Of a DNA stretch of 41,331 nucleotides, positions 1 through 41,331 are shown piece by piece. The position numbers and the translations under genes were made by a program. A model generated the notes under the pieces. The model saw only the letters and a program-made list of their open reading frames with translations. It ran no database searches and had not been told where the DNA came from. Each line of letters begins with the position of its first letter. Position 1 is the stretch's first letter. The DNA is from Oscillospiraceae bacterium (GTDB lineage: Bacteria; Bacillota; Clostridia; Oscillospirales; Oscillospiraceae), in the NCBI GenBank assembly GCA_017403885.1, contig JAFRDM010000091.1, positions 1 to 41,331 on the forward strand, written 5' to 3'.

Positions 1-1
1 C

Positions 2-130
2 CTGTTCTCCGGCGCCGTGGAAAAGGCTGCCGCCGCGCCCGCTCCCGCCCCTGCGGCCAAGCCCGCCGAGGAGCCGGCCGTTGAGGAAGACCCCTTCGAC
101 AGCATCTTCAAGATCTTCAATTCCAAATAA
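2..130 (+). CDS. C-terminal end of an unidentified protein (partial)
   Basis: An open frame enters from the left edge and stops at TAA 128-130, giving the last 42 residues of a protein. The visible part is an Ala/Pro-rich linker followed by an acidic stretch and a short amphipathic end with the motif DPFDSIFKIF. A disordered linker ending in a short helical peptide often serves as a docking tail, but nothing here identifies the family. A terminator follows 15 bases downstream, so this is the last gene of its transcript. Confidence 0.6.
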   Translation: MFSGAVEKAAAAPAPAPAAKPAEEPAVEEDPFDSIFKIFNSK

Positions 131-141
131 GTCCAGATCAA

Positions 142-179
142 AAACAGCCCGCTGGTCGACTGACCGGCGGGCTGTTTTT
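142..179 (+). terminator. Intrinsic terminator after the partial gene
   Basis: A 13-bp stem (145-157 with 162-174, one G-T wobble) closes a GACT loop and runs into TTTTT. It ends the transcript entering from the left and lies just before the convergent csoR-like gene. Confidence 0.85.
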
Positions 180-181
180 CT

Positions 182-529
182 TTACATGAACTTGTCGATG
201 GCCTCGTTGAGCGCCTGCAGCTGATCGCCCGAGGACTGATCGTCTGTGTTGCAGTGCTCGAGATGATCCTTCAGGATCACTTTCGCGGTGCTGCTCAGCG
301 CCGAGCGGACCGCCGCGATCTGGATCAGGACCTCGGTGCAGTCGCGCCCGTCCTCAATCATGCGTTTGACCGACTCGAGATGGCCGATCGCGCGGGAGAG
401 GCGGTTGAGCACAGCCTTCGTCTGCGTATGGGGATGGGTGTGCGTATGAGAATGACCGTGTTCGCCGTCGAGATGGTGCGCGTGCACCACGCCGTCGCCG
501 TGGTCGTGATAATAAACGTCGTCGCTCAT
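182..529 (-). CDS. CsoR/RcnR-family metal-sensing repressor with a His-rich N-terminal arm
   Basis: The 115-residue protein has the DUF156/CsoR helical core from about residue 38 to 115. The core carries the Cys-His-Cys positions that bind Cu(I) in CsoR: C64 in DCTEVL, then H89 and C93 in KDHLEHC. Family members are all-alpha tetramers that release DNA on binding metal or, in some branches, other effectors. Ahead of the core is an arm with 11 histidines between residues 8 and 34, resembling the His tracts of metallochaperones and metal transporters. The Cys-His-Cys set favours Cu(I); the His arm could bind Ni, Zn or Cu, as an N-terminal His does in RcnR. No metal efflux gene is adjacent and I could not find an operator. 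AGAGGA lies about 10 bases before the ATG. Confidence 0.85.
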   Translation of the reverse strand: MSDDVYYHDHGDGVVHAHHLDGEHGHSHTHTHPHTQTKAVLNRLSRAIGHLESVKRMIEDGRDCTEVLIQIAAVRSALSSTAKVILKDHLEHCNTDDQSSGDQLQALNEAIDKFM

Positions 530-567
530 GGAAGGCAGTTCCTCTCTGTTTATCGCTTTACCGGACT

Positions 568-596
568 AATATAATATAAAACCCTGAAATACGCAA
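568..596 (-). promoter_or_regulatory. Promoter for the csoR-like gene
   Basis: On the minus strand a TTGCGT -35 (591-596) and a TATATT -10 (568-573) are 17 bases apart, about 40 bases before the csoR-like ATG. The promoter lies directly beyond the stop codon of the THEP1 gene. Confidence 0.55.
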
Positions 597-604
597 GAGC
601 TTTC

Positions 605-1186
605 TCACGTATAGGCTGCGGCCCACTCGCGCAGCGCCTGCCGGACGTTTTCGTCGCCCTGTTCGCTGATGGTCATAACGAGCGTTTCCGGATCGTTTTC
701 AAGCGCCTCGCGCAGACGCGCGGCAAGGGCGGCGTATTTTTCACCCAGCCCGAAGCGTTCCTGCAGCTCGCGGACGCCCCGGCGGTCTTTCAGCACACCG
801 ACGCAGGGGACGGGGGAGGAGAGAAAAGCCGCAAGCTGAGCGCGAAACTGCGGGATGACCAGCTCAAAGCCGCCGATCTCGTCGAGTACGGCGAAGGGAT
901 AGTACTCCGCTTCCTGCAGAAGACGCACGGCCTCGCAACGGAAGATCTCGTTGTCACGCGTGGGCGGGTCGGACGTGTAGTCGAGGAAGCGCAAAGGGAC
1001 AAAGCCCTCGATCCCACCCGCCGCGGCGGAGGGAAGCAATTCATAGCCGAGGACCCGGCCGTCGTCCGCGCTCCTTCGCTCCGTGACGAAGCCGCCGGCC
1101 TCCGCCAGCTTTTCTCCGAGCGCGGCGCGGATCATCGTCGACTTGCCGCAGCCCGACGGCCCGGTTAAAAACAGTCGTTTCCGCAT
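605..1186 (-). CDS. THEP1-like nucleoside-triphosphatase (P-loop NTPase)
   Basis: The 193-residue protein begins MRKRLFLTGPSGCGKST, so the Walker A loop GPSGCGKS is at the extreme N-terminus. A Walker B-like VLDEIGGFEL follows near the middle. This size and layout fit the THEP1/NTPase_1 family, which hydrolyses NTPs with no settled physiological role. I chose the ATG at 1184-1186 because AAGGGGGTG sits about 8 bases upstream on the minus strand. An in-frame ATG 29 codons further upstream (1271-1273) has no clear ribosome site and would put unconserved sequence before the P-loop. The gene runs toward csoR, which seems to have its own promoter. Confidence 0.75.
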   Translation of the reverse strand: MRKRLFLTGPSGCGKSTMIRAALGEKLAEAGGFVTERRSADDGRVLGYELLPSAAAGGIEGFVPLRFLDYTSDPPTRDNEIFRCEAVRLLQEAEYYPFAVLDEIGGFELVIPQFRAQLAAFLSSPVPCVGVLKDRRGVRELQERFGLGEKYAALAARLREALENDPETLVMTISEQGDENVRQALREWAAAYT

Positions 1187-1306
1187 GCGGTTCCACACCC
1201 CCTTTTTCATAGACAGTATATCCGTTGGGGCGTGAAAAGTAAAGGACGGCGACGGGGCATGCGGTTTTTCCACGGGGAAAAAAGATAAAAAAAGCCAAAA
1301 ACAGAC

Positions 1307-1335
1307 TTTTCAACTGCCCCGCGATGGTGTATAGT
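1307..1335 (+). promoter_or_regulatory. Promoter for the E2-like/acyl-CoA ligase unit
   Basis: TTTTCA (1307-1312) and TATAGT (1330-1335) are 17 bases apart, about 50 bases before the ATG at 1387. The -10 is good and the -35 moderate. Confidence 0.5.
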
Positions 1336-1386
1336 GTGACAGGAACTATTAAAATTTTAAGTTTTTAGGAAACGGAGTGTCGCAAC

Positions 1387-2274
1387 ATGGCCGAGAGAAA
1401 GAGAAGATGGGGAGACAGACGCGACGGGCGCTGGGTCCGCGAGGTGACCGGGCTGCAGTGTATCATGAGCAATCTCATGCCGAACCGCACCGACTGCGAG
1501 GTCTGCCTGCAGGATAAGATCGACGTGACTGATCTGCTGCCGTACATCGACAAAAAGAACGCCGAGCATCCCGATTACAAAACGACCCTGTTCCACTGCA
1601 TCCTTGTCGCGGTGAGCAAGATGGTCATGGAAAGGCCCTTCCTCAACCGCTTTATCCAGGGACGCCGCACCTACGAGCGCTATGAGATCTCGCTGGGCTT
1701 CGTGGCCAAGCGCCGCTTCGCCGACGGGGCGGAGGAGTCGCTGATGGTCCTCACGCCCACCGCCGAGGACACGCTTGACACCGTCAGCCGCAAGATCGTC
1801 GGCGACACGACCGAAATGCGCAAGAGCGAGACCGCCGACGGCGGGCTCGACGCGACGATGGATTTTCTCAAAAAGCTGCCGCGCCTGTTTCTGATGTTCT
1901 TCGTCCGCTGCATCCGCTGGCTCGATTTCTGGGGCCTCGTTCCGAAATCGCTGACCGAGGGCGACCCGAACTTCACCTCGGTGTTTCTGAGCAATCTCGG
2001 CAGCATCAAGTGCCCCTCTGTTTATCACCATCTGAACAATTACGGTACGAACAGCTTCATGGTGACGATCGGCACGATCCACAAGGAAGAGATCGTCATG
2101 CCCGACGGCTCGAAGCAGATCCGCGATATGGTGGACTTCTGCGCCACGCTCGACGAGCGCATCGCCGACGGCTTCTATTTCGCCAGGAGTCTCAAGCTCG
2201 TCCGCCATATCTTCGCGCATCCCGAAATGCTCGACCGACCCATCGGCGAGCCGAGCGGCTTTGAATACAAGTAA
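1387..2274 (+). CDS. 2-oxoacid dehydrogenase E2-like acyltransferase-fold protein, catalytic His replaced
   Basis: The 295 residues align with the C-terminal catalytic (CAT-like) domain of E2 acyltransferases. There is no lipoyl domain and no peripheral-subunit-binding domain. Recognisable parts are the strand region FTSVFLSNLGSIKCPSVYHH (197-215), where E2 proteins have the N-L-G strand, and the active-site segment DERIADG (256-262). In true E2 enzymes this segment reads D-H-R-x-x-D-G with His as general base; here the His position is Glu257. Ordinary lipoyl-dependent transfer is therefore unlikely, and a different acyl transfer or a structural role is possible. The gene lies 28 bases before an acyl-CoA ligase and probably forms an operon with it, which suggests an acyl-CoA substrate. 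GGAAACGGAG precedes the ATG. Confidence 0.65.
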   Translation: MAERKRRWGDRRDGRWVREVTGLQCIMSNLMPNRTDCEVCLQDKIDVTDLLPYIDKKNAEHPDYKTTLFHCILVAVSKMVMERPFLNRFIQGRRTYERYEISLGFVAKRRFADGAEESLMVLTPTAEDTLDTVSRKIVGDTTEMRKSETADGGLDATMDFLKKLPRLFLMFFVRCIRWLDFWGLVPKSLTEGDPNFTSVFLSNLGSIKCPSVYHHLNNYGTNSFMVTIGTIHKEEIVMPDGSKQIRDMVDFCATLDERIADGFYFARSLKLVRHIFAHPEMLDRPIGEPSGFEYK

Positions 2275-2302
2275 TCCGTATACAGGAGAAGAATAGACAG
2301 AC

Positions 2303-4039
2303 ATGGAACAGATCACAGCGAAAACGCCCTGGGAGGGGCATACCGAGGATATCCCTCTGCATCTGGAGTATTTCGAAGGATCGATGTTCGACGCGGTCAA
2401 GATGGCCGCCGACCGGCATCCCGATTTTACGGCTTTTACCTTTATGGGCCGCGCGACCAGCTACCGCGACATGATCCGCGAGATCGAAAAGTGCGCGCGA
2501 GCGCTCAGAACCATCGGCGTGCGCGAGAACGACAGGGTGACGATCGCCCTTCCGAACTGCCCGCAGGCGATTTACATGTTCTACGCCGTCAACCTTGTCG
2601 GCGCCGTCGCAAACATGGTGCATCCGCTTTCCGCCGAGAAGGAGATCGAGTTCTATCTCAACGAGTCCGACAGCGTTACGGCGATCACGCTCGATCAGTT
2701 TTACCATAAGTTCGAGAGCATCCGCAGCAACACAAAGGTCGTGAATATCATCATCGCCAGCGTCAAGGACGCGCTCTCCCAGCCGCTCAAGGCCGGCTAT
2801 ATGCTCACCGAGGGCCGCAGGATCAAAAAGATCCCCAAGGAAGCGCCCGTCATCCGCTGGAACGATTTCATGCGCCTCTCCCGCGCCTGCTTCTACAACT
2901 ATAAGGTCGAACGCCGCAGCGACGATCCGGCGGTCATCCTGTACTCCGGCGGCACGACCGGCAAGACCAAGGGCATCGTGCTCACGAACAAGAACTTCAA
3001 CGCGCTCGGCGCGCAGATCGTGGCGACGAACCCGATGTACCGCCCGGGCGACAAGATGCTCTCGGCCATGCCGATGTTCCACGGCTTCGGTCTGGGCGTG
3101 TGCATCCATTCGATCCTTCAGGGCGCCGGATGCTGCATCCTGATCCCGCGCGTCAATCCCAAGGACTACGCCAAGCAGGTCGTCAAGACGCGCTGCAACT
3201 TCATCGCCGGCGTACCGACGCTCTACGAGGCCATGCTGCGCATGAAGAGCATGGAGAACGCCGATCTCAGCAGTCTCAAGGGCGTCTTTTCCGGCGGCGA
3301 CTCGCTGTCGGTCGAGCTGAAGAAGAAGTTCGACAAATTCCTCTATGACCACAAGGCGGTCATCCAGGTGCGCGAGGGCTACGGCACGACCGAGACCGTC
3401 ACGGCCTGCTGTCTCACTCCGCCGCATATGTTCAAGGAAGGCAGCATCGGCGTGCCCTTCCCGGATACCTACATCAAGATCGTCGAGCCCGGCACCGACC
3501 GCGAGCTGCCCTACGGCGAGGAGGGCGAGATTTTGCTCGCCGGCCCGACCGTGATGAAGGAATACATGAAGCACCCGGACGAAACCGCGCAGACTCTCCG
3601 CCATCACGCCGACGGTCTTACCTGGGTCTACACCGGAGACCTCGGTACGATGGACGAGGAAGGCTTTGTATACTTTCGCGGCCGCGCCAAGCGCATGATC
3701 ATCTCCTCGGGCTACAACGTCTATCCCGGACAGCTGGAAAACATACTCGACGCGCACGAGATGGTGCAGATGAGCTGCGTGATCGGCGTGCCCGATCCGT
3801 ATAAGATGCAGAAGGTCAAAGCCTTTGTCAAGCTCGCCGCGGGCGTCCCCGCGAACGAGGAGACGAAGGCGGCGCTGATGGCTTACTGCCGCAAGAACAT
3901 CGCCAAGTTCGCAATGCCCTACGATATCGAGTTTCGCGACGACATGCCCAAAACGCTTGTAGGAAAGGTGGCATACCGCCAGCTCGAGGAAGAGGAGCTG
4001 GCCAAAATCAAGGCGGCGGAAGAGACGACGGAAGCGTAA
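2303..4039 (+). CDS. AMP-forming acyl-CoA synthetase / fatty-acid ligase (ANL superfamily)
   Basis: The 578-residue protein has the standard ANL adenylating-enzyme motifs in order. These are the P-loop-like YSGGTTGKTKG near residue 214, the A5 motif REGYGTTE near 357, the hinge region TGDLGTMDEEG near 444, the RAKRMIISSGYNVYP motif, and a C-terminal PKTLVGKVAYRQL with the catalytic Lys after Gly. The family activates a carboxylate with ATP to an acyl-adenylate and transfers it to CoA; length and motifs fit medium- or long-chain fatty acyl-CoA ligases. There is no membrane segment. The substrate cannot be read from the sequence. It follows the E2-like gene closely and a strong hairpin ends the unit. 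Confidence 0.9.
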   Translation: MEQITAKTPWEGHTEDIPLHLEYFEGSMFDAVKMAADRHPDFTAFTFMGRATSYRDMIREIEKCARALRTIGVRENDRVTIALPNCPQAIYMFYAVNLVGAVANMVHPLSAEKEIEFYLNESDSVTAITLDQFYHKFESIRSNTKVVNIIIASVKDALSQPLKAGYMLTEGRRIKKIPKEAPVIRWNDFMRLSRACFYNYKVERRSDDPAVILYSGGTTGKTKGIVLTNKNFNALGAQIVATNPMYRPGDKMLSAMPMFHGFGLGVCIHSILQGAGCCILIPRVNPKDYAKQVVKTRCNFIAGVPTLYEAMLRMKSMENADLSSLKGVFSGGDSLSVELKKKFDKFLYDHKAVIQVREGYGTTETVTACCLTPPHMFKEGSIGVPFPDTYIKIVEPGTDRELPYGEEGEILLAGPTVMKEYMKHPDETAQTLRHHADGLTWVYTGDLGTMDEEGFVYFRGRAKRMIISSGYNVYPGQLENILDAHEMVQMSCVIGVPDPYKMQKVKAFVKLAAGVPANEETKAALMAYCRKNIAKFAMPYDIEFRDDMPKTLVGKVAYRQLEEEELAKIKAAEETTEA

Positions 4040-4052
4040 GGCCGTCTTTCCC

Positions 4053-4089
4053 GCAAAAGAGACCGATGCACGGCATCGGTCTCTTTTGC
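4053..4089 (+). terminator. Terminator after the acyl-CoA ligase
   Basis: A perfect 17-bp stem (4053-4069 with 4073-4089) closes a 3-base loop. The T-rich stretch is in the distal end of the stem (CTCTTTTGC) rather than after it, so termination may be imperfect. Confidence 0.7.
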
Positions 4090-4115
4090 ATGTTCCGCGC
4101 TTTCGGATTTGAGGA

Positions 4116-4144
4116 TTGCGGAACGTGACGAAAGATGGTATAAT
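4116..4144 (+). promoter_or_regulatory. Promoter for the CotH-domain lipoprotein
   Basis: TTGCGG (4116-4121) and a consensus TATAAT (4139-4144) are 17 bases apart, 44 bases before the ATG. Confidence 0.65.
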
Positions 4145-4187
4145 ACACTGACATTTTGTTTTTTGCGAAAGGAGCGGGAAGCAGCGC

Positions 4188-6662
4188 ATGAAAGCTTTCC
4201 TCCGTTTTTCGATATCCATTCTGCTGATCGTCGGCATGATTCTCTCTCTCGGGGCGTGCAGCATGCCTTTTCTGCCGAACAAAGGCGCCTCCGGGCCGCA
4301 GGTTACGCCGGAGCTTTTGCCGACGCCTGAACCGACGCCCGTGCCGACGCCCGCGCCGACCCCCTATGAGGTCCCGGAGGATCTCCCGCTGCGGATCAGC
4401 GAGGTGATGCCCTCGAACAAGGCGTCCCTGTCCGCGGACGGCCTCTTCCCCGACTGGATAGAGCTGCACAACGAGAGCGGCGAGCCGATCTCGCTGCGGA
4501 ATGTTTCGCTCTGCTGCGGAACGGACAGCTTTGAGCTCGGCGACAAAGAGCTGGGCGCGGACGAGTATATGATCGTGTTCTGCGACGACAGCGGCCTTCC
4601 CGACCGCGCGCCCTTCTCCATCTCCAAGGAGGGCGAGACCCTTGCTCTGCGCACTGACCGCGGCGTCGTGCTCGACGAATTTGAGCTGCCCGCCTGCGAG
4701 GCCGACCGCAGCGCTTTCCGCACGGAAGACGGCGGCATAGTCGTCAGTTCGATGACCACGCCGGGCTATGCGAACAGCCCGGAGGGCTACGAGCTCCGTC
4801 AGGCGGCGCTCGTCTGTGATTCGCCCCTGCAGATCAGCGAGGTCATGGTCTACAAGCAGTTCGGAGACAGCCCCAAGGGCGTCGGAAGCGACTGGGTCGA
4901 GCTGAAAAACGTCAGCGGAGGCGACGTTCAGCTGTCGGATTACTATCTCTCCGACAGCGCCAAGGACCGCTTGGCCTATCGCCTTCCCGAACAGCTCCTT
5001 CCGAGCGGCGGATATGTGCTGATCTACTGTGACGGCTCCGCAGACGGCGGCGAATACGCGCCCTTCAAGCTGGATTCTCAGCGCGAGCATCTCTATCTGT
5101 CGCGCGCGGACGAGACGCTTGCCGACTACGTCCTGCTCGAGCGGATCCCCTACGGCTATTCCTACGGCCGCGCAAAGGACAGCGGCGGCTTTTTCTACAT
5201 CGCGTCTCCCACGCCCGGCGCCGAAAACGAGAGCGGCCTGCGCCGAGTCGCCGAAACGCCCGTTCTGCTGGGCAGAGACGGCGTTTTTGACGACGTCGAC
5301 GCCGTAGAGGTCGTGCTCAGCGCTCCGGGCGAGATCCACTTTACCACCGACGGCTCCGTGCCGACGGCGGATTCGCCGGTATATACCGAGCCGCTTTCCT
5401 TCAATGCCACCTGTGTGCTGCGCGCGATCAGCATCGAGGAAGGCTGTATCACGGGCAAGCCGCTGAATCTGAGCTATATCATCAACGAACACCATACGCT
5501 CCCGGTCGTGAGCGTGATGTCTGAGCCGGATGAATTCTTTACCCGCGGCGGTATGTACAACGACATCGGCCATGAGATCGAAGTACCCGGCGCGGTGGAG
5601 CTGTTTGAAGAGGGAGGCAGCTTTTCCATCAGCTGCGGTCTCAAGCTCCATGGCGCGGTCTCCAAGCAGGTGTCCGACAAGCGCAGCATGAAGCTCTGCT
5701 TCCGCTCGTGCTACGACGGCAATCTCGAATACGATCTCTTCGGCAACGGCGTGACCGATTTCGATTCGATCCTGCTGCGTCACCCGGCCGAGGATCAGAT
5801 GTCGACCTATCTGCGCGATATCCTGATCCACGATATGGCGATGAAGTGTTTCCCCGCGCTGCCGTGTCTGGACTACAAGTTTGTCATTCTATATGTCGAC
5901 GGCCAGTACTGGGGCATCTATGCCATCCGCGAGGCCTTCTCGGCGACCCATTACGCCAACCACTACGGATATGACCTCGACACGGTTTCCAGCTGGAAAT
6001 CGCTCTGGGACCGCCAGACCGAGGGCGGCAAGGCCTGCGAATTCGCGCTTGTCCACGATCTGAGCTACGAGGAGAACTACGAGTACGTCAGTCAGCACCT
6101 CGATATTGACAGTCTGATCGGATGGACGATCCTGCAGGCCTGGTGCGCCAACTATGACTGCAACCCCTCCAACGTGCGCTACTTCTACTCCACCGAGGAT
6201 GAAAAGGTCCATTTCGGACTGTCGGATCTCGACCTTGGCATGTTCACGCAGGATCTTTTCGACGTGCCGCTCTACGGCTCCGTCAACTACGGCTTCCGGA
6301 ACAATTACGACTTCAACGTCCTTGCGAGGAACGTATTCTTCAACCGCGGCTATCAGCTGCGCATGGCCGAGCAGCTCGCCGCCGCCTGCCGCGGCGCGAT
6401 GGCCGACGAGGCGGTCGCCGCGACGCTCGAGTCTTACCGCAAAACGCTCAGCCCTGAGGTTGCGCGCGATCTCAAGCGCTGGTACCCCGGCATGACGGAG
6501 GAAAACGCCGTCGCGAGCTGGAACATGCTTGTCGACAGGCTGGTCGAATACGCCACGCAGTACGGCGGACGCTCGCGGCAGGTGATCGAGTCCTTTATCG
6601 GACATACCTCTCCGCGCTTTACACAGGAGGAGATAGACTACTATTTCGGCGATCTGCTGTAA
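4188..6662 (+). CDS. CotH-kinase-family lipoprotein with two lamin-tail domains
   Basis: The 824-residue protein starts with a lipoprotein signal (hydrophobic run, then lipobox LGAC with Cys24). A Pro-Thr linker follows (PTPEPTPVPTPAPTP). Next come two lamin-tail-like domains opening with LRISEVMPSN (about residue 68) and LQISEVMVYK (about 214), each with a DW[IV]EL core. A chitobiase-type FN3-like segment with HFTTDGSVPT lies at about 365-425, and a CotH domain fills about 435-800. CotH motifs visible are the KLHG entry, DYKFVILYVDGQYWGIY, NYDCNPSN and SDLDLG. CotH of Bacillus is an atypical kinase that phosphorylates spore-coat proteins; in Clostridia the same domain occurs in secreted, cell-surface proteins with lamin-tail modules. 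The lipobox puts this protein on the outer face of the membrane, so its kinase substrate, if any, is unknown. GAAAGGAGCGGG precedes the start. Confidence 0.88.
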   Translation: MKAFLRFSISILLIVGMILSLGACSMPFLPNKGASGPQVTPELLPTPEPTPVPTPAPTPYEVPEDLPLRISEVMPSNKASLSADGLFPDWIELHNESGEPISLRNVSLCCGTDSFELGDKELGADEYMIVFCDDSGLPDRAPFSISKEGETLALRTDRGVVLDEFELPACEADRSAFRTEDGGIVVSSMTTPGYANSPEGYELRQAALVCDSPLQISEVMVYKQFGDSPKGVGSDWVELKNVSGGDVQLSDYYLSDSAKDRLAYRLPEQLLPSGGYVLIYCDGSADGGEYAPFKLDSQREHLYLSRADETLADYVLLERIPYGYSYGRAKDSGGFFYIASPTPGAENESGLRRVAETPVLLGRDGVFDDVDAVEVVLSAPGEIHFTTDGSVPTADSPVYTEPLSFNATCVLRAISIEEGCITGKPLNLSYIINEHHTLPVVSVMSEPDEFFTRGGMYNDIGHEIEVPGAVELFEEGGSFSISCGLKLHGAVSKQVSDKRSMKLCFRSCYDGNLEYDLFGNGVTDFDSILLRHPAEDQMSTYLRDILIHDMAMKCFPALPCLDYKFVILYVDGQYWGIYAIREAFSATHYANHYGYDLDTVSSWKSLWDRQTEGGKACEFALVHDLSYEENYEYVSQHLDIDSLIGWTILQAWCANYDCNPSNVRYFYSTEDEKVHFGLSDLDLGMFTQDLFDVPLYGSVNYGFRNNYDFNVLARNVFFNRGYQLRMAEQLAAACRGAMADEAVAATLESYRKTLSPEVARDLKRWYPGMTEENAVASWNMLVDRLVEYATQYGGRSRQVIESFIGHTSPRFTQEEIDYYFGDLL

Positions 6663-6687
6663 GCGCTCCGCATCAAAAAAGAAAAAG

Positions 6688-6730
6688 ACGACAAAGAGGA
6701 AACTCCCGGGAGGAGTTTCCTCTTTGTCGT
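6688..6730. terminator. Long perfect hairpin between the CotH gene and sigK
   Basis: A 19-bp perfect stem (6688-6706 with 6712-6730) closes a 5-base loop. On the plus strand no T-run follows. The A-rich flank 6676-6686 makes a T-tract only for minus-strand transcripts. It may still stop CotH transcription, or may lie in the sigK leader, whose start is about 40 bases downstream. Confidence 0.6.
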
Positions 6731-6770
6731 TATCGGACGAGGGGAGACGGAATATGATGTCAGCGAGGTG

Positions 6771-7460
6771 ATGGAATTGATCGAGAACGCGTTCTGGCTG
6801 CTGATGAACAGCCTTCTGCTGATGCTGCGCATCGTGCCGGGGGACTCCTTTCCCAAGCCGCTCAGCCGCGCCGAGGAAGAGGAGTATCTCGACCGCTGGG
6901 AGAAGGGAGATGTGGAGGCCCGCAACAAGCTCGTCGAACACAATCTGCGTCTTGTCGCCCATATCATCAAAAAATACTATACGCAGACGGACGACACGGA
7001 CGATCTGATCTCGATCGGGACGATCGGTCTGATCAAGGGGATCAACACCTACCGGCGCGATCGGGGGGTACGCCTGACCAGCTACGCCAGCCGCTGCATC
7101 GAAAACGAGATACTGATGTTTTTCCGCAGCAGACGCAAGAGCGCGGGCGACGTCAGCCTGTCCGACGCGATCGAGACCGACGACGACAGCGGCGGGCTTT
7201 CGCTGCTCGACGTCGTTTCCGAGGAGCAGGATCTCAGCGAGCGGATCTGCGAAAAAGAGCTGTGCGCGCAGCTTCGGCGGGAGATGGAGCGCACGCTCGA
7301 CGAGCGTGAACGGAGTATCCTGAAGCTGCGCTACGGCCTCGACGGAGAGGAGGTCCATACACAGCGTGAAACGGCCGCGCTCTGCGCGATCAGCCGTTCC
7401 TACGTCTCCCGGCTGGAAAAGCACGCGCTCGAAAAGCTGCGCCGTGCGCTGGAAACTTGA
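6771..7460 (+). CDS. sigK: RNA polymerase sporulation sigma factor sigma-K (pro-form)
   Basis: The 229-residue sigma-70-family protein begins with a hydrophobic pro-sequence of about 25 residues (WLLMNSLLLMLRIV). The sigma-K signature follows: SFPKPLSRAEEEEYL, then NLRLVAHIIKKY (region 2.1) and DDLISIGTIGLIKGI (region 2.2). Region 4 includes LDERERSILKLRYGLDGE and an HTH ending SRSYVSRLEKHALEKL. Sigma-K drives late mother-cell sporulation genes after SpoIVFB removes the membrane-associated pro-sequence. The gene is continuous, with no skin-type element. I chose ATG 6771; a GTG one codon upstream is possible. A five-codon frame (6754-6771, MMSAR) stops in TGATG overlapping this ATG, suggesting translational coupling. 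The clearest ribosome site, AGGGGAG, serves that mini-frame. Confidence 0.93.
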   Translation: MELIENAFWLLMNSLLLMLRIVPGDSFPKPLSRAEEEEYLDRWEKGDVEARNKLVEHNLRLVAHIIKKYYTQTDDTDDLISIGTIGLIKGINTYRRDRGVRLTSYASRCIENEILMFFRSRRKSAGDVSLSDAIETDDDSGGLSLLDVVSEEQDLSERICEKELCAQLRREMERTLDERERSILKLRYGLDGEEVHTQRETAALCAISRSYVSRLEKHALEKLRRALET

Positions 7461-7484
7461 CAAACGCCGCGGCGGTGGTAGAAT
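7457..7484 (+). promoter_or_regulatory. Promoter for aroQ, inside the end of sigK
   Basis: A consensus TTGACA (7457-7462) overlaps the sigK stop codon. TAGAAT (7479-7484) follows after 16 bases. The aroQ start is 32 bases downstream, so aroQ need not depend on sigK transcription. Confidence 0.7.
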
Positions 7485-7515
7485 ACAGAAAAAACCGAGA
7501 AAGGGACGCGAAAGA

Positions 7516-8013
7516 ATGAAGATCCTGGTGATCAACGGGCCGAATCTCAATATGCTGGGTATCCGGGAGAGAGAGATCTACGGCGAGAAAAGCTATGCCG
7601 AGCTCTGCGCGTTCATCGAAGCGGCCTGCGCCGAAGAGGGCGCCGAATGCACTATCTTTCAGTCCAACCACGAGGGCGCGATCGTCGACAGGATCCAGAG
7701 AGCCTATGGCGCCGAGGACGCGATCGTTATCAATCCCGCGGCCTATACCCACACGAGCGTGGCTATCCTCGACGCGCTGCGCGCGGTGGCGCTTCCCGCC
7801 GTGGAAGTGCATCTGAGCCGCCTTTCGGAACGCGAGAGCTTCCGCCAGATCTCCTATCCCGCGCTTGCCTGTGAAAAGACGATCGACGGCCTTGGCTTTG
7901 AGGGTTACCGCGAGGCGATCCGTTATCTCGCGGGAAGCGGCGGCGCGGACCGGAAAAGGGCTTCCTCTTCCGCGGGCGGGGATACTTGTTTTGTTCATAA
8001 TTTGATGGTATAA
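7516..8013 (+). CDS. aroQ: Type II 3-dehydroquinate dehydratase
   Basis: The enzyme removes water from 3-dehydroquinate in the shikimate pathway. The 165-residue sequence shows the type II signature from the first residues: INGPNLNMLGIRE, then IYG with the catalytic Tyr. QSNHEGAIVD, INPAAYTHTSVAILDAL and VEVHLSRLSERESFR follow, the last with the catalytic His. Family members are usually about 145 residues. The extra C-terminal tail (about 20 residues, Ser/Gly/Lys-rich) runs over the promoter of the next gene and looks unconserved. The start at 7516 gives the canonical N-terminus MKILVINGPNLN; AAAGGGACGCGAAAGA precedes it. Confidence 0.93.
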   Translation: MKILVINGPNLNMLGIREREIYGEKSYAELCAFIEAACAEEGAECTIFQSNHEGAIVDRIQRAYGAEDAIVINPAAYTHTSVAILDALRAVALPAVEVHLSRLSERESFRQISYPALACEKTIDGLGFEGYREAIRYLAGSGGADRKRASSSAGGDTCFVHNLMV

Positions 8014-8014
8014 T
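7986..8014 (+). promoter_or_regulatory. Promoter for the VanY-type carboxypeptidase
   Basis: TTGTTT (7986-7991) and a consensus TATAAT (8009-8014) are 17 bases apart. The -10 overlaps the aroQ stop codon. Confidence 0.65.
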
Positions 8015-8053
8015 ACACATTACGATTGTTTTCGAGACGGGAGGCGAACGGTC

Positions 8054-8896
8054 ATGAGAAGGAATAAGCTGGCGTGGATCCTGCTTGCGGGAGCGCTGTG
8101 CCTGGTGCTCTATTCCATCGTCGTCATGCGCAGCGACAATAAGACGACTGTGATACTCGGCGGCGTCGACGGCGCCTTCGTCGAGTCCGACGGCCTTACC
8201 TTTGTCGACCCGAACGCCGTCGTCGTGACGCCGGAACCGACCGTCGATATCTGGCCGCAGCTGGATCCTGATGATTTCGACAATCCACAGTACATGATCG
8301 TCAACGCCGACAACTTCCTCAGCGCGGCGTACGCGCCCGAGGAATCCGCCGTCATCAGCGGCACCAACAATCAGCTTTTCGACGCGAAAGCGCTTCCGTA
8401 TCTGGAACGGATGCTGCAGGACTGCCGCGACGCCGGTTTTACGATCTATGTCACGGCCGCGTTCCGTTCCTATTCCTACCAGACCAACCTTTTCAACAGC
8501 AAGGCCAGCCAGATCGCCGTGGGCATGGGGCTGACAGGAAAGGACGCTTATCTCGATCCCAAATATCAGGAAGCGGCGGAGGAGGCCAGGAAGATCGTCA
8601 TGGAGGCCGGCACGAGCGAGCATCAGCTGGGTCTTGCGGTCGATCTGATGGATAAAAACTATTCCCGTCTCGTCTATGAGAACATGGACCAGGAGATGTT
8701 CGCCTGGCTCGACGCGCATTGCGCCGAGTACGGCTTTATCAAGCGCTATCCGACGCGCAAGCTGCTGCTGACGGGCTGGGACGAACCCTGGCATTACCGC
8801 TATGTCGGCGTAGAGGCGGCGACCTTTATCATGGAGCACGGTATCTGCTACGAGGAGTTCTACGCGCATTACCATCCGGGCTTCAAATACGGCTGA
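8054..8896 (+). CDS. D-Ala-D-Ala carboxypeptidase, VanY/M15B family, membrane-anchored
   Basis: The 280-residue protein has one N-terminal membrane anchor (about residues 8-26, WILLAGALCLVLYSIVVM) and an extracytoplasmic M15B peptidase domain from about residue 110. The zinc and catalytic motifs are present: TAAFRSYSYQ, TSEHQLGLAVDL (the SxHxxGxAxD box, about 187-198), and EPWHYRYVG (about 244-252) with the second metal His. M15B enzymes trim the terminal D-Ala of peptidoglycan stem peptides. No vancomycin-resistance genes are nearby, so this is more likely housekeeping wall maturation than resistance. A good ribosome site, GGGAGGCG, precedes the ATG. Confidence 0.9.
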   Translation: MRRNKLAWILLAGALCLVLYSIVVMRSDNKTTVILGGVDGAFVESDGLTFVDPNAVVVTPEPTVDIWPQLDPDDFDNPQYMIVNADNFLSAAYAPEESAVISGTNNQLFDAKALPYLERMLQDCRDAGFTIYVTAAFRSYSYQTNLFNSKASQIAVGMGLTGKDAYLDPKYQEAAEEARKIVMEAGTSEHQLGLAVDLMDKNYSRLVYENMDQEMFAWLDAHCAEYGFIKRYPTRKLLLTGWDEPWHYRYVGVEAATFIMEHGICYEEFYAHYHPGFKYG

Positions 8897-8926
8897 TTTT
8901 CCTTGCGTTATAAGCGAAAAAAAGGC

Positions 8927-8955
8927 TTGCATTATCCCCGGAACGGTAGTATACT
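8927..8955 (+). promoter_or_regulatory. Main promoter of the rimP-nusA-infB cluster
   Basis: TTGCAT (8927-8932) and TATACT (8950-8955) are 17 bases apart, giving a transcript start just before the leader hairpin at 8979. Confidence 0.75.
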
Positions 8956-8978
8956 AGAAAAGTAAGGATTAAGGTTAG

Positions 8979-9008
8979 AAAAGAGTGGGTCGACGCCCAC
9001 TCTTTTTT
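8979..9008 (+). terminator. Leader terminator (attenuator) upstream of rimP
   Basis: A stem formed mainly by GAGTGGG (8983-8989) and CCCACTC (8996-9002), extended by A-T pairs, closes a CGAC loop and runs into TTTTTT. It lies between the promoter and rimP, with no gene in front of it. In Bacillus subtilis a NusA-dependent leader terminator autoregulates the nusA operon. The same arrangement here suggests NusA limits its own synthesis, which is inference. Confidence 0.75.
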
Positions 9009-9044
9009 GTGAGAAAAATCGTGCGGACTCCGCAGGAGAATACT

Positions 9045-9503
9045 ATGAGCAGAATCATTGAAAAAGTGACGGAACTTGCCAGACCGATCGTGGAAGAAGA
9101 GGGCTGCAGCCTTTGGGATGTGGAATATGTGCGCGAAGCGGGCTCCCGCTATCTGCGCGTTTACATCGACAGACCGGGCGGCGTCGATATCTCCGACTGC
9201 GAGCGCATCAGCCGCCGTCTCGATCCGATACTGGACGAGGCCGATCCGATCCCGGAGAGCTATGTCTTCGAGGTCGGCTCTGCCGGCATCGAGCGCGAAC
9301 TTAAGCGCCCGAGCGATTTTGACGCCTTTCTCGGCAGCGAGGTCGAAGTCAGGCTCTACCAGCCCGTCGACGGGCAGAAGGCCTTTGTCGGGAAGCTTGT
9401 TTCCCACGACGGCGACGGCGTCACCGAAATCGACGTGAAGGGAAAACGCTATCGCTTCAGCAAACAACAGACCGCGCAGGTCAGACTGCACGCAACGATA
9501 TAA
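9045..9503 (+). CDS. rimP: Ribosome maturation factor RimP
   Basis: The 152-residue protein assists 30S subunit assembly. Typical family segments are visible: LARPIVEEEGCSLWDVEYV near the N-terminus, LRVYIDRPGGVDISDCE, and YVFEVGSAGIERELKRPSDF, which matches the family pattern (YxLEVSSPGxxRPL). The C-terminal half is the SH3-like domain. I chose ATG 9045 because GCAGGAGAA lies 8 bases before it; a longer frame from 8985 would start inside the leader terminator. It is first in the cluster, 16 bases before nusA. Confidence 0.93.
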   Translation: MSRIIEKVTELARPIVEEEGCSLWDVEYVREAGSRYLRVYIDRPGGVDISDCERISRRLDPILDEADPIPESYVFEVGSAGIERELKRPSDFDAFLGSEVEVRLYQPVDGQKAFVGKLVSHDGDGVTEIDVKGKRYRFSKQQTAQVRLHATI

Positions 9504-9519
9504 AAAAGGGGTATAGAAC

Positions 9520-10572
9520 ATGAACGCTGAATTCTTTGAAGCCATCGAGGAGCTCGAAAAGGAAAAGGGCATCCCGCGCGAGTATATGTACGACAAGATC
9601 CGCCAGGCTATGCTGGCGGCCTTCCGCCGTGACAATCCCAACTGCGAGGACAATGTAGAGATCATCCTTGACGAGGAGAAAAAGCGCATCGAGATGGTCG
9701 TAAATAAAACGGTTGTCGAGGATGTGCAGGATCCCTCGCATGAGATCACGCTCGACGCCGCGAAGAAGGTCGTCAAGCGCACAAAGATGGGCGACGTCGT
9801 CCCCGTCCCGGTCGAGACGAAAAAGTTCGGCCGCATCGCCGCTCAGGCTGCCAAGCAGGTCATCATCCAGGGCATCCGCGAGGCCGAGCGCGGCATCATT
9901 TATGAAGAGTTCACCTCCAAGGAGCACGAGATTCTTACGGGCGTCGTTTCCCACGTGGAGCCGCGCAACGGCAGCGTTTCCATCCGGATCTCCTCCAACA
10001 GCGAATTCACCGAGGCCATGCTGGCCCCGAACGAGAGGATCCGTACCGAGGCGCTGCGCGAGGGTGACCGCATCAAGGTCTACGTCGTAGAGGTCCGCAA
10101 TTCCACCCGCGGCCCGCAGGTGCTCATCAGCCGTACCCATCCGGGCCTTGTCAAGCGCCTTTTTGAACTGGAAGTCCCCGAGATCTACGACGGCACGGTC
10201 GAAATCAAATCCATCGCCCGCGAGGCGGGCAGCCGTACGAAGATGGCCGTTCTCTCCAACGATCCCGACGTCGATCCCATCGGCGCGTGCGTCGGACCGA
10301 AGGGCGGCCGCGTGGCGAGCATCGTCAACGAGCTCGGCGGTGAAAAGATCGACATCATCAAGTACAGCGAGACGCCCGAGGACTATATCGCCGCGTCCCT
10401 CTCTCCGTCCGAGGTGCTGAGCGTCACGATGCTCGAGGACGGCAAGAGCTGCCGCGTCGTCGTGCCGGACAATCAGCTTTCGCTCGCTATCGGCAAGGAG
10501 GGGCAGAACGCCCGTCTTGCCGCCAAGCTTACCGGCTATAAGATCGATATCAAGAGCAAATCCGAAGCGTAA
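9520..10572 (+). CDS. nusA: Transcription termination/antitermination factor NusA
   Basis: The 350-residue protein has the Gram-positive NusA layout. The N-terminal RNA-polymerase-binding domain is about residues 1-125, an S1 domain follows (about 135-200, HEILTGVVSHVEPRNGSVSI), and two KH domains occupy about 205-345. The KH GxxG-type loops are CVGPKGGRV and AIGKEGQNAR. The C-terminal acidic repeats of enterobacterial NusA are absent, as usual in Firmicutes. NusA promotes pausing and intrinsic termination, and may act on the leader hairpin at 8979-9008. AAAAAGGGG precedes the ATG. Confidence 0.96.
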   Translation: MNAEFFEAIEELEKEKGIPREYMYDKIRQAMLAAFRRDNPNCEDNVEIILDEEKKRIEMVVNKTVVEDVQDPSHEITLDAAKKVVKRTKMGDVVPVPVETKKFGRIAAQAAKQVIIQGIREAERGIIYEEFTSKEHEILTGVVSHVEPRNGSVSIRISSNSEFTEAMLAPNERIRTEALREGDRIKVYVVEVRNSTRGPQVLISRTHPGLVKRLFELEVPEIYDGTVEIKSIAREAGSRTKMAVLSNDPDVDPIGACVGPKGGRVASIVNELGGEKIDIIKYSETPEDYIAASLSPSEVLSVTMLEDGKSCRVVVPDNQLSLAIGKEGQNARLAAKLTGYKIDIKSKSEA

Positions 10573-10602
10573 TATTTTGTATGAAAGGCGGTGGCTGTGA
10601 CC

Positions 10603-10875
10603 ATGCAGAAGAAAATACCGATGCGGCAGTGTCTCGGCTGCCGTGAAATGAAGCCGAAAAAGGAACTGATCCGTGCCGTACGCTCGCCCGAGGGAACGAT
10701 CTCTCTTGACTTCAGGGGAAAAGCGCCGGGCAGGGGAGCATACCTCTGCCGCAGCGGCGAGTGTCTGAAAAAAGCCGTGAAAAGCAAAGCGCTCGAGCGC
10801 GCTTTCTCCGCACAGATCCCACCGGAGGTCTACGAAAGACTGCAGCGGGAAATGGAGGTCGGCCATGACGGATAA
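10603..10875 (+). CDS. rnpM: RnpM/YlxR family RNA-binding protein (DUF448)
   Basis: The 90-residue basic protein carries the YlxR signature MRQCLGCREMKPKKELIR near the N-terminus and GRGAYLC in the middle. YlxR has been described as a modulator of RNase P (RnpM). Two Cys pairs (CLGC and the pair in YLCRSGEC) are spaced as if for metal, though many YlxR proteins lack them. The start is uncertain: ATG 10603 gives the usual short N-terminus, and GGCGGTGG lies about 8 bases before it. GTG at 10597 or 10591 would add two or four residues. It overlaps the next gene by 11 bases, a typical place in nusA-infB clusters. Confidence 0.9.
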   Translation: MQKKIPMRQCLGCREMKPKKELIRAVRSPEGTISLDFRGKAPGRGAYLCRSGECLKKAVKSKALERAFSAQIPPEVYERLQREMEVGHDG

Positions 10876-11299
10876 AGCCTTGAAGCTGCTCGGTCTGATG
10901 CGCCCTGCCGGCGTGATTGAGATCGGGGCCGACCGCGCCGCCGAGGCGGCGAGAGCCGGCAGGGCCAGAGCGCTGCTGCTCGCCTCCGACATTTCGGAGA
11001 CGGCGCTGCGCAAGGCCGTATTTGCGCTGGAAGGAAGAAGCGCGCTTGATCTGAAGCTGCCCTATACAAGGCAGGAGCTGTCCGATGCGCTGGGCGTCGG
11101 CGACTGCACGATGGCGGCGATCACCGACATGGGCTTTGCGGAGGCGTTTGTCAAGCTGCTCGCCGCAAACGACCCGGAAGGATTTGCCGACGCGGCAGCC
11201 GTCCTGACGGCAAAGCATGAAAAGATGCGCCGCCGCCGCAGCGAAAAAGGGACAAAAGGGCATGCGAAAGTGAACGGAACGAGGAGGACGAACAGATGA
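10865..11299 (+). CDS. ylxQ: L7Ae-family ribosomal-like protein YlxQ
   Basis: The 144-residue protein starts with an L7Ae/L30e fold (about residues 1-100) containing [29 protein letters not shown] and [19 protein letters not shown], in line with YlxQ proteins that bind K-turn RNA. It is longer than the usual about 100 residues because of a C-terminal stretch ending in a strongly basic tail ([14 protein letters not shown]). The tail probably adds non-specific RNA affinity. It overlaps rnpM by 11 bases and infB by 4 (ATGA), so translation is likely coupled. Confidence 0.88.
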
Positions 11300-13650
11300 G
11301 TATGATCAAATACAGAGTGCACGAGGTGGCGAAGGATTTCGGTATGCCGACCAAGGCGATTACCCAGATCCTGACGGACTACGTTGCAGCTCCGAAAAAC
11401 CATATGCAGGTGCTCGAGACCAACGAGCTCGACGTGATCTTTGAGTACATCACGCAGCACAATCAGGTCGGGAGTCTCGAGGAGATCTTCAAGGTCGAGC
11501 CGAAGGCCGCTCCCGCGCAGGCGGAGAAGAAGCCCGAGAGCACGCCCGCGGCCAAACAGGAGCCTGCTGCAAAGTCCGCAGCTCCCGCACAGGGGGGCAG
11601 GACCCCTGCGCCCATGCCGCCCAAAGCCGAGAAGAAGGACAAGCCGCATGTCCCGCGTCAGGTTGCGGAGAAGCGCGTCGTCGACACCAGAGGCGGCGCC
11701 GCAGTCAATATCGAGAAATACAACGAAAAATTCGAGGATCTCGCCGGCTCGCGCGGCGGCAAGAGTCTCAAGAGCGCTCCGGGCGGCAAGAAGGAGAAGA
11801 TCGGCAACAAAAACAAACAGCGCCAGAACGCGCAGGTCACATCCGCCAAACGCCGCCAGGAGGAACGCGACAAGATGCAGCGCCTCCAGCTCGAGATCGC
11901 CAAAAAGCAGCAGCTCAAGGTCGAGATCCCCGACGAGATCGCCGTCGGCGAGCTGGCTTCGCGCATGAAAAAAACCGCGGCCGAGGTCATCAAACAGCTC
12001 TTCAAGCTGGGGGTGTTCGCTTCCGTCTCCGACGTGATCGATTACGACACCGCCGCGCTCGTCGCGATGGAGCTCGGCTGCAAGGTCGAGAAGGAAGTCA
12101 TCGTAACGGTCGAAGAGCGTCTGATCGACGACCGCGCCGATACGGAAGAGGAGCTCGTCCCCCGCGCTCCCGTCGTGGTCGTTATGGGCCACGTCGACCA
12201 TGGCAAGACGTCGCTGCTTGACTATATCCGCCACGCGAACGTCGCCTCCGGCGAGGCCGGCGGCATCACGCAGCATATCGGCGCCTATACCGTCGAGATC
12301 AACGGCAGCCCGATCACCTTCCTCGACACCCCGGGCCACGAGGCCTTCACCTCCATGCGCGCCCGCGGCGCGATGGTCACGGACGTGGCGATCCTTGTCG
12401 TCGCGGCCGATGACGGCATCATGCCCCAGACGGTTGAGAGCATCAACCACGCAAAGGCGGCCGGGATCCCGATCGTCGTTGCGATCAATAAGATGGACAA
12501 GGTCGGCGCCAATCCCGAGCGCATCAAGCAGCAGCTCACCGAGTACGACCTTGTCAGCGAGGAGTGGGGCGGCGAAACCATCATTTGCCCGATCTCGGCC
12601 AAGACCGGCATGGGTGTGGAAAATCTGCTGGAAAACCTCGTCCTGCAGGCCGAGGTGCTTGAGCTGCGCGCCAACCCGAACCGCGCCGCGAAGGGCACCG
12701 TTATCGAGGCGCGCCTCGACAAGGGCCGCGGTCCGATCATGACGGTACTCGTGCAAAACGGCACGCTCAAGCTCGGCGACATTATCATCGCGGGCACCTG
12801 CGTGGGCCGCGTTCGCACGATGATCAACGATAAGGGCCAGCGCGTTACCGAGGCCGGCCCCTCCACGCCGGTCGAGATCTCCGGTCTGAGCGAAGTGCCG
12901 AGCGCCGGCGACATTTTCAACGCCGTCGCTGACGAGCGCATGGCCAGAGAGCTCGCCGAAGAGCGCCGCATCCAGCAGGCTGCCGGCTCCTCCGTCGCGA
13001 AAAAGGTCAGCCTGGAGGATCTCTTCAGCCAGATCCAGGCGGGCGAGATGAAGACGCTCAACCTCATCGTCAAGGCCGACGTGCAGGGCTCCGCGGAGGC
13101 GGTCAAGGCCTCGCTGGAGAAGATCTCCAACGAGGAGGTCCGCGTCAAGGTCATCCACAGCGCCGTCGGCGCGATCAACGAAAGCGACGTCATGCTCGCG
13201 GCTACCTCCGGGGCGATCATCGTGGGCTTCAACGTCCGTCCGGACAACGCCGCGCGCGACAGCGCTGCGCGCAGCAACGTCGACATGCGCATGTACCGCG
13301 TCATTTACGACTGCATCAACGAAATCGAGGCCGCCATGAAGGGCATGCTCGCGCCGAAGTTCCGCGAGAACATCATCGGCCACGCCGAAGTGCGCGAGAC
13401 CTACAAGGTCTCCAAGGTCGGCACGATCTGCGGCTGCTACTGCCAGGACGGCAAGATCCAGCGCGGCTGCCAGGTGCGCGTGCTGCGCGACAACATCGTC
13501 ATCCACGAAGGAGAGCTGGCTTCGCTGCGTCGCTTCAAGGACGACGTGAAGGAAGTGGCCGCGGGCTACGAGTGCGGCATGCAGATCGAAAAGTTCAACG
13601 ACGTCAAGATCGGCGATATCATCGAGTGCTTCGTGATGGAACAGATCTGA
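11296..13650 (+). CDS. infB: Translation initiation factor IF-2
   Basis: The 784-residue GTPase places initiator tRNA on the 30S subunit. A short N-terminal winged-helix-like domain ([19 protein letters not shown]) and an Ala/Pro/Lys-rich linker (about 70-200) come first. IF2_N ([19 protein letters not shown]) and the G domain follow. G motifs are complete: GHVDHGKTS (G1), DTPGHEAF (G3), NKMDK (G4) and SAKTG (G5). Domains II, III and the C-terminal fMet-tRNA-binding domain (about 690-784) complete the protein. GAGGAGG precedes the ATG; a second ATG at 11302 is possible. Confidence 0.97.
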
Positions 13651-13673
13651 GTCTTTGATTTGAGGAAACGACC

Positions 13674-14048
13674 ATGGCATCCAACAAACTTGCAAGAACA
13701 AACGACGATATCCAGTTTGTCATCTCCAAGCTTTTGCGGGAGGTAAAGGATCCTCGCGTGCAGCAGGGGATGATCAGCGTGACCCGCGTGGAGACAACGG
13801 GAGATCTGCGCTATTCCAAGATCTGGCTCTCTGTGCTCGGCATGAAGGACGAGAAGGAATTCCGGCGCGGGCTCCGCTCGGCTGCGGGTTATCTGCGCCG
13901 TGAACTCGGCAGCTCCATGAAGCTGCGCTACACGCCCGAGCTGATTTTCGAGATCGACCACAGCATCGAATACGGCGCGCATATCAACGAGGTCATCAAC
14001 AGCCTCGAGATACAACACGACGGGGATGAGGAGAATGAGGATCAGTGA
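13674..14048 (+). CDS. rbfA: Ribosome-binding factor A
   Basis: The 124-residue KH-fold protein helps mature the 16S rRNA 5' end. The family pattern is clear: an N-terminal helix with NDDIQFVISKLLREVKDPRV, the strand ISVTRVETTGDLRYSKIWLS, and TPELIFEIDHSIEYGAHI near the end. The last 15 residues are acidic. The start is 23 bases after infB, with TTGAGGAAACGACC before the ATG. Its end overlaps the start of nrnA. Confidence 0.95.
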   Translation: MASNKLARTNDDIQFVISKLLREVKDPRVQQGMISVTRVETTGDLRYSKIWLSVLGMKDEKEFRRGLRSAAGYLRRELGSSMKLRYTPELIFEIDHSIEYGAHINEVINSLEIQHDGDEENEDQ

Positions 14049-14970
14049 AACGGCAAAGCTGTTCCGCGCAAAGGACGGCTTTCTGCTTCTGACGCATAAA
14101 AATCCTGACGGCGATACGCTGGGCAGCGCTGCGGCGCTGTGCAGCGCGCTGCGCCGCGCCGGAAAGACGGCCTACCTTTTTCCCAATCCCGAGACAACGA
14201 GAAAATATCGCGAATTCGCCGAGCCCTTCCACGCGCCGGAGGGATTTGAAGCCTCGTTCACGGTCGCCGTGGATATCGCGGCCGAGACCCTTCTTCCGCC
14301 CGGCTTTTCCGGCAAGGTCGATTTCTGTATCGATCACCATCCCTCCAACACGCACTTCGCGCCCAAAAGCCTGATCGCGGCGGGCAAGGCCTCCTGCGGG
14401 GAGATCGTGCTGCAGCTCATCAAGGCGCTCAACGGCGACGTGAGCCCTGAAGAGGCGAATCTGCTCTATGTCGCGGTCTCCACCGACTGCGGCTGCTTTG
14501 TGTACGCCAACACGAGGGCCGATACGCTGCGCGCTGCGGCGGAACTGCTCGACTGCGGCGCGGACAATCAGACGCTCAACATCAAACTGTTCCGCAAGAT
14601 CTCACGCGCGCGGATGAAGATCGAGGGTATGATCTTCTCCGGCATGGAGTTTTACCGCGGCGGAAAGATCTCGCTTGCCACGATCACACAGCAGATGCTG
14701 CGCGAGGCCGGTGCGACCGAGGAGGATCTTGACGATATTTCCGGCCTGGCCGGAAAGGCGGAGAACGCGATCCTGAGCATCACCGTCCGCGAACAGCCCG
14801 GCGGCGAGAGCCGTATCTCGCTTCGCTCCTCGCCCGAGGTGGATTGCAGCGAGATCTGCGCCGTCTTCGGCGGAGGCGGCCACGCGATGGCTGCGGGCTG
14901 CACCGTTCAGGCTCCGCCGGAAAAGGCCAAGCTCATGCTTCTCGACGTGATCGACGAGGTCTGGAAATGA
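14026..14970 (+). CDS. nrnA: DHH/DHHA1 phosphoesterase, NrnA type (nano-RNase/pAp phosphatase)
   Basis: The 314-residue protein has the DHH metal motifs THKNPDGDTLGSAAAL, the Asp motif VAVDIAAE, CIDHHPSN (the DHH itself), and a later STDCGCF. The DHHA1 substrate domain near the C-terminus has FGGGGHAMAAGC. NrnA degrades very short RNA and dephosphorylates 3'-phosphoadenosine 5'-phosphate. It is commonly placed between rbfA and truB in Firmicutes, as here. The start is ambiguous between ATG 14026 and ATG 14035; both lie inside the rbfA end and share purine-rich GGGGATGAGGAG. Confidence 0.92.
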   Translation: MRRMRISETAKLFRAKDGFLLLTHKNPDGDTLGSAAALCSALRRAGKTAYLFPNPETTRKYREFAEPFHAPEGFEASFTVAVDIAAETLLPPGFSGKVDFCIDHHPSNTHFAPKSLIAAGKASCGEIVLQLIKALNGDVSPEEANLLYVAVSTDCGCFVYANTRADTLRAAAELLDCGADNQTLNIKLFRKISRARMKIEGMIFSGMEFYRGGKISLATITQQMLREAGATEEDLDDISGLAGKAENAILSITVREQPGGESRISLRSSPEVDCSEICAVFGGGGHAMAAGCTVQAPPEKAKLMLLDVIDEVWK

Positions 14971-15839
14971 ACGGTATCCTGCTCGTTGACAAGCCCCGGG
15001 ACTGGACGAGCTTCGATGTGGCCGCCAAGCTCAAGGGCCTGTGCGGAACGCGCCGCGTCGGCCATTCCGGTACGCTCGACCCGATGGCGACCGGCCTGCT
15101 CGTAATGTTTCTCGGCCGCGCCACGCGCGCCGTGCCCTTTGCGGAAGAGCATGACAAACGCTATATCGCCTCCCTCAGACCCGGTCTCGTCACCGATACG
15201 CAGGATGTCTCGGGCAATGTGCTCGAAGAAAAACCTTGTTCCGTGACGGCGAAGGATCTGGAGGAGGCTTTGCGCAGCTTTCGGGGCGAGATCGAGCAGA
15301 TCCCGCCCATGTACAGCGCGATCCGCGTCAACGGACGGCGTCTCTACGAGATCGCCCGCCGCGGCGGGGAGGTCGAGAGAAAGCCCCGCCCTGTCACGAT
15401 CCGCTCGCTCGAGCTGCTCGGGAAAGATGAAAACGGCGATTTCGTGCTGGATATCCGCTGTTCCAAGGGCACATACATCCGCACGCTCTGCCACGACGTC
15501 GGGCAAAGCCTCGGCTGCGGCGCGTGCCTGAGCGCGCTGCGGCGCACCGAGGTCGGCGGCTTTTCTGTGAAAGACGCGCACACGATGGACGAGTTGGTCG
15601 CCGCCGCGGACGCGGGAACGATCGAGCGGCTGCTTCTGGGAGTCGAGACTCTGTTCCCGGAGCTTCGGCATGTTTTCGTCGATGCGGAAGCGGAAAAGAG
15701 GATCCGCTGCGGAAACGCAGTCCTTTCGGAAGAGAAAAACGGGCGCGCTCTCGTCTATGGCCCGGACAACGGTCTTTTGATGCTCGGCGAAGTCCGCGAC
15801 GGCGTTCTTTTCACGGAAAAAAGCTTTTTCGAGGTATAA
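14967..15839 (+). CDS. truB: tRNA pseudouridine(55) synthase
   Basis: The 290-residue enzyme makes pseudouridine 55 in the T-loop of tRNAs. It begins in canonical form, MNGILLVDKPRDWTSFDV, and has the catalytic-Asp motif GHSGTLDPMATGLL, with the catalytic Asp in TLDP. The later segments KRYIASLRPGLVTDTQD, PPMYSAIRVNGRRLYEIAR and CSKGTYIRTLCHDVG are typical. A C-terminal extension of about 60 residues resembles a PUA-like domain. The start overlaps the nrnA stop as ATGA, so the two are translationally coupled. Confidence 0.95.
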   Translation: MNGILLVDKPRDWTSFDVAAKLKGLCGTRRVGHSGTLDPMATGLLVMFLGRATRAVPFAEEHDKRYIASLRPGLVTDTQDVSGNVLEEKPCSVTAKDLEEALRSFRGEIEQIPPMYSAIRVNGRRLYEIARRGGEVERKPRPVTIRSLELLGKDENGDFVLDIRCSKGTYIRTLCHDVGQSLGCGACLSALRRTEVGGFSVKDAHTMDELVAAADAGTIERLLLGVETLFPELRHVFVDAEAEKRIRCGNAVLSEEKNGRALVYGPDNGLLMLGEVRDGVLFTEKSFFEV

Positions 15840-15841
15840 AA

Positions 15842-16756
15842 ATGGCAGAGATAAAACGCGTCGTCGCCATCGGCTTCTTTGACGGCGTGCACATCGGTCA
15901 CGCTGCGCTGCTGGAGAGAGCGAAACAGCGTGCCCGCGAGGGCGGCGCGATCCCCTCGGTCGTCAGCTTTGACGTCCATCCCGACAATCTCGTTTTCGGC
16001 GGCGAGGTGAAGCTCATCAACAGCGCACTCGGCCGCGAGGATCTGATCCGCCGGCTCTTTGGCATCGACAACGTGGTGTTCCTTCACTTTAACCGCTATT
16101 TGATGACGATGCCCTGGGATACTTTTATTCGTTCTCTCTGCGGCGAGCTGAATGTTTCTTATATCGTCGTCGGGTATGATTTCCGCTTCGGATACAAGGG
16201 AGAGGGGACTGCTGAAAAGCTGAGAGAGTTCTGCGCTTCGCACGGTCTCGGCTGCGACGTGATCCCCGCCGTCACGCTCGACGGCCGCAAGGTCAGCTCA
16301 AGCTATATCCGCACGCTGATCGAAAACGGCGATATGGCGGAGGCGCGCCGCTATCTGGGACATCCCCATATCCTCACCGATACGGTTCACTCCGGCTATC
16401 ATCTCGGCAGCAAGCTCGGCGCGCCGACGATCAATATGTTTTTCCCGGAGGGCGTGCTGGTGCCTCGCCATGGCGTCTACGCTGCGCGCGTGTGCCTTGA
16501 GGACGGCGAGAGCTACCTCGCCGTGACCAATGTCGGCGTCCGTCCGACGGTCGGCAGCGATAACCGCGTCAGTGTGGAGAGCCATTTGCTGGACTATTCC
16601 GGCAACCTGTACGGACGCCAGGCAAGAGTGGAATTCTATGCCTTTCTGCGAAGCGAGATCAAGTTTGCCGGCATCGAGGAGCTCTCTGAGCAGATCGCCC
16701 GGGACGCCGAGGCGGCTAAGCGATATTTCAAAGAATACGACGGCCAGCTCAACTGA
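15842..16756 (+). CDS. ribF: Bifunctional riboflavin kinase / FAD synthetase
   Basis: The 304-residue protein converts riboflavin to FMN and then FAD. The N-terminal FAD-synthetase half shows AIGFFDGVHIGHAALL (nucleotidyltransferase HxGH-type) and VGYDFRFGYKGEG, then SSSYIRTLIENGDM. The riboflavin-kinase half has GSKLGAPTINMFFP with the PTxN motif, PRHGVYAARV and SVESHLLDY. The start is two bases after the truB stop. It is the last gene of the cluster; the terminator stem begins inside its final codons. No rpsO follows, unlike many Firmicutes. Confidence 0.95.
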   Translation: MAEIKRVVAIGFFDGVHIGHAALLERAKQRAREGGAIPSVVSFDVHPDNLVFGGEVKLINSALGREDLIRRLFGIDNVVFLHFNRYLMTMPWDTFIRSLCGELNVSYIVVGYDFRFGYKGEGTAEKLREFCASHGLGCDVIPAVTLDGRKVSSSYIRTLIENGDMAEARRYLGHPHILTDTVHSGYHLGSKLGAPTINMFFPEGVLVPRHGVYAARVCLEDGESYLAVTNVGVRPTVGSDNRVSVESHLLDYSGNLYGRQARVEFYAFLRSEIKFAGIEELSEQIARDAEAAKRYFKEYDGQLN

Positions 16757-16774
16757 TGGTTGAGTTGGCCTTTT
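16742..16774 (+). terminator. Terminator of the rimP-ribF cluster
   Basis: A 12-bp stem (16742-16753 with 16759-16770, one G-T wobble) is followed by TTTTC. The left arm is the last codons of ribF. Confidence 0.8.
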
Positions 16775-16851
16775 CAACCAGAAAGTTATTGGCAGCGGGA
16801 CGTTTTTGTGCTTACATTTTCCTCAGAGTCGCGGCAGAAGGAGGTTTCAAA

Positions 16852-17661
16852 ATGAACAACATACTCGGCGACAACATAGCAAGACTCAGAAAAGAGAAAG
16901 GCATGACGCAGGAGGAGCTCGCAAGAGAGCTGAACATCTCCTATCAGGCTGTGAGCAAGTGGGAGAACGGCGTCTCGTCTCCGGATATTTCCAATATCAA
17001 GCTTCTGGCGCAGTTTTTCGGCGTGAGCATCGACATGCTCTTCGGTCTTGAGTTGATGCCGGAGAAAGCGGGGGAGCTTCCCGCCTTTGCGGATACGGAT
17101 GAGGCGGGACCTGCGCCGGAAGCGGAGCCGGAAAGGCTCGCGGATGAAGTGTCTCAGCCCGAAACGGTCTCCGGCGCGGCATACGGCGAGGAGGCCGCTC
17201 TTCCCTGGGAGGACGACGACACGCTGCGTGCCGTGCTGTTCAAAGGGCGGCAGCTCGTATCGGCGGAGAAGCTTGGCAAAGGCCTCTTCGGCGGGAGCGT
17301 CCGGCTCGAATACAGCGGCGAGGCGCTGAACGTGTTCAGCTTCTTTGATGTGGACTGCGAGTCTGTCAGAGGCAATGTTGAAGCGGGCGGCGACGTCGAC
17401 TGCGCTGAGGTCGGCGGAAACGTCAGCGCCTCGGGCGACATCGATTGCGGAAGCGTTTCCGGATCGGTAAGCTGCGGCGGCGACGCCGATTGCGACGACG
17501 TGGGCGGCGATCTGCGTGCCGGCGGAGACGTGAACTGCGGGACGGTCATCGGCAGCGTCAGCACAGGCGGCGATGTGAACTGCGGAAATGTGGGAGGAAA
17601 TCTCAGCGCCGGCGGAGACGTATGCTGCGGCATCGTCAGGGGAAATGTGTATCGCGGATAG
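16852..17661 (+). CDS. XRE-family regulator fused to a Cys-ladder beta-solenoid repeat domain
   Basis: The 269-residue protein has a standard HTH_3 domain at about residues 5-60 (IARLRKEKGMTQEELARELN, then SYQAVSKWENGVSSPD). An acidic linker follows (about 75-120). From about residue 165 to the end there is a glycine-rich repeat of 15 residues, roughly N-V-x-A-G-G-D-V-x-C-G-x-V-x-G. It occurs six times in register, with a partial copy before and after. This pattern suggests a short right-handed beta-solenoid of the polymer-forming (bactofilin-like) kind, with the Cys residues stacked in a column. Such a column could bind metal or respond to redox state, which is inference. AAGGAGG gives an ideal ribosome site for ATG 16852. 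It is a single gene, ended by a terminator. Confidence 0.8.
   Translation: MNNILGDNIARLRKEKGMTQEELARELNISYQAVSKWENGVSSPDISNIKLLAQFFGVSIDMLFGLELMPEKAGELPAFADTDEAGPAPEAEPERLADEVSQPETVSGAAYGEEAALPWEDDDTLRAVLFKGRQLVSAEKLGKGLFGGSVRLEYSGEALNVFSFFDVDCESVRGNVEAGGDVDCAEVGGNVSASGDIDCGSVSGSVSCGGDADCDDVGGDLRAGGDVNCGTVIGSVSTGGDVNCGNVGGNLSAGGDVCCGIVRGNVYRG
17374..17643 (+). repeat. Six in-frame 45-bp repeats coding the Cys-ladder domain
   Basis: Six consecutive 45-base units encode 15-residue repeats, each with GD-x-x-C at the same place. The DNA copies are diverged at the base level but constant in length. No indels break the register, which points to structural selection. Confidence 0.8.
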
Positions 17662-17667
17662 AATAAG

Positions 17668-17701
17668 ACGGACATCGGATCGTTCCGATGTCCGTTTTTT
17701 T
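17668..17701 (+). terminator. Terminator after the XRE gene; left copy of the flanking hairpin
   Basis: The 12-bp stem ACGGACATCGGA / TCCGATGTCCGT (17668-17679, 17684-17695) has a TCGT loop and runs into TTTTTT. The same stem, preceded by the same GAATAAG, recurs at 29417-29457 on the far side of the six-gene cassette. Confidence 0.9.
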
Positions 17702-17764
17702 ATCTCCGGATCGGTGTGGGCTGACGCAGAGCCCTTTATTGCGGAAGGACGGCGAAAAAGCTCG

Positions 17765-17793
17765 TTGCCTTTATAATTCGAGCGTGTTATATT
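17765..17793 (+). promoter_or_regulatory. Promoter of the six-gene TIR/LRR/SLOG cassette
   Basis: TTGCCT (17765-17770) and TATATT (17788-17793) are 17 bases apart, 72 bases before the first ATG. No other good promoter is evident inside the cassette, where intergenic gaps are at most 21 bases. Confidence 0.65.
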
Positions 17794-17864
17794 GTATTTG
17801 TGGTTTTTTAACCATTTTTCCACGGACTTGCCTTTGGTCCGATCATGACGGGAGCGTGACGAAC

Positions 17865-19895
17865 ATGGCCTATACGGCGATCGAAAAGATGCGCAGAGAA
17901 AACGAAAAACGGTTCGGAAAAGACATCGGCCCCAAACAGCCGCCGCTCTATCGGGAGCCTGGAAAAGAATACAATTTGAAATGCGCGGCGCTGCGCATGC
18001 TGCACGGGCGCTGCGAGGAACTGCTCTTCGATCCCGCAGCCGAGGAGGCGGAGCGCGGCGGCGTTTATCTGGGCAAAAGCCTGTCTGCCGGTCAGATCCC
18101 CTTCAACATGCAGCGGGACATCGACCGCCTGTGTCTCGAAAAAGCGCTCGAAGCCTTTTTTGATTCCGGAGTGGCGGAGGACGCCTACACCGTCTACTAC
18201 TGCTATCTGGCAATGTTTCTCGGCCGCTACGGCAATTCCAAACGCATGGTCGAGCTTCTCTCGGAGTATGAATCCAACGGCAGCTCTCTGCTGATGAAGC
18301 ATCGGGACCATTATTCCCATTCCGTTTATGTTTTCGCCCTAGGGCTTGCGATCTACGAGACGAACGAAGCCTATCGCCGCGCGTTCATCGATTTTTACGG
18401 ACTGAACGATCGCTCCGAACATGAGGCGGCAAACTGCTTTCTCGAATTCTGGGGGCTCACCGCGCTGTTCCATGACATCGGCTACCCCTTCGAGCTTCCC
18501 TTCGAGCAGGTTCTCAGCTATTTTGAGGTCGACCATCTCGAGAGAGGAAAAGGCTGTTTGTACCTGGCCTATCACGACGTCAACATGCTCACCGCGCTGG
18601 ACGAAGCCGCGCAGGCCCACTTTGAGAGCCTGTACGGGAAGCGCTTTGCGACGACGAGCGCATTGCTCGCGCATGATCTGTACTGCAAGCTGGGAGAGGC
18701 CTACGGCTTTTCAGAGAGCTATCTGCTCGGAGAGCTCGACCGAAAGCCGACCGATCCGAGCCGCTTCGGCTATTTCATGGACCATGCCTTTTTCAGCGCA
18801 GCGCGGCTGTACAGCGAGCTTGCCGAGGAGCTGGGCGCTTCAAAACTGACAAAGCTGCATGTCGACGCGCTGTCCGCCATCGTTCTGCACAACAGCCTGT
18901 ATAAGTTTTCTATCGCGTTCTATAAAGACAAGGACAGGCGTAAGGCCCCACTTCGCGCCGATCTGCATCCTTTGGCCTGGCTGCTGATGCTCTGCGACGA
19001 GCTGCAGTGCTGGGACCGCACGGCCTATGGACGCAACTCGCGCACGGAGCTGCACCCGATGGCTGCGGACTTTGATTTCAGCGGCGGGCTCCTGAGCGCG
19101 GTCTATTACTATGACCAGGAGGAACAGGAGAAGATCAGCGCCTTCAAGGAGCAGTACAGGCTTTGGGAAGAGAGCGGCGAGCAGGGAAAGCCGCCGCGGC
19201 TGAAGGCCTACAGCGATATGGCGGAGAAGGAGCAGCGCTTCACCGCGGATATTGAAAAAATCGTCGACACTTCCTTCATCCCTCTGCGCATCGTGCCGGA
19301 CGTGCGCCCCGCGGACCGCAGATGCAAGCATATTTATCTGTCTGACAGCAATTTCCTGCATTTGTACGATTTTGCCGTGGCTCTTCACGGGCGGAACATG
19401 CCGCCGGAGACCACAACGGAAGAGCTGGAGGCGAAATTCGACGCACAGTCTCTGGAATATCAGATCTCCGGCATCAACCGCGCCAAGAACTTCGGCCGTT
19501 ATCTCAACGCGATCGGCTGCTTCTACACGGACAGGCCGGTGGATTACGAGATGCTGCACGCTTTCACGCCCGAACAGATGGCGGTCGTCGCGCCGCTGGA
19601 GCACGAGCGCTGGGTGCTGGAGCACCAGCAGATGGGCTGGCGCTTCGGAACAGACTATGAGACCCTGCCGGTCAAGGGCTCGACGATCGAGGAGAAGCGG
19701 CGCGAACGCGGCACGCTGCGCGAACAGCTGCGCTGCCACAAGCTCGCGATGGACGGCAAGCCCACCGAGGAGGAGATCTGCCGGCACTATTTCACGCTCT
19801 CCGAGGAGGATCAGGGCAAGGACTGGAGACCGTTCAACGGCATGCTCAGGCTGCTGAGAAAATTTGACGGGCTGAGGATCTACCGCCTGTCGTGA
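17865..19895 (+). CDS. HD-domain phosphohydrolase with C-terminal RyR-like domain (cassette gene 1)
   Basis: The 676-residue soluble protein has an HD-type metal site: H152 in RDHYSHSVYVF, the H203-D204 doublet in LFHDIGYPF, H307 in MDHAFFSAARL, H342 in AIVLHNSLY, and D378 in LLMLCDELQCWDR. This H-HD-H-H-D series is like HD-GYP and related nucleotide phosphodiesterases. The C-terminus (about 570-676) resembles the RyR domain: VAPLEHERWVLEHQQMGWRFG, a basic CHKL segment, then SEEDQGKDWRPFNGMLRLL. Residues 1-140 and 455-560 are unassigned. RyR domains recur in bacterial gene sets proposed to use nucleotide signals, so it may sense or destroy a nucleotide made by the TIR protein; that is inference. 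An upstream in-frame start (17688) is rejected because it reads through the promoter. Confidence 0.75.
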   Translation: MAYTAIEKMRRENEKRFGKDIGPKQPPLYREPGKEYNLKCAALRMLHGRCEELLFDPAAEEAERGGVYLGKSLSAGQIPFNMQRDIDRLCLEKALEAFFDSGVAEDAYTVYYCYLAMFLGRYGNSKRMVELLSEYESNGSSLLMKHRDHYSHSVYVFALGLAIYETNEAYRRAFIDFYGLNDRSEHEAANCFLEFWGLTALFHDIGYPFELPFEQVLSYFEVDHLERGKGCLYLAYHDVNMLTALDEAAQAHFESLYGKRFATTSALLAHDLYCKLGEAYGFSESYLLGELDRKPTDPSRFGYFMDHAFFSAARLYSELAEELGASKLTKLHVDALSAIVLHNSLYKFSIAFYKDKDRRKAPLRADLHPLAWLLMLCDELQCWDRTAYGRNSRTELHPMAADFDFSGGLLSAVYYYDQEEQEKISAFKEQYRLWEESGEQGKPPRLKAYSDMAEKEQRFTADIEKIVDTSFIPLRIVPDVRPADRRCKHIYLSDSNFLHLYDFAVALHGRNMPPETTTEELEAKFDAQSLEYQISGINRAKNFGRYLNAIGCFYTDRPVDYEMLHAFTPEQMAVVAPLEHERWVLEHQQMGWRFGTDYETLPVKGSTIEEKRRERGTLREQLRCHKLAMDGKPTEEEICRHYFTLSEEDQGKDWRPFNGMLRLLRKFDGLRIYRLS

Positions 19896-19911
19896 TCGGG
19901 AAGATGGCGCG

Positions 19912-20739
19912 ATGAAAAACTGGCACAAATCGATACCTCCCTACGAAGGGGAGGAGCCCTATCTGTATTTTGCCTTTGCGCAGGCGGACGAAAAAAAGGT
20001 TTGGAAGATCCTGCGCCCGCTGCTCGAGCGCGGCTGCCGTGTGTGGTACTGCTTCGGCCGCGCGGGAGGCGCGGACGAACTGCTGCGCCGGCAGGAGCGC
20101 GCCTCCCGCGCGGCGCTGACGCTGCTTTATCTCTCGGACGAGGCCTGCGCGGACAAAGCTACGAAGACCTATGTGCTCGTCAATCAGAAGGACGGAAGGC
20201 AGATCCTCTGCCTCGATCCGGACGGAGCGGACCGCCGCCTTCGGATGGGCCTGCGCGAGGACATTGTACATATACCGCTTTACAAACTCACCGGCAGGGG
20301 AGAGGTCGAAGAGAGTCTTATCCATGCGGAGGGCTTTTCGCAGGAGATCATCGGCGAGCCCGTCAAAATCGCAGGGGGGAGAGCGCTCGCAAGACTGAGC
20401 GCCTTGTTCTGCCTTCTTGCGATCCTGCTCTCCGCCCTTGCCTTCGCAGGGCTCCGCTGTTTTCACTGGTTCACGCCTGAAATAACGGACGAGGTGGAAC
20501 TGAGCGATCCCGTGATCCGTGCCGGCGTCCGTGAGGCGGCGAGAGGCGGCGCGATCACGCCGGAGCTCACGGATGAGCTCACCGAGCTGCGGCTCGACGC
20601 CATGCCGCAGAGCTGGGAGGATCTTTCCCTCCTGCCCGCGCTCGAGCGCATCGAGATCCCGCAGCAGGCGCTGCTCGACGGCGCTCCGCTGCCGGAGGGC
20701 GATTATACGATCGAGCTGAACGGAGGTGACGGACCGTGA
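19912..20739 (+). CDS. Degenerate TIR-TM protein with a stub LRR ectodomain (cassette gene 2)
   Basis: The 275-residue protein starts with PPYEGEEPYLYFAFAQAD, the same opening as gene 3, followed by a TIR-like fold to about residue 125 (RGCRVWYCFGRAGGADELL, LTLLYLSDEACADKA). Where active bacterial TIRs have a Ser/Cys...Glu helix, this protein reads CADKATKTYVL, so the catalytic Glu is missing and NADase activity is unlikely. One membrane segment lies at about 160-181. The outside part is only about 90 residues and looks like an LRR N-cap plus one repeat and the shared C-terminal cap (ALERIEIPQQALLDG). It is 16 bases after gene 1 and overlaps gene 3 by 4 bases. Probable role: adaptor or regulatory partner of gene 3 (inference). 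Confidence 0.7.
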   Translation: MKNWHKSIPPYEGEEPYLYFAFAQADEKKVWKILRPLLERGCRVWYCFGRAGGADELLRRQERASRAALTLLYLSDEACADKATKTYVLVNQKDGRQILCLDPDGADRRLRMGLREDIVHIPLYKLTGRGEVEESLIHAEGFSQEIIGEPVKIAGGRALARLSALFCLLAILLSALAFAGLRCFHWFTPEITDEVELSDPVIRAGVREAARGGAITPELTDELTELRLDAMPQSWEDLSLLPALERIEIPQQALLDGAPLPEGDYTIELNGGDGP

Positions 20740-21899
20740 GCCGCTTTTTCAAGCCTTACGAGGGCACGCGGCCCTTCCTCTTCGTCAGCTATGCCCACCG
20801 TCAGTCCGACGCCGTGGTCGAGACGATACGCATCCTGCATGAAAAGGCTTTCCGCCTCTGGTACGACGAGGGCATCCCCGCCGGCAGCGACTGGCCCGCC
20901 AACATAGCCCAGCACATGGAGCTGTGCGAACGCGTGCTGTTTTTTCTGTCACAGCGCGCGATGGAGTCTCCCAACTGTTACAGCGAGATACGGACTGCCG
21001 TTCGTATGGACAAAAAGATCCTTGTTATCCTTCTCGAGGATGTGCAGCCGGCCGAGCGCTGGCAAGAGCTCCTCTCGGGCAGAACGGTCATCCCGCTGCT
21101 TGACTCGCCTCAGGAGAGGGCGGACGCGATCCTGCGCTCGGGCTTCGTCACGCGGCGCTATCATCGCGCCCTGTTCGAGAACGTCTCCTGGCGGGCGTTC
21201 GGCTTGGCCGCCTCGCTTCTTTTCTTCCTTGCGGCGGCTTCGGCGTTCGGCGCGCTGGCGAGCGGTAAGTGGAAGCCGATCGATCCGCCGGCGGTCACGC
21301 AGGAGCTTCCCGCGGAGACGCCCGTTCCCGTAACGCCGCAGCCGGTGCTCGACCTCGGAGAGGCCGAACGGTATTTTGCCGTCAGTTTTCCGGACAAGCA
21401 GACCGAGCGGGGAGTCCGCCGCGCGCTCGGCATCCCGGAGGACGCGGTATACCGCTGGCAGCTTGCGCAGATCACACAGCTGCATTTCTGCGGGAATATG
21501 GTGACCGACGGGCCGGAAAACGTCGCCTTTGACCGGGACGGCGTTTGCCGCGTCAACGGAGCGCAGGTCATCATGGGTCAGGTATCCGATCTGAGCCTGC
21601 TGGAAAACGCCGTTTATCTCGAGAAGCTTTCCTTGATCTGCCAGCCGTTGGGGAGCCTTTCGGCGCTCAAAGGACACGTGCTGCTGCGTGAGCTCAGCCT
21701 TGCGGGAAGCACGGTGGAAAGCGTCGATGCGCTGCGGGAGCTTCCCAGCCTTGAAATTCTGCATCTGGAGCATACGGCTGTGCGCGACCTCAGATCGCTG
21801 GAGGATTTGGCCAATCTCGGCATTGTGACAGTCAGCCGCGATATGCTGCCTCTCACTTGGAGCGAGAGCGCCGTTTTCCGCGTTGTTCTGGTCGATTGA
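20736..21899 (+). CDS. TIR-TM-LRR membrane protein with apparently intact TIR (cassette gene 3)
   Basis: The 387-residue protein has an N-terminal TIR_2-type domain (about 8-125): KPYEGTRPFLFVSYAH, FRLWYDEGIPAGSDW, and RAMESPNCYSEIRTAV with candidate catalytic Glu84. It continues with KKILVILLEDV and TVIPLL. Bacterial TIRs with this Glu usually cleave NAD+. A single TM segment (about 152-175) follows RRYHR, which by the positive-inside rule puts TIR in the cytoplasm. A Pro-rich linker, an LRR N-cap (ERGVRRALGIPEDAVYRW) and about five internalin-like LRRs (245-365) lie outside. The start is GTG at 20736: GGAGGTGA lies 6 bases before it, and it overlaps the previous stop. Confidence 0.85.
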   Translation: MSRFFKPYEGTRPFLFVSYAHRQSDAVVETIRILHEKAFRLWYDEGIPAGSDWPANIAQHMELCERVLFFLSQRAMESPNCYSEIRTAVRMDKKILVILLEDVQPAERWQELLSGRTVIPLLDSPQERADAILRSGFVTRRYHRALFENVSWRAFGLAASLLFFLAAASAFGALASGKWKPIDPPAVTQELPAETPVPVTPQPVLDLGEAERYFAVSFPDKQTERGVRRALGIPEDAVYRWQLAQITQLHFCGNMVTDGPENVAFDRDGVCRVNGAQVIMGQVSDLSLLENAVYLEKLSLICQPLGSLSALKGHVLLRELSLAGSTVESVDALRELPSLEILHLEHTAVRDLRSLEDLANLGIVTVSRDMLPLTWSESAVFRVVLVD

Positions 21900-21920
21900 A
21901 AATAGTCGGAGGGAAAAAGC

Positions 21921-24900
21921 ATGAATAATTCATTCAAACTGCTGTGCGCAGAATGTGACCGCGAAGCGCTTGCGCCCATCGTCGATCAGCTGACCGAAAG
22001 GGGCTTTCATGTTTCGGGAAGCGGAAAAAAGAAAGAAAAGAACGAGCTGGTGCTGGCTGTTCTGTCCGAGCGCTTTTACGCCGACGGCGCTCTGAAGGAA
22101 AAGCTTCTCGCTCTGATCGGCTCCGGCGCGGAGAACTTACTGCCGCTGCAGCTCGACGAGGCCGCGATCCCCGACGAGATCAAGAACGCGCTGTATGCGC
22201 GCAATATCGTCTCCGCCTCCGGCAGGGACGCTGCGCAGATCGCGGAGAGAATCATTGCCGCGCTTCCGAAGAGAAAACGCTCTCTCCCGCGCATCCTCGC
22301 CGCAGCCGGTATCCTGTTGTTGGCGCTCATAGGCTTTCTTGTCTGGCGCGGCGGGCGGCAGAGCGCGGAGGAGATCCCCGTCCCCGTCGAGACCGAGCCT
22401 CCGCGCATCGAGTACGCGCTGCCCGAAGGGATCACCGCCGAGGATCTCGAAAAGGTCCGCTGCGTGGTGATCATCGGCGAACACATGAAGATCTTTACGA
22501 CCGCGGATAAGAACGACTATGTCTTTCACGGCTCCTCCAGATGGCCGGAGATGCTCTTCATGCTGGGAAGCGACGACTATCACGGCGCCGACGGCGCGGA
22601 CTGGTACTGGAACGAGGACGGCTCACAGGCTTCGCTGACAGCCTATGACCTGCGTTTCCTTTCTCTGCTTCCCAACCTTGAGGAGCTCCATATGGCGCTC
22701 GTGGATGTGACCGAGGCGCCGGATCTCAGCGAAATGGGCCGCCTGAAGGTCCTGTGGGCCAATGAATGCAGGCTAGGGAATCTCGGATGGCTTTCAAATT
22801 CGGAGATCGAGGAGATGAATATCCGTTCGCATGTCGACCTCTCGCCGCTTTCTGAAAGCAAGTATCTCGTCAAACTCAGCGTCGACGCTTATCCCGATAC
22901 CGGCGCGGATTTTTCTGCGTTCTCTCCGCAGAATCTGGCGTACTTTGATCTTTGCTGCCATAATGTCAGAGAGGCGGATCTTTCGGGCCTTTCGCGCTGC
23001 GAAAGACTGCAGGGCCTGACCCTGTCGAACGTGCCGATCAGCGATCTCTCCTTTATCGGGAGCAGTCTGCTCAGAAAGGTGGAAATGCACGGCCTGAATC
23101 GCCTGCGGGATATTTCCGCGCTGGGCGGCATCTCGGTCCTGGAAGAGCTGGAGATAGAGGACTGCGATGCGATCGCCGATTTCTCCCCGATCTCGAACTG
23201 CACGCGTCTGAAGCGTTTCCGCTACTGCACCTGGGCGGGCGGCAGCCTGTTCGACCCCTCTTTCCTGGAGCCGCTCGGCAAGTTGGAGGATCTCGAGCTG
23301 CAGAACGTCGCAATGCGGGATCTTGAATTCCTGCGTTCGATCGCAGCGGGGCGCGACAAGATCGGAAACCTCGGCATCACGGGCAATATCGGGGATTACT
23401 CCGCTCTTGATGCTTTCAAGCTGTATGAAAACCTCAATATCGATCCGGGCGACAATAAGCCGCTCGATCAGATCATGCCCTATCTCGCAGAGTCGACGGT
23501 CTACAACCTCGCGCTGCGCCGGCTTACCGACCCGGATCTGTCGCTGCTTCCGAAGGTGACGACAAGGCTGGAGCTTGACCGCTGCGGCATGACGGACCTT
23601 TCCTCTTTCAATGAGGGCCGCACGTTCTCTCAGCTCATCCTGAACAAGTGCACGGGTCTCAGCTCTCTGGATGGCCTCCAGAAGCTCATAGCCTTTACCG
23701 GTCACGGAGGAGCTTCCCTGGAGATTTATCTGTGCCCGAGACTGACCGACTGGAGCACGCTGGACGGCATGTATCTGCATTCGCTGAGAATAACGGGAGG
23801 ATTCTCGCTGCCGGACTTCTCGACGCTCCGCCTGAACAACCTCCGCCTCGACAGCGTGGCGGACGTTACGGATCTGGGATTCCTGGAGGGAATGAGCAAC
23901 ACCAACTCCTGCAACTTTGAGCTTGTCGGCCTGGAAGAACTGACCAGTCTCATGCCGCTCTACCGCTTCAAGGGCGAGGAACTGGGCGTCCAGCCGCAGC
24001 TCGCCGAGCAGGCGGAGGATCTGGTGGAAGCGGGCTGCTTCTGGAGCTATCATATCGAATACCCGCAGGGCGGCTGGGAGATGGATCAGTTGCAGGTCAG
24101 CCTGCAGAGCTTTGAAGAGCTCGAGACCCTGCCCCCGTCCCTGCTGAGGCATGTGACGAGCGTCACCGTGGCGGGCGACAGGATCGTCGACCCGGAACGC
24201 TATGACGTATGGACGGACTGGAGCGGCAGGGGCGGACCGAAGCTGATGATCACCGACCGGCAGACGGGCGAGGAAAGCGTGCTTGAAAAAGGGACGCTTA
24301 CCGATCTTTCCGTCTTCTCCGAGCTGACGGGCCTGCGCGAGCTGCACCTCTATGGTCAGCCGCTGAAGGATCTCGACGGGATCCAGATCTTCTCGGAGCT
24401 GGAGACCTTCGATACCGAGCAGTGCACGGAGCTTTCCGACGTCTCGGCGCTCTTCACGCTGCAGAGACTGAGGAACATCTTCCTGAACGACACAAAGATC
24501 GACTCAATCCAGGGCGTTCAGAATCTGCCGGAGCTGTGCCGGCTGCATATCGACCATACGAAGGTCAGCGACCTGACGCCGCTGGCGCAGTGCGATTTCT
24601 CGTATGCCTGTCAGAACGGCGGCTTTGGCTTAAGCGCCAACGATTTGCAGTTCTCCGAGGAGGATTTCAAGGCGCTGGGATCGATCGGGGTATTCAGCGA
24701 TATCAACTTTACCAACGCCGACCCGACCGTCTGGATCCCCGCGCTGGCGGATTCCGAGATCCGCAGCATAGGCGCTGCGGGAGATTTCCGTTCCAACGAG
24801 GATCTCGCGGCCTTCGCGGCGGATCATCCCGAGCTGGAATCGATGTGGTTCGGCTGGGCGGAGAAGGTAACGGATCTCACGCCGCTGCTCGGCTTGGAGA

Positions 24901-24992
24901 ACCTGCGGGTCTTCACGATCGACCGGAGCATGACCGGGGCCGTCGCAAGCCTCGAGGGACAGGAGCTGGGCTTCGAGCTGCGGCTGAATTAG
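21921..24992 (+). CDS. Large TIR-like-TM-LRR receptor protein, paralog A (cassette gene 4)
   Basis: The 1023-residue protein has a reduced TIR-like domain (about 5-115): FKLLCAECD as first strand, ELVLAVLSERFYADGALKE, LLPLQLDEAAIPDEIKNAL, then YARNI. The loops that carry catalytic residues in TIR enzymes are not recognisable. KRKR precedes a TM segment (about 124-143), again placing the N-terminus inside. The remaining roughly 880 residues are outside: a short unassigned region, then many irregular LRRs of the DLS-x-L type. A distinctive insert contains QLAEQAEDLVEAGCFW and a C-terminal cap ends ENLRVFTIDRSMTGAVASL. GGAGGG gives a good ribosome site. It shares domain order and many segments with gene 5. 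Confidence 0.82.
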   Translation: MNNSFKLLCAECDREALAPIVDQLTERGFHVSGSGKKKEKNELVLAVLSERFYADGALKEKLLALIGSGAENLLPLQLDEAAIPDEIKNALYARNIVSASGRDAAQIAERIIAALPKRKRSLPRILAAAGILLLALIGFLVWRGGRQSAEEIPVPVETEPPRIEYALPEGITAEDLEKVRCVVIIGEHMKIFTTADKNDYVFHGSSRWPEMLFMLGSDDYHGADGADWYWNEDGSQASLTAYDLRFLSLLPNLEELHMALVDVTEAPDLSEMGRLKVLWANECRLGNLGWLSNSEIEEMNIRSHVDLSPLSESKYLVKLSVDAYPDTGADFSAFSPQNLAYFDLCCHNVREADLSGLSRCERLQGLTLSNVPISDLSFIGSSLLRKVEMHGLNRLRDISALGGISVLEELEIEDCDAIADFSPISNCTRLKRFRYCTWAGGSLFDPSFLEPLGKLEDLELQNVAMRDLEFLRSIAAGRDKIGNLGITGNIGDYSALDAFKLYENLNIDPGDNKPLDQIMPYLAESTVYNLALRRLTDPDLSLLPKVTTRLELDRCGMTDLSSFNEGRTFSQLILNKCTGLSSLDGLQKLIAFTGHGGASLEIYLCPRLTDWSTLDGMYLHSLRITGGFSLPDFSTLRLNNLRLDSVADVTDLGFLEGMSNTNSCNFELVGLEELTSLMPLYRFKGEELGVQPQLAEQAEDLVEAGCFWSYHIEYPQGGWEMDQLQVSLQSFEELETLPPSLLRHVTSVTVAGDRIVDPERYDVWTDWSGRGGPKLMITDRQTGEESVLEKGTLTDLSVFSELTGLRELHLYGQPLKDLDGIQIFSELETFDTEQCTELSDVSALFTLQRLRNIFLNDTKIDSIQGVQNLPELCRLHIDHTKVSDLTPLAQCDFSYACQNGGFGLSANDLQFSEEDFKALGSIGVFSDINFTNADPTVWIPALADSEIRSIGAAGDFRSNEDLAAFAADHPELESMWFGWAEKVTDLTPLLGLENLRVFTIDRSMTGAVASLEGQELGFELRLN

Positions 24993-25013
24993 ACAGACAG
25001 GACTGTGATCGAT

Positions 25014-27812
25014 ATGGAAAACCGTAAACATGTCCGGCTTCTGCGCAGCGCTGCGGACGCAGAGGCGTTTGAGCCGATCAAAGAGCAGCTTGCCCTGCGC
25101 GGCTGCCTTCCGGACGAGACGGCAGCGGCCGGAAAGAACGACACCGTCCTTGCGGTCCTGTCGGAGAGCTTTTTCGCGGACGAGGCATTGACGCAAGGAC
25201 TGCTCGATCTGGTCGGCTCTGGAACGGAGAACGTTCTGCCCCTGCAGCTCGACGACGCGCCGATCCCGGAGAGGATAAAAAACGCGCTTTACGCGCGCAA
25301 TATCATCATGGCTTCCGGGCGCGACGCCCCGCTGATCGCCGAACGCATCGTTTCCGCGCTTCCGAAGAAGAAAAACACTCTGCCGCTTTTCCTCGGCGCT
25401 GCCGGGATCGTTCTGCTCTGCCTCGTCGGTCTGCTGATCTGGCGTTCCGTCAAGGGGAGCGAGCCTTCCCCGAAAGCACCGGATGATCCGATCATTGCGA
25501 TCCCCGAGGGCTGGACCGCGGAGGATCTTGCAGAGATCGAAGACGTCGTTGTCATCGGCGACCGGATGATCTTCCTCACGGGGGAAGAGTTGGAAGAATC
25601 GATGGAAGAGGTGCGGGATTATTTCGATCCCGGCGAAGAAGCTCCCTTCATCTACTTCGATGCGGACCTTTATGCCGTTCTTGACCAGAATTCCGACGAC
25701 GGTATGATCCACTGGTACAGCATGGAGAACGGACAGGAGCTCGAAATGGTCCGGCACGATGATCTGCGCTTTCTGACGCTCATGCCCAATCTGCGCTATC
25801 TCTCCCTGGTGCTTGTCGAAGTGCCCGCGGACGGACTGCCGGACCTCGGCGGCGCGGAAAAGCTGGAGGGTGTTGCGGTGTTGAGCTGTGGCATGGATGA
25901 TCTGAGCTGGCTTGCCGAAGCTCCCGTCCGCCAGATGCAGATCCGTTTTACGCCGATCCGCGATTTTGCCGCGCTGACGGGCTGCGAGAAGCTTGGGACG
26001 CTTCACGTGGATATGCAGGATACCGGCACGGAGGCTTCCTTTTCCGGCTTTTCTCCGCCTTCTCTGCACAATTTCTCTCTTTGGAACGCTTCCTTTTCCG
26101 CAGCGCGGGACCTTTCCGCCCTGGCTTCACTCTCCGATCTGCGCACTTTGCAGCTTTTGAATCCGGAGGGAATGAACAGTCTGTCCGGGCTGGAAAAGCT
26201 TCAGCTTGAAGATTTTGAAGTCGTAAACGGCTTTCAGCTGCAGGATATCTCGGCGCTCTCCACACAGAAAAAGCTGACCGCTCTCACGATAGACGATTGT
26301 CCCGCCGTACAGGATTTCAGCCCTGTCGCCGGCTGCACGGCGCTCGAGAGCGTGATGATCTACCCGGGCTGGGACGTGAGGCTGCGGGACGCCTCCTTCC
26401 TCGGCGGGCTGAGCGAGCTGCGGGATATCTCGCTATACAGCGTCGATCTGCCGGATATGGGCTTTCTGACGCAGCTCGGACAAAGACGCGTATCGCTCGA
26501 TAATCTCGATTTTTCCGGCGGCGTCCGGGATCTGTCCGCCCTCGCCGACGTAGCGCACTACGACAGGCTGGGGATCGACCTTTACGGCGGAAGCATGGGG
26601 CAGCTGCCCGGGGAACTGAAGGATATCACCGTTTCGTATCTTTATATGAGGCGTATTTCCGATCTGGACCTTTCGGCGCTGCCTGCGGTGACGGAACGCC
26701 TGTTTATCAACGACTGCGACTGCAGGGATCTTTCTTCGCTGCCCGATAACTGGTCGGCGTCGCGCATCCAGCTTTACGCGTGCGATCAGCTCCGTTCGCT
26801 CGAGGGCCTGGAAAGACTCGCGGATTTCGGACGCGGCGGAGAAGGGATCCTTGAGGTCTATTACTGCCCGCGCTTGGCTGACTGGAGTCCCTTGGACGGT
26901 ATGGAGCTGAATACCCTGTACATCAACGGCAGCTTTTCTCTTCCGTCGTTCCGGGATCTTCATCTCGGACTGCTGCGTCTTGAGAATGTGGAGGATCTGA
27001 CCGATCTGAGCTTTCTTGACGAGATGGACGCTTCCGCCCCCTGCAGTTTCGAGCTGATCGGTCTCGATGGCGTGAACAGCCTTGAACCGCTGCGCCGCTT
27101 TCACGGCGACCATCTCATCGTTCCGCCGCAGCTCGCCGAGCAGGCGGAGGATCTGGTCGCCGACGGCGTTTTCGGAGAGTACCGCGTGGAGTATCCCCGC
27201 GGCGGATGGTACATAGACGACTCCGTTTATGTTCTGAACGACTTTGAGGAGCTCCGTTCGCTCCCCAAAGCGCTGCTTCGCCGCGTGAGCGTCCTCTGCG
27301 CCGCGGGCGACCGTCTTGTCGATCCCGAGCGCTATGAGATCGTGACGGATCCCGAAAGCGGGCCTGCGTTGTACAACCGCGATTCAGGCGAAACGGAGAC
27401 CTTCGGTCCCGGACCGTTGAGCGATCTTGCCATTCTCGCCGAGCTGAGCGGGCTGCGGGAGCTGTCTCTGTATGAGCAGCCTCTGCGTGATCTCGGCGGC
27501 GTTCAGAGCCTGTCTTCGCTTGAAAGCTTCCGTGCGGAATACTGCGGCGAGCTGCGGGACGTCTCCGCGCTCTTTACCCTGCAGAGCCTCAGAGAGATCA
27601 GTCTGAGAGCTTCTGCGGTTTCCTCGCTTCAAGGCGTGCAGAATCTTTTTGATCTTCGAACGCTGGACGTTTCCTACACAAAGGTGAGCGATCTCAGCGT
27701 CCTCCTCGCCCTGCCGAATCTCGAGTCCGTCACGATCAGCCGGGATATGACAAGGGCAGCCGCAAGCCTTGAGGGATCGGATATTCGTTTTACTGTTGTG
27801 ATTGAGGACTGA
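25014..27812 (+). CDS. Large TIR-like-TM-LRR receptor protein, paralog B (cassette gene 5)
   Basis: The 932-residue protein is collinear with gene 4: reduced TIR-like domain (about 5-115, with TVLAVLSESFFADEAL, VLPLQLDDAPIP and LYARNI), KKK then TM (about 123-143), and an LRR ectodomain. Shared blocks include QLAEQAEDLV, the DWSPLDGM repeat and the C-terminal cap LESVTISRDMTRAAASL. It is about 90 residues shorter than gene 4 and diverged over the repeats, so the tandem duplication is not recent. I chose ATG 25014; GTG at 25005 would add three residues and is closer to AGGAC. The stop overlaps the next start as TGATG. Confidence 0.82.
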   Translation: MENRKHVRLLRSAADAEAFEPIKEQLALRGCLPDETAAAGKNDTVLAVLSESFFADEALTQGLLDLVGSGTENVLPLQLDDAPIPERIKNALYARNIIMASGRDAPLIAERIVSALPKKKNTLPLFLGAAGIVLLCLVGLLIWRSVKGSEPSPKAPDDPIIAIPEGWTAEDLAEIEDVVVIGDRMIFLTGEELEESMEEVRDYFDPGEEAPFIYFDADLYAVLDQNSDDGMIHWYSMENGQELEMVRHDDLRFLTLMPNLRYLSLVLVEVPADGLPDLGGAEKLEGVAVLSCGMDDLSWLAEAPVRQMQIRFTPIRDFAALTGCEKLGTLHVDMQDTGTEASFSGFSPPSLHNFSLWNASFSAARDLSALASLSDLRTLQLLNPEGMNSLSGLEKLQLEDFEVVNGFQLQDISALSTQKKLTALTIDDCPAVQDFSPVAGCTALESVMIYPGWDVRLRDASFLGGLSELRDISLYSVDLPDMGFLTQLGQRRVSLDNLDFSGGVRDLSALADVAHYDRLGIDLYGGSMGQLPGELKDITVSYLYMRRISDLDLSALPAVTERLFINDCDCRDLSSLPDNWSASRIQLYACDQLRSLEGLERLADFGRGGEGILEVYYCPRLADWSPLDGMELNTLYINGSFSLPSFRDLHLGLLRLENVEDLTDLSFLDEMDASAPCSFELIGLDGVNSLEPLRRFHGDHLIVPPQLAEQAEDLVADGVFGEYRVEYPRGGWYIDDSVYVLNDFEELRSLPKALLRRVSVLCAAGDRLVDPERYEIVTDPESGPALYNRDSGETETFGPGPLSDLAILAELSGLRELSLYEQPLRDLGGVQSLSSLESFRAEYCGELRDVSALFTLQSLREISLRASAVSSLQGVQNLFDLRTLDVSYTKVSDLSVLLALPNLESVTISRDMTRAAASLEGSDIRFTVVIED

Positions 27813-29413
27813 TGAATACGGAAAAGACCATTCCCATCATCATAGGCGTCACCGCTCACCGCTCGATCCGCGAGCGGGACAGAGCGGCCATTGCCGCGTC
27901 CGTGCGAAGAGAACTGCAGAAGCTGCAGACTCTTTGCCCGCACTCCCGGCTCGTGATGCTCAATTCTCTCGCCGAGGGCGGGGATCTGCTCTGCGCCGAC
28001 GCGGCGGAAGAGCTCGGCATCCCCCTCATCGCCGCCCTTCCGATGGAACGCGCGCTCTTTGAAGAAGACTTCAGCGCGGAAGCTTTGGAGCGTCTCGATC
28101 ATCATTGCCGCCGCGCCGAGCAGGTTTTCGTTACGCCGCCTGCGGAGGCTGTGCCGGACGGACCCGTCAGCCGTAACTTTCTTTTCCGCCAGTCGGGGAT
28201 CTATGTGTCCGCTCATTCCCACATCCTGCTTGCCCTATGGGACGGAGGCCCCGGAACACAGGCCGCCTGCGGCACGGCGGAAACGGTGGACTTTTCGCTC
28301 CACGGCAGCTATATGCCGCTCTCGGGCACGGCCGTCCGATCGGAGGCAAACGAAGCGGTGATCCACATTTACACGCCGCGCACAGAGCAGCCTCGGGAGC
28401 CCGCAGGGACGGTGCATCTTCTGGGCAACACCGACGCGGTGCGGGATATCCTGCGCAGAAGCGACGAGTTCAACTGCCTTGCTGCAGACACGAAGACAGA
28501 AGGCGGACGGCGCGTTCCTCTGTCGGAGCCGGATCCTCTTTTGGAGAGGATGGAGAACGTCAGCAAGGCGGCCGGCAGTCTCAGCGTTCAAAACGCCGGT
28601 AAGCTGCGGTTTGCCTTTGGCCTGCTCGCCGTTGCCAGCGCGCTGCTCACCTTTGCCTTTTTGATGTACGACGAGGCGCAGGCAATCTGGATGATCCTCG
28701 TATGCGGCCTGATGCTGCTTGCGGCGTGGCTGTGCCGGCGCTGGGCCGTCCGCTCGGACTGCCACCGCCGATACATCGAATACCGCGCGCTGGCCGAGAG
28801 TCTGCGCGTTCAGATCTTTCTCCGCTATGCGGGCAGCCGTATCCGGACGGAGGAGCTGCTGCCGTGGACCCAACAGGAGGAGACGGCCTGGATCATGGAT
28901 GCGCTCTGCGCTCTGAACACGGGAAAGGAGCCGGAAACGGCGCACGATATCCGCATGTGCTGGGCGGAGGCTCAGCGTGCGTATCATCGTGAGGCGGGAA
29001 AACGCTCCGGACATGATCTGCTCGTCAGCACCAGGACGGTTCGCTTTGCGCTTGTGCTGAGCATCACGCTCTATCTTGCCGCCGTCATCTTCGAGCTCCT
29101 CTGCGGCGGACTGATATTCCGGCCGCTCGTCCATGTCACGGATGTGGAGCTTTACCGCACGATCCTGAAGATCGCGATGGGTACGATCTCGGCCGTGACG
29201 CTCTTCGTCGCCAACTATTACGGAAGGCTCTCGTTGTCTCGCACTCTCTCCGATCATCAGAAAATGGAGCGCTTTTTCAGGAAAATGTCGGAGCGGCTTG
29301 CCGAGCAGGGACAGACGGAAGAGCTGCTGCGCGTCCTGGCGAGAGAAGAGCTGATCGAAAACGGGAACTGGTGCTCCTATCAGCGGGACAACACGCCCGA
29401 CGTCAGCATTTAG
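27812..29413 (+). CDS. SLOG-SLATT membrane protein (predicted nucleotide-gated effector, cassette gene 6)
   Basis: The 533-residue protein opens with a SLOG-type Rossmann domain (about 5-165): IIGVTAHRSIRERDRAAI, RLVMLNSLAEGGDLLCADAA, LGIPLIAALP and HILLALWDGGPGTQAACGTA. The second half resembles the SLATT/DUF4231 membrane module. Two TM helices (about 265-286 and 291-308) are followed by CHRRYIEYRALAESLRVQIF. Two more TM helices (about 411-433 and 451-469) and the closing LAREELIENGNW follow. SLOG domains bind nucleotides or their derivatives, and SLATT domains have been proposed as pore-forming effectors of nucleotide-based conflict systems. Placed last and coupled to gene 5, it is the natural effector of the set (inference). 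A ribosome site, GAGGAC, lies in the gene 5 end. Confidence 0.8.
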   Translation: MNTEKTIPIIIGVTAHRSIRERDRAAIAASVRRELQKLQTLCPHSRLVMLNSLAEGGDLLCADAAEELGIPLIAALPMERALFEEDFSAEALERLDHHCRRAEQVFVTPPAEAVPDGPVSRNFLFRQSGIYVSAHSHILLALWDGGPGTQAACGTAETVDFSLHGSYMPLSGTAVRSEANEAVIHIYTPRTEQPREPAGTVHLLGNTDAVRDILRRSDEFNCLAADTKTEGGRRVPLSEPDPLLERMENVSKAAGSLSVQNAGKLRFAFGLLAVASALLTFAFLMYDEAQAIWMILVCGLMLLAAWLCRRWAVRSDCHRRYIEYRALAESLRVQIFLRYAGSRIRTEELLPWTQQEETAWIMDALCALNTGKEPETAHDIRMCWAEAQRAYHREAGKRSGHDLLVSTRTVRFALVLSITLYLAAVIFELLCGGLIFRPLVHVTDVELYRTILKIAMGTISAVTLFVANYYGRLSLSRTLSDHQKMERFFRKMSERLAEQGQTEELLRVLAREELIENGNWCSYQRDNTPDVSI

Positions 29414-29426
29414 CGTGAATAAGAAA

Positions 29427-29457
29427 ACGGACATCGGAGCGATCCGATGTCCGTTTG
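29427..29457. terminator. Bidirectional terminator; right copy of the flanking hairpin
   Basis: The stem ACGGACATCGGA / TCCGATGTCCGT (29427-29438, 29443-29454) with GCGA loop lies between two convergent genes. T-rich bases follow on both strands, better on the minus strand. The stem and upstream GAATAAG match 17661-17695. Confidence 0.85.
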
Positions 29458-29460
29458 ACT

Positions 29461-30444
29461 TTATTTGGCCGGGCGGTTTTTCTTCCGCGTATGGCCGCGC
29501 CCGCGGCGGCGGGATTGAGCGGCTTTTGTGTTGTAAAACTCTACGGCGTCCTCATCCGCCTTGTACAGCAGCCTGCTCGCCGACCAGCTGTTGTCCTCGG
29601 CGTGCTTGCGGAATTTCACACGCATAAGGTAAGGACCGTCTTCCTCGCAGGAATAGATGCTCATATAGCGCTGATCGCCCTGATTGACCCACTTGCTGCC
29701 GGTAAGCGCTTTCCCGCAGTCGGGACAGACAAGCGCGGCGATTCGCTCGTCCGCAAAGGCGGCCGCCTTGGTCGAAAAACCGGTATAGCTCTCGTGCAGA
29801 AGAGAATCGCCGTCCTGCGATTCCGCCTGAGGAGCGGACTTTACCGTACGGGAGGCGAGGATCTGCGCCGCGTCGGGATACAGGCGCATGCCCTCGGCCA
29901 TGTCGAGGTGCGTGCACACCAGGGCCGTATTGTAGGCGTCCCCCAGCGCATCGTGAGCAACGCGGGTCTGCTCGATCTGAAAATGCTCCATCGCGCTGGC
30001 GAGAGACTTCTGGTTCTTGTCTCCGCCGGTCTGCAGGTTGTATATCAGCTGGAGGTTGACCCAACCGGCGATCCAGTCCCAGTCCAGGTCATGGATAATG
30101 ATGTTCTGCTCGAGGATCCGGCGGTCGTCGCAGCCCCAGGTGAGGAAGGTCACGCCCTCGCCGCACCACTCGCGGAAGCTCTCCAGCGCATCCGGGAAGG
30201 GAAGCCCGTGCGAGAGGCGTTCCTTGTCAAAGCCCGTGAGCTTTTTGACCTTGTAGTGCATACGCTTGAAGTAGAGAGGCTTGACGTCGATGGTGAATTC
30301 TTCGCCCAGCGTCATGTCGTCGTTGAGCTTGACGGCGCCGATCTCGATGATCTCGCCGCTGAGATGGATCGGCAGCTTGTTGAATACGGATGATTTGGAG
30401 CTCATGGCCTGGTTCCACTCCAGATCAACCACGATATAGTTCAT
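29461..30444 (-). CDS. DEDDh 3'-5' exonuclease (DnaQ/KapD-like) with C-terminal zinc-ribbon-like tail
   Basis: The 327-residue protein begins MNYIVVDLEWNQ, with Exo I acids D7 and E9. Exo II is around WGCDDRRIL (D106/D107), and Exo III is VAHDALGDAYNTA with H164 and D169, so it is a DEDDh enzyme. The sequence is closest in style to KapD/ERI-like exonucleases acting on short nucleic acids, rather than to polymerase proofreading subunits. The C-terminal 100 residues contain CPDCGK and a lone later Cys (IYSCEEDG), an incomplete zinc ribbon, then a basic tail. ATG at 30442-30444 follows AAAGGA by about 9 bases; an upstream ATG at 30474 is rejected because it lies over the promoter. Confidence 0.82.
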   Translation of the reverse strand: MNYIVVDLEWNQAMSSKSSVFNKLPIHLSGEIIEIGAVKLNDDMTLGEEFTIDVKPLYFKRMHYKVKKLTGFDKERLSHGLPFPDALESFREWCGEGVTFLTWGCDDRRILEQNIIIHDLDWDWIAGWVNLQLIYNLQTGGDKNQKSLASAMEHFQIEQTRVAHDALGDAYNTALVCTHLDMAEGMRLYPDAAQILASRTVKSAPQAESQDGDSLLHESYTGFSTKAAAFADERIAALVCPDCGKALTGSKWVNQGDQRYMSIYSCEEDGPYLMRVKFRKHAEDNSWSASRLLYKADEDAVEFYNTKAAQSRRRGRGHTRKKNRPAK

Positions 30445-30477
30445 ATGAAATGTTCCTTTTATCTTTGATGACAAGTC

Positions 30478-30506
30478 ATTATATCATAGAGTTTTTCAAA
30501 TTGCAC
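30478..30506 (-). promoter_or_regulatory. Possible promoter for the exonuclease gene
   Basis: A consensus TATAAT on the minus strand (30478-30483) lies 33 bases before the ATG. The -35 position 17 bases away reads GTGCAA (30501-30506), which is weak. Confidence 0.4.
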
Positions 30507-30534
30507 CCTTTTTTTGTCCGTGCGTCGATTTTCT

Positions 30535-30563
30535 TTGCTATGTGCCTGGTACTGTGCTATAAT
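30535..30563 (+). promoter_or_regulatory. Promoter for murF and the phosphatase
   Basis: TTGCTA (30535-30540) and a consensus TATAAT (30558-30563) are 17 bases apart, 27 bases before the murF ATG. Confidence 0.7.
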
Positions 30564-30590
30564 CATTAAAAATCCGCGGAGGCGAGTGAG

Positions 30591-31934
30591 ATGAAGGGAA
30601 TGACGGTCGAAAAAGCGCTGCGATGCTGCGGCGGGCGGTACGTTGGCAAGGGCGATCTCTCGAAAGAGCTCGGCCGCGTCGTCATCGACAGCAGGAGCGT
30701 TCTGCCGGGAGATCTTTTTGTAGCCTATAAAGGTGAAAACGTCGACGGGAACGATTATATATCCGCCGCTCTCGATAAAGGCGCCGCCTGCTGTCTGGCC
30801 GAGCGGGTCCCGGAAGGTGAAACACGCGGTGTGATCGTCGCGGAAGACGTACAGAAAGCGCTTGAAGATATCGCAGCCGCCCACCGCGACTCGCTGCGTC
30901 TGCCGATCGTGGGGATCACGGGCAGCGTGGGGAAGACGTCTGCCAAGGAAATGATTGCGGCTGTGCTCTCTGCCCGCTGGCGTGTATGCAAGACGGCCGG
31001 AAACCTGAACAATCAGATCGGCGTGCCGATGACGCTCTCGCGCATCGAGCCTGAGGATGAGATCGCGGTAGTCGAAATGGGCATCTCCGACTTCGGCGAG
31101 ATGTGCCGTCTCGGACGGATGGTGCGCCCTCATATGGCGGTTTATACGATGATCGGGCATGCGCATCTGGAAATGCTGCACGATCTTGACGGCGTTCTGC
31201 GCGCCAAAACGGAAATGATCGACTATCTCCCGGCTGACGGTTTTGTCATCATGAACGGCGATGACGAAAAGCTGCGCGCCTATGATTGCCCTCGCCGCAC
31301 GATATATGCCGGATTGAGAGAGGACTGCGACGTTCGTGCGGAGAATGTCGTCTCGACGGAAGAGTTTACCGAGTGCGACATCATTTCCGGCACAAGGCGT
31401 TTTCACGTCTGCATCCCGGCGTTCGGCAGGCATCTCGTCTATGCGGCGCTCGAGGCCGCGGCGCTCGGCATGGAGCTTGGGCTATCGGACGAAGAGATCA
31501 TACGGGGGATAGCGTCTTTTTCCAACGTCGGCCGCCGCGGCGCCGTGATCCGCACGGGTAAGATCACGCTGCTCGACGACTGCTACAACTCCAACGCAGA
31601 AGCGCTGAAAAGCGGGATAGACTCGCTCTGCGCGCTGCCGGGAAGGCATGTATGTATTCTCGGCGAAATGCTGGAGCTGGGAGACACGGCTTTTGACGCT
31701 CATTATGCGGGCGGCGCGTACGCCGCAGAAAAGGGAGTGGAGCGGCTGCTCTGCTGCGGCGAGCACGCCGCAGCCTACTGTGCCGGAGCTGGCTCCGTCG
31801 CCCGGCAGTTTTCCGACCGCGCGTCGTTGATCGCCGCTCTCGGCGAGGAGATCCGCGAGGGGGACTGCGTGCTGGTCAAGGCCTCGCGCGGCGCGCGCTT
31901 CGAGGAGATCTCCGAGGCGCTGAAGGTGCTGTGA
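30591..31934 (+). CDS. murF: UDP-N-acetylmuramoyl-tripeptide--D-alanyl-D-alanine ligase
   Basis: The 447-residue Mur ligase adds D-Ala-D-Ala to the UDP-MurNAc-tripeptide, the last cytoplasmic step of the stem peptide. The N-terminal UDP-binding domain shows VVIDSRSVLPGDLFVAYKGE, the ATP loop is GITGSVGKTSAKEM (about 109-122), and the central domain has AGNLNNQIGVPMTL and VVEMGISDFGEM. The C-terminal domain has LLDDCYNSNAEALKSGID, then ILGEMLELGD. Length and motifs are normal. GGAGGCGAG precedes the ATG. The next gene starts one base after its stop. Confidence 0.95.
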   Translation: MKGMTVEKALRCCGGRYVGKGDLSKELGRVVIDSRSVLPGDLFVAYKGENVDGNDYISAALDKGAACCLAERVPEGETRGVIVAEDVQKALEDIAAAHRDSLRLPIVGITGSVGKTSAKEMIAAVLSARWRVCKTAGNLNNQIGVPMTLSRIEPEDEIAVVEMGISDFGEMCRLGRMVRPHMAVYTMIGHAHLEMLHDLDGVLRAKTEMIDYLPADGFVIMNGDDEKLRAYDCPRRTIYAGLREDCDVRAENVVSTEEFTECDIISGTRRFHVCIPAFGRHLVYAALEAAALGMELGLSDEEIIRGIASFSNVGRRGAVIRTGKITLLDDCYNSNAEALKSGIDSLCALPGRHVCILGEMLELGDTAFDAHYAGGAYAAEKGVERLLCCGEHAAAYCAGAGSVARQFSDRASLIAALGEEIREGDCVLVKASRGARFEEISEALKVL

Positions 31935-31935
31935 A

Positions 31936-32637
31936 ATGGCGGAGAGAAAAAAGATCCTTTTCGATATCGACGATACGATCCTGGATTTCCGTACCGCCGA
32001 AAGAAATGCTATCCGACAGACCTTCGGAGAATTCTCCGTGCCGGCCGATGAATCCGTCCTTCGGCGCTACAGCGAGATCAACCTCGCCCTCTGGCAGCGG
32101 CTGGAGTTGGGAACGATCTCGCGGGAGGTTCTGCTCGTCGAACGCTTCCGCATGCTCTTTTCCGAGCTGGGCCTCGACGCTCCGGAGCGCGAGGTACAGC
32201 AGCGATACGAATCCCTGCTTGAAAGCGGTCATTACTTCATCCCCGGCGCGCCGGAGCTGCTCGCCGAACTGTTTCCGCGCTATGATCTCTACCTCGTCTC
32301 CAACGGCAACGTCGTCACACAGGAAAGCAGACTGAAAAGCGCCGGGATATCGCCTTTTTTCAAGGATATCTTCATCTCCGAGCGCGTCGGAGCGAACAAA
32401 CCCTCGAAGCTCTTCTTCGATCGTTGCTTTGCCGCGATCCCGGGCTTTCGGCGCGAGGATGCGATCATCGTTGGCGACAGTCTCAGTTCGGATATCCTCG
32501 GCGGGATAAACGCGGGCGTCAGGACCTGCTGGTTCAACCCGGACCGGCTGACAGCCGAAGGGGCAATAAGGCCGGACTATGAGATCCTGGAGCTCGGCGA
32601 GCTGCCGCCGCTGCTGGAAGAGATTTTCAAAGCATGA
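31936..32637 (+). CDS. YjjG-type HAD phosphatase (pyrimidine 5'-nucleotidase family)
   Basis: The 233-residue class IA HAD hydrolase has motif I FDIDDTILDF, with nucleophile D10 and acid D12. Motif II is YLVSNGN, motif III the Lys in GANKPSKLFFD, and motif IV AIIVGDSLSSDILGGINAG. The DDTILDF start and overall length match the YjjG/YfnB family, which dephosphorylates pyrimidine nucleotides including damaged ones. The exact substrate cannot be read here. It follows murF almost without gap and is probably co-transcribed, possibly for transcriptional reasons only. Confidence 0.85.
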   Translation: MAERKKILFDIDDTILDFRTAERNAIRQTFGEFSVPADESVLRRYSEINLALWQRLELGTISREVLLVERFRMLFSELGLDAPEREVQQRYESLLESGHYFIPGAPELLAELFPRYDLYLVSNGNVVTQESRLKSAGISPFFKDIFISERVGANKPSKLFFDRCFAAIPGFRREDAIIVGDSLSSDILGGINAGVRTCWFNPDRLTAEGAIRPDYEILELGELPPLLEEIFKA

Positions 32638-32640
32638 AAA

Positions 32641-32668
32641 AGTCCCGCATCCGACCGGATGCGGGACT
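32641..32668. terminator. Bidirectional terminator between the phosphatase and bofA genes
   Basis: A perfect 12-bp stem (32641-32652 with 32657-32668) with GACC loop lies between convergent genes. The T-run is best for minus-strand transcripts (TTTTT). Confidence 0.8.
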
Positions 32669-32679
32669 CTCTGTGCAGA

Positions 32680-32940
32680 TCAAAGCAGAAAATGGATCGC
32701 AAGCAGCAGCAGAACGCCCGGAATACCCAGAAAGCCGACCACGAGGGCGTTCAGCAGCGTCAGCTCCAGCGTTATGCCGAGCCCGGCGCCGAAAAAGTTG
32801 ATCAACCAAAGCAGCACGAATCCGAGCACGGTGTTGATCAGCAGCTTGAAGATAAAACGGATCGGCTTGGCCAGCAGCTTCAGTACGACGACGACAGCCA
32901 GCACGATTGCGGCGATGACGATGATAACGGAGAAATCCAT
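32680..32940 (-). CDS. BofA-family protein (pro-sigma-K processing inhibitor family)
   Basis: The 86-residue protein is nearly all membrane: a first helix (about 4-20), a KLLAKPIRFIFKLLIN amphipathic link, and two further hydrophobic stretches (GFVLLWLINFFGAGLGITLE, NALVVGFLGIPGVLLLL). The N-T-x-x-G-F and LGIPGVLLLL segments match BofA. In Bacillus BofA holds the SpoIVFB protease inactive until the forespore signal arrives, so sigma-K is not released early. Its presence with sigK at 6771 supports a working sigma-K checkpoint. ATG at 32938-32940 follows AAAGGA by 8 bases; a longer frame starting upstream adds unconserved residues. Confidence 0.85.
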   Translation of the reverse strand: MDFSVIIVIAAIVLAVVVVLKLLAKPIRFIFKLLINTVLGFVLLWLINFFGAGLGITLELTLLNALVVGFLGIPGVLLLLAIHFLL

Positions 32941-33007
32941 GAGGATGATCCTTTCTGTGGCAGGAATTGGCTTGCAAGAGCGCACGGAGCGCGGCGCATA
33001 CTAAACA

Positions 33008-33149
33008 CGGACATTTCAGCCGCCGGGAGAGAGACAGAGGACCCGGAGAAGATGTCGTCCCGTATAGGGATACATCGAAACCGGCGAAATGTCAAGTGGA
33101 AGCCTTTCTTCCGCCGGGCGGGCCGAGCCATTCGGCCCGCCTGTTTTTT
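33008..33149 (+). ncRNA. Candidate structured non-coding RNA with its own terminator
   Basis: This gene-free stretch can fold into a three-way junction. P1 pairs GACATTTC (33010-33017) with GAAATGTC (33086-33093), extended by GCCG/CGGC with one bulge. P2 pairs CCGGG (33023-33027) with CCCGG (33042-33046). P3 pairs GATGT...TCCC (33051-33061) with GGGA...ACATC (33067-33076). A small GGAAG/CTTCC hairpin and a strong terminator follow (10-bp stem 33117-33126 with 33132-33141, then TGTTTTTT). A CATACT -10-like site precedes it with a poorly spaced TTGCAA. No protein frame fits. I do not recognise the family: SRP, RNase P, tmRNA and common riboswitch motifs are absent. A cis-regulatory role for the topoisomerase is less likely because that gene has its own promoter downstream. 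Confidence 0.5.
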
Positions 33150-33177
33150 ATATCTGACGGCTCCGCAGGCGCGGGAC

Positions 33178-33206
33178 TTGCAATCACTGCAGGGATTTGA
33201 TATACT
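33178..33206 (+). promoter_or_regulatory. Promoter of the topoisomerase operon
   Basis: TTGCAA (33178-33183) and TATACT (33201-33206) are 17 bases apart, 71 bases before the ATG at 33277 and downstream of the ncRNA terminator. Confidence 0.75.
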
Positions 33207-33276
33207 AAATAAATAATAAAGGGTTGAAAATGCATTCTCAATCCCACTATATATTGTATGAAAGGCAAAGGCTTTT

Positions 33277-35271
33277 ATGAGTACAGGCACCCCTGCATAC
33301 GGAAACGAGAGCATTTCCCAGCTTAAAGGTGCGGACCGTGTCCGAAAACGCCCGGGCGTCATTTTCGGCTCCGACGGATTGGACGGATGCGAGCACGCGG
33401 TTTTTGAAATTCTGTCCAATTCCATCGACGAGGCGCGCGAGGGGCACGGCGAACTGATTACGCTCACGCGCTACGAGGACAACTCCATCGAAGTCGAGGA
33501 CTTTGGCCGCGGCTGCCCCGTGGACTGGAATCCCGCGGAAAAACGCTATAACTGGGAACTGGTCTTCTGCGAGCTTTACGCCGGAGGCAAATACAAAAAC
33601 GCGGACGGCGGAGATTACGAGTATTCGCTCGGTCTCAACGGCCTCGGCTCCTGTGCGACGCAGTACGCCTCGGAGTATATGGACGTTACGGTCTGGCGCG
33701 ACGGGAAAAAGTATCAGCTCCATTTCAAAAAGGGCAAGGTCTGCGGGAAAAAGGGCGAGGAGCTCATCACAGAACCGACAGACCGGAAAAAGACTGGAAC
33801 GCTGATCAAATGGCGGCCAGACCGCGAAGTTTTTACCGAGATCGACATCCCGATCGAATACTTCGAGGACGTACTTCACCGTCAGGCCGTCGTCAACGCA
33901 GGCGTGACCTTCCGTCTGCGGATCCAGCGCGGCGCGAAATTCGAAACAAAGGATTTCCGATATGAAAACGGCATTGTCGATTACGTCCGCGAGATCGCGG
34001 GCGAGGGCGCGCTGACCGCGCCGGTCTCCATCTCGGCCGAGCGGAAGGGGCGCGACCGCGAGGACAAGCCAGAATACAAGGTCAAACTCTCGGCGGCCTT
34101 CTGTTTTTCCAACAAGGTCAACGCGATCGAATACTATCACAATTCCTCATGGCTCGAGAACGGCGGCGCGCCGGACAAGGCCGTGCGCAGCGCCTTCGTC
34201 TCGGCTGTGGACGCCTACATCAAAAAGCTGGCCAAATACCAGAAAAACGAGACCGCCATCAAGTTCCAGGACGTACAGGACTGTCTTATTCTCGTGACGA
34301 ACTGCTTTTCCACGCAGACCTCCTATGAGAATCAGACCAAGAAGGCGATCAACAATCGTTTCATCCAGCTGGCAATGACGGACTTCTTCAAACAGCAGCT
34401 GGAGATCTATTTCATCGAAAATAAGCCCGAGGCGGACCGCATTGCCGAGCAGGTGCTGATCAACAAACGCAGCCGCGAGACGGCCGAGCGGGCCCGGCAG
34501 GGCATGAAGAAAAAGCTCTCGGGCAGCATTGACATCGCCAACCGCGTGCAGAAATTCGTCGATTGCCGCAGCCGGGAGACGGATAAGCGGGAAATCTATA
34601 TCGTCGAGGGCGATTCCGCGCTCGGCGCCTGCAAACAGTCGCGAGACGCTGAATTCCAGGGCATCATGCCCGTGCGCGGCAAGATCCTCAACTGCCTCAA
34701 AGCCGACTATGTGCGGATCTTTAAAAGCGATATCATCACCGATCTGCTCAAGGTGCTCGGCTGCGGCGTCGAGGTCAAGGACAAGCATACGAAGGATCTT
34801 TCCAGCTTTGACCTGGAGAACCTTCGCTGGAGCAAGGTCATTATCTGCACCGACGCCGACGTGGACGGCTTCCAGATCCGGACGCTGATCCTTACGATGC
34901 TCTACCGCCTCGTGCCTACGCTGATCCGGGAAGGCTACGTCTATATCGCCGAGTCGCCGCTCTACGAGATCGAAAGCAAGGGAAAGACCTATTTTGCCTA
35001 TTCCGACCGGGAAAAGTCGGAGATCCTTGACAAGCTGGGCAGCGCGAAGGCCTCGATCAGCCGCAGCAAGGGTCTCGGCGAGAACGACCCGGACATGATG
35101 TGGATGACGACGATGAATCCGGCCACAAGGCGGCTGATCAAAATCATGCCGGAGGATGCAGAGAAGATGGCGCAGGTCTTCGACCTGCTCCTGGGCGACA
35201 ATCTTTCCGGACGCAAGGACCACATCGCCGAGGTCGGCTACCGCTATCTCGACATGGCGGACATTTCCTGA
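33277..35271 (+). CDS. Divergent type II topoisomerase ATPase subunit (GyrB/ParE-like)
   Basis: The 664-residue protein has the GHKL ATPase (FEILSNSIDEAREG with the Mg-binding Asn, VEDFGRGCPV, LGLNGLGSCATQ), the transducer domain, and a TOPRIM domain with EGDSALGACKQSRDAEF near residue 444 and CTDADVDGFQIRTL near 526. The C-terminal GyrB_C segment is present (KGLGENDPDMMWMTTMNPATR). Several loops differ from standard GyrB and ParE: EGDSALGA for EGDSAGGS, and DGFQIR for DGAHIR. It therefore looks like the second, divergent topoisomerase found in Clostridia rather than the main gyrase. It pairs with the A-type subunit at 35596. AAAGGCAAAGGC precedes the ATG. Confidence 0.88.
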   Translation: MSTGTPAYGNESISQLKGADRVRKRPGVIFGSDGLDGCEHAVFEILSNSIDEAREGHGELITLTRYEDNSIEVEDFGRGCPVDWNPAEKRYNWELVFCELYAGGKYKNADGGDYEYSLGLNGLGSCATQYASEYMDVTVWRDGKKYQLHFKKGKVCGKKGEELITEPTDRKKTGTLIKWRPDREVFTEIDIPIEYFEDVLHRQAVVNAGVTFRLRIQRGAKFETKDFRYENGIVDYVREIAGEGALTAPVSISAERKGRDREDKPEYKVKLSAAFCFSNKVNAIEYYHNSSWLENGGAPDKAVRSAFVSAVDAYIKKLAKYQKNETAIKFQDVQDCLILVTNCFSTQTSYENQTKKAINNRFIQLAMTDFFKQQLEIYFIENKPEADRIAEQVLINKRSRETAERARQGMKKKLSGSIDIANRVQKFVDCRSRETDKREIYIVEGDSALGACKQSRDAEFQGIMPVRGKILNCLKADYVRIFKSDIITDLLKVLGCGVEVKDKHTKDLSSFDLENLRWSKVIICTDADVDGFQIRTLILTMLYRLVPTLIREGYVYIAESPLYEIESKGKTYFAYSDREKSEILDKLGSAKASISRSKGLGENDPDMMWMTTMNPATRRLIKIMPEDAEKMAQVFDLLLGDNLSGRKDHIAEVGYRYLDMADIS

Positions 35272-35289
35272 GGATCGGAGGAACATGAG

Positions 35290-35592
35290 ATGAGAGATCT
35301 TGGCGCAAACAACTACGAGGCGGCGCGCAGCCGTCTGCGCACGGTCATGATCGCCGCTGCGCTCTCCTGTGCCGGCAGCCTTCTCACACCGCAGAGCTAC
35401 CTGCCGCTGAAGCTGTTCTTTACGATCGCCACGATCCTGATTTTTGCCTCGATGGTATTTATCATTGTGCGGGAATGCCGCTGCCCGCACTGCGGGAAGA
35501 TCATCTTCCTGGGGGCGCTTTCGGCCACCCACTGCCCGCGCTGCAGGAGAAGTCTGACGACAGGGAAAAAACAGAAGAAGAGCAGAAAATAA
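35290..35592 (+). CDS. Small membrane protein with C-terminal zinc ribbon
   Basis: The 100-residue protein has two membrane helices (about 18-33, and 41-62, LFFTIATILIFASMVFIIV). A cytoplasmic-looking C-terminus follows with CPHCGK and, 17 residues later, CPRCRRSL, a complete four-Cys zinc ribbon, then a Lys-rich tail. No known family is recognised. It is 18 bases after one topoisomerase subunit and 3 bases before the other, so all three are surely co-translated. GGAGGAACATGAG precedes the ATG. Confidence 0.7.
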   Translation: MRDLGANNYEAARSRLRTVMIAAALSCAGSLLTPQSYLPLKLFFTIATILIFASMVFIIVRECRCPHCGKIIFLGALSATHCPRCRRSLTTGKKQKKSRK

Positions 35593-35595
35593 GTT

Positions 35596-37833
35596 ATGGC
35601 TAAGAAAAAAGAAAACACAAAAAAGTACGATAATCCCAACGTCGTGGGGCTGCACGCTGCGATCGTGGAGCAGCCGATCACCGAGACGCTTGAGACGAAT
35701 TACATGCCCTACGCCATGAGCGTGATCGTATCGCGCGCGATCCCGGAGATCGACGGCTTCAAGCCCTCGCACCGAAAGCTGCTCTATACGATGTACAGGA
35801 TGGGGCTCCTAAGCGGCTCGCGCACGAAGAGCGCGAACATCGTCGGTCAGACTATGGCGCTCAATCCCCACGGAGACGCGGCGATCTATGAAACGATGGT
35901 ACGCCTTTCGGCCGGCTATGAAGCCCTTCTCACTCCGTTTGTCGATTCCAAGGGCAACTTCGGTAAGGTTTTTTCGCGGGATATGTCCTATGCCGCCTCG
36001 CGCTATACCGAGGCGAAGCTCTCTCCGATCTGCGCTGAGATCTTCCGTGACATAGAAAAAGACACGGTCGACATGGTCGACAATTATGACGGGCGCATGA
36101 AAGAGCCGACGCTGCTGCCGACTGCGTTCCCGAACGTACTCGTGTCCGCCAACAACGGCATTGCCGTCGGAATGGCGAGCATGATCTGCGGCTTCAATCT
36201 CAACGAGGTCTGCGAAACGACGATCAACTATCTGCGCGATCCGGGGCACGATATCTTTCTGACGCTGCCCGCGCCGGATTTTCCGACCGGCGGTGAGATC
36301 ATTTTTGACCGCTCGGAGATGGAGAGCATCTACGCCACGGGCCGCGGCAGCTTCCGCGTGCGGGCACGCTGGCGTTTTATCCCGAAAGAAAACATCATCG
36401 AGATCTACGAGATCCCCTACACGACGACCTCCGAGGCGATCATCGACAAGGTGGCCGAACTGATCAAAAACGGCAAGATTCGCGAGATCAACGATATGCG
36501 CGACGAGACCGATCTCGGCGGATTGAAGCTCGCGATCGATCTCAAACGCGGCGCAGACCCGGAAAAGCTCATGGCAAAGCTCTTTCGCATGACGACGCTG
36601 CAGGACGCTTTTCCCTGCAACTTCAACATACTCGTTGCCGGCAATCCGAAGGTCATGGGCGTGAGGGAGATCCTCGACGAGTGGTGTGCCTGGCGCACCG
36701 AGAGCATTCGCCGCAGGGTGTTTTTTGATCTGTCAAAGAAGAAGGACAAGCTGCATCTGCTCAAGGGCCTGGAAAGGATCCTGCTGGATATCGACAAGGC
36801 CATTGAAATCATTCGCGGGACGGAGCTTGAAAGCGAAGTCGTTCCCAACCTCATGATGGGCTTCGGAATCGACCAGATCCAGGCGGAATTCGTCGCCGAA
36901 ATCAAGCTGCGCAACATCAACCGCGAGTATATCCTCAAACGTACGGACGAGATCGAGGCGCTCGAAAAGGAGATCGCAGACCTGAGCGAGATCCTCGGCA
37001 GCCGCAGACGCATTAAGTCCATCATCATCGACGAGCTCAAGCAGATCAACAGAAAGTACGTGACGCCCCGCCGTTCGACGATCGTCTATTCCGACGAGAT
37101 CGAGGAATTTGAGCCTGTCGACGAGGTCGAGGATTACCCGGTCACGCTTTTCCTGTCGAAGCAGGGATATTTCAAAAAGATCACCGCGCAGTCGCTGCGC
37201 ATGAGCAGCGATCAGAAGTACAAGGAGGGCGACCGCCTTTCCGTCAGCTTTGAATCGGCCAACGGCAGGGAAGTGCTCTTTCTCACCGACCTCCAGCAGA
37301 TGTACAAATGCCGCGTCTCGGATTTCGAAGACACGAAGGCTTCCGCACTCGGCGCGTACCTTCCCACAAAGCTTGAAATGGACGAGGGGGAAAGCGTGAT
37401 CGCCATGCTCGATCCGGGAGATTATTCCAAGCACCTGCTGATCGTGTTCGAAAACGGAAAAGCCGCGCGTATCGAGCTCGGGGCCTACGAGACCAAGACC
37501 AACCGCCGCAAGCTGATCAACGCCTATTCCGACAAAAGCCCGGCTGTTTCCGTGATGCTGATCGACGCGGAGAAGGATGTGGCCGTTTCCTCCAACGACG
37601 GCCGCACGCTGGTTTTCAACACCGCGCAGATTCTGCCGAAGACTACGCGGACCACGCAGGGCGTTGGCGTGATGACGCTCAAAAAGGGCCGTAAGGTCAT
37701 CCGGGCCGAGGCGCTGAAGGACACCGCGATCAAAAATACCGCGCGATATCGTGTGCGCACGCTGCCGGCGGCAGGCGCATTGCTCAGACCGGAGGACAGA
37801 GAAGAGCAGCAGCTCTCTTTGATGGAGGATTAA
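35596..37833 (+). CDS. Divergent type II topoisomerase cleavage subunit (GyrA/ParC-like)
   Basis: The 745-residue protein begins the catalytic core with NYMPYAMSVIVSRAIPEIDG and has FKPSHRKLLYTMYRMGLL. The winged-helix site AASRYTEAKL contains the DNA-linking Tyr137. PTAFPNVLVSANNGIAVGMA is the usual P-x-x-[LF]-P-N-x-L-x-N region. A coiled-coil (about 435-495) and a partial C-terminal beta-propeller follow. The GyrA box (QRRGGKG) is not visible, so it should decatenate or relax rather than actively supercoil, by analogy with ParC. It is encoded with its ATPase partner at 33277. The start has little room for a ribosome site and may rely on coupling. Confidence 0.9.
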   Translation: MAKKKENTKKYDNPNVVGLHAAIVEQPITETLETNYMPYAMSVIVSRAIPEIDGFKPSHRKLLYTMYRMGLLSGSRTKSANIVGQTMALNPHGDAAIYETMVRLSAGYEALLTPFVDSKGNFGKVFSRDMSYAASRYTEAKLSPICAEIFRDIEKDTVDMVDNYDGRMKEPTLLPTAFPNVLVSANNGIAVGMASMICGFNLNEVCETTINYLRDPGHDIFLTLPAPDFPTGGEIIFDRSEMESIYATGRGSFRVRARWRFIPKENIIEIYEIPYTTTSEAIIDKVAELIKNGKIREINDMRDETDLGGLKLAIDLKRGADPEKLMAKLFRMTTLQDAFPCNFNILVAGNPKVMGVREILDEWCAWRTESIRRRVFFDLSKKKDKLHLLKGLERILLDIDKAIEIIRGTELESEVVPNLMMGFGIDQIQAEFVAEIKLRNINREYILKRTDEIEALEKEIADLSEILGSRRRIKSIIIDELKQINRKYVTPRRSTIVYSDEIEEFEPVDEVEDYPVTLFLSKQGYFKKITAQSLRMSSDQKYKEGDRLSVSFESANGREVLFLTDLQQMYKCRVSDFEDTKASALGAYLPTKLEMDEGESVIAMLDPGDYSKHLLIVFENGKAARIELGAYETKTNRRKLINAYSDKSPAVSVMLIDAEKDVAVSSNDGRTLVFNTAQILPKTTRTTQGVGVMTLKKGRKVIRAEALKDTAIKNTARYRVRTLPAAGALLRPEDREEQQLSLMED

Positions 37834-37845
37834 CGGAGAAAACCG

Positions 37846-39285
37846 ATGAAGAAGTTTCGGATCGTTTTGCTTCTTGCGTCTTGCGTTCTGCTCCTCTGCG
37901 GCTGCGGGAACGCTTTTGAAAAGGAATACGTTTCCGTGACCGATTACATCTCTCCCGTCCAGGCGGAGAGCAGAGAGGGAGAGCGTGTAACGGTGCGCAA
38001 CATGACCGAGCTGAAAAAAACGCTCATCGACATGGTATACGACGGTGCTGCGGGAGGGAAAATCGCCTTTGATCCCAATTATGACGGCAGCGCTCCCGAG
38101 GATATGGAGAGCGCCTGCTGGCAGGTCCGGACACAGGACGCGCTGTGCGCCTATTGCGTCCGCGATCTGGACTACGAGCTTGAAAAGATCGTGAACTATT
38201 ATGAAAGTACGGTCTCGATCGATTATACAAGCTACGCCGCAGAGCTTTCCAGTATCATCCGCCTGCCGTATTCCGTCGGCCTTCAGGATATCATTTCCTC
38301 CGCGCTGGAGGAAAACCGTCAGCAGGTGACGATCCTGATCGATACGAGCTCTACGACGACGGAAAACGTCAGGTCGATCGCTCAGGATCTTTACAGAAAC
38401 AATCCGACGATCTGTGTGCGCGAGCCGCAGATCTCGGTCTATATGTACAGCGGCTCCGGCCGCCAGAGGCTGTATGAGATCAACATCCGCTACGGCATGG
38501 CGGAAGACGAGATCATCCGCTGTAAGTCCCTGCTGAAAAATCTGGATGTAGTGCGCAATCTTGAGGCGGATAAGCTTGACGATCCGAACAGGGCGCTTGC
38601 CGCCTGCCGGTATTTGGTTGAAAACTGCATACTCACGGAGACGGCGCCCGGCAGTTGCTATGACGCGCTCATAAAAGGCGAAAGCAGCAGCGAAGGCCTC
38701 GCGCTCGCCTATGTCGAGATGTGCCATCAGCTCGGTATCGAATGCCGCATCGTTTACGGACAGCGAAACGGTGCGAATCACTGCTGGAATATCATCAAGC
38801 TGGGCGAGGACCGTTATCATGTCGACGTCAGCCGCTGCTACGACGGAGAGTATGATAAGGGCTTTCTGCTCAACGACGAGCGCATGTGGGACGATTACCG
38901 CTGGAGCATTTCGACTTATCCGAGCTGCAGGGGCGAACTGAGCTATACGGATATTGTCCCGGAGGAAGCGGTCCAGCCGGCGTATGTGCCCGATGCGCTT
39001 CCGCCGGAAGGACCTGAGGCTGAGCCGACAGCCGAACCCACTCCGGAAACGACGCCGGAACCCACTCCGGAACCGACGCCGGAGCCCACGCCGGAACCGA
39101 CGCCGGAGCCGACGCCGGAGCCCACGCCGGAACCGACGCCGGAGCCCACGCCGGAACCGACGCCGGAGCCCACGCCCGAACCCACGCCGGAGTCCACGCC
39201 CGAACCCACGCCCGAGTCCTCGCCTGCGCCTGCATCAGAACCGCCGGAAGAGCCGACGGAAGACGCAGGGGATACATCCGGCTGA
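37846..39285 (+). CDS. Transglutaminase-like lipoprotein with PTPE tail, nucleophile Cys replaced by Ser
   Basis: The 479-residue protein has a lipoprotein signal with lipobox LCGC (Cys20). A long unassigned region (about 25-265) precedes a transglutaminase-like core at about 270-345: GESSSEGLALAYVEMCHQLG, then NHCWNIIKL and YHVDVSRCYD. In active members the first segment is G-x-C-x-G, and here the Cys is Ser; His and Asp of the triad remain. Classical cysteine chemistry is thus unlikely. The C-terminus is about 60 residues of PTPE repeats, a wall-spanning or disordered stalk. It follows the topoisomerase gene by 12 bases, with CGGAGAAAAC as ribosome site. Confidence 0.75.
   Translation: MKKFRIVLLLASCVLLLCGCGNAFEKEYVSVTDYISPVQAESREGERVTVRNMTELKKTLIDMVYDGAAGGKIAFDPNYDGSAPEDMESACWQVRTQDALCAYCVRDLDYELEKIVNYYESTVSIDYTSYAAELSSIIRLPYSVGLQDIISSALEENRQQVTILIDTSSTTTENVRSIAQDLYRNNPTICVREPQISVYMYSGSGRQRLYEINIRYGMAEDEIIRCKSLLKNLDVVRNLEADKLDDPNRALAACRYLVENCILTETAPGSCYDALIKGESSSEGLALAYVEMCHQLGIECRIVYGQRNGANHCWNIIKLGEDRYHVDVSRCYDGEYDKGFLLNDERMWDDYRWSISTYPSCRGELSYTDIVPEEAVQPAYVPDALPPEGPEAEPTAEPTPETTPEPTPEPTPEPTPEPTPEPTPEPTPEPTPEPTPEPTPEPTPEPTPESTPEPTPESSPAPASEPPEEPTEDAGDTSG
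39037..39216 (+). repeat. 12-bp tandem repeat coding PTPE units
   Basis: About fifteen 12-base units, CC(C/G)AC(G/T)CC(G/C)GA(A/G), encode Pro-Thr-Pro-Glu. Copies alternate between two codon versions (CCGACGCCGGAG and CCCACGCCGGAA), which suggests expansion by 24-base steps. Copy number is likely to vary between strains. Confidence 0.85.
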
Positions 39286-39303
39286 TTTGTCGGAAATGCA
39301 ATG

Positions 39304-39332
39304 TTGAAATAGCCATATGTTTGTGCTATAAT
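39304..39332 (+). promoter_or_regulatory. Promoter for the LCP-family gene
   Basis: TTGAAA (39304-39309) and a consensus TATAAT (39327-39332) are 17 bases apart, 87 bases before the ATG. Confidence 0.7.
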
Positions 39333-39418
39333 ACTTTCCCGTCTTGAACGCCGTCCCGCAGCGTCATACCGAAAACGGGGAAAACGACGGCTTCTTTCGA
39401 TAAAGAGAGGAAAACGAA

Positions 39419-41044
39419 ATGCTGAAGAGAAAAAAGTGGATTCCGATCGCCTCCGCGGTCTTTGCGATCACGGTTCTTGCGGTCGCGGTATTTTTCATCA
39501 GCCTGCTGAAGGTAGACGTTTTGATCGGCGAGATCCTTCTGATCATTGCCGCTGTCATGGCGCTTCTGCTGTTTGTTGCCGGGCTTTTGCTGTTCAAAGG
39601 CCTTCACAGGAAACGCAGCGCCATGCGCCGCATACGCAGGATCATCGGCCTTGTCCTTTGTCTCGTCGTTGTTTTCTGCAGCGTTTTCGGAACGATCCTG
39701 ATGCACAACGTCGAAAAAACGAAGACGCAGATCAGCAATGCCAAGTCCGACGAGCAGCCGAGGTCCATCGTCGGCGTCTATGTGACGGACGGAGACGGCG
39801 CTCAGAAGCTCTCGGACATGGGCGCGTATACCTTTGCCGTGCTCGGTGAGCTGGGCGCGGAGAAGCTCAACAGCAATTATGCCATCGGCGCGATCAACAA
39901 TGCCCTTGGCGCCAAGGTGAAGACCGTCTCTTATCCCGGCATAACCGATGCCGCATCAGCTCTTCGCAACGGCGACGTTCAGGCGATGGTTGTCAGCAAG
40001 ACCTTTATCCTTCTTCTCGAAGATGCGGAAAACTTTGCTGAGTTTGCCGAGACGCTCAGACTTGTCGATGAGATCCCCGTTCCGTACAACGCTACGCTGG
40101 AGAACACGCCCATCGTGATAGCTTCCATTGCCGCGGCTCCCGAGGATCCGGACACGACTCCCGCACCGACGCCCGTCCCCACGCCGAGCCCGACGCCCGC
40201 GCCCCTCTTCGGCGAGGATCAGACGCTTGTCGTTTATCTCAGCGGACTCGACAAATGGGAGGCCGGCGCCAGCAATATCCACAGCGACGTCAACATCCTG
40301 ATGTTCATCAACAGCAAGACCAGACAGGTCATGCTGATCAACACGCCGCGCGACTTCTATATGGTCAACCCGGCGCTGGGCGGATACGATAAGCTGACGC
40401 ACTGCGGCATTCAGGGCGTTTACAACTCGATCGAGGCGCTCGAACGTTTCTACAATCTCGATATCGACAATTTCGCTCGCGTGAACTTCACGGGCTTCGA
40501 GCAGTTTGTCGATTCCATCGGCGGCATCACATTGGATAACCCGGTCGAGTTCACGGGCGACGCACCCGGCTACCGCCCGGTGCGCTTCCCGGTGGGAGAA
40601 CTCCATCTCAACGGCGAGGAGGCGCTTGTTTATTCGCGTGAGCGAGAGCCCTTCGGCGACGGCGACCTCGGCCGCGGACGGAACCAGCTTCGCGTTTTGA
40701 CGGCGATCCTTGACAATATCAAGAAAAACGGCGCGTCTGTGCTGATGAACCACGCCCAGATCCTTGAGGCGATGGGCAACTGTGTCGATACCGACTTTAC
40801 TTCCGATCAGATTTCTGATCTGGCCAAGCTTGCCACCCGCTATCTCAACGAATGGGATATCAAGAGCTACGGCGTGATCGGCGACACCGGCATGGCCGTT
40901 ACGGCCTCCGGCGGCACAGAGCCGCTGTATATCATCTGGCCGAGACAGAACTCCGTCGACTTTGCCGTCAGGCTGATGAACATGATCCAAAACGATGAGA
41001 TCATCACCGACGAGGTACTGGCGGAAGCTCCGCTTCCATACTGA
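39419..41044 (+). CDS. LytR-CpsA-Psr (LCP) family protein
   Basis: The 541-residue protein has three N-terminal membrane helices (about 8-29, 35-60, 74-95), an extracytoplasmic domain (about 115-225), a PTPVPTPSPTPAP linker, then the LCP catalytic domain (about 275-460). LCP marks include NIHSDVNILMFINSKTRQ, INTPRDFYM with the conserved Arg, LTHCGIQGVYNSIEALE, ARVNFTGFEQFVDSIGGI and LVYSREREPFGDGDLGRGR. LCP enzymes transfer undecaprenyl-linked polymers to peptidoglycan. The extra middle domain is also seen in LCP proteins of other Clostridia. A ribosome site, GAGAGGAAAACGAA, lies before the ATG. Confidence 0.9.
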   Translation: MLKRKKWIPIASAVFAITVLAVAVFFISLLKVDVLIGEILLIIAAVMALLLFVAGLLLFKGLHRKRSAMRRIRRIIGLVLCLVVVFCSVFGTILMHNVEKTKTQISNAKSDEQPRSIVGVYVTDGDGAQKLSDMGAYTFAVLGELGAEKLNSNYAIGAINNALGAKVKTVSYPGITDAASALRNGDVQAMVVSKTFILLLEDAENFAEFAETLRLVDEIPVPYNATLENTPIVIASIAAAPEDPDTTPAPTPVPTPSPTPAPLFGEDQTLVVYLSGLDKWEAGASNIHSDVNILMFINSKTRQVMLINTPRDFYMVNPALGGYDKLTHCGIQGVYNSIEALERFYNLDIDNFARVNFTGFEQFVDSIGGITLDNPVEFTGDAPGYRPVRFPVGELHLNGEEALVYSREREPFGDGDLGRGRNQLRVLTAILDNIKKNGASVLMNHAQILEAMGNCVDTDFTSDQISDLAKLATRYLNEWDIKSYGVIGDTGMAVTASGGTEPLYIIWPRQNSVDFAVRLMNMIQNDEIITDEVLAEAPLPY

Positions 41045-41057
41045 TATCGCTCCTATT

Positions 41058-41094
41058 ATCCGGACGCGGCCGCACGGCCGCGCCCGGATTATTC
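41058..41094 (+). terminator. Terminator after the LCP-family gene
   Basis: A 14-bp stem with one mismatch (41058-41071 with 41076-41089) and a GCAC loop is followed by TATTCTCTT. Confidence 0.75.
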
Positions 41095-41125
41095 TCTTCG
41101 GATCGGCGCAAAAGGGAAAAACTGC

Positions 41126-41153
41126 TTGACAATTTCACAGGGTGTGGTAATAT
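41126..41153 (+). promoter_or_regulatory. tRNA promoter
   Basis: A consensus TTGACA (41126-41131) is followed after 16 bases by TAATAT (41148-41153), about 15 bases before the tRNA-Gly 5' end. Confidence 0.6.
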
Positions 41154-41168
41154 ATACGCGTTCTCGAT

Positions 41169-41244
41169 GCGGCCTTAGCTCATCTGGTAGAGCGCCACCT
41201 TGCCAAGGTGGAGGTAGCGAGTTCGAGCCTCGTAGGCCGCTCCA
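41169..41244 (+). tRNA. tRNA-Gly (GCC)
   Basis: A full 76-base cloverleaf with encoded CCA. The acceptor pairs GCGGCCT with AGGCCGC, the D-stem is GCTC/GAGC, the anticodon stem CCACC/GGTGG has loop TTGCCAA (anticodon GCC), and the T-loop is TTCGAGC. It is the first of a tRNA group running out of the window. Confidence 0.97.
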
Positions 41245-41245
41245 T

Positions 41246-41274
41246 AAACCTAGTGCTTCCGCAATAGGTTTTTT
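41246..41274 (+). terminator. Possible terminator between tRNA-Gly and tRNA-Leu
   Basis: A 7-bp stem (41246-41252 with 41265-41271) continues across one mismatch into 3 more pairs and a TTCC loop, then TTTTTT. It would let tRNA-Gly be made separately, or allow partial readthrough. Confidence 0.55.
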
Positions 41275-41279
41275 CTATA

Positions 41280-41331
41280 GCCGCGGGCATGGTGGAATTG
41301 GCAGACACGCAGGATTTAGGTTCCTGTGGGC
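41280..41331 (+). tRNA. tRNA-Leu (UAG), 5' part cut by the window end
   Basis: The 5' acceptor strand GCCGCGG, a Leu-type D-arm (GGTGGAATTGGCAGACACG) and a complete anticodon arm CAGGA-TTTAGGT-TCCTG (anticodon TAG) are present. The long variable arm and 3' half lie outside the window. Confidence 0.9.

Follow-up and report, generated by a model that had tools for sequence, protein, structure and literature searches.

A conserved six-gene cassette of TIR, LRR, SLOG-SLATT-like and HD-RyR proteins as a candidate surface-facing signalling system in gut Clostridia

Where the trigger of a bacterial TIR system is known, it is mostly a phage component detected in the cytoplasm. In animals the several Toll-like receptors hold their LRRs outside and their TIR inside, joined by one membrane span. 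In 2026 TIR signals were found to be destroyed by phage RyR proteins: these bind cADPR and the characterised ones are erasers or sponges of TIR signals, six of the eight phage homologues tested in the preprint having bound, those besides RyDEP without cleavage (PMC13232231). SLATT membrane proteins are predicted pores (PMC7159879), and DRT10 phage defence requires one SLATT protein (PMC12632851). DUF4062 (Swarozyc) is described as a family of TIR-like NADases (PMC13174449). A literature search in which most subscription papers lay outside coverage found no paper on the gene set described here, which lies in a window (the whole stretch of DNA analysed) of 41,331 nucleotides from an Oscillospiraceae bacterium with close relatives of ruminant gut origin (Table 1).

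Table 1. Features of the cassette and of its two edges, with positions in the window
Feature	Position	Strand	Remarks
ribF	15842..16756	+	left core flank, outside cassette
XRE-type HTH gene	16852..17661	+	between ribF and cassette; membership uncertain
Terminator-like hairpin, left edge	17665..17698	+	near-identical to right-edge hairpin
Sigma-70-like promoter candidate	17765..17793	+	upstream of gene 1; 9/12, TG preceding second hexamer; consensus match alone
HD-RyR (gene 1), 676 aa including start Met	17865..19895	+	HD metal-type domain and C-terminal RyR-like domain with insertion
T2 (gene 2), 275 aa	19912..20739	+	degenerate TIR without catalytic Glu, single TM, short outer tail
TIR-TM-LRR (gene 3), 387 aa	20736..21899	+	Cys81 and Glu84 of the TIR invariant
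Large LRR receptor-like protein 1 (gene 4), 1023 aa	21921..24992	+	short N-domain, one TM, internalin-type LRR
Large LRR receptor-like protein 2 (gene 5), 935 aa	25005..27812	+	paralogue of LRR protein 1, about 45% identical; one to three copies in relatives
SLOG-SLATT-like membrane protein (gene 6), 533 aa	27812..29413	+	N-terminal SLOG-type domain, then DUF4231/SLATT-like TM region
Terminator-like hairpin, right edge	29425..29456	.	near-identical to left-edge hairpin
327-aa gene	29461..30444	-	right core flank, outside cassette; exonuclease-like by eye

Layout, genomic site and conservation

As the first-pass annotation had proposed, the six genes run in a single direction, separated from gene 1 to gene 6 by 16, -4, 21, 12 and -1 bases; the first of them starts at the ATG of a conserved MAYTA. 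The cassette is flanked by two core genes, the right one of which (327 aa) matched no Pfam family at E 1e-10. In close relatives these two genes are almost next to each other, match coordinates leaving 38-83 bases between them in G064, G069, G071, G073 and G095. The three unoccupied junctions that were read (G071, G073 and G095) contain one terminator-like hairpin each, and the unoccupied sites of close relatives have no space for the XRE-type HTH gene. In other genomes the same flanking genes enclose other cargo of about 1-17 kb.

Genes of relatives were called by codon usage, longest-frame calling having been misled by antisense frames. Homologous frames with 31-82% identity recur in 24-29 of 102 genomes of the genus (G071 set aside), and the cassette is therefore not a product of chance. 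With cut-offs of our own choosing (E<=1e-50 for T2, 1e-40 for TIR-LRR, 1e-60 for the large LRR protein LRR4 and 0.001 for HD), T2, TIR-LRR and large LRR genes occurred in an identical set of 24 of the 102 genomes; HD-RyR was present in 23 and SLOG-SLATT in 20 of these, and HD accompanied SLATT in all 24 genomes possessing the latter. Hypergeometric p values of co-occurrence ranged from 1.1e-13 to 7.3e-24, values that ignore kinship and whose counts include contig C17 of G071. This contig was given no weight: it is 100% identical to window positions 20067-25716, the flanks in that genome having 78-82% DNA identity, and probably reflects misbinning or a transfer that took place very recently. 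The cassette genes are found together across families and in differing surroundings, often tightly packed, and the modules can be unlinked (G026, G081 and G097). The six-gene unit is real, conserved and patchily distributed, and on the best reading it is mobile.

Domains and conserved residues of the encoded proteins

The TIR of gene 3 was matched by TIR_2 (E 3.3e-16) and its catalytic glutamate, Glu84, was invariant in relatives (19/19 and 23/23), in agreement with the intact-looking TIR first annotated. The same column holds glutamate in only 9/15 single TIRs of other kinds and in 15/22 first domains of two-TIR proteins. T2 is homologous to TIR by hhalign (98%, E 7.2e-14) and has no LRR match in Pfam, while LRR_4 or internalin-type LRR matches were obtained for genes 3, 4 and 5. 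Of the four LRR membrane proteins initially described, three are consequently supported, and T2 is better described as a membrane-spanning protein with a degenerate TIR. A basic flank precedes the TM on its N-terminal side in 18/19 TIR-LRR, 18/23 large LRR and 10/18 T2 proteins (seven ties), TMs of the large LRR proteins being counted over the first 175 residues except in the two window proteins. The LRR parts are probably extracellular, so that these repeat-rich proteins would extend from the cell.

The N-domain of the large LRR proteins is weakly T2-like (hhalign 67% against T2, 9% against TIR-LRR), and its assignment as a TIR was dropped as weak. Identity in the LRR part amounted to 33-53% per block vs. 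49-51% in the N-domain; the LRR part is not strikingly variable, and its variability was set aside as weak evidence for receptor diversification.

The window HD-RyR protein matched neither HD nor RyR in Pfam. Among its relatives, at E<=1, RyR (PF02026) was found in 14/24 (best 1.8e-15), hence in no fewer than 9 of the 19 close relatives, and HD (PF01966) in 8/24 (best 5e-4), to be compared with a chance family, ParB_C, in 7/24 (best 0.0021). A diverged short form of the protein is a clear RyR protein (6uhi, E 2.3e-26; 3nrt, 7.4e-13) and is homologous to the window form (E 6.9e-42), in a profile alignment that spans residues about 91-597 and stops after the HxxW...GW stretch. A profile of the window form (19 rows) found no RyR structure, and its C-terminal part alone gave RyR chains as the top 18 matches, all weak (best E 0.031); the RyR domain of the window form thus appears recognisable chiefly via its diverged homologue. 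No TM was found in the protein.

Residue conservation was read in 103 rows (24 of set A1 and 79 of the 80 named loci introduced below, L103 with its joined frame being omitted), which include 14 pairs of the same gene fetched twice and hence 89 distinct sequences. H580 and W583, which correspond to the cADPR-binding residues H75 and W78 of RyDEP, are identical in 103/103 rows. The same is true of H149, H203, D204, H307, H342 and D378 of the HD domain, with H152 kept in 102/103; the metal residues (His, His-Asp) are present, their roles having been assigned by eye. D653 is also found in 103/103 rows, its less certain match to the catalytic RyDEP D117 resting on MAFFT and a mixed profile, beyond the reach of hhalign, and the phosphate-binding RyDEP H100 has no equivalent, position 636 of the window protein being a Glu. 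In 3nrt, H39, W42, H64 and D81 are spaced like RyDEP H75, W78, H100 and D117.

In the SLOG-SLATT protein three hydrophobic peaks were observed. Both assigned domains fell below Pfam cut-offs in the window protein (DUF4231 E 0.0074), and weak matches at E<=1 were obtained in relatives (DUF4231 in 18/19, best 7.1e-5; YAcAr SLOG in 14/19, best 0.0027); a PDB search gave nothing convincing.

HD-RyR neighbourhoods and defence genes

Neighbourhoods were examined in named loci, the best 80 of 425 HD-RyR relatives, many on short contigs; some contigs carry both an unnamed and a named locus label (e.g., L045/L075, L047/L078, L049/L079, L051/L082, L054/L086). A TIR-type gene, i.e., one matching our own iterated profiles, T2, TIR-LRR or DUF4062, shared the strand of HD-RyR and lay no more than 1 kb away in 47 of these best 80 loci (46 without DUF4062); a 907-aa TIR-WD40-like gene in L134 was left uncounted, as its frame overlaps the HD frame. 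Within 6 kb a TIR- or SLOG-type gene was present in 66 of the 80, and in 53/60 of the subset whose sequence continues for 1.5 kb or more ahead of HD and for 3 kb or more beyond it. The background of TIR_2 was 113 matches across 61 genomes of the genus, about 1.9 per genome.

Several TIR architectures adjoin HD-RyR (two-TIR/TPR, TIR-BspA, TIR-WD40 and the LRR type). Seventeen loci have a two-TIR gene within 1 kb, and in 15 of them no SLOG or SLATT was found in a search confined to 6 kb around HD-RyR; in 9 of these 15 all 6 kb were available to the left and to the right. Conversely, five loci pair HD-RyR with SLOG-SLATT and no TIR was found nearby (L069, L070, L072, L098 and L126); a 323-aa third gene in L069 was rejected as a part of the system, being a Dus family protein. 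A Ser/Thr kinase-TM-LRR gene lies directly upstream of HD-RyR in several loci. A DUF4062-NACHT gene is close to HD in L100, and a homologue adjoins HD in L086, the same contig as L054, where this homologue sits between HD and T2. HD-RyR is therefore a hub, and the basic unit is something other than the six genes: of the single six-gene system initially proposed, the linkage is conserved, and the exact set is a single version within a modular family in which HD-RyR has other partners.

Neighbouring defence genes had also been suggested as a check. After length and distance filters 95 of 110 neighbours of cassettes elsewhere were scanned with PADLOC, 15 from L069 and L072 being omitted, and 33 families were matched at E<=1e-10, of which 25 were listed. 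Among those listed were desulfurase-type DndA/SspA (three proteins), mad3 (two), RmrA (two) and PDC-S48 (one), and one neighbour strongly matched candidate models of the PDC-S01 kind (best 4.6e-99). The kinase-type families, which formed a block, stemmed from one kinase-WD40 protein of L055; when ten large neighbours were rescanned, the nine others gave none. For cargo at the same site in other genomes (5 of 14 fetched occupied sites), one of ten proteins was matched, via its HTH alone. No clear defence neighbourhood thus emerged, yet the result is not a clean negative. Carriage by phages was considered and rejected; in scans of viral contigs we retrieved a full-length HD-RyR relative (L174, 61% identity), a short partial match (L175) and a distant TIR-LRR relative (L176).

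Proposed function and comparison with known systems

The gene set, its conservation and co-occurrence, its site between core genes, the pairing of HD-RyR with many kinds of TIR and the residue conservation were all computed, and on this basis we tentatively favour a mobile, surface-facing TIR signalling cassette, Thoeris-like, which outward LRR receptors would feed and to which SLOG-SLATT and HD-RyR would respond. From the predicted topology, the two large LRR proteins and TIR-LRR would expose their LRR parts outside and keep their N-terminal domains inside, and the inner face would hold a competent TIR together with T2, whose TIR is dead. Contact or a ligand would cluster the receptors, and the competent TIR, judging from its conserved glutamate and from what is known of the family, would convert NAD+ into an ADP-ribose-type messenger. 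SLOG may bind this messenger, whereupon the TM part of SLATT would permeabilise the membrane; HD-RyR, probably cytosolic for want of a TM, may bind it in the RyR pocket, which would gate the HD hydrolase, and could perhaps also consume it and so time the response. Growth arrest or death upon attack by phages or competitors would be the likeliest use, and is the least-supported step of the scheme.

In the same circuit HD-RyR could instead be an off-switch that binds and destroys the TIR messenger and prevents accidental firing of SLATT, the "HD reset" of the first-pass annotation. The eraser or sponge role of the phage RyR proteins characterised so far (PMC13232231) points in this direction, as do the invariance of H580 and the TIR-less HD-RyR and SLOG-SLATT pairs, which would then consist of effector and eraser. 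However, the 15 two-TIR loci devoid of SLOG and SLATT nearby would leave the TIR as sole local effector, and the HD residues are conserved as strongly as those of RyR, so that we consider an off-switch possible but doubtful. It seems unlikely that the cassette serves non-immune surface sensing, in which a ligand from host, diet or neighbour would adjust physiology via an ADP-ribose-type messenger: the kinase-TM-LRR genes upstream of HD-RyR do resemble an ordinary sensory receptor, and neither neighbours nor same-site cargo revealed a clear defence context, but the patchy occurrence, the cargo-type position, the SLATT-like membrane protein and the DUF4062-NACHT gene of L100 with its homologue in L086, of a family of TIR-like NADases (PMC13174449), argue against it. 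An assembly of unrelated cargo genes gathered at a variable site and sharing no function, for which the other cargo found there might speak, is very improbable, being largely refuted by the recurrent linkage and the co-occurrence described above.

Should the favoured surface-facing cassette be true, large outward LRR receptors and TIR would represent a surface-sensing branch of bacterial TIR circuits. The recurrent TIR linkage of a cellular RyR-type domain would make of the 2026 phage finding a testable idea on the origin of that domain and would bear on the relation of cADPR to ryanodine receptors, and the two-gene TIR and HD-RyR loci constitute a small system that is directly testable. On a broader and rather improbable view, HD-RyR would mark a modular network of NAD-derived messengers in gut Clostridia that has not been described so far. 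In it varied TIR sensors (outward LRR receptors resembling a reversed Toll receptor, and two-TIR/TPR, TIR-BspA and TIR-WD40 proteins) would signal to one cytosolic receptor enzyme, based on the domain found in ryanodine receptors, that senses and self-limits a cADPR-type signal and SLOG-SLATT would open the membrane, as a bacterial counterpart of the TIR-to-cADPR-to-RyR route.

With Thoeris (ThsB and ThsA) the cassette shares an operon that pairs a TIR carrying the catalytic Glu with a putative SLOG-type partner, and an ADP-ribose-type messenger would be expected in both; however, its TIRs are membrane-anchored and accompanied by LRR parts, its SLOG-type domain is fused to a SLATT-like part rather than to SIR2, and HD-RyR is additional. 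Since the ThsB and ThsA family models matched only weakly (PADLOC ThsB models E 0.0053-0.023, Thoeris models overall E 0.005-0.034; NCBIfam ThcB4 13 bits vs. a cut-off of 220), the cassette is not filed as Thoeris. The phage RyDEP/RyR proteins (R12) resemble HD-RyR in the HxxW of the RyR pocket and through its diverged form, but they oppose TIR defence, whereas HD-RyR is cellular, fused to HD and adjoined by TIR genes, and its window form is diverged, bears an insertion, has lost the H100 equivalent and has an uncertain one for D117. As in SLATT proteins, a putative DUF4231-type TM region is present, here behind an N-terminal SLOG-type domain; the profile scores are weak, and the partners are TIR and HD-RyR, with no reverse transcriptase. 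A link to Swarozyc (PMC13174449) is given by the DUF4062-NACHT gene of L100 and its homologue in L086, although DUF4062 is an occasional neighbour and not a member of the window cassette. The predicted outer LRR, inner TIR, single span and several receptors are those of Toll-like receptors, by analogy only, whereas the cassette has the order TIR-TM-LRR, with the TIR N-terminal, and LRRs of the internalin type.

Layout, domains and topology of the cassette

The six genes encode, from 5' to 3', an HD-RyR protein, T2 (a degenerate TIR protein with one transmembrane span, TM), a TIR-TM-LRR protein, two large TM-LRR paralogues and a SLOG-SLATT protein, the LRRs being internalin-like.

Cassette and edge features in the window
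Feature	Position	Strand	Remarks
XRE repressor-like gene	16852-17661		Short repeats in series at C-terminal end; flanked by ribF and cassette
Terminator-like hairpin, left edge	17665-17698		Near-identical to right-edge hairpin
Promoter-like site	17765-17793		Precedes first cassette gene
Six-gene cassette	17865-29413	+	Intergenic gaps 16, -4, 21, 12, -1 bases
Terminator-like hairpin, right edge	29425-29456		Near-identical to left-edge hairpin

Among the domains named in the first-pass annotation, TIR and LRR were confirmed by profile searches, with a clear Pfam match for the TIR of the TIR-TM-LRR protein (E 3.3e-16), while the window's own HD-RyR protein gave no Pfam match to HD or RyR and SLOG and SLATT in the window's SLOG-SLATT protein scored below the cut-offs, these domains giving matches in part of the relatives. 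At E ≤ 1, Pfam matched RyR in 14 of 24 relatives (best 1.8e-15), DUF4231 in 18 of 19 (7.1e-5), YAcAr SLOG in 14 of 19 (0.0027) and HD in 8 of 24 (5e-4), as against 7 of 24 (0.0021) for a chance family. Profile comparison identified T2 as a TIR homologue (98%, E 7.2e-14) and detected a weak T2 likeness in the N-domains of the large LRR proteins (67%). The catalytic Glu is present in all 23 TIR-LRR domains and absent from 24 of the 25 rows filed as T2, the sole exception being the second domain, of TIR-LRR type, encoded by a joined frame in L147.

One hydrophobic span was found in T2 (18/18), in TIR-LRR proteins (18/19), in both large LRR proteins of the window scanned at full length, and in 23/23 large LRR relatives within the first 175 residues, the part covered by the count; none was found in the window's HD-RyR. 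Lys and Arg are richer in the N-side than in the C-side flank in TIR-LRR (18/19), large LRR (18/23, 3 ties) and T2 (10/18, 7 ties). The single span and the basic N-side flank thus fit a TIR inside and an LRR outside the cell. A gene of about 570 aa lies directly 5' of HD-RyR in six loci (L045, L047, L049, L051, L054 and L100, the first five on the same contigs as L075, L078, L079, L082 and L086), preceded by a smaller gene, HTH-type in the one scanned (L045). The single member scanned, in L078, encodes a Ser/Thr kinase-TM-LRR protein (Pkinase E 1.3e-27, LRR_4 5.8e-15), which would support the same topology, since the kinase part should be cytosolic.

Linkage and chromosomal site

HD-RyR occurs in 29 of the 102 genus genomes (E ≤ 0.001), six of which hold only a diverged form (31-35% identity, some fragments), and SLOG-SLATT in 24, every one among the 29. 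T2, TIR-LRR and LRR4 (the large LRR gene) share an identical set of 24 genomes at cut-offs of E ≤ 1e-50 (our own choice; E ≤ 0.001 gives 47 genomes for T2, weak matches to other TIRs included), 1e-40 and 1e-60, respectively; HD-RyR is found in 23 of these and SLATT in 20. The one genome lacking HD, G071, has its sole copy on a 5650-base contig (C17, locus L177). The DNA of this contig is 100% identical to window positions 20067-25716, the core flanks of G071 being 78-82% identical; the contig is probably either misbinned or a very recent transfer.

Regarded in the first-pass annotation as one candidate system, the genes do keep a conserved linkage, although their order varies and modules are sometimes apart. 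HD-T2-TIR-LRR(1-3)-SLATT is the order in the window and in L043, L044, L046, L049 and L053, T2-TIR-LRR-HD-SLATT in L052, L071 and L073, and HD-T2-TIR-SLATT-LRR in L060 and L063; L069, L070 and L072 have HD-SLATT, with the diverged HD form and no TIR found nearby. In G026 HD is located away from the other modules, and in G081 and G097 T2-TIR-LRR and HD-SLATT are on separate contigs.

Of the 102 genomes, 93 carry the left neighbour, ribF, and 91 the right one. By match coordinates, the two flanks are separated by 78 (G071), 70 (G073), 83 (G095), 79 (G064) and 38 (G069) bases, and in the window the space between them is taken up by the cassette with its two edge hairpins and by the XRE gene. The three unoccupied junctions read (G071, G073, G095) each hold a single hairpin, in contrast to the twin edge hairpins of the window; the pair may be a trace of the way in which this segment entered the site or was replaced. 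Different cargo of about 1-17 kb lies between the same flanks in other genomes; that scanned in L159-L161 included a 1360-aa GLUG-motif protein, a Sel1/TPR protein and an FAD oxidoreductase.

A defence island received no clear support: of ten cargo proteins, taken from 5 of the 14 occupied sites, PADLOC matched one, through its HTH, and among 95 cassette neighbours in other genomes it gave desulfurase-, HTH- and kinase-type matches, the last from a single protein of L055, and two mad3. One of the 95 (alignment A7) strongly matched the defence-candidate models PDC-S01 (4.6e-99).

HD-RyR and its TIR partners

The RyR assignment of the window protein relies chiefly on comparison with a diverged form. 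The diverged, shorter HD-RyR is a clear RyR (five-row profile; 6uhi E 2.3e-26, 3nrt 7.4e-13), and the window form is homologous to it over residues of about 91-597 (E 6.9e-42; second comparison E 4e-8), a stretch taking in H580 and W583, the counterparts of the ligand residues H75 and W78 of the phage protein RyDEP. The whole-protein profile of the window's own form did not match a RyR structure; the 18 best matches of its C-terminal part are RyR chains, weakly (E 0.031 and worse). In the Bacteroides thetaiotaomicron RyR structure 3nrt, H39, W42, H64 and D81 are spaced as H75, W78, H100 and D117 of RyDEP. The tentative match of D653, which an insertion precedes in the window protein, to D117 comes from a multiple alignment and a mixed profile, and the H100 position is Glu636. 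All 103 aligned rows (89 distinct) share H580, W583 and D653 and the HD residues H149, H203, D204, H307, H342 and D378; H152 is kept in 102. A 2026 preprint on phage RyR proteins (PMC13232231) describes RyDEP as a cADPR-cleaving enzyme in which H100 binds phosphate and D117 is catalytic; binding was seen for six of the eight homologues tested, and cleavage was not observed for those other than RyDEP.

When 84,980 species, each represented by a single genome, were scanned, 425 HD-RyR relatives were obtained, the best 80 of which belong by record title to Clostridia and Erysipelotrichia, apart from a few titled only Bacillota, with many titles naming ruminant gut sites; an even draw of the phylum yielded relatives (E ≤ 1e-30) in 3 of 397 other genomes. 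Around these best 80, a same-strand TIR-type gene lies within 1 kb in 47 (46 without DUF4062), a TIR-type gene on either strand within 6 kb in 58, and a gene of TIR or SLOG type no more than 6 kb away in 66; such a neighbour is present in 53 of the 60 loci whose sequence extends 1.5 kb or more before HD and 3 kb or more beyond it. As TIR_2 has 113 matches in 61 genus genomes, about 1.9 per genome, few TIR neighbours are expected by chance, with the caveat that the two counts used different detection methods. HD-RyR is a hub that pairs with varied TIR partners: TIR-LRR with T2 within 6 kb in 20 of the 80 loci, and elsewhere two-TIR proteins with TPR/Sel1 repeats, TIR-BspA-LRR, TIR-WD40 and DUF4062-NACHT. 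The glutamate column varies among these other kinds: 9 of 15 single TIRs have E there, and so do, in two-TIR proteins, 15 of the 22 first domains and 5 of the 23 second ones, where by eye Glu sits two positions further on.

A DUF4062-NACHT protein (1289 aa, TIR-like NADase family) was seen near HD-RyR in the scanned L100 (15441-19310), with a homologue in L086, the same contig as L054, in which it lies between HD and T2 (8318-12187, minus strand, in L054). TIR-WD40 genes adjoin HD-RyR in L104 and L138 (Pfam) and L057 (15943-18633, plus strand; own profile). A viral-collection contig (L174, 7983-10043) holds an HD-RyR relative of 61% identity; the contig may be a prophage, or host DNA filed as viral by mistake.

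In a tree of HD-RyR with 73 labelled rows, partner class switches at least 26 times, against 36-47 in 200 shuffles, and LRR versus other 7 times, against 16-23, with the LRR module in two separate parts. Partners are thus inherited, with fewer switches than in shuffles, yet repeatedly swapped.

Proposed mechanism and comparison with Thoeris

On the established architecture, linkage, position between core genes and residue conservation, the following mechanism can be proposed. The LRRs would sense something outside the cell, the competent TIR would produce an ADP-ribose-type messenger, and SLOG-SLATT and HD-RyR would respond to it. SLATT proteins are described as predicted pores (PMC7159879), and one is reported as needed for DRT10 phage defence (PMC12632851). 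We favour HD-RyR as a messenger-gated enzyme, possibly also consuming its own activator, because, of the 17 loci in which a two-TIR gene lies no more than 1 kb from HD-RyR, 15 have no SLOG or SLATT within 6 kb (in 9 of the 15 the sequence reaches 6 kb to either side, the count referring to the locus only). Close behind comes the reset model of the first-pass annotation, in which HD-RyR switches the messenger off. An immune role of the cassette is plausible given its company, including DUF4062 proteins, presented as a TIR-like NADase family in PMC13174449.

Our literature search found no published description of this gene set, and the cassette is not classed as Thoeris, since it does not match the Thoeris family models. 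Most likely it would operate as a circuit of Thoeris type fed by surface receptors, and the HD-RyR hub may turn out to be more than a variant of such a circuit.
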